From Adineta ricciae (taxonomy: Eukaryota > Rotifera > Eurotatoria > Adinetida > Adinetidae): 64,000 bases of DNA. The stretch is taken from assembly GCA_905250025.1 (NCBI GenBank), contig CAJNOJ010000199.1, forward strand, positions 1 through 64,000, in the 5' to 3' direction. This document shows, piece by piece, positions 1-64,000 of this stretch (within the stretch, counting starts at the first letter, position 1; each line of letters begins with the position of its first letter). Below the pieces are notes generated by a model. It saw only the letters and a list, made by a program, of their open reading frames with translations, did no database searches and had not been told where the DNA came from. A program made the translations under genes and the position numbers.

Positions 1-1041
1 AATTGAAATTTTAAAAAGTGTACTATTTTCTAAAAACAATCTTTGTGAAAGATTTTTCAAGAAGTTTGCTGTTTCATATAATATTTTTGAGACAAAATAA
101 ACTTCTGTTCTGACATTATCTAATCGTTATTTGTTAGAAGCTTCTAATGTTTTCTGTATTCCTAATGTCAATGAGCTAAATTATCGGAATTTCGTAATTT
201 TTCACCTGTGAATGACGAGTTCAATTAATTAGATGATCACTTTTATAATAAACGCTGTCACACATACAAAGAATTGTATGCATATAATTTAATTAAGAAT
301 TGCATTGGAAGATATTCTGAAATGTATATTTGATTAATCTATTAGTCCAATGTTTCATCCGAAATCGAGATGTTCTCTTGAATATTATCATTCACAATAT
401 AAGTGTTATATTGATATATTTCTTTGCTTTTCTTGTCGCTAGTTGGTAGCAAGTTTTTTCTTACGCATTAATTTCTTATTTCTTTTCTGTTTATTTTGCG
501 CGCACCTTTTAAATAAATGAAATGAAAAATTGATTCCTACGTAAATAACAAATTATATCCTATAAAAGTATGAATATGAATGTTATATAATAGATAATAT
601 TCAGATCATGTCTCCTGTGAAAATATTTTTCTACCCTCCCGAAAGTTGATTTTGCCCCCTCGGAGGAAAAAACCTGGATAAAACACTGGTGCTACTTGTT
701 TAATACTCGAGTGGAGTTTTCGACTGATACATGTATGCCTAAACCTTTGAATTCAAGACCAAGAATGAAACCAGACAGTAAAGACTATAGGTACACAAGG
801 TAAATTGTTCCTATCTTCAGTACTTTTATGTTAAGTAAGAAGAAAAACAAGGGTCGACTAATAAAAAGCGTACATATGTTATCTTTCGCATGAAATAATC
901 TGCCTCGAAGAGCAAAGTTCTATTTTATCTTGTATGGATCAACATTCGAAACAGGTTTCATTCGTTCTCATACGTATTGTATTTATTGTCTATAGGCAGC
1001 AGCATTGTTCTTATCATTATCTATTTTTCAAAAAAAGAGCG
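1..1041. other. Intergenic, nothing recognised
   Basis: This A+T-rich stretch has stops in all frames and no recognisable domain. The last ~110 bases are open in frame with the downstream saposin-like gene, but a better start with a signal peptide lies at 1042, so they are taken as 5' leader. Confidence 0.5.
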
Positions 1042-1947
1042 ATGCACAAGGCTTTTTGTTTGATCATCTTATTCGTTTCTGGAAACCTAGTGGCACATGC
1101 ACATCAATCGGATGCTTTATCAAATTCAATCAGATCTGGCATGCTATCTGCAAAACACGACGTCAAGCGTGGTGATTTGTGTTCTACATGTGTTAATACA
1201 TTCGATGCGTTGATCTATTTTGTGATTCAGGGTATTATGGACTTGGGTATCATAACAACATGTGATGATCTATGTTCATATGTTACGAAAAAATCGGAAT
1301 CACCATATTTAGAAGCTATTTGTTCGATTGCTTGCGATGTTGTTGGAATAAACGAGTTTATCCGCATAGCAACAAAGGTCGATCTTGATCCAATTTATTT
1401 CTGTGAATTATTAACACTTTGTCCAGGTAAAAATGAATCATTTTATTTGTATTGAATTGAAACGACAATTAAGCAAAATCTTTCTTTGATTATTTTAGTT
1501 AATGATCATGGTGATGCAAAGATTCAAGCATTTGTTATTTCACCACCACATGCTACGGCTTCGACAAAATTTGTCTTTGATTTAACTTTTCAATCGATGA
1601 ATGGAACTGGTACAGGTCAATTGTTGTACACCATTCATCCGGTCGATGATCTTAGAATTTCATCGTTCCTTCTAATTGAAGAAAAAAAACCAGGTTTATA
1701 TGCTGAACGTTTCACTGTTGATACGACTCCTGATCCCGATTGTGTATCTGACATTAGTAAGAAGAAAATTAGTTTTCTATTTGAATTCTTAGAGAAACTA
1801 TATCTGTTTTTTATGATAGCGCCTTGTGAACTATGGATGCCTGGAGTTTACAATATTACGGTTATGATTTGCAATGGAGAATGTAATTCACATCATCCTC
1901 ACAGTCAGACTTATGACACAGTCAAGAGTTCGTTTCAAATTGATTGA
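1042..1947 (+). CDS. Secreted saposin B-type domain protein (two exons)
   Basis: Exon 1 is 1042-1426 and exon 2 is 1499-1947, separated by a 72-nt GT-AG intron (1427-1498, phase 1). The ATG at 1042 was preferred to the upstream ATG at 934 because it starts a typical signal peptide (MHKAFCLIILFVSGNL). The mature N-terminal half has a saposin B cysteine pattern: CSTC, a hydrophobic helix, CDDLC, then CSIAC and CELLTLC. Saposin folds bind lipids or perturb membranes. The C-terminal ~150 residues are a separate, probably beta-rich region that I do not recognise. A saposin-plus-C-terminal-domain layout resembles Dictyostelium countin-like proteins, but that is a guess. An AATAAA at 2000-2005 lies 53 nt past the stop. 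Confidence 0.7.
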
Positions 1948-1999
1948 AAAGAAGAAAAATGACAAATCTATCCTAATGATAGTTTATGTTTTAAGTTAC

Positions 2000-2005
2000 A
2001 ATAAA
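2000..2005 (+). terminator. Poly(A) signal AATAAA of the saposin-like gene
   Basis: Canonical AATAAA 53 nt after the stop codon at 1947, on the coding strand. Confidence 0.55.
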
Positions 2006-2695
2006 ATCTGAATACAAATTTTCAATTTTTTTGCTGTTGAAAACAGCTTTGGATGAAAATAGTTTGAAATGAACATAGCAATGTACATGTTACTCTCGAA
2101 TTATTTAAACTCTTTCATGATTACCTTTGTCTAATAACTTAGAAAGTCTAAGTTAGGATTATGGACATTGCTTTTCGCTTGAGACGGTTTATCATATGAT
2201 CTTTCATTCTTTAGTATATATGAGTAGATGGTGTTAATACACTTTTGTGTTCTCTCACTTATTGAAAATGCAACAATGAAAACTATTAAAATATCAGGAA
2301 ATTAAGTTTTGAAATGGATTTCAGGTACGCTAGATTGATCCTCCAAAAATTTTAGAAATGAATATAAGAGAAAATCATATGTGACACCTCGAATATTCTA
2401 ATTCATGCAAGTCATTGCAGTTTTCTAAGATAAATACTTTTTTGAGAATATACGCAAAAAGATTAGTTTTGCTTTTTCAATTTTAAAAGTTCGTTTGGTT
2501 GATTGTGAAGTATACATAATGTTTGTTTTCTTCAATCGATTTCAACATTAGATTTACGCATTCAATATGTTTGACAACAGTTCCTTAGAACATGAACCAA
2601 TTCAAACCAAACGTTATTCTTCGTAGATTTTTATTATTACAAGAAAAAGCTTCTGTTATAGTTATAGTAACCGTTCTTAAGAAATATTTCATTCG

Positions 2696-2848
2696 TTAAA
2701 GGAACAATATGCAATGACTTTTCATTGTCCATGTTCAAATACATCAATTCATTATTCAACATTTCATCAAATAGATTTCTCACTTGAAATAACAATGAAT
2801 TTATTTAGAATTTAGATATGTTCAAGTTCATTTGTAAGTGATAAATAG
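2696..2848 (+). pseudogene. Relic of the three-module membrane protein family
   Basis: One frame reads LKEQYAMTFHCPCSNTSIHY, then FHQ, then after an in-frame TAG, ICSSSFVSDK before a second TAG. This is the most conserved block of the genes at 4274, 14456 and 60145 (CPCS..SI.Y..F....HQ.CSSDF.S..W). It lies 1.4 kb upstream of the intact gene on the same strand. Both parts stay in the same frame, so decay is by nonsense mutation plus loss of flanks. Recognisable similarity ends within ~10 bp of the left end of the MITE at 2856, so the insertion may have cut the copy. Confidence 0.65.
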
Positions 2849-2855
2849 ATAGATA

Positions 2856-3938
2856 ACGCTCGTCGAGAGTGACTCACATAACCCTCGACTGAAATAATAA
2901 CACAACTATTACCATACTTTTCATTCATGTCTCATATCGAAAAAGCAAAAGTATCAAGTTAGGTTTAACTTCTCGAACTGATTTCAGGATCGTTATCTTT
3001 CTCTTTATTTAGTGTGCATTTCAAAATAAAGATGGGCGTGAAAATGAAATGGTAACTCGCTAAAAGCGGCTAATCTTAACTTTTCACATTTAACCGGCTA
3101 TTTCTATGATGATCGAAGATCAACCAAATAAGAATATACCCACGGTATCATTTTTTATGCTACATCCGACAGTATTGCAAACATGTAAAGAACTACCCTA
3201 TTCGAATTATAGCGACTAGCCGCAAGTATCCGATCAGAGGAAGGTCGGTGAACGATTAAGCGCTTGTTTATGATAGGCTTGTACGAACGAAAGCAAGTAT
3301 GAATGATATTTTGTTTAGAGGTATCAAGCGATTAGATCTAGGCAGTGTTTCATCCTTTTCTCTTTCCAAAATAGCTCAACGAATCCGATCGATGAGCGTT
3401 ACTCCTGTGTTTATTGATTATCTGAATGATGATTGTTCAATAAAACGCGGTGATGAATAAAATAAAACCACACATGTATAAGACGAAAAGAATATTTGAG
3501 TTTTAAGCTTTTAAATCTAGAAGCTAAATTTTCGACTTTTCAACTGTTAGACTATTAATTAAATGCTAATCATTAACCGATTGATCATCTGTCATTAGCC
3601 AACTGATTATTACTTATTATCTAATTTTCTATTCGCTGTAAAGGGTGCACCTCACGAGAGCAAAATCACTTTCAACCTCCAGATAATACGTAATAACCAA
3701 TTGGATAATAATTCATAATCACGTAGTTAATAATTGATAAAGTAAAACTTTATAATTAGTTACCGATTACTTCATAGTCCGTTGGTTGATACCTAATAAT
3801 CAATTAGTTATGAGGTGAAAAGTTTAAAACTCATAGTTTCGAGTTCGAAGGATTGGTTGAATACTCGAATCGAGTTAACGATTTCCACGCTACTCATTAT
3901 TTCAGTCGAAAGTCAAGCGATTCACTCTCGACAGGCGT
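2856..3938. mobile_element. Non-autonomous DNA transposon (MITE-like), ~1.08 kb, TA-flanked
   Basis: The left end (2856-2899, beginning ACGCTCGTCGAGAGTGA) is the imperfect inverse of the right end (3896-3938, ending TCACTCTCGACAGGCGT). The match extends ~43 bp and includes the inner block TCGACTGAAATAAT. Both ends abut TA (2854-2855 and 3939-3940), the target duplication expected for Tc1/mariner-type elements. No transposase ORF lies inside. The interior is A+T-rich with many TTAATT-like words. A solo copy of the left end occurs at 34045. Confidence 0.6.
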
Positions 3939-3940
3939 TA

Positions 3941-4273
3941 ATTATGTCTCAGGTTCATTTTTTCCACTAAATAGAGAATTGTGATATACAGAAAATCATG
4001 ATCTTGCAATATGGAATTTGCCTTTGCAGCTTATATTGTAGAGTGAATGTTCAATAAATAATTTTTGCCTGATGTTATTCTGGTATGAATTGAAAAAATC
4101 ATCAAAACATTAGTTCTTATATAGTGCTTATTAATACTAAAGCGTCAAATAAATGTAGAACGTCATCTGGTTATCGACTTCGAGAGTCATATGACTTCTG
4201 AAATAGTTAGTTTTCTTCATGAAGGATAGTAAAAGGAACGCTCTAGGTTCATTATTTCATTGGCGAATCTCAA
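3941..4273. other. Upstream region of the first three-module gene
   Basis: No ORF or motif is visible beyond short A+T-rich runs. It should contain the promoter of the gene starting at 4274, but no convincing TATA box or initiator could be picked out. Confidence 0.4.
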
Positions 4274-7200
4274 ATGAATACTGTGAAAAACTATATTCTG
4301 ACGTTAAATTTATTTCGATCTAACAGAAATGAAGAAGAAGTGACTGATCATCAGCTAGAAAGCAATCTTATTGCTACTCGTGTTTATCTGATAACTTTAG
4401 TAATGGTTTTGCTTGGCATTGGTCTTGCAACAAAACTAAAAATTGAAACAAAAACACTAGTTATCGACCAACCTACTCAGTCTCAATTTGAATCATTAGT
4501 CGATCCTTCATGTCCATGTTCAAAAAGTTCTTTACCTTATAGTGAATTTATTTCTCATGAACCATTATTTCATCAAGTGTGCTCAAGTGATTTTATTTCT
4601 AATCAGTGGATTGAATCATTTTATTTTGGAAATATTACAACAAATTATCTTGCAAGTGATTATCGTGCTATAGCAAGTGCATTTTCTCAAGCACTAAAGA
4701 GTTTCTGTCAATTATCAAAAGAAAAAGTGGCAGAAAGTCTTCTGTTGTTTGAAACAACATCAATGATTAATACTTACGCACTTTCTCAATCTATTCTTGA
4801 ATCTGAAGTTCAATCAACAATCGACCGTTTTCAAAGAACAGCACCTAATCAATTTCGAACACAGGTCGAACTAATCAATCAGATAATTCTTGTTAACGAG
4901 TTACTCAACGGATTAGAAACTTGTCTTTTCCCATCACTTCGTGCGGGTGATGTTGGTTTTCGAGTTCAGTTAAATATCAATGGATTTCAACATAATAATG
5001 AATCATGGTGTTGGTGTTTAGAATCCTTTATTTGTGAAGAACCAAGCGGAATTTACAATGAATATGCCATTGACACAAAAGGATATATTTCGCTTGATTA
5101 TAAGCCAATTATGAGTGTACCAGGAATTATGACAGGTTTAATGCCAGTCAATACATTACTTCAATCATCACTTGAATGTTTTTTCAATGAAATTTGTCTT
5201 CATAGGATTTTGCAATATTCGAAAACGCCAAATGCAAAATTTAATGTAATGACTCCATTGGCAACTAGTCGATTCAATGTCAATTCAACTGTTCAGTCAA
5301 TCATAGATCGATTAATGGTTGAAGATTGGGGATCAATGATCTCTTTTGAGAAGTATTATACTCAGTGCGCGCCAATAATGTGTCGTTATTCGATCAATGA
5401 ACGACCTGATTATTTCACTGTTTCCAGTAGATTGATTGGTCTTCTTGGTGGACTTTGTACGGTATTGTCTATCATAGTTCCATTAATCGTTAACTTTATT
5501 CGACGACGGCCAACTGATGAAATAACGGAAGCTATTTCTAGTAGGTTATTATTTCTATCAAATCTCTTTCTTAATCAAGTTTTTTTTTGTAGTGAGAGAA
5601 CGTATATGCCGATTGGTACTATCAGTGAAGAAGAATCTTGTTGAATTAAATCTTTTTAATGATAATTCTGATAATGAACGGTTTATTTCGGATCAACGTA
5701 TAGCCACTCGAATCTATATATTAATTTTACTTATAGTTCTAATTATATTAACTTTCTATTCGTCACTATCACGTGAAGTTCATCGAGAAACAATCCAAAA
5801 ACCGACCCAATCTGAATATGGATATCTTCTATCAATTTATTCGTCCACTTTAGAATGCCCTTGTTCATTGATTTCAATTCAAAGAAATACTTTTATGGAA
5901 ATGGAACCTGAATATCATCAAGTCTGTTCAAGTGATTTCGTTTCATCTGTATGGATCGATTATACAAATCAAGGTATTGCAGCTGGAGAATATTTTTATT
6001 ACTTAGATTATAAAGGAAATGCCGGTGCACAATTTCAACTCTTAGCGATTTTTTGTCAACAAGCTAAACAAATTATTACTGATGCTCTTCAGCTTTTTCT
6101 TCAAGATGACATTGTAACATCGCAAGTACTTTCGCCAGAACTATTTAGTCTACAAATGAACGGATTAATTCGAGATTGGCAATTAGAAACAATTAAAAGT
6201 TTCAATAGAACATTTCAATTGATTCAAACGACTCAACAAGGAAATCAATTGATAAATGCTTATTTCAATTTCAAATTAAACTTTAGTGATACAGGTGAAA
6301 TCATACCGTATCCATTAACTTATTTTGATGATCAAACAAATTCAACTTGTAATTGTGCTATATCAAAATCATGTGGTACATTAATGGCCTTTTATGATTT
6401 TGATCCGTTTACGTATAATTTTACAAGACTTGATACAATACCAAATTTTTATACGTCATGTATTCCTGTTCAAGCTTTACTCGATTCGTCACTCGAATGT
6501 TTTTATAATCAGACATGTATGAACAAAATTGCTCTATACTTACCACTAGGAAACAGTTCATTTACAATAATGAATTCAAGTAAAAATCAAAATAATGAAA
6601 GGATTGAATTAATTATTAATCGATTATTTGTTGACAAATGGTCGTCAAATTTATCATTTTATAATTATTACCAAGTTTGTTCACCTCAAACATGTACGTT
6701 TGAATACACTCGTCAGCATGATTTCTTATTCTTGATTACTACTGTAATCTCTGTCTTTGGTGGTCTAACAATAGGTTTAACAATTATGATTAGTATTCTA
6801 CTAGAAATTGTACAAAAACTGAGAAGCAATCGTTCATTTTTCGACCACATTGATGCTATGAAACAATGGACTCTTAGTTTGATGAAAGAAAAATATTTAC
6901 CCAATCGACTTAAACTTTTACTGTTAGTAATTATATTAGTAGTACTCTTTTTATTTTCTTCATTTCAACTGGAAACAAAAACGATCCAAATATTCAAACC
7001 ATCAATTGAGATCTATGAAAATTTATTTAAAAAATATCCGAACACTCTTCAATGCCCTTGCTCCAAAGTTTCAATTTCATACGAAGTATTGATTAATGTT
7101 TCTGTGATTAATTATCATCAAGTGTGTAGAAGCTCTTTTATTTCTAATCAATGGATTGAAGCTATATTTTCTGATAAAAATTTTACTCAATTTGATTTAA

Positions 7201-8027
7201 TGGACTTTCGATCGACGTCGTCGGCTTTTTTTCAACTACTGGCATCTTTATGTCAGTTGAGCAAAGAAACAGTCAACGATGGGCTCTCACAATTGAAAGC
7301 TACTAAATTTATTAATGCTCATATATTATCAAGAGTCACGTTTAATGATCAAATTCAATCATTTATCAATCAATTTCAAGTCAGTATGACTAATGCATTT
7401 TTAAACACACTTCATTTAGTTCGTCAAATAACTAATGATAATACATTGATGACACTTCGTGGAACAAATTGGCAATGGAAGAAAATGACAAATGATACAT
7501 TTCGAGCTGATGCGACGGTTCGAACAAAGCCGACTCACTATGGTACATGTGATTGTGGTTTATCTTCACAATGTGTTCAACCAGCGGTAGTGGCTAAAAA
7601 TAACACTATTCCTGGACTGTACGTTGGCTGTTATCCGCTTGAAGCTTTACTTACATCATCCTTACAATGTTTCCTTGACTCCTCATGCTTTCAACAAATA
7701 CAATTACAAAATACCTCTTTCAATCCATTGGATTCATATATTGCAAGTCGTTTTCCTCAAAATGCCTCAGTTGAAACTTTAATTAATCAACTGATGGTAG
7801 AAGAATGGTCAAAATCAATATTCTATGAAAAATATTTTAATGAATGTTATCCACTCTCTTGTACTTATTCGTATTTTCAACATCGTGGTTCAATCGATGT
7901 TCTAACAAATATTATTGGACTTTACGGTGGATTAGTAATATCAGTCAAAGTAATCGTACACATTTTGCTTAATGCATATAAATCATCCAAACGACGATCG
8001 AATCGGGTTGAACCGATATCAAATTAA
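4274..8027 (+). CDS. Three-module 2-TM/Cys-rich membrane protein, copy A
   Basis: Two exons, 4274-5540 and 5593-8027, flank a 52-nt phase-1 intron (GTAGGT...TGTAG). The product is 1233 residues. It is three copies of one module. Each copy has a TM helix (about residues 37-53, 463-479 and 860-880), a ~330-residue ectodomain and a second TM helix with a GLLGGL/VFGGL/LYGGL signature (about 387-409, 800-827 and 1192-1217). Ectodomain landmarks in order are CPCS, HQVCSSDF or its equivalent, SFCQ, a C.C....C cluster, PG...GC.P, SLECF.N..C and the terminal C.P..C.Y. Modules 1 and 2 also carry LNLF and ATRVY/ATRIY before TM1; module 3 has lost both. Predicted topology is N- and C-termini in the cytosol, with many N-glycosylation sites. 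I recognise no known family. Topology and trimeric repetition suggest a single-chain channel or receptor (inference). AATAAA follows at 8140. Confidence 0.8.
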
Positions 8028-8139
8028 TAATAATATTCAAAATGACTGCCTTCCATGTTGTCATTTTGTGCTTTAAATTCAGTAAACGTTTGACCATCAA
8101 ATCATAATAATCCAGTCGATCAGTTTTTATTATTTTCAA

Positions 8140-8145
8140 AATAAA
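8140..8145 (+). terminator. Poly(A) signal AATAAA of three-module copy A
   Basis: Canonical AATAAA 113 nt past the stop at 8027. Confidence 0.5.
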
Positions 8146-9531
8146 TATCAGCCTACTTAGAAATTGAAAATAAGATCTCATGAAACTATCACATCGATAT
8201 TTATATTCGCATCAAATAGAACAAATGGCGTGTTTACTGTTTATAAATAACATAAAGGTTTATATATAGTACAGTCAAATCTCCAGAAACTAACAATTGT
8301 CTTCTATATCCGTATAATAAAATACCGAACACGGTTTTTCCACGACTTAGGAGTTTTGTTTTACAATACAGAACGTAATTCCTTTGTACAAAAAAACAAG
8401 TAAAATGACAAATATTATTTTCTATTCATTAGTAATGATGTGCCAAACATATGTATATTCATGACTTCGAATTAAACTTTGTCTCCTCATTTGCTACTCG
8501 GTTTATATTCTTTTAATCATAACTAACACAAGTTAATGAAGTATTTGTCGATTAACCTCGATTATCATGTGTGATGCTTGTTTTATTCCCTCGGCTGAAA
8601 GGAAGGCCATACGAAAAAATAGTTTCTATGTTTGGGTGAGGCTGTCAGGATCAAAAGTCAGGATTTATTGAAATTTTTAAAACTCAAAGATACATGTTCT
8701 AGGATATGTCCTGAGCGACGGAGCCAAAAGTCAAAGAAACATTTTTTCCAATCTTTTATAATCCAAAGTTGTATCATTTGGGAGGAGTATATTACTTGGA
8801 TTTGATAAAGGTACTACATCGCGCGAGTCCCTTCAACCTCCCTAAAACTATGGTAGATAGGTGACAATCTACTAGTGATGCCTTGATTTCTTACTGGTGT
8901 CCTCGATTGAAAGAGATTATATCTAATGATTAAATAGATGGAATGTTTGGGGAATATGTTCGTCTACATTTCGAAAGTTAAATAATATTTTCTTTGGAAA
9001 ATTATTCAAGATAATGTTTCGTTCTCACCTACCACATTGACTCAAGTCGTGCGTTCCTGATCCTAGTCTTCAATGAAATATCCAAGGATCTCAATTTATA
9101 GACTACAAAATTTAAATATTTATCTAAGAGATTTGAATAGCAATCGTGAGTTGAGGACTAGATATGATAATGAAACAAAATAGATATTTGTTTTCCTTCA
9201 GATTCGTCTGCAAGGGCATGAATCAAAAAACTATGATCAATTAGGGATTTTGCTTGACCAGACAAACTGCTAATCTATGTACATCAGAACGATTAGCCGC
9301 TCCCGGTACATTTTTTTTTCACATATAGCTCGACTACTTCGACTTAGAAGAGGGTCATATTCAAGAAAGTGACCGAAAAATATAATATACGTTCGTTTGT
9401 CGATCGCTGGTCGTATATTATGCCCTTCTGTAGGCTATGGTAGTACTCTTGAGCGCTGAACTTCTATATCACGAATGCCCTTTGATTCTCCAGAGAAGGC
9501 GATTTCTGTCTCGTTCAGAAAAAAGCAGTTA

Positions 9532-9551
9532 CTTCATTAGCGCTAATGAAG
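9532..9551. repeat. Perfect 20-nt palindrome
   Basis: CTTCATTAGCGCTAATGAAG is identical to its reverse complement with no spacer. It lies in non-coding DNA. It could be a dimeric homeodomain-type site (ATTA/TAAT half sites) or chance. Confidence 0.6.
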
Positions 9552-10871
9552 CATGGGCCTCATACAGTGCAGGCTGTTTTTGACGCTTGTATGCTGCTTT
9601 TTAACTTTTCCAGGATGGATGATTGCTATGATGACCGCTAGTTGTTTATGGACTAAGGAACGGCTTTCGGTAAGAATCAGATACATTTGTGTACGTGTGT
9701 TAATATGATTACGATAACAATATTCTCTAAGAGTATATGGCTATGATAGTAACAAATACAAAACATAATGAAGTACAGAAAAAGATGTGTTGTCAAATTT
9801 TGTTCTTTACATGATATACTCTCGAAAAGGAATACCGGTGTAAAAGGGTTATAGAATTGTCCTAGTGTCCTGACGACTTTTGTTAGACGATACCTGGAAA
9901 CTTTTAAGCTGTACGCTCAATGGTACTTTTGCCTTTTTACGTTAGAAAGTGCCGAATCAAATTATTAAAAGATGGTCTCTTTATTACCAAAAGCATCTTA
10001 TTGCATGGGTAAATTGAGCAGAATGGTATGAGTCTTTAATTGTCGCATTTCATGGTAAAGAAAGTTTAAAAGTAGACTAGATATCTCTTGAATTCAGAGA
10101 TTCATCAGTTCTTGTGCTTCTGTGCCTCTGTTCGACTCGCGTATTGTTGAAAATGAAGACGATGTTTTTATGAATCTCTGCCTGTGACAATGCCGCGTAT
10201 GTTTGCCTTTTGCATGCTATGTGACCGTACTTCATTAGGCTTTTAATGTACTTTAGCATTATCTTTCCTATGTTTATTTTTACTCAATGGACAATTATCT
10301 AAACGCACGTTCTGTATAAAGACGATGCGATCTGAGAGAAATAAATAAATAAAACCGTTGTGATATTAACGTACACATCTCTTGCATCAAGAGTCGTCAT
10401 ACTATCTATATAAACAATAAAATATGAAGAATAACAATATTCTTTAAGTTATCTTTATAAGGTCATGTCACGAATCACATGTTAAGGATGAAGGCGACTT
10501 GATGAGTTGATTCCCTTTTGTGAAACAAAGGATTATGCAGCGTCAAAACCACCAGCTTGGAATGCCAAAGGTTTGCCTCTCCTATCCAGTGAAAATTCGA
10601 TATTCATTAAACTAGCGAAAGATAATCTAATTGACGTCGAGGGTGTGTCCGAAATTAGAAGGATCATCTTCACGATGAAAATCCGGCTGTTAGCAAGCAC
10701 AAGATACGAGTGTTTGTGTAAGCTTCAAAAACACGGAAATTGCGTCCACCCTCACCCTCAAGATATCTTTCTATCATATGAATTGGTTTTATACTCAATA
10801 TCTGTATTTATTGGAAAAATATTCTCTTCTTGTTGATATAGAAAATTCTTTTCTTTTTATCCGCTTTGATT

Positions 10872-12122
10872 CTAACATATCATTGGATAACTAGCCATTG
10901 TAGCAACAGCACATTGATTATTTTTATTTCGTACCACTCTGACAAAACCTTTTTCACCCCAGCCAGTACCCCAACTAAAATGCAAATATGCATAAAAACA
11001 CCATCTACCTCAAATTAGTTCTAATGACCTGTTTTTTAAGAGCCAATAGTCCTTGCCTGAATCATTTCCATAACCAATAATAAAGATTCCATGATCGGGT
11101 TGAGTAGCCTGACATTGTGGTTCATCGTAAACTAGGAAAAATAGCAAATAACCAAATCGAACAAAAGTCGACATCTACCTCCGCTTTGGTACATTTGAAA
11201 TGAAGAGTGACTGGCATCAATAGCAGTTGCAACGGGCCCAATCAAAGCTACAGCTTGTTGGAGAACACTTTCATTTCCGGATGGAATGGTAACGTATCCA
11301 CAAACTCTCACCACAACATCCGATGTGTTAAATGTACATGTCTGTTCAATCGCTTTGTATGGATAAGTGGCGTCTGACTGGATTCCACCGGCTTCTTCCA
11401 AATATTGAAAAGATTGAGTCATCAATCCACCGTTACACCCGTAATTTCCCTGTTTAGTCGAACAATCAACTAATTGTTGTTCAGAGAGTGAAACGAGTTT
11501 GCCCGTTTTAATCGCATATAAGCCTTCAATTGAACCAACTGCTGAAAATGCCCAAGATGATCCGCATTGACCTTGGTTTTTAACGGGAACGACAGCATGT
11601 TTATCACGCCAATCTGTTTGAGAAGAAGAGAAGACATTGATAAATCGTCAATGTGATTATTCATACCAACAGTGTCCGGTATCTCAAGATTAGAATCTTC
11701 TGTGAACGCTCGCTTCGTCTTTTGAATACGTTTACTAGGAAACTTCTTCAATAATTTGACGAATTCTTCATTAGTCTAAATAATTCCACCTCGGGTAGTC
11801 ATGAATACCCAAGAAAATCTTACTAAATCTGCAAACTGATTCATTCCAAGTCGATAAGTATGAAGACCAAGGTCAGCTCGGCGGTTGTGTTCTTCTACTA
11901 ATTCCAAGTTTTTCTCCCAAATCATACGGCTAAAAGACGCAAAAATATATTGATACGAAACTAAGACAATAAACTTTCATACCGAAGGCGTTCTTCAACA
12001 TTTGTGTAACTTTTCTGAAACTGATTTTTCCATGCTTTCCATTGTCCATTGACCGTCATGGAACGAATGCAAGTGCTGCTCAAAGCAAGCGTAACGAGTA
12101 CGAGAATTAATGTCGATTGCAT
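10872..12122 (-). CDS. Cathepsin L-like (C1A) protein with catalytic Cys replaced by Ser
   Basis: Six exons: 11983-12122, 11824-11929, 11667-11775, 11179-11613, 11029-11131 and 10872-10974. The five GT-AG introns are 47-54 nt, and the joined frame encodes 331 residues, the normal length for cathepsin L preproenzymes. It begins with a signal peptide (MQSTLILVLVTLALSSTC), followed by an I29 propeptide with an ERFNIN-type helix (EERLRRMIWEKNLELVEEHN) and NQFADL. In the mature domain the active-site motif reads NQGQCGSSWAF instead of the usual CGSCWAF, so the nucleophile is Ser138 (codon TCT, 11555-11557). His277 (PDHGIF) and Asn297 (KNSWG) are intact. A Ser-His-Asn triad on this scaffold is typical of sponge silicateins; many other Cys-less C1A proteins are inactive. 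The intact splice structure argues against simple decay. Confidence 0.85.
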
Positions 12123-13214
12123 GTGAATATTTCACTCGCTGAGTATGACAATGTCAGATTTTTCCTTGGAGTACTCACCTTTTGTTAAAAAAACAAGTGA
12201 CTTTCATTTCAAGACATTTATCGCGCTTCTCATCATTGGTAAGCTTTTTTCTTATCTCAACGCACTGTCATTCGCTGATACGAAGTGCTTTTGCTACATC
12301 ATTTAGAAAATATACATAGATTTGAATGTGCCAGCACGAATTATTGACATAATTCTCATTCTATAGTCAAAAATTGCTTTCAATTCCTCTTTCTTCGGCT
12401 TATTCGGTATAAACTTGATTTCAAAGTGTGTTGCTTGAACTGAACGAATAGCTCGCACTTAAACTCTCAAGATGTCGAGTATCATCGAATCAGCAATATT
12501 TTTCATCCTTGAATAGAACACGCGAGAAGTGAAAAGAACTACACAAGAATCACAGCTGCTTACTGAACGTACTTAGATCTTGTGGAGGAGCATTGAATGA
12601 TATTCTCGTCGCCATACGAATCTATCATGTAGACAAAATAAAGTTTTCGTTTTCTATTAGTACTCACAAGCAAAATAGGTCAGATCGCTGCCAAAAAAGC
12701 AATTTTCTTGTACTAGTTTATTATTTTAATTATCAAACGATTACGAGCATCTAGTTTTGAATTTAAATCCACCTTGAGGGTGGGTGAGGGTGCAGAATTT
12801 TTATGATTGGAAGCGATAGAGCTCAGCAAGTTGTACTTGGAACCAGTGTTGGTTTGATTGGAATTTACGCTCGAACGAATCCGCTCAACATAATGTCCAA
12901 TCGTGCCCGTAGATATCCTACGTTTTATCTATTGCTTTTGTCGGTGTGTTACTCTTCGTAGGCATTTTCATCTTTCGAAACAGGTTTTATTCAGCTCTCC
13001 TTTGTGTTTTAATAATAATATAGAAGTTTTTACGTTAGTATCTAGAAGAAAATATGGGATTGTGTGAAAGAAGTGACGGCAACAGAATATTCGTCGGAAA
13101 ATGATGATGACGACCGAACAACATTGAATAGTGAAGTAGCTATGCCGTGATTTCAAGTAGTGCATAACTTTAATGATTGTCCATAATTAGATATATAAGT
13201 CAAGTGGAATACAT
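12123..13214. other. Intergenic, with a possible decayed TM-coding segment
   Basis: Mostly featureless. At 12773-12792 there is a G-rich CTTGAGGGTGGGTGAGGGTG word that inverts the motif at 10746. Around 12800-12980 one frame reads an open stretch from an ATG. After an apparent frameshift another frame gives a hydrophobic helix (VLSIAFVGVLLFVGIFIFR). This may be the 5' end of the pseudogene that follows, but the link is weak. Confidence 0.3.
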
Positions 13215-13965
13215 CGTCCTGGAAACTGTGAATCCAGCACGAACAGCAATCTGCCCGTCTCTAGTGAAGAGAACTACTCAGAAAGAACACCGCTTCTTTC
13301 CACAGATATCTCAGCGGCATCTTCGGTTATAGATAGAAATAAAATACTTCTTAAAAGTCGACGCTTTCTTGACGATCAGAAGAATCCAGTGCAGACGGTA
13401 TTCAAGGGTATCAAGAATTGTCATTAATATCCCTGGAATAAGCTGTTCAATCCATCGTTCCTTGTATAGCTAAACGCAACTGCACAACACCAGCTGATGA
13501 CCTCACTTGCGTAAAGAGAATCGAAATCTACTGAAGCCGTGGTTTTCCTACTTGAAACTTCTTTTGACAGACTTAGATAGAATCCTTTCTCAAGCATTAA
13601 CGATATGGCGTGGAATTCCATTAATCTACGAGAGGAGTACAAAGTCAATAAAACCTACACTTGATGGATGTTTACTTCGTGTACGGATACAATGTCTGTG
13701 TTAGAAGCTGATTGGTTCCTCGGGAAAAAAAGAATATGAGCAATGTTTCTTGTAATGCGTCAAAATGGCAAGAAAATCAGCCGACAGGCGTTTGATCATA
13801 ATGAAAATGAAATTCTTCTTTTACCTGACACACAATTTCTCGTGAGAGCTTGTTTGCAACCCTCAAGAAGCCGATCCTGATCTAACTATGATTGATCTGC
13901 AAGAAGTCGAATCAGAATTCGCATTACTTGAACGATCCATTTTACCACATGTAATAAATGAATAA
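13215..13965 (+). pseudogene. Arginine mono-ADP-ribosyltransferase (ART) pseudogene
   Basis: ART-family blocks occur in order but in different frames with stops. From 13406 come GYQELSLISLE, a stop, and AKRNCTTPADDLTCVKR. Around 13530 is KPWFSYLKLLLTDL, followed by TIWRGI and LREEYKVNKTYT. Next is a degraded copy of the conserved S-S-C-T strand, then VLEADWFLGKK. Last are MRQNGKKISRQAFDHNENEI and LLLPDTQFLVRACLQP, and a tail reading VESEFALLERS before a stop at 13963-13965. At least three frame changes and several nonsense codons make it non-functional. The segment 13215-13405 is open (an ERTPLL-containing stretch) and probably the linker upstream of the ART domain. The family transfers ADP-ribose from NAD+ to arginine and is strongly expanded in bdelloids. 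Confidence 0.7.
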
Positions 13966-14455
13966 CTTTTATTGTTTCTGTTCTCTGTATTAACACGGTC
14001 TACGATTTCAAATGGATTAAGAGATTTTATATATAACCTATCTCATGTATTTAATCGAAACTCCGCAACATCGTGATCAGCCTACATAAAATTGTTATCA
14101 ATAAGTAAAAAGGTGCATAATATGTGTCTATCTTTATCCTCATTCTATATGGAAACATGTGGCGCCGATTTTAACTGAGGAAATCCACTTATCGTTTCTC
14201 GTGCACGAGCGACGATAAGAGAAAAGTATGCGCATTACTTACAGCCTTCGTAGTTTTGTCAAAATTGCTTTTTTTGCGTAGGATCATCATTTCAGAATAA
14301 TGTGAATGTATCGTACTAGCATAATCATGACATCCACTATTTAGTCTAGGTTCTCCGAAGTCCGATTTGACAGAAACGTCTTATTATCATAGAGATCAGC
14401 GAACTTTACTTTACTCGTGAGATTGAGCCTTACCTTGAAATCTTCTGTATGCAAA
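13966..14455. other. Upstream region of three-module copy B
   Basis: No ORF or repeat is recognised. It presumably holds the promoter for the gene starting at 14456. Confidence 0.4.
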
Positions 14456-17400
14456 ATGGCTTTTCTCAAAGATTACTTTCTCAATTTAAATCTCTTCGAA
14501 CCGCGCCCTGAGAGTATCGAAGTACAGGATGATCAAACGCGTCGTTGGAATCTTCTCACAACTCGAGTGTATCTTATAGTTCTTCTATGGACTCTCATTG
14601 TAATCGCCTTGTTTTTATCGCTGACGCGTCAAACGACAATAGTCAAAGTGAAATTTCCAACCAAGCAGCTGTTCGAGAAATTTCCTTCAAATGCCCGGTG
14701 TCCTTGTTCTCAGATCTCTTTTTCACATAGCAAATTCATTTCACTCCAAACAACTTTCCATCAAGTTTGCTCGAGTGACGTAATTTCCGATCGATGGCTC
14801 AAAACGATAAATCTTCGAGCAAACGCTACTTATTTTCCTCGAGGCGATTTTCAAACATTTGGTAGCGCTCAATTTCAAGCACTTGCTGGTTTTTGTCGTT
14901 TAGCTAAAGCTAATATCGAGCAAGCCATCAACTCCTTCTATCTTCGTACATTCCTAACCCCTCAAGTACTATCTGACACCGATCTTCAATCAAAAATTCA
15001 AGCATCGATCACTGAACTTCAATCAACAGCACCAAATACTTTCAATGGTTTACTACGATTAGTTAATGACATGATCCGAACGAATGAACTAATGAATGGA
15101 TTACTAACTGTTGCGACCTATAGATACTATTTCCTATCCCAGAATAACGTTAATCTTGCTAGAATAGGTATTGGATACATGCAAACCGACGGATACTGGT
15201 GTACATGTCAAATTAAACTTTGTCCGTGGAGTCCTTCAGGCATACACCAAGTATTCAATCGATCTGTAGAACCATTTCCGGCAATTCTTCTTTGGCAAAT
15301 ACCCGGAATCTCATCAGGCTGTCTCCCTGTGCATTCAATTCTTCTTTCCGATCTCGAATGTTTCTATAACCAAACGTGTGTGAATAAACTTTTCTCATAT
15401 TTCCCGATAACGAATGAAACATTCGTAGCAATGAATGCCACTAAACGCAGTCGCTTCCATCCAAATTCTACCGTACAATCCGTAGTCGATGAACTGATGA
15501 TCGAAGATTGGATAACAAACATTTCCTATGAAAACTATTATTCTCAATGTGCACCAAAACTATGCACATTCTATGAAACCTCTCGACACAAGAAGATGTA
15601 CGTCATCACAAAACTTATCAGTCTATTGGCTAGTTTAGCCATTGGTTTCAAATTAATTATCCCCATTGTTATGCGAGCCGTCCGAAGGTTAACAGATCGA
15701 ACACCACGGACACAAACATCTTGTAAGGATAGTTGGATTCAGTTAACAAAGGTTGTTGCTTAAGTGAACTATATTTTAGTTTGTGCTCGTTGTCAAAGAC
15801 TTCTTCGAAATAGTCGAAAGGCACTCATTGAATTGAATATCTTCAGGCATTATCCAAGCACTGACCGACAAATACGCTACGAACGTTATGCTACTCGAGC
15901 CTACATCTTGTTGATTCTCATCACAATCTCGATTTTAACGATTTACAATTTCTCACAAAGATCGATTCGTTCGAAAACAATTGTTTATCCAAGCGAATCA
16001 CAGTATCTTCAACTACAACAAGATCACCCGCATAGCCTTTCGTGTCCGTGCTCTTCAGTTTCAACTTCGTACGGAACTTTTATTCAACTTCGACCTTATT
16101 ACCATCAGCTATGTACAAGCGATTTACTTTCGGAAAAATGGATGAGTTACACATACTATTTGAAATCTGACGCATCGTTTTTTCTCGATTATCGTGGCAC
16201 TGCCAACACTCATTTTCAAACCTTATCAACATTTTGTCAAGAAGCTCAGCAAACAATCAAGGATGCACTTCGAATATTCTTTCAAACAGAACTTGTAAGT
16301 TTTCAAGTGCTTTCTCCTCGTTCATTTCAGCTTCAAAGCAATTCACTGATTGAAAATTGGAAATCAACTACAATCAACACATTCGTGCGTACGGTTCAAT
16401 TAGTTCGTGAAATAACCCACGGGAATCAATTATCCAATGGTGGATTCAATTCAATCGCTGATGTTAATCCCATTACTAGAAAGACGACATTACAATCACG
16501 ATCTTATGGCCCTTGTAATTGCGCTTTGGCTCGATCATGTCGGATCCAAGCCGGTATTTATCAAATCAACGAATTTCACAGTCGAAATAGGACATATTCA
16601 GTTCCTAATTTCTTTCTTGGTTGTCAAACAATCGAAGCATTACTTCTCTCGACATTACAATGTTTCTATAATCTCTCGTGTATGTTGACAATTCATAATC
16701 AATCAGCTAGAGTCGCTTCACAATCTTTTACATTTTCTCCGCTGAATGAAAAACTTAATCCACCAAATGAAACAATCGAATCCATTGTTAATCGACTAAT
16801 GGTTGATCAATGGTTTTCCAATTATTCGTTTTCGTTGTATTATCACAAATGTGCTCCGTCGTTCTGTACATTCGAATTCGAAGCTCATCAGAGCTTCCGA
16901 TATATCATTGGTACCATTCTGAGCATCTATGGAGGTCTGTCGCTCGGACTGAAGATTGTCATCTGGATTGGTCTGCAATGTCTTAAACAAATTATGGAGC
17001 ACATCACGTCGAGATTAGCTATGTGGCATTCAATTCGACGTGTGTTTACTCTGAATGATAAGCGCAAAGTCATTCGTCGATTACACTTCGTTCTGGTTAT
17101 TATCATGCTTTGTATTTTCTACGGTATAACGAATTTTACAATTTATACAGAGACTGTAGGGATGAAGAACATTACGTTAACTAGTTATAAAGAGTTACTC
17201 GAACAATCCCACGATTTGCTACAGTGCCCGTGCTCTCGAATTTCGATAAAATATAAATCGTTTCTTACTATTCAACCGCGTTTTCACCAGATATGCTCGA
17301 GTGATTTCGTTTCCAATCAATGGATTTCGTATTTATACAACCTTAGCGTACGGATGAACGAGTTCGATCCAGCTGATTTTTATCATGCAGCCAGTGGACA

Positions 17401-18154
17401 GTTCCAGCTGCTTCAGTCGTTGTGCAAACTATCCGAAGAAACATTAAATCAATCGCTTATTCAACTAGGCGAAAGCGAATTTATTAATACTGAACTTCTA
17501 GCTCCGGATTTATTAGAAAGTCGAATTCAATCAAACATCAACGAATTCCAACTAACAATGCCGAATTTATTTATCAATACTCTCTCGTTACTTCGCGAGA
17601 TGATCGGAACGAATATGATACTAACAGTATTTTCTACCAACTGGCTAATTGAAACACCATCTGTTCTATTCCACGGAAAATTTGCTCATACAATTCCAAT
17701 AGATTATCAGGAATGCAATTGCGCAGTGTCATTTAAATGCGTGTCTCCATCTCGTGGCATGCTTGCTGGCTGCTATCCACTTGAAGCTATGCTTCAATCT
17801 ACACTCGAATGTCTCTTCATTCCAACGTGTATTCCCATCATGTATAATTTCAAAGTGTTGGACATTTCTTCAGTTAATTCAAGTCGTTATGCTCTGAACG
17901 CGACCGTCGAATCGATTATTGATAAACTAATGGTTGAAGAACTCTCAAGCAAAATGTCCTATGAAGTATACTTTAATCAATGCGCGCCATTATCCTGTAG
18001 TTATTCATATGATGGTAAGAATGACGTAGTAGAAGGAATTACCACTTTAATTGGCCTCTACGGTGGTTTATCAATCATTTGTCAGTTACTTTCTGTATTC
18101 ATTATCAAACAAGCTTTCTGTCGAGTGCGACAAGTTAATCCAACGACACAATAA
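14456..18154 (+). CDS. Three-module 2-TM/Cys-rich membrane protein, copy B
   Basis: Exons are 14456-15722 and 15780-18154, with a 57-nt phase-1 intron (GTAAGG...TTTTAG). The product is 1213 residues. The ATG at 14456 (MAFLKDYFLNLNLF) was chosen because it aligns with the start of copy A. Exon 1 is then exactly 1267 nt in both genes, with the intron at the same codon position. All three modules are present: CPCS, HQ.CSSD, SLECF-type, C.P..C.Y and the GLYGGL-type second TM. Module 1 has an ATSLLASL-like variant of the TM2 glycine motif (SLLASLAIG). Module 2 keeps LNIF and ATRAY before TM1; module 3 lacks them, as in copy A. AATAAA (18150-18155) overlaps the stop codon. Function is unknown; see copy A. 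Confidence 0.8.
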
Positions 18155-18155
18155 A
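18150..18155 (+). terminator. Possible poly(A) signal overlapping the stop codon of copy B
   Basis: AATAAA contains the TAA stop (18152-18154). If used, the 3' UTR would be only about 10-30 nt. No other strong signal is close by. Confidence 0.35.
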
Positions 18156-18159
18156 TTAT

Positions 18160-18440
18160 CTCAATAGTGCACATTTTGAAATCATTTCAGTATTATTCCT
18201 GTAAATGTATCTTGGCTCGATATCATACGATAAACTTACCGCTGTAATCGAACTGCTTGACAAAAACGTAGTACCCGTAAATAGGTGTACGTAGAACGTT
18301 TGAGAATCTAAAAAAAACATTGCTATATGTTTTGTTCTTATTCGGATATCACTCACCGAGAAATACGGAACGCTAAAGAGAATTCCAAGGATAATATTGA
18401 TTGAACTAGAATATATTGACTTGAACAGATTTGTTGGAAC
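18160..18440 (-). other. Possible decayed or partial exons of a membrane protein
   Basis: Read on the minus strand, two short segments look like exons. One codes a hydrophobic run (INIILGILFSVPYFS) and ends at a GTGAGT donor. The next follows a T8-AG acceptor and ends at GTAAGT. Neither a start nor further exons could be found, so this may be debris or chance. Confidence 0.2.
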
Positions 18441-19180
18441 CATGCAATCAAAAAAATTATAGAGATAAAACTATAGCATGCTATGTATTCTTGTGTTACA
18501 TATCGAACGGTGAGAGTCCGGGTAATAGATCTAACGACGTAACTATTATGTGCATTACTATGCGAGACGAGTATGTGAGTCCGTCCGTCTTCAATATAAT
18601 TGATACAATTATCTTATTCTTACGTCCTAGAACAAAATAAGTCAGCACTCAAACAGAAAGAAACAAACTGTACTTCTTGTGCGTCAAGAGAAACGAGCAT
18701 ATAGTATAATCGCTAATAAGAAATAATTATCTCAACCAAAGATCATTCTACGAGTCCTTTTCTAAACAAAATAGTCTGACTATCTTGACAGTATATGTGC
18801 AGATGTGAACGCAAGATTTTCCTTCGAAGGCATCCGTAACAAAAAGAATTTATCGTTAAAAGTGCTACGTGCTCTATACCTTATGAAATGAAGTTGAAGA
18901 ATGGAATTCGCAAGCACTGATTATTTTTGCTTCAGTATCGTCTGCGTAGTTCTGTTAGTGTGTTTGAAACTAGGGATGGTCGTCGTGCCTTCATACCCAC
19001 ATTTTTTCCTCAACAATAAGTGACATGAGAAGCGATATGATCAAAATTTTTTCTCAAGCAGGCAATCTTCATTAAAAGCGATTGTCTGTTGATTTTTCAC
19101 GTTGATAAGCAGTTACCGTCGAGCAAGTATTTATAAAGCAAATTATTCTGTTACTCTTCTGCAGTCCACCTATACTCATA
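18441..19180. other. Intergenic, nothing recognised
   Basis: No domain, repeat or RNA gene was seen. A TTTATAAAG box at about 19129 precedes the small ORF at 19181. Confidence 0.4.
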
Positions 19181-19285
19181 ATGAAGGTGAAGATCATTTC
19201 AAGTTTATGCTTGTTATTTGTTGTGATGGAATTGAATGAAGAAGATAGTTCTAATGAAAACGATTTGGAATTAAGAGAAAATTAA
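19181..19285 (+). CDS. Possible small secreted peptide (34 aa)
   Basis: ATG at 19181 starts a short signal-peptide-like stretch (MKVKIISSLCLLFVVMELN) followed by an acidic tail. A TATAAA-like box lies ~50 bp upstream and an AATAAA at about 19460. After the stop, another frame stays open for ~65 codons with a basic segment (FIGGNRWIARLRTLFLRK). The true product may therefore be longer through an indel or an unrecognised intron. No homologue is recognised. Confidence 0.3.
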   Translation: MKVKIISSLCLLFVVMELNEEDSSNENDLELREN

Positions 19286-20806
19286 ATCATGGATTTATTG
19301 AAAAACACTCGAAACAGAGAAGCATAGTCAATGCTATGGATTTTTCAATACTTGATGCTGCTATCGAATTAAGAGTGTTCATTGGTGGAAATCGCTGGAT
19401 CGCCAGACTGCGAACGTTGTTTCTTCGGAAGGAAGTGTTAAAAAATGTTCATGAACTAATAAAACATTTATTCTATCGTATTTAATATAATTATACATGC
19501 TATTACAGTAGTCTTCAGCATTTTCATAGAAACGAGAGGACTACAGTTAAGATATTCTTTCATTGTATTGATTTCGCATTAGACGCAACATGAATCAAAT
19601 ATTTACTTTATTATTCTTTGTTTAACGAAGAAAGTAAGCAGGACTAGTGTCATCGGCGAGTCATGCATCTTTCCGCAGCAAATAAATTCAGACAAACTAT
19701 TTCTATGTCAATGAGCCATAAATACTATATAACATTCACCGAAATGCAATTTACTGCCTTTTCGCGCAAGCGTTTTTACGATTATATATATATACATATA
19801 ACTCAGATCTCCGTTCTTATACATCGACTTGATGTTAATCAGCGTCGCATGTCTAATATTTTCATTTGTACTGACTAAAGGTGATGATGGTTATCCGCAA
19901 GTCAAACAAGTTCTTAATTTGAAATTATCAGACTTAATTCCAACGACCTTTTAGAAAACGTTTTAACCACGCGTGCCAAACAGAAACACATTTACGATAC
20001 AATCGCAATCTCTTATATTTATCAAGGTATCTGGCATCGCTTTAGTGTCGTCGCATAAGAATCTAATTTTATACGAATTACAATTCGAAACCATATGTCG
20101 AGAATCTGATACTAAGTTCTATCAAAATCACGGCTCTTCATTCTTTTGAGGATTGGGGAGTCAGAGATTGTGGTGGTAGAAGTGGATGCATAGTTCTCAT
20201 CATTTTTTATGTTCTAGTTGAGAAATCGTTTATCTGTCTGTTGGCACCTATGTAAATGATGTAGGTGTACGATTTATTGCTATCAGCAGATCGAAGCTGT
20301 AAACATGTGACAAATATCTCCGATGTAATAAAATATATAGTGAAAGGTTGTACAGCTACTCCAATAGCTAAATATTATCTACTACGATCAAAACCATTTT
20401 CAGACACCTTATGCAATCATATGTCGAAGAGTCTCTATGTATAGAACATTCTCTGTGTACCTGAGATAATTAATTCACTTCAACCGTTCGCTGGAACAAA
20501 TCGAAGCTCCAGGAGTTCTTTGTGAACTGTCACTGTTGTGCCTGTATCCGAAATTCCATCAGTAAGATTGCCGTCAACAGATTCACAATCTTCCAACTTC
20601 ACGCAAAGAGAGCTGACTGATGAACTCCTCCGTGGGTAGATGAAACATATCTTAATCATATTCACCAAACCTTTTACTTCGATACAATAGTTCATCGACG
20701 GACAAAACAGCATCCTCACTTATCTATATAAAAGCGTGTGTTGTTTCATCAACAGTCACTCAGTGCAATCTCGAAGGATCAATTCAACAATTCCAAGCGT
20801 ACAATC
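19286..20806. other. Intergenic, nothing recognised
   Basis: The stretch is A+T-rich. It contains a minus-strand ORF (20480-20719) without domain features. A TATATAAAAG box at about 20722 precedes the GPCR pseudogene. Confidence 0.4.
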
Positions 20807-21600
20807 ATGTTATCCTCTGCATCTTTCTCATCTATTTCATTCAAGTAAATTCATTATTGCACATAGACCTATGTAAACATTCTTTTGTTCGTTTTCAGGG
20901 GCTAACTGTCTTGCCCTTAACGATCGTCTATCTCTATCGTGGTCGAGTTGCCATCAGTTCCGACATCTTTTGTAAGATTTGGTTTATAACTACATGGTTC
21001 TCGCAATGCAATTTCAATCCAATTGAATGCATTTCTCTCTTTGGAACGTTATTTACTCATCTTTCACCATCAATTTTTGCATGAGTAAGTCACTTCACGC
21101 TAATTATACGTTACCATTCCATTCTTCGTCTAGACATCGAATCATTGCACATTATATACCATTGGTTTGTGTAATACTTATTCCATTTGCTTATGTTCTC
21201 ATTTGTACAAATTTTGTCTATATGATGCTTGGTCATGTGTTAGTGCATGTTATTTGATTCAGCCCACCATCGGTATATTCACGTAGGTGTATGCTATTCT
21301 CATACCTGTTTCCATCATGATTATTTTCAATGTTGCAATTGTCGTTCGTGTTACTTATCAGAAGCAACGAATGATGCGAAAAAATTCTCTGACATCGAAA
21401 CAGAAAGATGCTCTTTCAACTATTTGCCATCACCAGACCATTGTGTATCTCGTGGGTGACAATAAGTATTATTAATATAATTAACATACTCAGTTCTAAT
21501 CCAATTCTAAGTGACATTCAAGCAACATGGTCTTTGATTGGTTTGATCTATATTACTGTACTTGTCTCGCCGGTTGTTTCCGTTTTTGCTATTTAGGAAT
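20807..21600 (+). pseudogene. Rhodopsin-like GPCR pseudogene
   Basis: A start at 20807 gives a short exon, then a GTAAAT...TTTCAG intron. GPCR segments follow in different frames: TVLPLTIVYLYRG (TM2/loop), FCKIWFITTWFSQC (start of TM3 with its Cys), RHRIIAHYIPLVCVI (cytoplasmic loop into TM4), VSIMIIFNVAIVVRV plus TYQKQRMMRKNS (TM5 and basic loop 3), and a TM7-like ITVLVSPVVSVFAI. Several frameshifts and stops break it. The layout matches the RVxYQKxRM class of small bdelloid receptors. Confidence 0.6.
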
Positions 21601-21854
21601 TGAACATAAAAGTTCCTTGGTACCATCGATGTGCCATTCAAACTTTACCTACAAATAAATGAACGCATTAATTCGAATGTTCCAAATCGTACTTTAGACA
21701 ATGATCATCATTTTCTATCCGAACAATAAAATCAAATATTTGGCCAGTAGATAGCGCACCACCAAATCTCAAAGCATGAGAGTGAGTTAGATACTACAAA
21801 AAGACATGTTTAAAATCTATTCATTTAATTTCGAAACCTTCGGTCAGGAAGCTA

Positions 21855-22552
21855 TTAACACCTGACGAAGCGCTTGAGTTCTTCACGAAATACTTTACTT
21901 GACAGTGCAAACAGATAGAAGCCTGTACAGGTATCTGTCAGTGAGATAATGTCAGCTATTCGATTCAATAAATAATCTGTGGCTGTTTGAAGAAGATCCA
22001 CTGCTACCAGATATATTGCTGCATCGTAAAACCGATTCGTTGAAGCAAAAGTCGATGTTGTACGAAAACAGATGGATTGAACAAACATCATTTAAATTCA
22101 TTGCCAATCTGTTTTGTTTTGACGGCATATTTGTGGTTGCGATTCATTATTTTGTGATCCAGTTCACTTCATGTGTTGCCGAGTATAATAAATGTAGCTA
22201 AAACTAACAGCAATACTAAGAGTTCTGCAAGATCAAGAGACAAATTGAACAGAACTCCATGCGCGTAGAGTAGAAGACCGCGAGCTACATATAAAAATTA
22301 GAACAACAAACGGACGTATATTGAGATAAATCAAACAAAATATTCTATTAATCTGTCTCAAGCGAACAGGACTTATTACCAATCGATCGAAGCGCTATAA
22401 GAGGCCACACTGAATGGTTTCTTTGTCGTTCAATGTTTTACATACATTTCCCAAAATAGAAGATAAGAAAATAATTTGCAAGTGACAATGGAATAAGAAC
22501 GTAGATCGATATTATATCTTGTTCGCAAAAGCTGCAAAGGAGTGCTCCCAAC
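21855..22552 (-). pseudogene. Second GPCR pseudogene, tail-to-tail with the first
   Basis: The minus-strand 3' end is open and reads a TM7 and tail (TGFYLFALSSKVFREELKRF). This closely resembles the TM7/helix-8 ends of the intact receptors in this window (FYLSTLPRKFFREI, FYLYVIISKPFRQEI). Upstream fragments such as RLRQINRIFCLIYLNIRPF and a hydrophobic SIYVLIPLSLANYFLIF segment are out of frame with one another. No intact start was found. Confidence 0.5.
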
Positions 22553-23177
22553 TACGTACAACAAACATTCCACTCATCGTAGCTACTAGAAAATAGCGTG
22601 CATATGGACTAGGCTAAAATGACGGTCGGTTAAATACATAAAGGCTGAATGTATGCTCAATGATAACAAGAGATAGCAATAAACATGACCGCATTCTTGT
22701 GAATATCACTTTACTGTATATGATGGAAGCAAATTCAGTGATACTAACGTCTGCCAATGGCGTATCAAAAAATGAGTGTGCTACTCTACTTTATTTTACT
22801 CTATGACAAAGAAGGATCATAAAGCGCAACGTCCAGAACTAGCAGTCATTCTTTCTCATGTGAAATTGAGTCACATATTGGTACATCTTTCAGATACATT
22901 CAACCGCATTGTCTCATTCGACGCATCGTTAGACAAGAGAGAAAGAGTTGGCACAGAAACACTTTTCAGAGTGAGTAGAGTATAATGTCGAGAGTGAATT
23001 AGAAAGAGATTGAATCATATCATAAAAACTCCTCAATCACAATCGTTCGTATTTCAGCGTCAAATTACGCAAGTTTCGGTAATTAATGCTCTTGGCAGTA
23101 ACCTCTGGCTAACGCAATTTTATGCTATAAATAAGAAGGCAACATTATGCATTGTTATAAAAAAATGCGTTTCCTAT
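22553..23177. other. Intergenic, nothing recognised
   Basis: Only short ORFs without features. Confidence 0.35.
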
Positions 23178-23255
23178 AGATCGATAACAACCGACGTGAA
23201 ATATTTCTAAAGTTCTTGGTCGATTGCATCGGTTTATTTGCATAAGTGCGTCGGT
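23178..23255 (-). pseudogene. Fragment of the 3' end of a ferritin-like gene paralogue
   Basis: About 78 bp match the last codons of the gene at 39591-43391, including the sequence around its stop. Shared blocks are AAATATTTCT, GCATCGGTTT and TTTGCATAAGTGCGTCG. A ~21-bp deletion lies between the last two. Similarity stops abruptly on both sides, so this is a relic of a second copy, 16 kb away and in the same orientation. Confidence 0.6.
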
Positions 23256-24000
23256 AAATTTCAAATTTTTACCGGTTTTCGCGAACAACCTTATATTCCA
23301 TATTTAATACCGTCCTACGACTCATTCAGTCAGCTTACTAACTGGAAATTATCGTTGCAAATCGCAAATTAGGTATGTACATATCTGCGAAAATTTTCGA
23401 TTGAAATGCTTTTCTTTAATGAAATGATGCAATATACTACGTTATACGATCGTTGGTAATATTTATCGATAATTGAGAACAAATCATTCATTTTTTAATT
23501 TAGAGGTTTAACGCTACAGGTTCTGGTTAGATCGTATAAATACAGCCAGTTCTCTAGTAAATATGAAATGATAATAGTAGGCTACTAATGTGTATTGCGC
23601 TGATTTTCTGTATAAACTCACCCTTGTAGAACGTACAGAAAAGATAGTCTTTAGAGTGCTTCCCTTTATTGGAAACTTACACCATTCGATAGAGCGAAAG
23701 CTGCTCTACAAAATTATATATTTCTTACATGCCATTAATTGCTCTGTAAACTCAAAAAAATTCACCTTTCATAAAAATGAGTCCTGCTAAAATATTTGTA
23801 ACACGATATTCGAAATCAGCATTGAAAGCTGATCCAGTATGTGTATTTTTGAATGGGTTTATTTGAAGCTTTCTTATTTACCCATGGTGTGAGTGCGAGT
23901 ATAAAGAAGACACCCTCCTCCTCCTAAATGTATTTGTATTATTTATTACAAATAAAGAAGAAGAAAAATTATTGAAGCTCATATTATTTTATGTACATTT
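23256..24000. other. Intergenic downstream of the P450 gene
   Basis: No gene was recognised. A minus-strand AATAAA (23942-23947) lies ~55 nt beyond the P450 stop. Confidence 0.4.
23942..23947 (-). terminator. Poly(A) signal of the P450 gene
   Basis: AATAAA on the minus strand, ~55 nt downstream of the stop at 24001. Confidence 0.45.
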
Positions 24001-25761
24001 TCAAATATTTCTTGTTATTAGTTTAACCCACACTTCTTCTGGTGCAATGACAGCCCGTTCACGTATATTAAATTTATTCTGAAGTTGCTCACCAGGTAGA
24101 ATGGAATATTCACGAAGTAACCGCACTAACAAAATCTTCATTTCAATTAATGCAAAGCGCATACCAATACATTGCCGTGGTCCTGCTCCAAATGGTAGAT
24201 ACGCCATTGAATGACGTTTTGTTTGATGACGTTCAGGACAAAACACATAAGGATCTTCGGGTCCCCAAAGTTCACGATCATAATGGACTGAATAGATGTC
24301 TGCATGTATGAAAGTATCTTGAAAAGAAGACATGAAAATGTTTCATCAGGTTATACATCTTTTAATTACCTTTCTCAATTGAAATTCCTTGTACAATCGT
24401 ATTTTCGACAGCACGTCGTTGAACTACTGTATTAGCAATTGGATACATTCGTAAAACTTCGGAAACAAACATATCCATGTAAGGCATCTGAGCAACGGTA
24501 TCATAGTCAGGATATTTTTTAGCGTCTTCATTCGAATCAGCATCTTCATTACTCAATGAAAGTTGATCAATCTCAGCCTGAAGTTTTTCTTGAACTTCTG
24601 GATGTAGAGCAAGTACATATGTTGCATAGGCCAACGATGTTGACGTTGTTTCATATCCAGCTGCCATGAAAATAAGAATATTACTGATAACTTCATCTCG
24701 AGTTAATCGATAATTTGCTTTACTCGTATCTTGTGAATTATCCTACAAAAAAAACTTTATGTTTATCTAATCATTCAGATTACGAAATAAAATCCTTACA
24801 TGAATCTCCTTTTCATCAGTCATGACTTGCATCATCAATTGTAGAACATCGACTCGAGAACTTGGTGTTTTCTGTCTCTGTTCAACAACTGGATCTAATC
24901 GATTGAAAAGCCACATACCTGGAAGTTCATGCAACTGTTTTTTGGTTATTAAAGGTAAAATATGAAGATTAATGAATGACCGTGCAGCATTGAAACTAAA
25001 AAAAACTTTTCCAATAACAATTGCCAATTCTGGCACAAGTTGAGACAATTTTGCAGCAGGATTCAATCGAATATTACGCGAAAAGATTTCTTCCACTTTT
25101 TTAAAAAATATATTATTTGGATTATTTTGTAAATCAGTATCAATTCCAAATGCACACCGACCTAAACAAGATGCATTATTAGTTAGAACACAGAAATTCC
25201 TTTAAATATACACTTACATATAACATCCATTGTCATTCTTTTGTAATAAATATAAATATTGAAATCATTTCCATTACGGCCATGATCACTTAATTTTTCC
25301 ATGACATTAGTGATACATCCGTTAATAAGTGGACTCATCATTTTTAATTTTGCAGCTGAGAATGTTGGATTGATAACATGACGATGTCGACGCCACGTGG
25401 CACCAGATGATGAAAGGACATTTCTAATTTTGCTACCTGAGAAGGCTTGTCTTCGTGCAGGAAAATTCAGAAATTGTTTGACGAAAACTTCCTGAAGAAA
25501 ATCAGGATCGCTAACAACAAATGTTGGACTCGTTCCTTGATAGATTCCATAGATTTTACCGTATTGTTTTGTCCAAGTTTCGAGTTGACGATGAAAAGAT
25601 GGGACTCTCCACAATTCTTTCATATGTCCGAAGAAAAAACGGAAAGGTGGTGTTGGAATAGCACGTCGACGAAAGTATTGATAGCGTTGATGTAGAAGAA
25701 ATATATAATAAAGCGTAAGACTAGTCAATATGAAAAGAAGAATGATTGACAAATGTAGCAT
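24001..25761 (-). CDS. Cytochrome P450, CYP3-clan-like
   Basis: Four exons (25218-25761, 24800-25161, 24370-24742, 24001-24317) with introns of 56, 57 and 52 nt give 531 residues. The ATG at 25761 was preferred to an upstream one because it begins the N-terminal membrane anchor (MLHLSIILLFILTSLTLYYIF), which is followed by basic and proline-rich residues (RRRAIPTPP). Diagnostic motifs are intact: WRRHRH in helix C, AGYETTS (331-336 region) in the I helix, E397-x-x-R400 in the K helix and the heme loop FGAGPRQCIG with Cys476. It should be an ER-anchored heme monooxygenase using NADPH-P450 reductase. Overall sequence resembles CYP3A/thromboxane-synthase-type enzymes. The substrate cannot be predicted. 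A low-complexity acidic insert (SNEDADSNEDAKK) lies before the K helix. Confidence 0.88.
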
Positions 25762-26177
25762 TTTCTTGATTATCGTTTTTTTTATTTCGCCACTTGTGAT
25801 GAAAAAATGAATATGAAAGAAATAAAAACACTCTTTCCTTTTATACACAGGGTTCAGGGTTGATTTTTTCTCATTCTACATATATATATCTGTATTGACA
25901 TAAAGTACGTTCGAGAACGAAGAGCGATAAAATTCATAATCGATGACCTTTCGCACTTTTACAATTGATAACGAGTGTATTCTAAGTACGACTTAAGGAT
26001 GTATATGAATAAGATTAAACATACTCTTGGATATCCAAAGAATAAGAAATTATCAGTATTAGCGAGTCTTTCACGAAACAGAAACTATAGCCGAATCGAA
26101 TAGCTTTCCTGCAAGAGATAATGAAATACTTTTTCATCATTCATCACACATTTTATATTTTAATTTCATGTTAAAAT
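25762..26177. other. Intergenic between P450 and GT11 genes
   Basis: Upstream of the P450 start and downstream of the GT11 stop. No further gene seen. Confidence 0.4.
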
Positions 26178-27140
26178 TTAATTAGTTTTATTTAAAAATG
26201 AAAACCAAGGTGGAAAATAATCTTCTTGTCTACAATTGACATCAAGAGGAGAATGATCTGGTTTCGAATCAATTATGATTTCACCTACTTTATTATTTAA
26301 AAGAAATCCAGCCCACCATCCAAATGTTCCAACTGTAAGAATAAGATGATCACACATAGTTAATATCGCTAAATCCTCAATTGCAGCAAACGATTTCGGT
26401 GTTATTAAAACATTGTTTGTGCGATTAAACAATTTCTGACAATATAATTTATCATCTGATACGATCAGAAATGTCACTAAACGATACTTGAGTTGAAAAT
26501 ATGACATAGCATTAAATATATATTTATCTGATGAAACAGGCCGATGAATTAAGAGGAAATCGCCGCGACGAATATGAATACCTACAAGAGTTGAATTATG
26601 CCTATTGATACTTCTATTCAGAAATTCATTAACATGGTTTAAAGTTAATTCTTTAAAACGTAATTGTTGTTTTATCTGTTTTTGATAATCAATAAAATAT
26701 CTACAAACTTGCCAAAATCCCGATAATTCTAACGAATAATTATTATTTGGATTCAAGAGATGAGGATAAAATGTACAATGAGTATTGATTATTTCAGTCG
26801 AATTTGAATAAGAACTTAAACGAGATTCTGGTGCGAGATTCCGTAAATTAATATCGAACGAATCACTAAGTCTCGCAATAAAATGTGAGCTAATGTATAA
26901 TTGACATGATCGATTAAGTGATAAACCATAAGCAACAGCAAATTGAAATAAATTATTGCCAAGTCGACCATTAATTTCACGTAAAATGATAATACATTTC
27001 TTAGAATTCTTCAAATGAATAATATTCTTCCATAATTGTGAAATATAGCTTATTTTCGATTTCATATTATACACCATAGAACAGCACACAATTGTAATCA
27101 TAAATATTATTATCAAATTATAATTGTTTTCAAGGAACAT
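26178..27140 (-). CDS. GT11 family alpha-1,2-fucosyltransferase-like enzyme
   Basis: A single exon of 320 residues. The ATG at 27140 gives a type II membrane layout: a short cytosolic tail, a TM anchor (NLIIIFMITIVCCSMVY) and then a lumenal catalytic domain. A longer frame extends to a GTG at 27200 but is unlikely to be used. Family motifs are clear: GRLGNNLFQFA (residues ~58-68), the GDP-fucose-binding VGIHIRRGDF, FLIVSDD and TVGTFGWWAGFL near the C-terminus. It probably transfers fucose from GDP-fucose to a galactose acceptor in the Golgi. Several N-glycosylation sequons are present. The lack of introns contrasts with its P450 neighbour. GT11 genes are patchy in animals and common in bacteria and nematodes, so transfer is possible but not shown. 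Confidence 0.85.
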   Translation of the reverse strand: MFLENNYNLIIIFMITIVCCSMVYNMKSKISYISQLWKNIIHLKNSKKCIIILREINGRLGNNLFQFAVAYGLSLNRSCQLYISSHFIARLSDSFDINLRNLAPESRLSSYSNSTEIINTHCTFYPHLLNPNNNYSLELSGFWQVCRYFIDYQKQIKQQLRFKELTLNHVNEFLNRSINRHNSTLVGIHIRRGDFLLIHRPVSSDKYIFNAMSYFQLKYRLVTFLIVSDDKLYCQKLFNRTNNVLITPKSFAAIEDLAILTMCDHLILTVGTFGWWAGFLLNNKVGEIIIDSKPDHSPLDVNCRQEDYFPPWFSFLNKTN

Positions 27141-28337
27141 TTTCAATATTGATTCATTTTTATTAGTACAAATAGAACCTCTTAAACTACCCAAGCGCAC
27201 ATGTACTCAAACGAGCTGCACACTTTGAAGTGCATGGGCGAAAACTTAGAATACTAATGAAAGAGAAGAACGAACGAAAAAAAAGGATACAACATGTGCG
27301 TTATACCATGACGGTGAAAAAAAATTTTGAATCATTATACTCACATGTAATAGAATCAATCATACGAGAAGAAAATGAATACATTTCATTCACCTCTACG
27401 ACAACATATCGATAATAAGTCGCTCTTTTCGTTCTCTTCTCCTCTTATCTGTTATTATCATGCACAGTGACTCATCCTCTTGATTTTCCGGAAGGAATTA
27501 GAGACACACTCGCTGTCGGCCGAGAAATGATAACCTCGACGGGCATGACGAGTGGCACACAGGAAGAAGTGCATGCTAAGAAAGTCGGTACTTCCTGATT
27601 TTAGGCAGTACACAGAACGGATAACAAGAGATTATATGATATAGATGCCAGTAAGATGCTGTCAGAAAAGCAAAATTGATAGCTCATTCGTTTCATAATT
27701 GTTTAATCTTTTCATATAAGCTTAAAGATAAAAATTAAATAAAGATGAAAACAAGTAAGGCACTGCGATTGCTACTAGCCTTCAGTTGAATCATGACACT
27801 GTGTCGCAATGACCTGGGATGATGGAATATTTGGTGTTATCATGCTTTATTCAATATCATTTGGGTCTCATCTCATCCATCTTTACTTCCTGTTACTTAT
27901 TTAGATGTCATAAACAATGGTGCTGACAGTTTAAGTATGTACTTGCAAACGTTCATTAAATCAACGAAAATATTTTAAATTAACGTTGTCGTGCAGTTGA
28001 TGATTGTTAAAAATGAAGAACAGATCGTATATAGATATAAAAAGATACTCGTAGTTTTGTCAGTACCGACATATACGAGAATGGCGCATCTCTTAAGATA
28101 AAAGAGCTTAACATTCGAATTATTGAGTGTGAGTAGTTGTAAAATGCCTCATGTTGTTTTTATTAATGATATTTCTATATTATTACAAAGCATTCTTGCA
28201 TTCCATGAAGCCATTGATAAAAAAAGAAGCCAACGACATCAACGCATGAATTCATCTGTTTTCTAAAGATTATTTTGCTATAGCTGGGCTTTGCACGACG
28301 ATGTATCTTTCTTTTAGAATAAATCCATTATAATTTC
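27141..28337. other. Intergenic, divergent promoters expected
   Basis: Lies between the divergently transcribed GT11 gene and a GPCR. No domain-coding ORF was found. A TGACTCA (AP-1 type) word occurs near 27469 and a run of TATA-like sequence near 28030. Confidence 0.35.
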
Positions 28338-29294
28338 ATGTCATCTGATGAAATACTTCGTTTGAATTTCATAGCTCAAACTATAGTAATATATGCTGGT
28401 TCGTCGATGTTTATATGTGGTATTCTTGGTAATATTGTAAATATTTTCCTATTTACTTTTCATCGCCAATTTAATAGTTTATCCATATCAAGATTTCTTC
28501 TGTTTTCTTTTTTCGGAAGTCAATTAAATCTTCTCAGTGCATTTTTACCTCAATTAATTTCTCGAATAACCGGAAATGATCCATTAGTGAAATCTGAAAT
28601 ACTTTGCAAGTTACGATGGTTTTTTGGGCCGGTAACAGGAACAGTAGCATTACATGGAATTTGTTTAGCAAGTGTCAATCACTATTTGTTATCATTACGA
28701 AATATCCGTTATCATCGATGGATAACACAGCGTCGTTCTTATTTCATTTGTTTGTTTGTTTTATTTTATTCAGTTTTGTTCATAAGTCCAAATTTAATTT
28801 ATTTTACACATTGGATTAATATATCTAATATAACTACATGTGATATAATTAATCCAATTGCTGCTAGTTATAATGTTTATATTGGTCTTGTTATATATAG
28901 TTTGATCCCCATATTCGTTTTATCAATATTATCTTCCTTAATATGGTTTAATATACGAAAGATTATCATTAGAGGGAACGGTATAGAACAAACCATAACT
29001 GGTTTATTAGTCGGTCAAGTCGTAATGGTTTTATTCACAACAATTGCTTTTGTAATGAGTCGAATATATTTTCTTTATACAAAAAATTTTCGGAAAGATT
29101 CTCTTCGTTTAGCACAAGAAAATGTAGCTTCAAGTGTTATGCTATTATTTAGTACAAGCACGCATTGTATGTCTTTTTATGTTTATTTTTCGGTTTCGAA
29201 AATGTTTCGTCAAAATTTATATCATATTTTTTATAAACAGAAGCGTCAAATTCAACCAATGATTGGGCTACAACATATTGTTCATCGAATATAA
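28338..29294 (+). CDS. Orphan rhodopsin-like GPCR (318 aa)
   Basis: A single exon with seven hydrophobic segments. TM1 carries GNIVNIFLF (the class A N residue). CKLRWFFG places the conserved Cys at the start of TM3. The DRY position is degenerate (ASVNHYL). Basic loop 3 contains NIRKIIIRG, and TM7/helix 8 reads FYVYFSVSKMFRQNLYHIF. It is closest within the window to the receptor at 32263, sharing CK.RW.FG, the AQEN block before TM7 and an identical MSS..I.RL N-terminus. The ligand is unknown. AATAAA at 29391-29396 follows. Confidence 0.8.
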   Translation: MSSDEILRLNFIAQTIVIYAGSSMFICGILGNIVNIFLFTFHRQFNSLSISRFLLFSFFGSQLNLLSAFLPQLISRITGNDPLVKSEILCKLRWFFGPVTGTVALHGICLASVNHYLLSLRNIRYHRWITQRRSYFICLFVLFYSVLFISPNLIYFTHWINISNITTCDIINPIAASYNVYIGLVIYSLIPIFVLSILSSLIWFNIRKIIIRGNGIEQTITGLLVGQVVMVLFTTIAFVMSRIYFLYTKNFRKDSLRLAQENVASSVMLLFSTSTHCMSFYVYFSVSKMFRQNLYHIFYKQKRQIQPMIGLQHIVHRI

Positions 29295-29390
29295 ATATTA
29301 ATGTTTACATATTGTATTGTTTAGTTTTTTCAATATAATTTCAGAAAGAATATCAACAATGTGTTCCTTTGATACGATTGAACATTCAAA

Positions 29391-29396
29391 AATAAA
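29391..29396 (+). terminator. Poly(A) signal of the GPCR at 28338
   Basis: AATAAA 97 nt past the stop. Confidence 0.45.
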
Positions 29397-30031
29397 AAAT
29401 TTGCATAGTCACATTGTTCATAAAGGAAAAGTATTGGGCGGGTACCGACATCACTTGACCGTTGTCTCCGCACATTAGCTACATGATAATAATAATAATA
29501 CTAATAATAGTGTCCCATAAGCTTAACACCCGATGGAGGTGGTCACGGTTATTATTAATATTTTCCGTATTCAGCCGGGTTCTATCATCTTTTCATTTTA
29601 CATGTACGAACGGCGGTATCTACATCCTCTTCCATTAAAATTTTCATAATTAGTATATTTAAATAGGCGATTAAGAATGCTTTTATCAAATTAAATTCAC
29701 AAATGCGTAAAATGAAACCACATTCCATCCCATTAACTTTTTTCCATGCGCACGTCATTACCGCTTAAGCTACTATCGTAATAATAAACTTTCGAGAAAA
29801 CTCAGTTATGTAATATGCCTCCTGGTTGCTACGAGATATTATCTTGTGTTGGATGCGCGGTATCTTATATTATTCTCTCTGTTCGTCTTTTTTTTAAATT
29901 TACTTTCATCTCGCTCAATGCCTAGCCAACTGCATATATCATCATATGCAAATTTTAACAACCTTAGAACAAGCATGAAATGTATGGTCTACCAAGCTCT
30001 CATTAATTAATACGGTGCGCTAGCACCGTGT

Positions 30032-30562
30032 TCTTGAGTAGGGGTGAACCATTTCCGTTAATTTCCACTTAATTAAGTGATTAACGTATAAGAAAGATCT
30101 TCTATTGCTTCAGAGGCAATTGTAGATTCATGAACAAAAACTCAAAGGACCATGATTAATATCGCATAATCGGAGTAAAATGCTGACTTCCTGTAAGAAA
30201 ATTAGCAACCAATGGCGATCTCTGGAAGCCAAATACAATCCGAGGTAAAAAAACATCATTATATAAGGCCTTTCAGGTAGATTTCCTGTGAAAATGAGTT
30301 TTTGAAAAAAAAATCACGTTCATCAGCAGTTAGTCAAAATTGACCAATCAGAATTCGAGGTAATAAGCCTTGGAATAAAGAATTTTTCCAAACTAGTTCC
30401 CACGATAGTATTAATCTGAGAGGTGAGTCTCTTACCAGGGTACTGGTAGTTAATGCTTGGTCCTATAGATTATGATTATTTAACAGTTTAGCAGTTAATT
30501 AAGTGGAAATTAACGGCCGTGAATTAAGTAGAATTAAATTAAATGGTCCACCTCCATTCTTG
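30032..30562. repeat. Nested ~0.53-kb inverted-repeat element (MITE-like)
   Basis: The left arm (30032-30079) carries GGTGAACCATTT and CGTTAATTTCCACTTAATTA. The inverse of the right arm (30491-30562) carries GGTGGACCATTT and the same CGTTAATTTCCACTTAATTA with ~26 extra nt between. A stem-loop (ACGGTGC/GCACCGT, loop GCTA) sits just outside at 30012-30029. It looks like a MITE inserted into the larger element. Confidence 0.5.
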
Positions 30563-30981
30563 ATTTTCATCGCGTCTTTTTATTATTATTATCTTTTCTC
30601 TTTCTCGACAAGGCGTCCAAAGTTCATTTTAAGTGACCTGATGATCTAGAGAATGGAGTATCACTAGTCTACCGAACGAACGTTGCTAAGAAACTATGAC
30701 CATGTAGGTGCTGAATTTTGTGTTCTAATTTGGTTTTCATTTTCGCTCTGCCCAAAATAAAACACGGATTTAGTGGTAAAATGTGGTGATAATATTTGCT
30801 GCCGTGAAGATAATTAAGTGAATGCGGCGACCTCATGTCTCTCTAGATTTTAGTTCATAGAGGATTTGCGTTTAAGCTGAGTGGTTATAGAACTAGCCCA
30901 TTCAGTCATTTGAAAAGTATACAAACGCCAGCGAAACTCAGCGCACCGTATTTCGCGGCCGGGCGAAGCCTGACAGCCTAT

Positions 30982-31620
30982 CTAGTTTTAATAAATGTTC
31001 GAAATAATCGCCGTTGTTATCCATACACAATCGAATTCGTTCAACTCACTTCTCGAATGTTTTCCTATACACTTGTTTATTTGAGGAATTCATGAAGCCA
31101 CTCGCGGCACGGTATAATGATTCAGAATCGTTTTGATCAGTGAGATTTTTCTTCATGAGATCAAATAATGAAAAATCACATAATGCCGTATGTGGAGAAT
31201 TGGGTGAATGCCTTATTCTTCTTCTGATATCTTCCACATCAAGGCTATTTTGACACTTATTCGCCAATATGCGAGGGCCCATTATTGTAGCGAATTCTCA
31301 TATATTGGACACTACATTTGAGACACTTTTTCAAGGATACTAAATAAGGCCTTTGGAGCGAAACGACTTTGTCTTACTAGTGTAGATGGAAGATTCTTTT
31401 TTTCACATTCGAGCAGCATTCGACACCTTTCGACCAACTTACATCTCCATTCCTTCTATTGTAACATAAGGATCTTCGTTAATAAGACTACACGTCTTTT
31501 TTTCAGTATCCCAATTATGATGTCAGCAATGGGTCTACCAGACCATGCATCTTCCTCGATATCTTCTCGATCTTGCCGAAATAACTGCGATCACCTTTCT
31601 ACTGTTCTCATACGTCGGTG
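30982..31620 (-). pseudogene. Decayed mariner-type transposase
   Basis: Minus-strand fragments match the mariner family. The N-terminal part reads LFRQDREDIEEDAWSGRPIA (the F..GRE.VEDD.RSGRP linker). The C-terminal part reads HSPNSPHTALCDFSLFDLMK, equivalent to H.PYSPDLAP.DYHLF with the last catalytic Asp. It is followed by a tail ending IDNNGDYFEHL-like (here MDNNGDYFEHL). Several stops and frameshifts interrupt it. Two of the stops are TGA exactly where the family has Trp (before SQLFRQ and before VERIRLC). Confidence 0.7.
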
Positions 31621-31904
31621 TTGAAGTGAATAATGTATGATTTAATCTCCACTATATTGCTTTATTGTTCTTTAAGCACGATCAAACACTGTGTTTACGC
31701 ATAGAATCACCCTCGCCCACCCAAGAGCAGTCGGCTGGACATTGACCGAGATGAAAGTAAATTTTAGAAAAAAGACGAACAGAGAAAATAACAATAAGAT
31801 ACCGCGCATCCAACACAAGATAATATCTCGTAACAACCAGGAGATAGACTACACAACTGAGTTTTCTCGAAAGTTTATTATTATTATACTAGTTTAAGTG
31901 TAAT

Positions 31905-32262
31905 CAAATAGGACAGGAAATTGGAGCTTTCTTTTCCCTATCATCCTGAGTAGAATAAATGTTTCTTGAAGTCTTCTCTAATAGATTAGGATATCTCTGG
32001 CGCTACTTCTGGACTGACACAAGTAAATTTATATGCACCAAGAGTAATACTGTCTTAAAAAATGAAGTTGTTTTCCATATTGCACTCTTTTTTATATTTG
32101 ATTTTGCTTTTAATATTTTTATAACAACAGTGAATGAGAACAAGATGCACAACGAGAAATACATTTCATATCTTCTTTTCTTCCATTCAGAATAATATAA
32201 GGATATGCATTAATACATAACAAATAGCAGTCGTATGGCAGAGAATATGAATAAAGTCTACT
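31905..32262. other. Intergenic, nothing recognised
   Basis: Flank of the long-TIR element, 3' side of the GPCR at 32263-33258. Confidence 0.35.
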
Positions 32263-33258
32263 TCATTGTCGCCAAATTACCTTAATTGCAACTTGACGAG
32301 CAAATCTTGTGATTGGAAGGTTTGATCTATGTGGTGTTACTTGATTGCGTTTTCCATAGGAAAAAGCGGCTCTCACATTTCGTCTATATGCACTTGACAT
32401 TATAATATATATATAAAATGTTCCAATATTTAATAAAAAACTGGGAACAACAGATACAGTTTTCCACAGATTTTCTTGCGCTATTTGCAAATCCGATTTC
32501 ATCCGTGACTGAGTAATTTGTGCATATAAATTATATACAAAATTGGGAAGCGAACTAATAAATATCACCGTATATTCAACTAACATCATTCGAGTCACTT
32601 CTTGACGAAGTCGATTGTGTTGTTCGCGGCGTATTGACCAAAGATTATACCATGTAAGCATGGAAAAAAGGCCAAGAGTAATTTGTGGAATACTATTGGT
32701 CATAGTTAAATTAAAATAAACGATAAATTGTTGATATATAACTCGATCGCTACTTGACGCCATACATCGATGTCCCGAATAATAAATAGCATCTGGCATA
32801 AAAATGATGATATAAGCAATACTAATCATAGTTGTAATTATAACAGCTCGTTCGAATGTAATCAATCGTCGATATCGTTCATTGCGTGATGTATAGAGAA
32901 ATCGATCAATACTTGATAAACAGATACATGTAAATGACATGTTAAAACTCCAGCGACCAAATAACCATCGAACTTTACAATAAAATATTGAACCAACTAG
33001 TAGATCGACACCAGTGATAGCTAGCATTGAACGTTGAAAACGAGATGTCCATAAAGAAGTGAGATTACTAACGAAAAACATAATCATAAAAACACAATTT
33101 GACATTTGTCGAAGTGTTTTATTTCGAAGAAAAGCAACGATATTCAATAGATTTCCGATTGTTCCAATGATGATGAGAACGAGTATAACATATCCATCAA
33201 AGATTTTGGCAACAGATTGAAGACGAATAATTTCATTATTAGTTAATACACTTGACAT
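32263..33258 (-). CDS. Orphan rhodopsin-like GPCR (331 aa)
   Basis: A single exon with seven TM helices. TM1 has GNLLNIVAFL. TM3 begins with FYCKVRWLFGRW and ends with SSIDRFLYTS (a DRY variant, DRF). The following loop is RNERYRRLITFERA. Loop 3 (NLWSIRREQHNRLRQEVTRM) is basic. TM7 ends FYIYIIMSSAYRRNVRAAF. Paralogous to the inverted gene at 28338, with the 2.15-kb transposon lying between them. Ligand unknown. Confidence 0.82.
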   Translation of the reverse strand: MSSVLTNNEIIRLQSVAKIFDGYVILVLIIIGTIGNLLNIVAFLRNKTLRQMSNCVFMIMFFVSNLTSLWTSRFQRSMLAITGVDLLVGSIFYCKVRWLFGRWSFNMSFTCICLSSIDRFLYTSRNERYRRLITFERAVIITTMISIAYIIIFMPDAIYYSGHRCMASSSDRVIYQQFIVYFNLTMTNSIPQITLGLFSMLTWYNLWSIRREQHNRLRQEVTRMMLVEYTVIFISSLPNFVYNLYAQITQSRMKSDLQIAQENLWKTVSVVPSFLLNIGTFYIYIIMSSAYRRNVRAAFSYGKRNQVTPHRSNLPITRFARQVAIKVIWRQ

Positions 33259-34044
33259 GAGTGAATTTGAAGATGAAAAATATGAGAATGGATTATTAAA
33301 AGAAAAATTTTACACAGAGTTCTCTCCTACGTAAATGGGGAGAAAATACCTTTATTAAGGAAAATATCTGTTGATGTTATTCGAGGCTAAAGAATATTAT
33401 TAAAGGATTATCACGTAGATTCGAAGACCTTAAGAAAATTAACCTTTGGCAGCATATACGGTAAAAATGAACTTTAAGATCTATGTCACATTATGTTCCA
33501 GAGAAAATTATTGATTGATATACAACAGGTGAAAAAAAAATTTTGAGCCTGTAAGTAACACTTACAATAGTTAATATTGTAGTATGCTCTCAAAATGGCA
33601 GCAATAAAACAAAACTGACTTAGTACATTTTTATTCTTGAAAATCATCTTTATGTCAACTATAACATAATTCTCCTTCACATCTATTATATACTCATATT
33701 CTTACTCGTTTGAGTAATAGAATTTATGATAGATTTGGGATTTTACAATCTGAGCTGATGGAATTCTAAATGTATGTTAAAATATTAAAAAATGATGTAT
33801 ATTTGACTCTTCATTTAATAGTAAAAATATGACCTATTTTCTCTCATAATTACTTTATTTGATAGAAGAATGATACAACAACATAATTTCCAAGGATTAT
33901 ATCGTAACATTCTAATGAGAAATATCAGCGAAAAAAAATGATCAACTATTCCTATACTATATGAAGAACTCGTATTTAAGAATCTTATAAAGAATATATA
34001 CAGGCGTGTTTGTGCATAAAAATCAGTGTTATTTAAATAGAAAC
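33259..34044. other. Intergenic upstream of GPCR at 32263-33258
   Basis: A+T-rich with no gene seen. Confidence 0.4.
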
Positions 34045-34083
34045 CGCTCGTCGAGAGTGACTCACATTACCCTCGGCTGCAAA
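34045..34083. repeat. Solo copy of the MITE terminal repeat
   Basis: CGCTCGTCGAGAGTGACTCA and the following ~19 bases match the left end of the element at 2856 with only a few differences. No inverted partner was found within ~3 kb. It contains TGACTCA, an AP-1-type word. Confidence 0.6.
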
Positions 34084-36112
34084 GATTAATATATGGGCCA
34101 AATCACGTAAAACAGGACATTGACCTCTTTCGTTTCGCTTTAGTTTTTGACGGCAGTATTTTTTCTGACCAAATTCTTTTATCAAAAACAGACGTGAAAA
34201 TGTTTGCTCTTTCTGATGCCATTTAGTTAAAACTAATTAACTAATTTGCTAATTAATTAAGCAGCAATTAGCGAATATCTCCCTAACGACACAATGAAAA
34301 ATGTTGAAACTTTCAGGATAAACTCTATGACCCAACCTACGTATATGATAAAATTTTCCTCGAAAAAATACCTTTCCCTTGGCTCTTGTTAAACGTCGAA
34401 TCAGAAATTTTTACTTCGTGATAAACTAAAGGTATTGAAGAATGATCCATGTGATCTAGAGAAACTATTGTAAGCGGGTTTTTATAGCGCTCGAAGTGGT
34501 CTACACAATACATAATATTGTTTTCGAAAATAATACTTTGGTTCACAGCTATTTTAACCTCAACTGCGAAAAGTGAAAATCGATGTCCTTTTTTGAATCA
34601 CGTCGCTAACGACAGTTTTTCAACTGTGGTTCCTCACAGGAAGGTTTTCTGACGCTGATTTTTTTAAGGTATATAGAACAAGTAACTCTGTATATTATGT
34701 AAAAAAATCAGTCTCTGCCCAACTCTTTATATAGAGATGCACATATTGAAAATGTACGGTGTCACGTCGCTATTAAAATGATTTTGCCCATATAATTAAG
34801 TTAATATTGATTTTTCTTTATGCCACGTAACAGAAAAAGCTTTCCAATATGAAGTTTTTTTTTTAATAAGATAAATATACATCGATGATATACCCAAGTC
34901 AACCAATCCTGTACTCGGATTGATGCACTCGGAAAAGGAACAACGACATGACAGAAAAGAAATAATTCTGTATAACCATTCAACTTTATTCCGTTATGTC
35001 GCAATTATATCCATATCTACTTTCCACCAGCAACTGCTTTTGTACTTCAATTTACCTTACTTCACTGCAGAGCTAATCACACAATCGTAAAAAGCCACGA
35101 ATCACAGTCAACAATACGCGACCAAAAGAAAATGACCACATAATCATTTTTTTCGTTTCCTACCTACCGCTCCATCTTCAAATACCGATATGAAATTTAT
35201 TCCATGCAACAGAACATGAAAATCGGAGTCAGAGTATAAAAAGTTTAGATCGGAAGTCGCTTCTTCACAGGTAGAAATTCTTTCATTTATCTTGAAGGTG
35301 CGGGTTTGTAACAAAGATTGCGGTTGGAAAAGTGGAACATTAACATAAAATGGATGTGGTGAATGTTGGGAAAATGATTAGAAAAGCATTAATATTATGA
35401 TCGAAATGTGCCATTCACACCCTATTGAGAAGAGCAAATAAAATATATAAAATGTTCCCATACTTACAAATTTCATTATTTCAAAGAAAATATTTCTTAT
35501 CCGTCACAGCTACTATTTTCTGGAGCCGAGATAGGCAGAGTGAAAGTATGATCAAGAAAAAGCTATGCTAAAATAATTGTCAAATATCTAAAAATAGCCT
35601 TTAGACGTGTAATTTTCCGATCGTACATACAACATGGATTTCAAGTGAAATCACTTGAAATAGTGCTAAACTGTAAAATGAAGTGGCTGTTTATGTTTTC
35701 CACCCTTATTCTGATAAGATGTATCGGTGTTACAGAAAAAGACTATTTTGAAATCTTTCATCAATAGATAATTATATCACCAGAATGAACTTACAGTGAT
35801 CTTGAACCATATTAGAGGCTCATTCAGCAGTTTCAACCATGGTATGTGCATACTGATGGTCCATGATATCTTTTTATGCGGCTTATTCTTTCGAAATTTG
35901 AAGAAATCCTCCTTCTCAGTTTTTAAGGATTAAACGTTCTTTCCCGTTTTAACTTCTAACTCATTCATTATTCCGGAATAATGAGCGGAACAAAAAAGCT
36001 TTTTTACAATTATGTAGTAATAATAAAAAATATGCATTTGAAATCATTTTCTGCATTACTAGTCAAACGCTCTAATTGACATTTTCAAAAAGAACTAAAT
36101 AGCATAATATGT
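34084..36112. other. Long intergenic stretch
   Basis: No supported gene. ORFs are short and featureless. A TTAACTAATT/AATTAATTAA-rich patch near 34227-34260 resembles MITE interiors. Confidence 0.4.
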
Positions 36113-37020
36113 TTATTCTGCACTAAATAAATTTCTGAATCCTGTCCATATATAGTTCTTCACATCTCGATTACTAATAAACAAATTTATAATTATACCA
36201 ACTATACATAATTCACCAAAGATGGACATAGCTGGTCGAATCCACTGGTTCAAACTAATGAAATAACTGACAAGCACGCTTATATAAATACCACTCCATC
36301 CACCAATGAATGTAATAAACATGAAGGCCATTTGTCGTAACAAAGAAATATCCCGCCGACTTAAATTCAGTATTTGATTGTTACTTGTTAATTCGGGTAG
36401 AACACGAAGCGAAGAAGATCGAGCATGATGAAAGATGAGAATATTCAAGGTAATATTCAGAATTGATGGAGCAATTACAGCTGTTATTAATGTATAAATT
36501 CGTAACCATAAAACATCAACACAAACCTATCAATAAAAAGTGTTAGTTTCCACAAGCGGATTGTTTTCTTCCAACTTACATCTGTTTTTTGAAAAACAAA
36601 TGGTAATGAAATAATCAAAACCCCGATCCAATGTGTTGCAATGCACGTTGCAACCCATTTTTTTGTTTTAAATAAAGGTTGATTATAATGTCTAATAGAA
36701 CAAAACCGATGAACAGAAAATGTGACAAAAGAAAATGGAATAATAATACTGGCCACATTATGTGCGTAGAATAACATAACACACCCATTGGGAGTAAAAA
36801 TATCACGAGCAGTAAGATAGTATGATACGTAGAAGACTATATAATAAATTGAAGTGTATAGAGCGCTAACACACAGATTGACAATGAAGATATTATTTAT
36901 TGAATGAAATCGTGGAATCAGTAAAATTAATAATGAATATATTAACGATAGAAGTGCGATTAGACAAAATACACCAATTATAAGAGTAGCTTTGATAGAT
37001 GTTTGAATATCCACGGCCAT
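36113..37020 (-). CDS. Orphan GPCR, two exons (284 aa)
   Basis: Exons are 36580-37020 and 36113-36526, with a 53-nt phase-0 intron (GTAAGT...GATAG). The joined frame gives seven TM helices. TM3 ends SVHRFCSI (HRF in place of DRY). Loop 2 is basic (RHYNQPLFKTKKW). Loop 3 contains the LSRRDISLLRQ motif, shared with the receptor at 46568 (LSRRDMNLLKL). The C-terminus is short (NYIWTGFRNLFSAE). At 284 residues it is near the lower size limit for a full 7TM receptor. Ligand unknown. Confidence 0.72.
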
Positions 37021-38457
37021 TTAGAAAACAGATTTGAACAAAATCTTAAACGGTTACACTCTAAAATGCGCCTATAGTTCAGTAAAGCAACAGCTTTTTC
37101 TCGTGCGTCAAAAGCTTATTTAGAAAATATGAAGAAAAGAAAATTAATTCAAATGAAAACTTTAGAGCGTTAATGCATTTATGACGCATGACTTACATGC
37201 GGCAAAAATGAAACATTGACACAATCAACATATCTTTCAGGTTTCAAAAAACTCACACGCTTGAGATCGCTAAGGCAGTGGCCATTCGACGTACGACTGA
37301 ATGGGAGACATTGAGCGTATGATCAATGGTAGATTTGTGACGCGCAATCTTGAAAGAATGAGCAGAGATGACCATGTATTTGCCTTGACTTTTAATTGAG
37401 ATATACACCAGCTGAGTGTTACTGAATGAAAACGCCAAAAGAAAAAGATGATTTAGAGGTAGATGTCTCTTCATTCAACTTTGTTGAATTGAGCCACATG
37501 TATCTCTTGCATAAATAATTCATTGGGAAGCTTTGAATTGACATTACTGTGACTGATTGAATTAAAGTATACGCATTTTCTATATACATAAATCAAATTA
37601 CGTATACGTGGTTAGCAAGTCTAATGGGATACTCAAAATTATTTTCATACCCATAGACATATTAAAAGACCCGAGTCTTCTGTTCTCGAGGATGAGGACT
37701 AGAATAGGTGCGATGAATCAGAAAGCCATTGCAATCGTGACTTTGGTCTTGTTAAAGGAGTAATTGAAAGATGTCTTGTGTGGATGCGCATGTAAGGAAA
37801 ATTATACTATCGAAGAATGAGACAGAACAATGTCTAGAGATATTAGAAGTGTAAAGTTTGACGAGAGCTAATTAAAGTCATCTTCTGTGATTGAATTTTT
37901 CTCCTCGTTTTTGAGAAATTATACTTTATACGGTAGCAGACGATTGTGTTAATTTATCTGTGAGGGTGAGGGGTGGGTGTATGTGATCCCTTTCTGTTTG
38001 CTTTCATCATGTTGTTAGTTATGTTGCCATAAGTAACACCCAACGCCGAAAAATACAATCTACAACTACGGATTCAATCAATTGAAGAGATAGAAAATAA
38101 GAAAAGTTAAATAGAATATAATTGTAAAAATCTTATTCATTAAACTTATCAATGACATAATTTAAGTATAAAAAGAATTTTAACGTGGAAAAACTGTCTT
38201 GATTCCTCCACGCTTCTGCAGTACTTCGGATTCAAAATGTGTGAGTAGCTGAATTTAATCTTAATGCTGAAATTCTTTCACAAACATGATAAATATCAAG
38301 TAAGTTGTTTCTTTCTTTCTCTCTATCTCTCTTCGTATACAGCATATTCATTTTATTGTTATCAGTTAGTAAACACAACATCATCACATTGTGCTTTTTC
38401 ATTTCTAGTCCATTATATTTACTAGATTCAAGCTTCTCCGGCAAGTTTCGAATCATA
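37021..38457. other. Intergenic between divergent genes
   Basis: Lies between a minus-strand GPCR and the plus-strand secreted protein. It holds a G-rich GAGGGTGAGGGGTGGGTG word at 37962-37979. A CTCTCTATCTCTC-type pyrimidine run lies near 38310, and a possible acceptor (ATTTCTAG) 50 nt before the start at 38458, so an upstream non-coding exon is possible. Confidence 0.4.
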
Positions 38458-39399
38458 ATGAGTAATGTTTATCGCTTTTTACTACTAAAGTTTTACATCA
38501 TCTTGAATATCATCAATTGTATACAAACACTTCCGAATGGCTATTTATTAGGAGCATCATATAATCCTGTATCGGGCTCGAATGCAATATTCAAAATTAA
38601 TCCATTAGATGGAAAATTTGCGGTGCTTACACCTTTGACCAGCTACAAAGCATATGATGTTACATATGATTTTATTCATAAAGTTTTATACGTTTTCGGT
38701 AGTCAAGCATCATCAGAAAATGAAGCGGAGCTATCAGTGATGGTGATTAACCCGTTAAATGGTACGCAAAAGTATCGACCAATTACATTAGAACCTGATG
38801 CTGATATATTTAATTTGAGCGTTGATAGCAGCACAGAAATGTTATATTCAGTACAAATAGATGACTCACCAGAAAATCCAATAAGTATCGTTCAGATCGA
38901 CACAAGGGAATTTATAGCTAAACGATGGGTTAATATAACCGGAGCTGACGGTATACGAGCTGATTGTATGGCTGTATTTTTTAATGCATCAGTTCATCAA
39001 TATTTTGGAGCAGTTCTCTTTGAAGATGTTTATATTGTTGGTATTGATGTGCCAAAACAAAAAATTATTAGTAATGTCACAAATACAAATTTACCATCAT
39101 ATCTATGTTATGATAATAAAACGGATGCTTTTTATGGTATGCAAAAGGCTCAGAGAGAACGTGGTTGCAGTTTAGTACGCTTGAATCCATATAATGGTTC
39201 TATGGATGTTATATCGAAATATTTTGATGATTATTTACCATCGAGTGGTGATTGTTATAACGGATATTATTTTACAATGATTGTTAAAGGCTTCGACGAT
39301 CAGAATATTGTCACCTTTGATTTGAGCGATAACGCAAAAGTAATAGCAAATATACGAGTAAAGTCCTACTTGAATGCATTTGCATTTGCTCCGAATTAA
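38458..39399 (+). CDS. Secreted protein, probable beta-propeller fold (313 aa)
   Basis: The ATG at 38458 starts a signal peptide (LLLKFYIILNIINCIQ), although the frame is open from 38305. The rest is built from repeating ~45-residue beta-rich units of the type 'I..DP..G....', for example IFKINPLDGKFAVL, VMVINPLNGTQKY, IVQIDTREFIAKRW, LVRLNPYNGSMDV and IVTFDLSDNAKVI. That pattern is typical of quinoprotein/YVTN/SMP-30-like propellers. At least six N-glycosylation sequons support secretion. No catalytic motif is visible and the specific family is not recognised. AATAAA lies at 39466-39471. Confidence 0.65.
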   Translation: MSNVYRFLLLKFYIILNIINCIQTLPNGYLLGASYNPVSGSNAIFKINPLDGKFAVLTPLTSYKAYDVTYDFIHKVLYVFGSQASSENEAELSVMVINPLNGTQKYRPITLEPDADIFNLSVDSSTEMLYSVQIDDSPENPISIVQIDTREFIAKRWVNITGADGIRADCMAVFFNASVHQYFGAVLFEDVYIVGIDVPKQKIISNVTNTNLPSYLCYDNKTDAFYGMQKAQRERGCSLVRLNPYNGSMDVISKYFDDYLPSSGDCYNGYYFTMIVKGFDDQNIVTFDLSDNAKVIANIRVKSYLNAFAFAPN

Positions 39400-39465
39400 T
39401 TCGAAAAGATTTTCTTTTTTGTAATTCTCTATGGTTTTTTCGCTTCTTGAGCGTGTGAGTGCACG

Positions 39466-39471
39466 AATAAA
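39466..39471 (+). terminator. Poly(A) signal of the secreted propeller gene
   Basis: AATAAA 67 nt past the stop at 39399. Confidence 0.5.
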
Positions 39472-39590
39472 AAGATGCGTTTCCAACTTAATATAACTGC
39501 TTTACAAACTAACTAACTAATATATTTTCGTTATATAAGTAGAAAGAATCAATGAATATTAAAAATAGAAAATTTTAAAACGCTGTTCTT

Positions 39591-42500
39591 CTATTGATCA
39601 ATAACAGCAGGTGTAAAATATTTCTGAAGCTCGTGATTGATCGCATCGGTTTGATTGTTAAAAAAGTTCACCATTTGCATAAGTGCGTCGATGTTTTCAA
39701 TCTTGAATGTGATACCCCATGATAATTTCATTTTATCTTTCAAATAGTCTTCGACTCTAGAATATTGACGACAATTTTGAACACCTTTAAAGCCGTCTTG
39801 TGTGTATTCGTAACCGGCACCATTCGCATTGGTACATGTTTCGGTTAGATTTATTTTATCGTTGCCATCTTCAACTATTAACGTACGTGTCTGGTTGTCG
39901 ACTATTTGATAGTCACTGTTCCAGAAAGGTTTATCGAAACGACAAGCAAATTCAGCAATTGTTTGAAATAAACTATTAGTATAGACCCATGTTTTGACGA
40001 ATTGAATTTCCTTGTCTGATTTGGTAACTTTTAGTGGCATATATAGTTCACCAAAAATAAAATTGGACAAAGCGTCCGTATCCATAGCACCTAAAGTGTA
40101 TTTGGCGAGCCAACGAGAATTACTCGTCTTTCGATTTGGATCGTCGACAAGAGAACAAGACAGACCAGTTTTCTCTTGGATCGTTTTCAGTATTAAACTA
40201 TTTCCACCAAGTTTTAAGGTTCCACTGATTGTATGGCCGTAGTGAAGAGTTGCGTTGAGCCATGCTTTTGTGGTGGGACGCGGAAAAGAGACTAAATTCA
40301 TACGTTCTGCATATGAAATAATTTCGGTTGCATCTTTTACAGTCAGTTGATCTAATGTTTTGTCGAGCTTGACTTTCATTGCATCACACAGATGTTTTGC
40401 TCGATCTTCTAAATAATCGTTTGCCACCATTGATTTTTCTGGATCTTTCAAAAAATTGCATTTGGCCCATGTTGGTATGTTTGCTGTGGAATCAAAGCCC
40501 ACTGGTCCTCGTTGACTAAATAAACGTTCTAATGGTGTCATTCGAAGCATTGATACGTTTGTATCATTGAAAACTTCTCGTTCAAATTCTACCGCTGTGG
40601 TTTGATCAGCTGTATCACATCCAACAGATAGAATAAACGGATCAATCGGTTCGCCATCCTTCCAAACTAAATGGTTCTCTCCCAGTAACAATGGTTTCTT
40701 TCCATCTTTATCCAATAAATCGATGCGTATCTGTTTGTCGGGCTGTTGTAAAATATCTTTCGGCGTACAACGCAAAAGTTCATGCACTCCACTGATGTCA
40801 AGGTCGAACTGTGTGCCACTGGCTTGTACAGCACCCAACGATTGCATTTCTGATAATGGTACGTAGCCTACAGTCATATTTGTACCAGAAGCCATCAGAG
40901 AGACATCGATACAATTGACCCCAACTGTAGGTAAATCTTTGGCTGGTTCGCGAATAATTTCATTGGAACCATTATGTTTCTGCCATACAAGAGCACGATT
41001 GAAGACGCTCTTTCCATCTGTTGCATGTAGCATATGTGTACCGGAACAGCCACTTTCGTCAGTAGGAGGATCTGGATCAGTAGCCAATTGTACTTGTCCC
41101 CATCCTGAAAAACGTAGACGTAATAACAACGCGTCATTATAGATTTTAGTTTGTCCACTGTCATCTCCTAAGTTTGGATCTTCTTCGTAGGTATGGCTAT
41201 CGCAATAACGTAGTTCATAGTTGGCATCAGGCGATTTGTTTGAATAGCCACCATGCATTCGAAATTCGAATTGTAGTTTAAATTCTTTAAGGACAATAAG
41301 ACCAGTTAGACGAGTAAGAATCATTGTTTTTGTATGTTCAGGAATTTGTAAAGTTTTTACGAATTCACGGCTATTTTCTGCCCATGCGCCTACAGCTTCC
41401 AATGTGTTTAATGCCAAATCATCCATTTGTGTATAGATTTCTTCTGATCGATCGTCATTATTGTACAGCTTCAGTAGCTCCAAAGCATCTGTCAACGAAG
41501 AAGGTAAATCGACATCGGCAAGTGAAAATAATTTCGATTGGTCGATTTTGAAGAACGAAGCTAATTCCAAAAACGGACGTATACCAAGTGACATGATTGG
41601 CCATGCGGCAAGCATTTCAATAGCCTGTCGTCGTGGTTTATCAGCTGACCAATCCTTTATTTCGTACATTCTTGAAAGCCACATGATCATGGGAACAAAG
41701 CACGCATTGAAATAACCCGGTAATTCCTGACAAAGATTGTCCAACTGGGTGTTTCCGTCGATATTTACTGGCGTTCGTTTAACTTCATACGATATACCGG
41801 CACGCGCGGCAAAATCTTTTTCTTGTTGGAAAGCCGTCATGATTATAGCAAAACGGTACAAATGTGATTCTCTGACTAGCTGACCATCTTTCAGTTCTTC
41901 TGGTGTTTTTGATGGATTTGTTTTATCTTGATCCTGAATTATTTGTTGTAAATATGCACCAGCACCACCTATTTTTGCGACATAATTCAGCAGTTGCTCG
42001 GCTCTTTCATAAAATTGGTCGAATCCTTCACCTTCATCGACTATTTCGTTTATAATTTTGTGCACATCTTCCTTGTTTTTAAACCATCCCGGTATATCAT
42101 ATTCACAGTGTGCCGACTTCTTTTTATTACAATGGCTTTTCATTCCACCTTTGCTCATGTCCGGAAAATTCTTGTATCGATAATTAGGCGTCAGTGGTAA
42201 AAACCCTTCAGCAGCAACATTTGGATCTTTTTGTTCAGCCACAAGATCAAAATTAGTTTGTCGAGTCCATTGTTTATCGAATGCCATATCGTATAAAGGC
42301 TGTATTTCGTGGTGATAGAAATCTCCGATAGATTGAAATTGAAAGCTTTCGGGTTTAAGTGGTGCAATGACCGTCATTGGAATAAACGGTGTTTGTGGCT
42401 TGTCCGATACTGGAAGCTGCGTGTAGACATTGTATAACTTTTTGGCCAGATCATCGTGAACATCCTTGTCTTTAATGTGAATTAACATTTGTTCGATTCG

Positions 42501-43391
42501 CAAACGAATTTCAAAATCGAATAATTTCCCATATAATTCTTTAGCTTTTTCGCTTATAGCACCCATATCCTGAAGAGAATCACTTGATTCATAAAGAACG
42601 AACCGTTGAGCATTTTCAAATGTACATGATTCAATCGGAATTATTGTACCATCGCCGTTATTCATCGATAACTTTCCATTTTTAATATCCCAATTTGGAA
42701 TGAACCAAACGTTTGTACCAGGTTTTTTGTCTGGTAACTGAAAGTACGGTTTTTCACCCAGTGCTCGCAGCAGACATTGAACGTAATGAAGATGAAGCAT
42801 TTCTTCGTGTGCGACCATAAAAATACTTTTTTTCCATTCACGTGCTCGTTCGAATTGAATAGCATAACGCTTGTTTTCTTGATCAGCATCGACGAATTCT
42901 TCTGGAGTGCTTTTAATCGTGCAAGCTGTGTAGATATAAGCATTCAATAAGCAGTGCTCGAGCTTGCTGGCTAAATGCAATCGTTCCACTAAGTCGCGTT
43001 TTTCGTATTCTGAAAATTCTAGAAATAACCAAGAAAGAATCGATGAAGAAATATGAAGGCGACAGCAATTAGATTCATGATAATTGTGAATGTTTTGTTT
43101 TTTTGATTCACAAAATCTTCACAGTTCATATCTATTTTTAATCTCTCCTTGCGGTGTACTTAAGCAGATCTCTGCTAATAAGATGAACGTGTTCTTATAG
43201 AATTGAATGCAATCGAACACGGCAAGATTATTCTATATGGACTTGAAATGCATAGTTGAAAGTACCGCCATCGAAATATTTCAATGTAGGTCAATATGCT
43301 CCTAGAAACTATTTCGAACACTTTGTTGACTCTTACTTTCTCCTGACTGATCATTTTCAGTTGCAGCGTCGTTGTTCGACTTGTCGTCCAT
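39591..43391 (-). CDS. Large ferritin-like / VioB-like (iminophenyl-pyruvate dimer synthase) protein
   Basis: The main exon, 39591-43009, is an uninterrupted 3.4-kb frame. It has no ATG at its 5' end (the first usable codon is GTG) but starts at an acceptor, TTTTCAG. A 55-nt exon at 43337-43391 (ATG, 18 codons plus 1 nt, donor GTAAGA) joins in frame across a 327-nt intron, giving 1157 residues. The N-terminus matches the ferritin-like domain of bacterial iminophenyl-pyruvate dimer synthases (VioB/RebD class): ASKLEHCLLNAYIYTA, then VAHEEMLHLHYVQCLLRALG with the E..H di-iron-type ligands. The remaining ~900 residues have no motif I can name. VioB-class enzymes couple indole-imine units in violacein-type pathways; the role in an animal is unknown. 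A near-intronless body with one short leading exon suggests a horizontally acquired gene that gained a 5' exon. Confidence 0.72.
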
Positions 43392-44083
43392 GTTAATCGT
43401 CCTGTCGCCTGATAAGTGACGAAGAGAGCTTTCCTATAAATAATAGAAAGCAATTAAATGAAAGAGTCGAACACAGATGGGTGTAGGCGTTCATCGTAGG
43501 AAGAATTCTCGTCCAGATCCACAGTCATTAGCTAGTCACCTACCTGTTGATCGCTGTTTTACAATGTTTGATGAAAATAGGAAAATGCGTGCAAATTTCA
43601 ACCTTTTTATACCACTCGCGTCGGCAATAAAAATCTAGACCATTTTGCACGAGTTAGCAAGTCGAAGTTGATCTGACCATGGTTTTTCATTGGTTGAAGG
43701 TGAAAAAACGATAGTTTTCTCTTTTTTTTGTTGTCGCCAAAAACAAATAGGAAAGATAACTATACAATGCAGCAACACTTTCGTATCTCAGTTCCTTTCA
43801 TCTTTTTGTCACACTTTTTTTTATCTCTCTCTCTCTGGCAAAGGTTTTCTTTCAATGCTTATTTGATATAAATAGAAACCCAAGGATGATATCGAATATC
43901 TATGTATTTATCACTAACACAGTGCAATTTTCGCGTGCCGACGAGATATGTGAATTATTTTGAAGCAGAGTGGTCCATTGTTAGACGAACTTTCGTGAAA
44001 AGAAGTTAAAATTGATTGTATCGTCCGAAAAAAATGAAACTTATTATCGCTCGCTCAAGATCGTTGTAGACATGAAGTCGTGT
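43392..44083. other. Intergenic
   Basis: 5' side of the ferritin-like gene. It includes a CTCTCTCTCTCT run near 43835 and a TATAAA-like box near 43605 that could serve the minus-strand gene. No ORF of note. Confidence 0.35.
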
Positions 44084-45058
44084 TTATTCAACAAAAAATG
44101 ATCGTAGAAAACGATAGAACAATTTTCGTACTCGTTTAAAAAAAATTTCGCGAAAAAATTTCCTTGGTAAAGTTGATAAATAAAACGAGGTCGCGAAACT
44201 AAAATAGTACAATGCAAAGCCAAGTCGAATGCAGAAATCTTCCACCGCTCGTTGGCCAACTGTTTTATTCTGATTTCCACTGGTCAATGTCGAATAGGTA
44301 TAAGAGCCCAAACGTAGCAAAACAAGTGTAGAACTGATAAGAATTTGTGCGATAATCACCATGATTAATTGACTTTCCGAACGTTTCGTTCGCGAGTTAT
44401 ATGCTGAAGCTAAGACTGGCATTGCTCGTTGTCTTGTTCGTTTAAAATTTCGGAAAGTAATCAAAGCAAAAATGAACATCAACGAATGAGGTAAAATGGA
44501 TACGATAAAGATCAAATAAATGGCGAAAACGATTGTATACACATTGCCAGGTGGAGCTTGACAATTATTGTTAATCGTATTAAAAAATATAAAAACATGT
44601 ACAGACGCAGTTGTTCCAATCAGAAAAATGATCCAAGATATTCGATGTGCGAATGTCAATCGACTCATTGCACGTATCTCCACGTGCCGCGACGTAGCTA
44701 GGCTTCGATCAACTATCGCGAATAGAATATAATACGTAACCAGCATTGGAAATGTGATCGATATATAATAACGAATCTTACAGAACACCATCGATTGACG
44801 CTCTAGAGTATTTCCGAAATTATCCAAAGCGATCCGTGTCGGGACAATAAATAAGATTGAGAGGATTTCAAAAACTGTTGCACATGATAAGTAATACACC
44901 GACGAGTTCGTACGTAACCGAGGAGCGGTAAATGTTATCAAATTACAAACTCCACCGATGGTACCAGCGATGGTTGTGATGAAATTGATGTATAATGGAA
45001 CTATTCCAATAATTTTTGATAATGTCAATGCGTAGGTACTCGCGTTAGATACATTCAT
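44084..45058 (-). CDS. Orphan rhodopsin-like GPCR (324 aa)
   Basis: A single exon with seven TM helices. The N-terminus has sequons (NVSNAS). TM1 ends GGVCNLITF, CKIRYY opens TM3, and TM3 ends AIVDRSLATSRH (DRY variant DRS). Loop 3 is long and basic (RNFKRTRQRAMPV...SRTKRSESQ). TM7/helix 8 is FYLSTLPRKFFREIFF. It shares the DR.L.TSR.V..R..S...FA.RIS pattern with the inverted receptor at 50837, so the two are paralogues. Ligand unknown. Confidence 0.82.
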   Translation of the reverse strand: MNVSNASTYALTLSKIIGIVPLYINFITTIAGTIGGVCNLITFTAPRLRTNSSVYYLSCATVFEILSILFIVPTRIALDNFGNTLERQSMVFCKIRYYISITFPMLVTYYILFAIVDRSLATSRHVEIRAMSRLTFAHRISWIIFLIGTTASVHVFIFFNTINNNCQAPPGNVYTIVFAIYLIFIVSILPHSLMFIFALITFRNFKRTRQRAMPVLASAYNSRTKRSESQLIMVIIAQILISSTLVLLRLGSYTYSTLTSGNQNKTVGQRAVEDFCIRLGFALYYFSFATSFYLSTLPRKFFREIFFKRVRKLFYRFLRSFFVE

Positions 45059-45737
45059 AGTTGAACCGACGATGATCTCTACCTTTCGTTAATCATTAAC
45101 TTTCATAAATGAAAAAACGGAAGATATGAAAGCTCATTTGCATGTCAAAGCCTTTCTTTATCTCTATAATTACCGTCGTTTTTTTTTCTACACATGCAAT
45201 AGAAGTGTGGAATGTTTACCAGATGCATGTTTAGAACTACTTAATAAATACTACTTAAGTTTCGGTGCGCAGAACGCTGATTTCCTCGTTTTGAAAGCAT
45301 AATCAAGGTAATTGACATGTAAAAGTTGTTTTTATGCCATTGGTGTAAATTTATTCAATCCAAGGATAATGTGAGAATGCCTTTTATCTTTATCGTCACG
45401 CATCATCTTAGTTATGTGAAAGTCATTTAGTATTTGAAAAATAAATTAATGGGCTTTTATCTTACTTGAATAAGCACAAACCATAAGGTCGAATGAATTC
45501 ACTTCTTTATATATCTTCATCTTCATCCGCTGCAGTTAACCAGTAGATGCCTACAACAGTCTCCTTCTTTGGGATCACTTTTAAATACTTGGGATTGACG
45601 CGATTCTGAATTTCGGTGCTGGAGATGAATAAATCCCTTTACCATGCAGAAATCGTTTGTGTTTACTCAGCTTATAATCTTCTTCAACGATGTCCAACGC
45701 ATTGTGCTCTTCTGTACCATGGTAAGAAACAGGCCGC
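45059..45737. other. Intergenic, nothing recognised
   Basis: No feature beyond short ORFs. Confidence 0.35.
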
Positions 45738-46133
45738 TTATTCTATATACCAAATTTGCCTTTCACTTTCAATGCAATTCGATTCGATCCGCATGGCCCG
45801 CACACGGGTAATTACCTCTACGAAATACCATACGCCAATATCCCGCATACTCTTGAAAACATGATCAAATTCGGGATTCAGGCAAGTTATGTCAATCCCG
45901 AGCGGTCCATCAGGATACTCTCCTGGGATATTTTGATCAATCGCGGAGACTGCAAGGACTAGCGACGAATGATATATTTGACGCACATTTATTGGGTATA
46001 ATGCCAATGATTTGCTGTTTCCACCTGTGATTGTCGGTACTACAATCGATCCTTCTCTTGTTGGTGAAGGATATAAACTTCGAATCGCGGCACGTATTGT
46101 TCTCTGTAATGAATGTGCATCACTCGTAGCCAT
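45738..46133 (-). CDS. Hypothetical protein (131 aa)
   Basis: A single open frame from ATG 46133, with no signal peptide or TM segment. It has a mixed composition typical of a soluble protein (SLQRTIRAAIRSLYPSPTRE, then SLVLAVSAIDQNIPGEYPDG). A GAG|GTAATT near the 3' end could be a donor, so the C-terminal ~22 residues may be read-through into an intron. No family recognised. It could also be a fragment of a larger gene. Confidence 0.4.
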   Translation of the reverse strand: MATSDAHSLQRTIRAAIRSLYPSPTREGSIVVPTITGGNSKSLALYPINVRQIYHSSLVLAVSAIDQNIPGEYPDGPLGIDITCLNPEFDHVFKSMRDIGVWYFVEVITRVRAMRIESNCIESERQIWYIE

Positions 46134-46567
46134 TGTTATACTTCTGTATTAATCGACTCTATAACTAGAAGTTATTCTGAGGTTGAGTGCAACCGAACAT
46201 TGACTTGTGCAATCTATAATCACACCCTCAATAAGGCTACATGTTTCTTTCAAAAATGTCAAGATGCCTAATGAGATTTCCAGCACATTCTCCCGCTATT
46301 TTACAGTATGATGAATAATGTTGGTAGGTAATTGTAATCAGTTCTATCGTCAATTTTTAGCATGGGATACATTCAGAAATCAAAACTATTTTATGTTACG
46401 TTAGTTGAAGATCTTCAAAGCGTTCATTTGCATGGATTTTTTGATACGACCAGATTTTCTTTGTAATAATCCATTTGAACGGCATGGTAGAATATGTGTG
46501 CCTTTCTCAATTTTATTCTCGTTAAAATGTAAAGGGTGGATGGGTAAATATGCTCATAAAAGTTATT
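46134..46567. other. Intergenic, nothing recognised
   Basis: Short spacer between two minus-strand genes. Confidence 0.35.
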
Positions 46568-47581
46568 TCAGGGTTGTGTTAGGTCCGTTCTTTGTTTTTG
46601 AATAGATCTTAGAGGTATTGTGGTATTGTCGTTACGTTCTGGACGCTTTAAAACTCTGAAGATAACTCGTTTGATCTCTTGACGAAACGGCTTGGATATG
46701 ATCACGTATAAATAGAATGTAATGCAGTAATTCAAATACAGCAAGAAAACTTGTGCGAAGAAAGTCATGAATCCTTCAATCTGAATACGTTCTTTACTCT
46801 TGTTTGGCACATTGCTTGCAATTACACCATATAAGGCATTGATTGGATATAAAAAGCTAAGAACAAAGCACGATATAACTTCAGCAAATGTAAGTTTTAG
46901 TAGATTCATATCACGCCGGCTTAACAGCTGATGACGTTGCGTGTTGTCGGCTTGTTCCTGAGGTCGAACAGAACCACGAATATTTTTCAGATTCTTCAAG
47001 ATGAGAATGCTGAGAATGATCATCAGACTAGGGAAAACGAGTCCAAACAGAAAGATCTGATATGCACTAAACCAAAGCCCAAACACTCCGAATGTAGCAC
47101 ATCGATTCATCTCAATGCGCTGAAAAATAGGCAGTTGAATCGAAATAATCATCCAAAAAAGAGTTGTAGCAGCAATTATTTTTACTATGACTCTTGGTTG
47201 ATTGAGTTGACGGATACGCACTTGATTGGAACTTGCTGCCACGCGACCTGCACATGCTAAGATAATCATTGTTCGAGTGAGAACCGACGAAGTTTGAAGG
47301 AGGTATCCTCGAATGCGACAGAGAGCATCTGACATAATGAACGGATCCGGTGGCTGGTAGACAGCATACATATTGGTGCCGATTCCCCAGCTAACACCCA
47401 CAATACTAAATACGGCGGCAGTAAGCAAATACCATGAGCTAAACGATTGTCGATAGTTTTTTTGCAGAAACACAACTATGCACAACACGTTGCCGATATT
47501 GCCTAGGACGAGTAAAAACGGATATCCATAACGAATTGTATTTTGCTGTACAAGTGAGAGAATGTCACCAACTGTGGACAT
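46568..47581 (-). CDS. Orphan GPCR (337 aa)
   Basis: A single exon with seven TM helices. TM1 has GNIGNVLCIVVFL. CRIRGYLLQ opens TM3, which ends ILACAGRVAAS (GRV at the DRY position). The next loop is NQVRIRQLNQPRV. Loop 3 carries LSRRDMNLLKL, also found in the receptor at 36113. TM7/helix 8 reads FYLYVIISKPFRQEIKRV, with a basic, Ser/Thr-containing tail (RSIQKQRTDLTQP). Ligand unknown. Confidence 0.82.
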   Translation of the reverse strand: MSTVGDILSLVQQNTIRYGYPFLLVLGNIGNVLCIVVFLQKNYRQSFSSWYLLTAAVFSIVGVSWGIGTNMYAVYQPPDPFIMSDALCRIRGYLLQTSSVLTRTMIILACAGRVAASSNQVRIRQLNQPRVIVKIIAATTLFWMIISIQLPIFQRIEMNRCATFGVFGLWFSAYQIFLFGLVFPSLMIILSILILKNLKNIRGSVRPQEQADNTQRHQLLSRRDMNLLKLTFAEVISCFVLSFLYPINALYGVIASNVPNKSKERIQIEGFMTFFAQVFLLYLNYCITFYLYVIISKPFRQEIKRVIFRVLKRPERNDNTTIPLRSIQKQRTDLTQP

Positions 47582-48785
47582 ATTGTCTGTGAAAATTGAA
47601 ATGCTAATTCTAATCTGAAATAGAAGATTATATATAAGAACAAAGTATTACATTTGAAGTGTGAACCGCGAAATGTGTCGTTCATAAGTAAAGAACTTCA
47701 CTGAGGATAAAAATCTACTTTAAACTAATCTTCTTTGATTCTTTTGCGCTATTAAAAAAGAACAGGTAATACGCTGGAGATGACAGACTAGCGTTCTGTT
47801 AATAAGAGTTCTTTCTTCAGAGTAAACTTAGTATTATCACAATGAAACAGTTAGGTAGAGTGACATCTCATTAGAAAACGTTTTCCATCAATATAAAACC
47901 AGTAGTACTTTTGGTGGGTCAGAATACTGCTCTGGTGCAATTTTTCCATCCTCAAAATACAGCGAAATTTGTTCATGAAGACGAAACATCACTTCTACTA
48001 TTAGCAATCAAGAAAAATTGCTTATTTCATCATCAGATTTATTTCCACTTTTTTTGACGAGGATGAAAGTGAAATAATAAACTGGAATTTGACAGGTTCA
48101 ACGATGCCACAAAAATTCAATTTACAGAACTCGCTGTTAAATTCTCTCATCGCTTCTCTCACTGAGCGAATAATCTCTTGTCCACACAGGTGAGACTTTA
48201 GTCGTGATGAGAATCAAAATTAATTCAAATGAGAAAAGTAATGAAGTCGTATGACACTGACAAGAACGGTTTTGATTTATTCAGATGAGGAACCGGAAAA
48301 AGCGTAGTATATCCTTCACCGTTTGTGGCTAATTATGAACTAAATCCTCTGAAGAGTTTTACGTCATCTTTCCTTTGAATAATAAAAGAATGATCAGATC
48401 TTAGTAACTTGAGTCTTTATTCTCAAACAAAATAGTACCCGTATTGTTGAAAAACGAATTTTTCCGAACTGCGACGAGGCATATCCCAAATACAACGTAT
48501 GCTGCCATTGGACCAGTGAGATGAACTGTTTCTAGTCCTTCTCGTTTGTATCAAGTATTCTACAGTTTATAAATTCTTTGCGATTCTATCTCACTATGAT
48601 AACACATTTTTGTCAGTACGATCATTTGACAATGATAACATTGATATTATGCACATAGATATGTCCTTTTAATATGTTATATTATCTATAGAAAGCTTCT
48701 ATCAGACAGAAAGACAAATCGAATCATAAACTATGTTAATGAAGGTGAAATTTCATCTCTTCACAGTGTTCTAATGCATATTCTA
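47582..48785. other. Intergenic, nothing recognised
   Basis: No ORF or repeat of note between the minus-strand GPCR and the cathepsin pseudogene. Confidence 0.35.
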
Positions 48786-49640
48786 TGTTCCGTTTTAGCT
48801 TATACTTTTCTTTTTGCTACTCAATATAATCGGAGCTGATTTCACATCCGAATGGGAGAAATTCAAACGTGATTATAATAAGCAATACGCAATAGTCGCA
48901 GAATAAATTAAACGTCGAGATATATTCATTGTAAATGTCAAGTAAATATACTCGTATCAAAAAGAAAATCCTAATGGAACATTTACAATGGCGATCAATG
49001 ATTTATTAGATCGACGTTTTGAAGTAACTGTTATTCGTGTACTTCTATCAATGGATGACATAGCCTTTTATAGGCAATTGTACTTGCTCGACGAAATCGT
49101 CTCGAATTTCCCAAAACAATCGTTACTGCTGTTGTTAGTACAGGTAAAGCCAGATGAAGAAAAGTAAACGAAAAGGATTCACTGATTTTTTTGCGTATAG
49201 AACTGGTTGAAAGTCTCCATGCGAATCAGACACGTGAGCTTATTTAAGGTAGTATTGAACAAGTGTTTGATTGTATAAAGAATATAAGTGGCGTTTGCCG
49301 TAAGACAGACTATTCAAAGCCACTGGTCATATGTAAACTGAATACATGTAAATCATTCGCGACGGTAAGTTCATATTTTCATGAGAAAAGTTATGAATAT
49401 TTGCAAGTTCAAGTTTGACACTATCAAGCGAATAGAAAATGCTGACGAAGACAAAATACTACTTTGGATTCAAAAATTTACAGTTTGGTCGGAAATAAAT
49501 GCGGGTGGAAACGGTTTTCGTACATAGAGTGGAGGTATGTTCCATCGTTTATACCTCTACTTTGATGGTAATCATTTTGTTTGATTCAGGGTTTTACCAT
49601 GAACCTTCATGTTCGAAACAAGTCGTAAATTATGTGGTAG
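48786..49640 (+). pseudogene. Cathepsin L-like pseudogene
   Basis: Papain-family blocks appear in order with stops and frameshifts. There is a hydrophobic leader, then I29 propeptide sequence (FTSEWEKFKRDYNKQYAIVA, stop, IKRRDIFIVNVK) and NPNGTFTMAIND. A mature-domain piece near 49270-49390 includes CRKTDYSKPL and CKSFATVSSYF. The last block (NADEDKILLWIQKF...INAGG) is followed by a stop, then SGG|GTATGT...TTCAG|GFYHEPSCS. That last intron is at the same place (SG|VYDEP) as in the intact gene at 10872. The active-site region cannot be recognised, so whether it had Cys or Ser is unknown. Confidence 0.7.
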
Positions 49641-50836
49641 AGAAATAAGAAGGGTGGAGAGATCTTGTTTTTATCGATATAATTTCTCTCTTAGGTGCAC
49701 ATCGCTGACGTTATCGTTCAAATAGCTAATACGAAGAAAAGTGTTGCTAATCAACACTGTTCTCTAATTCCTATATGATGCACGATTTTATTATCATTGA
49801 TCAGTTTAATTAAATTATAATGTTACTCATAACCGACGACGAATTTGTGCACTCCTATTTTTGCGAGGGTAACTGAGATATGCGATGAAATTGATTATTT
49901 TCAGAGTAGAAGTCTCGAATACGCACTCATCGTTATTCGGTTGTTTCTAGAAATTTATAGTTTCTATGGAAGAAGAAAACAAAGAAATATTTGAAATAGC
50001 TGACATTCGCACTGCGCTTATGAAACACAAATGGCTTTCGGAGCATCATGGGATGCGACGACAATGATGGAGATTCCAGTACATTTTTGTGGGTAGTACG
50101 TTCATAGCGTCTCGTTCAACAAAAACCATAATGCAGTACTCAATACAATGGCTGATCGCGCTCTGACGTGTTCATATTGAGGAGGCGTCATATGAAAAAT
50201 GTTTATTTTTCTGAATTATTCGAATTCTTCTAATGAAATTCTAAAAAAATATATGAATAAATTGTTTTGTGATATACATAGATAAGACAGACCAACTTTT
50301 TTGGATCCGCAAAAAATACAGATGCACCAATACATGATGAAAATGTTTTTATCACAACCAACAACAAACTCAGCTTCGAAGAAGATCGCACTTTCAAATA
50401 TATGTTTTCTGTTTTTTGCAGAATCATGTCAGATATTTCTTAGTAGACAATATCAAACATGCCAGCACTATACAGCGTATGTGCTCTTCATAATTGACTC
50501 TCACAAAAGAAATATTGAAATGAATGCATTAATTTGTTTTACAGTCGAAAGGTTTAGAATAAATAGACGGACGACATCATGCTCAAATAAAAATTATACC
50601 AAATAAGTGCAATCTCTAAAATTATTCTCATCTCGAAGGCGTCATACTCATCGGTTATCGTTTCACATTTCTCTCTCTTCCTATCCATCTATGTGAAAAG
50701 AAAAATATCAGCGAGTGTTGTGTTTTATAGACTGTGCACTATAATAGAAAAGCAAACATTTTTTAGCCTAAATAGTCAGAGACCAGTATTTCTTATCTTC
50801 ACGAAAAGTACATTATTTATCACATCTTCAGTCAAG
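49641..50836. other. Intergenic, nothing recognised
   Basis: Includes an open extension (50693-50836) of the next GPCR frame, which lacks signal features and is treated as leader. Confidence 0.35.
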
Positions 50837-51784
50837 ATGGTATTGTTAGCAGAGATCACATCTTATATGGTCTCTATTTGTACTCTTCTCATATTAATAT
50901 TAGCAACAACCGGAAATCTGCTCAATCTTGTCACATTCTTATCTAAAGATTTTCGAACGAAATCTTGTATATTTTTCGTGATTTGTTCATCCGTATTCGA
51001 CTTGCTTTTCATTAACATTTATCTTGTATTTAGTTTAATGATCGACTATTTTTCAGGCAATAGGCTACAGATGAATCGTGCTGCATGTAAAGCACGTAGT
51101 TACTTTGCGATATGCTTAGCAGCCATGGCTTCGACATGTGTTTTCTTATCAACATTCGATCGATGTTTATCGACGTCACGAAATGTGAATTGGCGCCGGT
51201 TGAGTTCTATTTCTTTCGCGCGACGTATTTCCGTCCTGACTATGCTCTTTCTTTTGATTTCGAGCGGAGTATGTTTAATTGCTTATGATGTGTTTGATGG
51301 TATATGTACAACAATGTCCGGTTTTGCAACAATTGCTGTTGTCAGTTATGCTCTTCTTTTTGTTTCTTTCATCCCGCATGGAGGTATGCTGATTTGTGGT
51401 GTTATGACTTGGATTCATACGCGACGATGGAGGAACCGTGTCGACATAGGTATCGGTGTGATTCGACAAACACATGCAACTCATCGAATGAACCGACAAC
51501 TACTCATTCTCATATTCGTACATGCTTCTATGTCTATAATACTCGAAGTGCAACGTGACATTGTCGCTACATATAATTTGATCACTAATTCGGCGGAGAA
51601 AAGTGTGGAACAGAAACAAATCGAAAATTTTATTACACAAATAGGCCTTCTATTGTATTATGCAAAATATGGAATGGTGTTTTACTTCAATTATGCTTGC
51701 AGTAGTTTATTTCGAAAAACGTTTCGACAATCTGCAAAGTCAGTGATTAACAAATGCTTGCATTTACGATGTGTTCGAAGCTGA
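50837..51784 (+). CDS. Orphan rhodopsin-like GPCR (315 aa)
   Basis: The ATG at 50837 (MVLLAEITSYMVSICTLL) was chosen over the upstream 50693 start because TM1 follows directly and this length matches the paralogue at 44084. TM1 carries GNLLNLVTFL. CKARSY opens TM3, which ends STFDRCLSTSRNV (DRC). Loop 2 has RRLSSISFARRIS and loop 3 is basic (RRWRNRVDIG). TM7/helix 8 reads FYFNYACSSLFRKTFRQS. Single exon. Ligand unknown. Confidence 0.8.
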   Translation: MVLLAEITSYMVSICTLLILILATTGNLLNLVTFLSKDFRTKSCIFFVICSSVFDLLFINIYLVFSLMIDYFSGNRLQMNRAACKARSYFAICLAAMASTCVFLSTFDRCLSTSRNVNWRRLSSISFARRISVLTMLFLLISSGVCLIAYDVFDGICTTMSGFATIAVVSYALLFVSFIPHGGMLICGVMTWIHTRRWRNRVDIGIGVIRQTHATHRMNRQLLILIFVHASMSIILEVQRDIVATYNLITNSAEKSVEQKQIENFITQIGLLLYYAKYGMVFYFNYACSSLFRKTFRQSAKSVINKCLHLRCVRS

Positions 51785-52825
51785 TGTCATACATATAGAC
51801 GAGTGTCTTTCTCTTTAGCCACTACCGAACCGTTTTTTCGATATTGTATTCGTTTTCTAAACGTATTGTGAAAATAAATCCTGACGCTGATCCATCTTAT
51901 TAGAAACTTGTTTGATATAGGTGTGAAATGGAAAGTATCTGGAACTATACTGGATAATAGACAGAGTGGATAACCTGTCAAATAAAAGAAAAGTAAGTTT
52001 TGTGATTGTGGATGTCGCCATAGGAAAGACATACATTCTGAGCTCTAGCCATCTTTTTTACTGCGGTATCTCTTGCATCAAACAGAAGGTCTTGACTCAT
52101 AAAAATACATATTCGACGTATTTTTGTCGTTTTCAGATAGAAAAGCGTTCAGCGAAAATCCTAACAGGATAAAAATGTGAAACACGATAGAGCTACAAGA
52201 ACCTCAATACATTGCACAGTCAGTTTATCTCTCACTCTGCATTCGCATTTATTTAATGTAATTCCACGCTATTGAAAATAGCATGCCTTTCTCGATAACC
52301 ATGTCCGATGTTTTCTGATAAGTTTTTGCCCCATGGACTACAGTATACGATAGTTCGTAACGTGTTACACGTATGTCGGTAGCGATGTGTGAGGTAGAAG
52401 GTAGTAGCTGAAAAATGACTTCTCTTTTCCGAAACTCTTCAAAATTCTCCTTCGAATCGTATTTCATCAAATGAAAATATAAAGTAGCCAAGTTCGTTGT
52501 TGAAAAATTCTATGGAACAATGAAATGAAAAGAAAGTTTTTCTTTCCGCTATTCACAGATTAAATATCGAATCTGATTTCAGCGATTTTGAAATTGATAT
52601 AGTATTTGACAAAAAAAGATCTTTTTTCTATCGAATATTTTATTCTTCTGTTCTTCAGTTTGTCAAAAAACACCTGTGATCCCAAAATGAACGATTCAGT
52701 TAGTTTCATCAAGTTCTTTCTTTACTTCCATCACAGAATATCACGTCAGAAGAGATGAGAAAGATCTTTTTCACTTCGGATGACATATTGTTGAGCATCT
52801 CTACGTGAAAATAAAACAAAACAGA
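51785..52825. other. Intergenic
   Basis: One minus-strand ORF (52249-52491, 80 codons) has a protein-like composition but no start context or domain, so it is not called. Confidence 0.35.
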
Positions 52826-53090
52826 TTACCGGTGCAGACAAGAATTACCAAACACGCGTGAAAACGCCATTTTAGCTAGAAAAGGCGTAAAAATGAACAC
52901 AAATGGGGACCGCATTATTTGTGCACGAGATACTAACAGTATTGCTAAGCAGAATTCTCATCTGTAGAAAATCTGGTCCCTATTTGTGTTTATTTTTACG
53001 TGTTTACACGCGTTTTGCTGGCTAAAAGTACGCTTACACATGTGTTTTGGCGATTCTTGCCTCCAGTGGCGGGCCAATGTGGTTTTTCAG
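52826..53090. mobile_element. Foldback (hairpin) MITE, ~265 bp
   Basis: Two arms of about 80-110 bp are imperfect inverse copies separated by ~65 bp. Innermost, GTAAAAATGAACACAAATGG (from 52887) pairs with the inverse of CCTATTTGTGTTTATTTTTAC (from 52979). Further out, TTTTAGC(TAG), ACACGCGTG/ACACATGTG and GACAAGAAT/GGCAAGAAT also match. No ORF. The long imperfect hairpin is typical of foldback elements; a decayed hairpin RNA gene is an alternative. Confidence 0.6.
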
Positions 53091-53828
53091 GTATGGCAAT
53101 GGCCATAACATCGACCCACCTATGCTTGTCTCCTTGGGTTGATTGTTTCGATACAGAGAGATTTATGAAGAGTGTGATCTGTTGTTGTATCTGACTTTTT
53201 TTTATCTAAAAAAGAGTTGAGTATCTCACTTTATCCTACGTTTTATTAGACACATTATTAAATCCTTATAGTTCTTCATGGGATTGGAAATAACCATATT
53301 ATCATTCTTTATTCAAGAGATGAATTCATTTGCTCGAAAGTTGTTGTTTCGGGATATTTTTTAATTTTAGTCATAAAGACCACGCATCGATAAGTTAAGT
53401 CATTTTCCGTCACTCGATAGTTTTCTTGTGAAACTTGTAAGCGCTAATGGTCATGTGACGCGGAAACTTTTCTTAGAATTTGAAGTACATCCATCGAATC
53501 ACTGTTGTGTTATTCTCTCAAAAAGACACCAGCTGGTTTCTTTTCACAGTCGCAATCACAATATAATGACTACAGTTCTCGAAAGAATTTATGAAGTTCA
53601 ATGAAATTGTTTATGTGGGTATATGAAATGCAACACTACATAATGAGTTAGTTTTTTTGTTCTTATCTCTATCTTTGTATATATGAAAATTTCGAAATAG
53701 TTCATAAATCATTCGAATATAAAAGCCAATCGAGTATTAGATGTATTTTGCTCATTATATATAAATCAAAAATAGTGGAATATCTATAAATCATTTGATA
53801 TTTTATAGAATGTCAGGAGAACCTGCGA
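53091..53828. other. Intergenic, nothing recognised
   Basis: A+T-rich 3' flank of the patatin-like gene. Confidence 0.35.
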
Positions 53829-55555
53829 TTACTGTTCTGATGAATTCCGCTGTTTTTTTATATGTTCTTTGTAGAAGTAAACTAATACTTTGTAATCATC
53901 TCCAGTTTTCAGTATTTCCCATTCTTTATTAAATTTTGTTGCAAAACCAGGATCGTCTAATTCTATAGATTCTTTTAATTGATAATTGAATTTTATTCGT
54001 TTGATATTGTCAAATGTCGCTAACTTGTTCATCACAGTCTCAGTCAAACTACGTGGACCATCCATAAGTACGTTCACTAACAATCCATTGGTATCTAAGA
54101 GCCAATACTTATAACCGCCCTTCCAATTGTCGACGGATAGTTTGGCATTATAACAGCCGGTGCCAATCGAAACTAAATGATAATTGACTGGCTTTTTCCA
54201 TTGCATTCGTATTGCCCATAATGCTGCCATTTCGGGATCATTAGCAAATACGCCACCATCAATAAATGTTTCATCGTCACCATCTCGTTCATAATGACCA
54301 TTCACTTGTTTTCTTCTGTACATCGTACATGGTCGAAAGTAAGTAGGAGCAGCCATAGTGGCTTTTAACACATCAGCTATACGATATCCCCAATGCTCAG
54401 CATAACTTGTATTAAATATGGTCATGCAATCTTTCGTTGTATTGTAAGCTGTAATCAGTAAGACTTTTTCACGTTTGATATCTGAATGACTACTGGGTTC
54501 ATCGACAAATTCAAGTGAATTACTATGAAACTGTCGATCTAATGTTGATTGATTATCATCGACTTGACAATGTTGATTTAATAAATTATGTATATCAAGT
54601 AAAGTTGCCGTTTCAGCTGTTAATTGTTTGCCATTTGGTAATTGAATTTGATCAATAATTCGATCAATTTTATTGTATATAGGAGTGGGATCATATTTAT
54701 CGCGTTCGAGCGGTCCAAAATAGGTAAACCATTGTCGTTTGAAATATGTTGCACAATCTTCATATATTTCCTTGATATCAGTTAAATCATGTTTTATTGC
54801 CAAACAAAACGCAATCAGCCCACCTGTACTTGTACCAGCGATGTAATCAAACTCATTCGTAAATTCTTTTTGAGCGTCCAGGAACGTCTTACTGGAATCA
54901 AGATGTGTTTCTGTTATAAGTTCACATAGTACTTTGATAGACATATGACCACGTGTCCCTGTATGGAAAAAAATATCTATGAACATTAAAAAACACTAAT
55001 CTTCTTACCTCCTCCGTCTAAACTTAATACACTGATATTTGTTTGATATCCTCGCGTGTAGTATTCACCAATTAGCGTCAGAATTTGAGCTCGCGTTGGT
55101 TCTTCGGAATCTGATGATAGTTCAAGTTCTAATCGCGGTGACGATGCCTTTTCCATTTGTCGTAATTTAGCGATAACATGACTTAGCTGATAATCATTCT
55201 TAATTTTTTTATTGTGCCATATTCGTTCCAACCTACCTTTGATCATTTTACTGAAATCTCTCTCTTTTGTTTGTGTTGCCTGATCGAATCGTATCGAATC
55301 TATACAAACACCACTGATCAACTCATTTGCATTCACTTCATCATCCGCTCGGTGCAAACTTTCATGATATTCTTGAGTATATTTTGGTAGTTTTTCATAC
55401 GGTACTTTTTCACAATTATGGCACAAATCAAACATATGACATACCTTGCACCGTTTCCATTGAATGCGGTCTATAATATCACGACAATTATCACATGCGA
55501 AACCCGTGGAAACTTGTGTGCTTGACCCGAATATGCTTGATAATTCAACACTCAT
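53829..55555 (-). CDS. ZZ zinc finger-patatin-like phospholipase
   Basis: Exons are 55009-55555 and 53829-54958, with a 50-nt phase-1 intron (GTAAGA...TACAG). The product is 558 residues. The N-terminus is a ZZ-type zinc finger: C21-x2-C24, C36-x2-C39, C45-x2-C48, H64-x3-H68. A charged linker follows, then the patatin lipase domain: the glycine-rich oxyanion loop LDGGGTRG (split by the intron), the nucleophile motif GTSTGG with Ser226, and the catalytic Asp416 in IDGGVFANDP. The Ser-Asp dyad is complete, so lipid acyl hydrolase (phospholipase A2-like) activity is expected. No signal peptide; probably cytosolic. ZZ fingers usually bind protein tails, so this fusion may tether the lipase to a partner. 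The C-terminus ends in a basic segment. Confidence 0.85.
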
Positions 55556-56348
55556 AATTATTCGTAATTTCTAAAAGATGAATATGAATAGATTTAATGA
55601 TCCATATATCTTGTGTGGAAATCCTCGTTCTCGTGGATAAGACTAAGAGTTGTAGCGAACGTGTTTAGAACAAGAAGTAACCGAGCAGATAGTACTGTTT
55701 TATGACTCAATAAAAAGAGATCTTTGTTTCACACATCAACTGTAATATTTGAAAAAAAAACTTTGCAATCATCACAAGGTATGATAAGAGCCGGCAGATA
55801 ATAGTCACTTCAACGATAAAAAGAAAATAAGCAAATAATTATGTTTAGCTACATGGTGCTCGGGAAATCATTTAGTAAAAAGAAACTCAAACGCATCTTC
55901 GTTATTGTTCGTTCAAGTTGAATAACTTTTCTTTAGATGAGAGAAAAATGTCCTACATGTATTATGCACAAGTGTCACCATGCACATCAATACAAAACTT
56001 TAATCTTTTTAGAATACCATTGAAAACATGATTTAATCTTGAGAGGTGTTTTCCGATGAATTAAAACCAAATTTCATCATCTTATTTTTACACATCGTTA
56101 ATTGAACATCACACAAAATCTTTCAAATTGATATGATTATTTGGATCTGATTTCAGATAATAATAAAATCGATTTAAAAACATTAGGATTTCCTATTGGC
56201 GTTACTTGTGTGGTAGATGACGCTAAAACATCGATGTTTCGATGAATAGATTTGTGCATCTCTGCGTCATGTATTTACCATTCAGACCCATTGCATACAG
56301 ATGATGCAATGACAGTAAAGTAAGAAATCTGATGACTTTTATAATCGA
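55556..56348. other. Intergenic between divergent genes
   Basis: No ORF or domain was seen. Presumably holds promoters for the patatin gene (minus) and the phosphatase gene (plus). Confidence 0.4.
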
Positions 56349-56932
56349 ATGGCGTTGAATTGGGAAGCTCCGTCGCAGATTTTACCGCATCTATTTCTGG
56401 GATCCTATTTATGTACTCGCAATAAAGATGAACTTCTTAAACTTGGTGTCAAGTACGTTTTTATAGTCGCCTGCTATCGAATAATCCGATTTAAATTTCT
56501 AGATACATTGTAAATCTCACTGATTTACCAAATTTGTACCTCGATTCTTTTGTTTATCTTCAACGTCCTGTAAAAGATTCTTCTTCTGAAGATATTCTAC
56601 CTCTATTCGAAGAAATATTCAATTTTATTGATCGAGTATGAAGAATTTATGAGAATTGATATTGTCAAATGATTTGGTCATCATTCTAGGCTACGCCGAC
56701 TTCCGCATGTCTTATTCATTGTCAAATGGGCGCTAGTCGTTCTCCTTGCTTTGCTCTAGCATATCTTATACATAAGAAGGAACGAAATCTTCGAGAATCT
56801 TATGAATTATTGACTCGGGTGCGAAAACACATATCTCCCAACCATGGTTTCTTACAACAACTAATGGCTTTCGAAGATTCGCTGTTTGGAAGTATTTCGA
56901 TCGACTTCTCTGTGGATGAGTATGCCGATTAA
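56349..56932 (+). CDS. Atypical dual-specificity protein phosphatase (159 aa)
   Basis: Exons are 56349-56452, 56503-56635 and 56690-56932, with introns of 50 and 54 nt. The joined frame begins MALNWEAPSQILPHLFLGSY, the usual DUSP start strand, followed by KYIVNLTD and FNFIDRA. The catalytic loop LIHCQMGASRSP carries Cys90 and Arg96 (HC-x5-R). The Ser after the loop and the following helix (FALAYLIH) also fit. The C-terminal helices (RKHISPNHGFLQQLMAFED) are typical of small DUSPs of the DUSP14/DUSP28 size class. It should dephosphorylate phospho-Ser/Thr/Tyr substrates in the cytosol. No CDC25-like targeting domain is present. Confidence 0.85.
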
Positions 56933-57652
56933 ATCACGAATGTGAATTATCGATAACGTAAACATTTGTTTTTTGTTTCAACTATATTACGCGTCAAAAT
57001 GTATAGAATCAACGAATGGTTCTTGTGTATATTGCCTATTTGCAGCAAAGAATTTCATCAATCTACATGAGGACGAATATAGTTTACGTTTCTTCATTAT
57101 AATATTTCAGATGAAGCCTTATTAAATTTTGTTCTTTTAATACCAGGTGGATCTCATTTTTTGTATAAAATCTATGCTCTAGAAAGAATGACTTATCTTT
57201 CTTTGTTATCAAATAAACAGTTGACTTTTTTGTGAAATTTTCTTTTCGAACAGAATGTCGACACAAACTGATCGTGAGAAATATGTCTATCTATATACAT
57301 ACATTTGATGTTTTTTGTCGATGACAAAAACAACTTTGTCTTTATTGATATCATTTTTATTTAGAAAACAAAGTTCAAGTCTTATGATGAATATTGGATG
57401 AAGGACATACACCAAGACATAAGTCGATTTCTAGTAACAGCCAATCGTAGAGAAAGAAGACATGGATCGTTCAATCACAAAGTATCTTTGAACTATTTCT
57501 CGGAGTGAGATTTTACAATCAATTTTACCATGGATGTTGTTTGTCAATATAATTACTAACGACACGCGTGATCTATATGTAGGACTTATCTTCGAATTGA
57601 CACACTGACTCAACGGCTTTCTTTTTTTTCTGCGTTGATAAATATTCTGGTC
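56933..57652. other. Intergenic, nothing recognised
   Basis: Spacer between two plus-strand genes. No clear regulatory element. Confidence 0.35.
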
Positions 57653-58498
57653 ATGTTTTCGAAAAGTCAACAGCCACGCGTTATTCTAGTTACTGGCTCT
57701 AATAAGGGTATCGGCTTCGAACTGGTGAAAAGTTTATCGAACAGCAATGATGTGGTTCTACTCGGATGTCGTAATCCTGAACGAGGCAATGAGGCGTTGA
57801 TTCGATTAGATTTACCATCAAATGTTCATTGTCTTCAATTAGATGTGTCATCAGAAGAAAGTATCGTACAAGCTAAAAATGAAATAGAACATAAATATGG
57901 TGGACAATTGGATATTTTGGTTAACAATGCTGCCTGTGGAGATCTGGAACTAACTGTTGATTCGGCTAGAAGAACGTTCTCGGTGAATTATTATGGAATC
58001 AAGATGTTGAATGAATACTTATTTCCGTTAATACGAAAAAACGGTCGTATAATCAACGTTGCTAGTGCTTGTGGTTCTGTTGTGTTATCCGAAGCGTCAA
58101 CATACCTTCAAGATCAATATTCATCATCAACATTAACTACCCGTCAACTTAATCAACTTGTCGAAGATTTTATTTCTTCTGTTGGAACGAATAATATTGA
58201 ACAACTCGGTTACAATCCTCAGTCACTTTATTTAATTTACAGCGTTTCAAAAGCAGCAGTGATTGCTCTCACTCGAATTGAAGCACGACAGTGGTCTTGT
58301 GCTAGAGGCATACTTGTTCTTTCTGTTTGTCCAGGTTTCTGTGCTACGGACATCAATCAAAATGCACCCGGTGGTCGACATCCTAAACTTGGTGCTGAAT
58401 CCATCTTATATCTGATCAATATGCAGGAGAACAAACTAGAGAACGGTGGCTTCTACCGAGACGGTCAACAATTAGCTCAAATCGGCAGAATTGACTAA
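57653..58498 (+). CDS. Short-chain dehydrogenase/reductase, carbonyl reductase-like (281 aa)
   Basis: A single exon. The ATG at 57653 (MFSKSQQPRVILVTG) was chosen over one six codons upstream because the Rossmann strand starts ~8 residues later. Classical SDR motifs are present: TGSNKGIG cofactor loop, LDVSS, NNAA, INVASACGS with the catalytic Ser, and YSVSK with the Tyr/Lys pair. The long insert between the catalytic Ser and Tyr (STYLQDQYSSSTLTTRQLNQ and onward) is a hallmark of CBR1-type monomeric carbonyl reductases. The CRNPER segment after beta-2 suggests NADPH preference (inference). It probably reduces quinone or carbonyl substrates in the cytosol. Confidence 0.85.
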   Translation: MFSKSQQPRVILVTGSNKGIGFELVKSLSNSNDVVLLGCRNPERGNEALIRLDLPSNVHCLQLDVSSEESIVQAKNEIEHKYGGQLDILVNNAACGDLELTVDSARRTFSVNYYGIKMLNEYLFPLIRKNGRIINVASACGSVVLSEASTYLQDQYSSSTLTTRQLNQLVEDFISSVGTNNIEQLGYNPQSLYLIYSVSKAAVIALTRIEARQWSCARGILVLSVCPGFCATDINQNAPGGRHPKLGAESILYLINMQENKLENGGFYRDGQQLAQIGRID

Positions 58499-60144
58499 GA
58501 ACATCTCAGTACAAATATGCTACACTGTTGTGTTCCATCACTTTCATGATAACCACATAGGAGAGAAAACTGAGGATATCAAGGATTTATACATTTTATT
58601 GAATTAATAGATATTCTGTGTAAAATATAATGGGAAAGTCATTCGAAAACTAGTTACAAAAAGTACTTGTATGTTAGTAAATGTGTGCATTGAGTGTAAG
58701 AAATATAGCCTGAAGAGATAAAATATCGCTTAACGATCCATTTAGTACATCCTACTTGACTTCCATATATTTTCATTCTAAAGCGCGTATTCGAATTTCG
58801 ACTGTATGTTTAGAAAACATTATGAAGTCAATGATTCTTTGAAATGGGCTTACAAAAAAAAGGATTCAATTATAAACTTTCCACACATTGAGAGTGTAGT
58901 TTAGTTTCATTATGTCTTTATATGATATGCAGCTCTGGTCAAAGTGATCGAAATATTATCAGTATCCTATACACTTTCAAATGCTTTTATAATATGGGAT
59001 ACGCTCAATTTTATAATTCCAACTGTCTTCGATTCGTCCTGCACTTCCAAAATTGTTAAAGGTTTTGACAATCACACCTTTTTTTTACTTTACTCTGTAT
59101 CTATGCGCATCTCTTCGAATGAAGCAGATATTCTTATTGATGGACTTAAATAATTCGTTTCCTTCTGAAATCTCACAATATTTAGAAAAAAAACATCGAA
59201 CAAGAAAATAATTTTTTGTATGAAATGAGACGTGTGATTACAAGCTATGAAGTCGCAATATTTCTATGAAGCATTTCACACAGAATATCCCGTTAATTCA
59301 ACTGACAAACTTCAATGTCATTACCTAAAAATTTCTCTCACTCATGTGGACGTTTTATATTCCAAGTCCAATGTATCTATATAAGCCTGGCGGAAGTCAA
59401 TGGCAAGGGCACCAAAGATTGACCCGCCTTGCTTACAATGATTAGACACGTTTACCGTGAATTGAATTTTCAACACTGAACACTTGAAAAGTATGAGTGA
59501 TTTCGCGAATCTGAAACATTTAAGCATTCTGAGAAATTTTCGAGTCGATTTATCGGAAACTATCGTACAGTTATTGAACGACAGTTCACAATTTTCATCG
59601 TTGAGAACTGATGCTTCATTCTTTATTTGATTTCTGAATGATACTCAATTATGTAAAAGTTTCAATGAATACAGTAAGAACTTGACGATTTATTAAAATG
59701 TTGGGTTATTCATTCGTCAAGTCTACGAGAAGAAATTCGTTCTGTGGAAGATTCTCAAATCTCGAACAACTTCGATGCTCCGCCGAGGCACCCGATGATT
59801 TATTATTTTTATTAACACGCTTGCCAAAATTGTTAATGACTGGATAGCAATACATAATAGACACTTTTCCACCCATACATCGCATAGTGATGTAACAAAA
59901 CTAAGACTACTGAAGACAGTAGGACCCTTGGAGTATCATGCCACATATTATAGTCTTTTGCAAATCTATTTGCTCATGTAAAGAAACGCAGAGGTAGAGA
60001 TGACTAAAGAACAAATGCGTGTTTTTCTTTTGTCAATATTCTCTGTATCAATATTTTATCAAGAGAAAGTTTTCTGAAGCATTTGGCATCATTTATGTTT
60101 CTAACTAAGACAGGAAAAGGCCTTCTTTTCGAAGAAATATCCTC
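58499..60144. other. Long intergenic stretch
   Basis: No supported gene. A GTCAATGGCAAGGGCACC...GACCCGCC stretch near 59396 faintly resembles the outer right flank of the foldback element (53080-53120). Otherwise featureless. Confidence 0.35.
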
Positions 60145-63100
60145 ATGTCTGAAAGATTAACTTTACGATGGCTGTATTACAAACTAATTCGATGTAATAT
60201 TTTTGATTCTCGATCATCAGATCCTGTGATAATCCATCGTGAAATCTTGTCAACTCGTTTGTATATTCTTCTTCTTATCATTTCTCTCGTTATTTTAACA
60301 ACATATACTTCTCTTTACAACCAAATCGAGATTAAAACAGTCACTTTTCCAAGTGCATCGATTTATCAAAAACTGGAAAAGAAATATTCGAACAGTTTAC
60401 AATGTTTATGCACAAAAGCCTCGATTCCATATGGAGAATTTGTTACAACAACGCCCAAATTTCATCAAATCTGTTCAAGTGATTTCATTTCTCAAAAATG
60501 GATCGATTTCATCTTTCAAGTCGATGTCAAATCGACCCTTCCGATCGATGTTCGAACAAGTTTAAGTTCAATGTTTCAATTAATTCGATCATTTTGTCAA
60601 AGTGCCACGCACACAACGATTCATTCGCTCGACTCTTTTCATCATTCTCCAGTGATTAGTCCAATCTTATTAACTAAACATATTTTAGAAGCAAAAGTTC
60701 GAACAACTTTGCACTTATTGCATCAAACAACTACATCGAATTTCCTTCAATCGATGAATCTTGCGCAAAAAATGACACAAGCAAATCAACTAATAACAGC
60801 GTTATTCACCAACTACATGGTAACATCGAAAATAATCTCATCGTTATCCGGAGAAAATCTTATTTTTCGCACGGATATCCATGAAAATAAATATATACGA
60901 AAAAACTCCACTGTTGTTTGCTCTTGTCAAACTCATGACTCGTGTCATTTACCCGGATATATTTATTTAAATGAAAATTATCACAAAACATATGACATCT
61001 TTGATTTAAATCAGCTTGAAGCAAATGCAACTTTATCCGGAATAGTTGTTGATTGTTTACCCATTCAAACAACTCTTTATTCATCATTAGAATGCTTTTA
61101 TAATCAATTATGTTTAAATACTTTGCTTTCATCTTATCAAAAGAAAATCAATATTTCCAAATTGAATTCTTTACTAACAAGTCGTTTTCATCTTAAAACA
61201 CCCATAAAATCACTTGTTGAACAATTATTTATCGAAGAACTCTTTAATCACACAAACTTCTCGACCTATTATACGAAATGTTTGCCGTACGTTTGTACTT
61301 ATCTTCATTTTAATCGGTTCAATTGGGTATCCGTTGTAACAATAATGTTTGCCCTTTTTGGAGGAATCAATACTATTATACGTCTAATTACTCCCTATAT
61401 CATTCGAACGGTTTTATTTTTGATCAAACCAAAGCAAGTCCGAGAAAATCGAAGTAAGATCGGAAGAGTCAATCATTTCGCTACTGCTATATCCTACACT
61501 CGATAACTTCAAAGTCATTTTCAATTGAATATTTTTAGATGCAACAATTCGAGTTCGTTTGAAAAAACTTTTTGTCGTTTTCAAGATGCAACTCGTTAGC
61601 CTGAATATTTATGACTCAAATGCAAATAATCCAACGCATATTTACTATGGTCGACTTGCTACACGATTACATTTGTTTTCCTTATTTATTTCTATTTGCA
61701 TCTGTATCCTATTTTCTGATTTATCGAATCAAATTATAACTGAGAATGTTTCAACTATTTCTCTGGATAAATATGCTCATCTTGAAAAGCAATATTCTTC
61801 AACCTTACGATGTTCGTGTACACAAATTTCAATTCCGTATGAGGATTTCATCAATATCAGTGTAAGTTATCATCAAATATGCTCGAGTGAGTTCATTCAA
61901 TCATCTTGGTATGAACGTCTTTCAGTTTTTAATACTAATTATGAACAAACTGATTTTCTCTCTATATCTTCATCGTATTTTCAAACATTACAAACGTTCT
62001 GTTCTATTGCGAATGAAACAATCGCTGATGCGAGAAAAAGATTTTTAGCAAGAAATTTCATTAATTCTCAGCTTTTAACGCGCCATTTATTCGATTCACA
62101 AATCAATGCATCAATAAATGCGTTTCAACAATTAACAAAAATTGAATTTCGTTATCGAATCAATTTAACTAACACCTTATTACACAGTAATCAATATATC
62201 AGTCGTACAACAACAAGTACTCGCCTACTCGCAGTTTCTCGGTATAAAAATAACACATTTGAATCCATTCGAATGTTCGTTCTTGCATTGTATGCCATAA
62301 ATGCAAATCATGACAGATGTTATTGTGCTATGGATTCAACATGTTCTTTAGATTATGCGCTTCTTAATTTTGATATTGTACAGCATTTCAATTGGCAAAT
62401 TCCAGGAATACACGGAGGTTGTTCTATAATCAACACAGTTATGAAATCATCATTAATATGTTGGTTCAATTACAGTTGTTTTAGTCAATTACGAGAACTT
62501 GTTCGTCCATTGGGTATTTCTATTCCTTGGAATACCACTCTACTTGATCAAATGTTACTTAGTCGATATTCTCCGGATACGTTAATTGAAATAATTCTTA
62601 ATGAAATTATGATTGAAGAGTGGAATTCTTCGTATTCATTTGACAAATTTTACTCGAAATGTCAACCATCGTCTTGCTCATTTACTTACGAAAAACAAGT
62701 AAATATTATCTACATAGTGACTATTGTCATTAGTATTATCGGCGGAATCAATACGATTCTTCGATTGACTTCACCATTAATTATCAAAATTATTCTGAAA
62801 ATCATTTCAATGATTAAACATCGCAAAGAAGAACATCAACGTAAGTTAATCGCATTTTTTAAATCATCGCTTCTCAAGAGATTAGTTCTAGAAAATGCTC
62901 GCATTCAAAGAAATAACAATATAACACATCGATTAGTGAATAAATTGATATCATTAAACATATTCGATGATGGATCCGATGATCCTGAAAGAGTCCATCG
63001 TCAGCGGATCTCGACCCGATTGTATATAGTAGGTTTTACGGTTGCCATTTATTTTATCAGCGTTTACACAATATTTATGAGTCGAAGCGAATTTCAATTC

Positions 63101-64000
63101 TTTTCAAATCCCTCAGAAAACGATTATAATGAATTACTCGCCTCATATTCCGATTCACTCAAATGTCCGTGTAGAAAAATCTCGATTGAATATAAATCTT
63201 TTCTCACAATCAATTCTAAACTTCATTCGGTCTGTTCAAGTGACTTTGTCCGTCGACGATGGATTGAATATTTATTCAATACTTTTCATTGGTATGACTA
63301 TGATCGACGTGACATTCGCATACGTGGTGGTGCATATTTTGTCTTTCTTTCTACACTATGTCAAATGTCTCAAATAACTATTGATAATGCGAAAGAACAA
63401 TTTTTGGATACCTCGTTTGTTAATACCCATATGATCTCACAATTGGATTTCGATATTCAAATAAACAATACGATTTCACAATTTCAAAATGATACGTTAA
63501 TCAAATTTTCTCAGAGTTTGAAATTTCTTCGTGATATTATCAATGGAAACGCTTTAATTTCTTCGTATTCGTTGAATTGGGATTGGTTTCGAGAAACGAA
63601 CAGTTCATATCGAATCAGTTCAGTTCAACCAGTTCGCACGATGAGTGGATGTTCATGTGGAACACAAAATGATTGTACAGATCAAGCGGGAATTTTCGAA
63701 GCAGTGTCAAATATCATTCCTCGATTCTTCTTCCCCGGATGGTATGTTGGATGTTCAGTTGTAGAAACAGTATTACGTTCAACACTGCAATGTTTCTACG
63801 ACGAACATTGTTTAAATTTATTCTTCTCGAAAATAAAAACATTTGCATGGGAATATTCCACGGAAATCAATATTTCAGTGATTAACTATACAAGTCATTT
63901 TCATAGAAATGCGATTATTGAAAAGCTTGCCAATGAGTTGTTTATTGAACAATGGATTATTCAAAAATCTTATTCATTATTTTATAATCAATCGCTTCCT
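60145..64000 (+). CDS. Three-module 2-TM/Cys-rich membrane protein, copy C (partial, runs off window)
   Basis: Exon 1 is 60145-61453. An 85-nt phase-1 intron (61454-61538, GTAAGA...TTTTTAG) joins it to a frame that stays open from 61539 to the window end, so at least 1257 residues if unspliced. Module 1 has CNIF, TRLYILLLII (TM1), CLCTKASIPY, HQICSSDF, SLECFYNQLC and a C.P..C.Y plus LFGGI TM2. Module 2 has SLNIY, TRLHLF, CSCTQISIPY, HQICSSEF and IIGGI TM2. Module 3 (from ~62930) has SLNIF, TRLYIV, CPCRKISIEY, HSVCSSDF, CSCG...C and LQCFYDEHC before the edge. Between modules 2 and 3 a GTAAGT (62841) and a TTCTAG (ending 62891) could define a 51-nt in-frame, stop-free phase-1 intron. Diverged from copies A and B but clearly the same family. 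Confidence 0.78.

Follow-up and report, generated by a model that had tools for sequence, protein, structure and literature searches.

Background

The described proteins closest in layout to the family reported here are channels built from subunits that cross the membrane twice. DEG/ENaC channels take three such units, each with both ends in the cytosol, a large Cys-rich extracellular domain between two transmembrane (TM) segments, and a Gly-rich second segment (TM2) whose selectivity motif is G-x-S. P2X receptors are trimers of two-TM subunits with Cys-rich ectodomains, and a polar face on TM2 but not on TM1 is the pattern of two-TM pores such as P2X and DEG/ENaC. The Na+ and Ca2+ channels are single chains of four homologous domains. 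Laboratory concatemers of P2X and of ASIC, in which two-TM subunits are linked in one reading frame, have reportedly been made. We know of no chain composed of three two-TM, 12-Cys modules; here we describe a family of such chains in the bdelloid rotifer Adineta ricciae.

Results

Gene models in the window

The window (the whole stretch of DNA that was analysed, 64,000 nucleotides from one end of contig CAJNOJ010000199.1) contains three genes of this kind, A, B and C, all on the forward strand. For protein A, the open frames 4274-5644 and 5592-8027 overlap and are joined via an intron into one chain of 1,233 aa (4274-8027, +) with zero internal stops. The features are as follows, with introns predicted from the sequence alone.

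2642..2869 (+), decayed single-module remnant (profile positions 60-127, in-frame stops), 1.4 kb upstream of A and outside the A chain
4274..5540 (+), protein A exon 1, module A1: TM at about 4367-4423, 12-Cys ectodomain, TM2 with GLLGGL at about 5435-5491; module HMM score 522 bits
5541..5592 (+), predicted A1/A2 intron: 52 nt, GT-AG, phase 1
5593..6872 (+), start of protein A exon 2, module A2: TM at about 5700-5756, 12-Cys ectodomain, TM2 with SVFGGL at about 6744-6800
6873..8027 (+), module A3: TM at about 6915-6971, 12-Cys ectodomain, TM2 with GLYGGL at about 7911-7967, stop codon at end
14456..15722 (+), protein B exon 1, module B1
15723..15779 (+), predicted protein B intron: 57 nt, GT-AG, phase 1
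15780..18154 (+), protein B exon 2, modules B2 (to about 17023) and B3 (from about 17024), stop at end
60145..61453 (+), protein C exon 1, module C1
61454..61538 (+), predicted C1/C2 intron: 85 nt, GTAAGA..TTTTAG, phase 1
61539..62840 (+), protein C exon 2, module C2
62841..62891 (+), predicted C2/C3 intron, phase 1; the acceptor may be 62885, 62891 or 62936, and 62891 was used
62892..64000 (+), protein C exon 3, module C3, crossing the window end, with its stop near 64174 on the contig

The four predicted introns of A, B and C all fall between modules, in phase 1; the A2/A3 and B2/B3 junctions have none.

The same window carries two rhodopsin-type GPCR genes (7tm_1; 28338-29294, +, and 32263-33258, -), three multi-TM frames (44084-45058, 46568-47581 and 50693-51784) that look GPCR-like by eye and had no Pfam match at E<=0.001, and genes for a glycosyltransferase of family 11 (26178-27200, -), a patatin-like phospholipase (53829-54986, -) and a short-chain dehydrogenase (57635-58498, +). 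An intronless 1,132-aa frame at 39591-42989 (-) contains a Ferritin-like domain (PF12902, E 5.5e-15) and was possibly acquired horizontally.

Module anatomy and topology

Each chain consists of three modules, each made up of a first TM segment (TM1), an ectodomain of ~300-340 residues with 12 Cys, and a TM2 with an SxxGGL motif. A 19-residue hydropathy scan finds six TM segments each in A and B and seven windows in C, where the fourth TM is split into two overlapping segments. Ectodomain Cys counts are 12/12/12 in A, 12/12/12 in B and 12/12/11 in C. Most NxS/T sites lie in the ectodomains (3-9 in each, 3-8 in those of A and B), and the loops from each TM2 to the next TM1 are rich in basic residues (8-15 K+R), with two Cys at most and one NxS/T or none; from this distribution both chain ends and the inter-module loops are probably cytosolic. 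Hydropathy, charge and NxS/T placement together suggest a topology of DEG/ENaC type, with two TM segments per module, a big Cys-rich extracellular domain and both ends in the cytosol. The sequence-only reading of this DNA had described A, B and C as one unit repeated three times, with ~12-Cys ectodomains, six TM segments and cytosolic ends, and the gene models, hydropathy and Cys and NxS/T counts bear it out.

The nine modules of the window align to A2 with 26-40% identity and 19 invariant columns (C3 being cut at the window end). Across 81 modules from 27 chains of the genome, 65 keep all 12 aligned Cys. Cys302 and Cys308 (A2 numbering) are missing jointly in the second module of L016, in the near-copies L024_m2 and L025_m2, and in the first module of L057, and neither is lost singly in any of the 81; because they are always lost together, Cys302-Cys308 is probably a disulfide pair.

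Family size and the number of modules per gene

The genome searched comprises 130.5 Mb on 1,033 contigs. Three single-module searches, returning 108, 97 and 103 matches (the best 107, 97 and 95 of ~1,370 first-look candidates were scored, a figure that is not a gene count), merge into at least 199 distinct module places on 89 contigs. At E < 1e-22 there are 108 genome matches, A2 itself counted. The 199 listed places fall into 138 groups, 10 with three modules, 41 with two, 87 with one and, among the matches listed, none with more than three; groups of one and two are expected, since each search kept its best ~100 matches.

In the DNA examined, twelve arrays have at least 440 bases without an intact module on each side and no N within, and all 12 contain exactly three modules: A, B, C, L048 (first array), L050, L051 (second array), L053, L054, L055, L057, L063 and L064. 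These counts were rechecked with a 58-module profile, at lower thresholds and with a scan for N. L055 has N 614 bases upstream, the upstream flank of L064 is only 446 bases, and L063 has three modules only if its 1.4-kb gap is an intron. Not counted among the 12 are L056 (start cut), the other array of L048 (its second) and of L051 (its first), both of which are cut and contain N, and L011-L039 (short flank). L049 was considered as a three-module array and dropped, as it has N within its first module where two overlapping module pieces abut, and is probably an assembly join. Contig C512 carries five modules in a row and, separately, a single module (L061, L062), with N between the second and third of the five and immediately upstream of the single one, and an internal TAG in the row of five. 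Given the N positions, we read these not as exceptions to three but as joins between different genes; the N letters of C512 and L049 likely mark assembly joins, and the module with the TAG is likely a decaying copy. In the arrays examined, exactly three modules looks like the rule of the family.

The spliced leader of this genome leads us to take its source for a bdelloid rotifer: a bdelloid spliced-leader query matched 46 genome copies at <=3 mismatches (0 for the reversed control). The exact query sequence is absent, and 41 of the 46 differ from it by one identical substitution at base 1. Copies often form head-to-head pairs on opposite strands, ~153 bases apart, for example at C6:235175-235350 and C8:239425-239600; most of these pairs are on C6 and C8, with others on C77 and C99. 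According to excerpts of one report, a 23-nt spliced leader is common to bdelloids, and none is shown there in a monogonont (PMC1925144).

Module phylogeny and selection

A tree was built from the 81 modules of 27 chains, leaving out L061-L064 and the broken, split or cut chains L019, L027, L028, L030, L031, L033-L035, L037-L039 and L049. In 18 of the 27 chains (A and B included; 14 without the four near-copies among them), modules at positions 1, 2 and 3 separate into three clades, each of 18 members (SH-aLRT 99, 100 and 98), so the triplication in these chains predates the spread of their genes. Other chains group differently: all three modules of L053 and of L055 fall together within their own chain (SH-aLRT 100 and 99), as do modules 1 and 3 of L048 (SH-aLRT 98). 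The modules of L053 (2027-7289) retain 88-94% DNA identity, with dS of 0.14-0.31. An AU test on a quick tree rejects a single origin for the modules at position 1 (p-AU 0.0006). Chains of the L053/L055 type have either been homogenised within the chain or triplicated anew. The within-chain grouping and the rejected single origin indicate that the count of three survives module turnover, and its return to three after either route is best explained by a working unit that needs three modules.

Modules have diverged strongly, with a median end branch of 0.51 changes per column. Ratios of dN/dS are 0.21-0.36 over the aligned modules of seven near-copy chain pairs (based on only two modules in two of these pairs) and 0.12-0.40 in 19 of 19 single module pairs, low values that indicate purifying selection on working genes, with constraint on all three positions. 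Together, the 0.21-0.36 range and the 108 matches at E < 1e-22 place the likeness among modules far above chance. Two of the excluded chains are damaged: L019 has a stop and L028 is split by in-frame breaks.

Transmembrane helices

In TM2, small residues occupy position 386 in 75, 389 in 78 and 390 in 78 of the 81 modules, and Leu occupies 391 in 69; position 396 is polar in 66 (K/R in 49; S, T and K in the three modules of protein A), and Pro is found at 400 in 34. At positions 390-392, where a G-x-S motif was looked for, Ser occurs at 392 in 18 of 27 position-2 modules, and another residue is commonest there in positions 1 and 3. Over 67 modules, near-copies excluded, the hydropathy of TM2 is periodic at 100 degrees (p 0.005 for positions 380-404, 0.02 for 381-400), and TM1 hydropathy has no helical periodicity (p 0.84). 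TM2 is thus amphipathic in hydropathy and TM1 is not. The TM2 spectrum is high at 180 degrees too (21.0, versus 25.0 at 100 degrees), and instead of lining a pore the polar stripe may serve tight helix packing or simply mark where the helix ends on the cytosolic side. Conservation, measured as entropy, has no periodicity in TM1 or in TM2 (p 0.71 and 0.52 for TM2), and information per column is 1.03 and 1.30 in the TM segments, versus 1.65 in the ectodomain. Mutual information over the 81 rows gave no contact map; its signal came chiefly from a small number of cytosolic and TM columns whose residues depend on module position.

Search for known relatives

Pfam gave only weak matches to six proteins of the window (best E 0.009, none above cut-off); against 58 modules at E<=1, the top shared family matched 2 of the 58 (E 0.055), and PF00858 was not among the 25 listed of the 36 weakly matching families. 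Profile searches of the PDB found zero matches at E<=10 with nine rows and, with 58 modules, 0 of 177,635 sequences at the same limit. As a positive control, a profile of only three bdelloid P2X rows found 34 PDB sequences, 33 of them named P2X. An hhalign comparison of the module with this shallow, three-row bdelloid P2X alignment gave a probability of 0.5% and E 0.12 over 23 columns. P2X is encoded by separate genes in this genome, and 0 of 62 P2X matches fall at the listed places of the family. The genome holds P2X genes without stops as well as several P2X-like stretches with stop codons, many of which may be introns read through and others pseudogenes. The Pfam, PDB and bdelloid P2X profiles agree with the earlier statement that these proteins show no convincing residue-level match to DEG/ENaC or P2X. 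Searches of prokaryote and viral collections with one module each, whose reach is close relatives only, found none.

A fold comparison had also been proposed, and was run on AlphaFold2 models of single modules, A2 and B3. Both models are helix-rich and of low confidence (mean pLDDT ~62 each), and both place a 9-residue strand directly after TM1 and another directly before TM2. At this model quality the search returned no significant match; P2X was not listed, and ASIC1a, present in the structure library as entry 6l6i, appeared only as a tied match to the stem.

The open-access literature searched contained no description of such a family. Other expanded Adineta families named in excerpts of one paper include NRPS, 7-TM receptors, LRR, TPR and Kelch proteins, and the three-module family is not named in those excerpts (PMC3846280). 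Judged by Pfam, PDB and the literature, with this genome as the animal sequence compared, the family is apparently undescribed; it appears to be new in sequence and architecture, with no known family and, for models of this quality, no known fold.

Discussion

Interpretation

We consider these proteins most likely to be pre-assembled three-unit receptors, possibly channels. More specifically, A, B and C may belong to a large bdelloid family of single-chain, pre-assembled trimers that serve as receptors for extracellular ligands and perhaps gate a pore, a reading to which we give a probability of about 0.4 and in which the threefold packing, glycosylation, disulfides, receptor role and pore are inferred. 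Each module would be a subunit-like unit running from a cytosolic N-terminus through TM1, a disulfide-rich glycosylated ectodomain and TM2 to a cytosolic C-terminus, and the three fused modules would fold as one pseudo-threefold membrane unit, with the six helices bundled, the amphipathic TM2s innermost and the three ectodomains next to one another on the outer side. Such a unit would most likely act as an extracellular-ligand receptor, one that more probably than not gates a small pore between the TM2s, and the many diverse copies may form a sensory or recognition repertoire. A built-in trimer predicts both a fixed count of three and its persistence through homogenisation or re-triplication, and is the reading that would best explain the fixed number; we count in its favour the 12 of 12 arrays, the position-wise clades, the dN/dS values, the TM2 pattern and the strands flanking the TM segments in the models.

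Against this reading we count the lack of entropy periodicity in TM2, the 180-degree signal, S, T and K at position 396 in A, the lower information content of the TM segments, and searches that gave no sequence match to a known channel family and no significant fold match. A quite possible alternative is a three-module recognition or adhesion receptor without a pore, in which a trimeric head binds cells, microbes or matrix and the TM segments anchor the protein and signal. The many copies and their strong divergence, the concentration of NxS/T and Cys in the ectodomains, the searches that found no channel match, and TM segments less informative than the ectodomain would all suit such a receptor, which accounts for the rule of three equally well; pure anchors, however, should not retain SxxGGL and an internal basic position in TM2 while TM1 stays plain. 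Channel function, as predicted from these sequence features, is plausible and about as likely as the non-pore receptor. We hold it unlikely that the fused units are a highly divergent branch of the DEG/ENaC superfamily or share a DEG/ENaC-P2X-like fold; the Pfam and PDB searches detected no sequence relation, and an assignment to DEG/ENaC or P2X is not justified. Phase-1 introns at several module borders make the module an easy unit of duplication, which suits a further account, three autonomous two-TM modules strung together by chance without joint assembly; the repeat number should then drift, yet it is three in every one of the 12 arrays, even where modules were recently homogenised, which leaves this account improbable. 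The proposal in the sequence-only reading of a covalent-trimer channel accordingly holds in part: the three-module, six-TM chain, the fixed three and the amphipathic TM2 speak for it, and membership in DEG/ENaC or P2X finds no support in the sequence searches or, at this model quality, in the fold comparison.

Extended to the genome, the single-chain trimer leads to a bolder and more doubtful picture, in which bdelloids would possess a repertoire of dozens to some hundreds of genes for natural single-chain trimeric ligand-gated channels or receptors outside the known channel families, a counterpart of the odorant receptors of insects. Most chains would have subunits specialised by position, and the rest would be 'homotrimers' of near-identical modules. 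If the three modules do act as one unit, the family would be a natural experiment in the covalent oligomerisation of two-TM proteins, and the presence in one genome of diverged, heteromeric-like chains beside a near-homomeric one (L053) makes the question of why trimers fuse directly testable. A membrane-protein family this large and absent from Pfam would also be a leading candidate for the means by which bdelloids sense or recognise their surroundings; were it an adhesion family only, it would still be a large unnamed animal gene family.

Comparison with known systems

The DEG/ENaC/ASIC channels (PF00858) share with the modules the predicted order of cytosolic N-terminus, TM1, disulfide-rich glycosylated ectodomain, TM2 and cytosolic C-terminus, as well as a Gly-rich TM2. 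They also use three units per channel, as separate chains, whereas here the three units lie in one chain; their Cys spacing is unlike that of the modules, whose ectodomain is predicted to be helix-rich. P2X (PF00864) is alike in its two-TM subunits, Cys-rich ectodomain and trimeric state, and differs in that it shows no profile similarity and is encoded elsewhere in the genome. In the four-domain Na+ and Ca2+ channels, as may be the case here, an oligomer has become a single chain of diverged homologous domains fixed in number; those channels have four 6-TM domains, in contrast to the three 2-TM modules here, whose ectodomains are large. P2X and ASIC concatemers are engineered, whereas in the rotifer family the single chain is the natural state.
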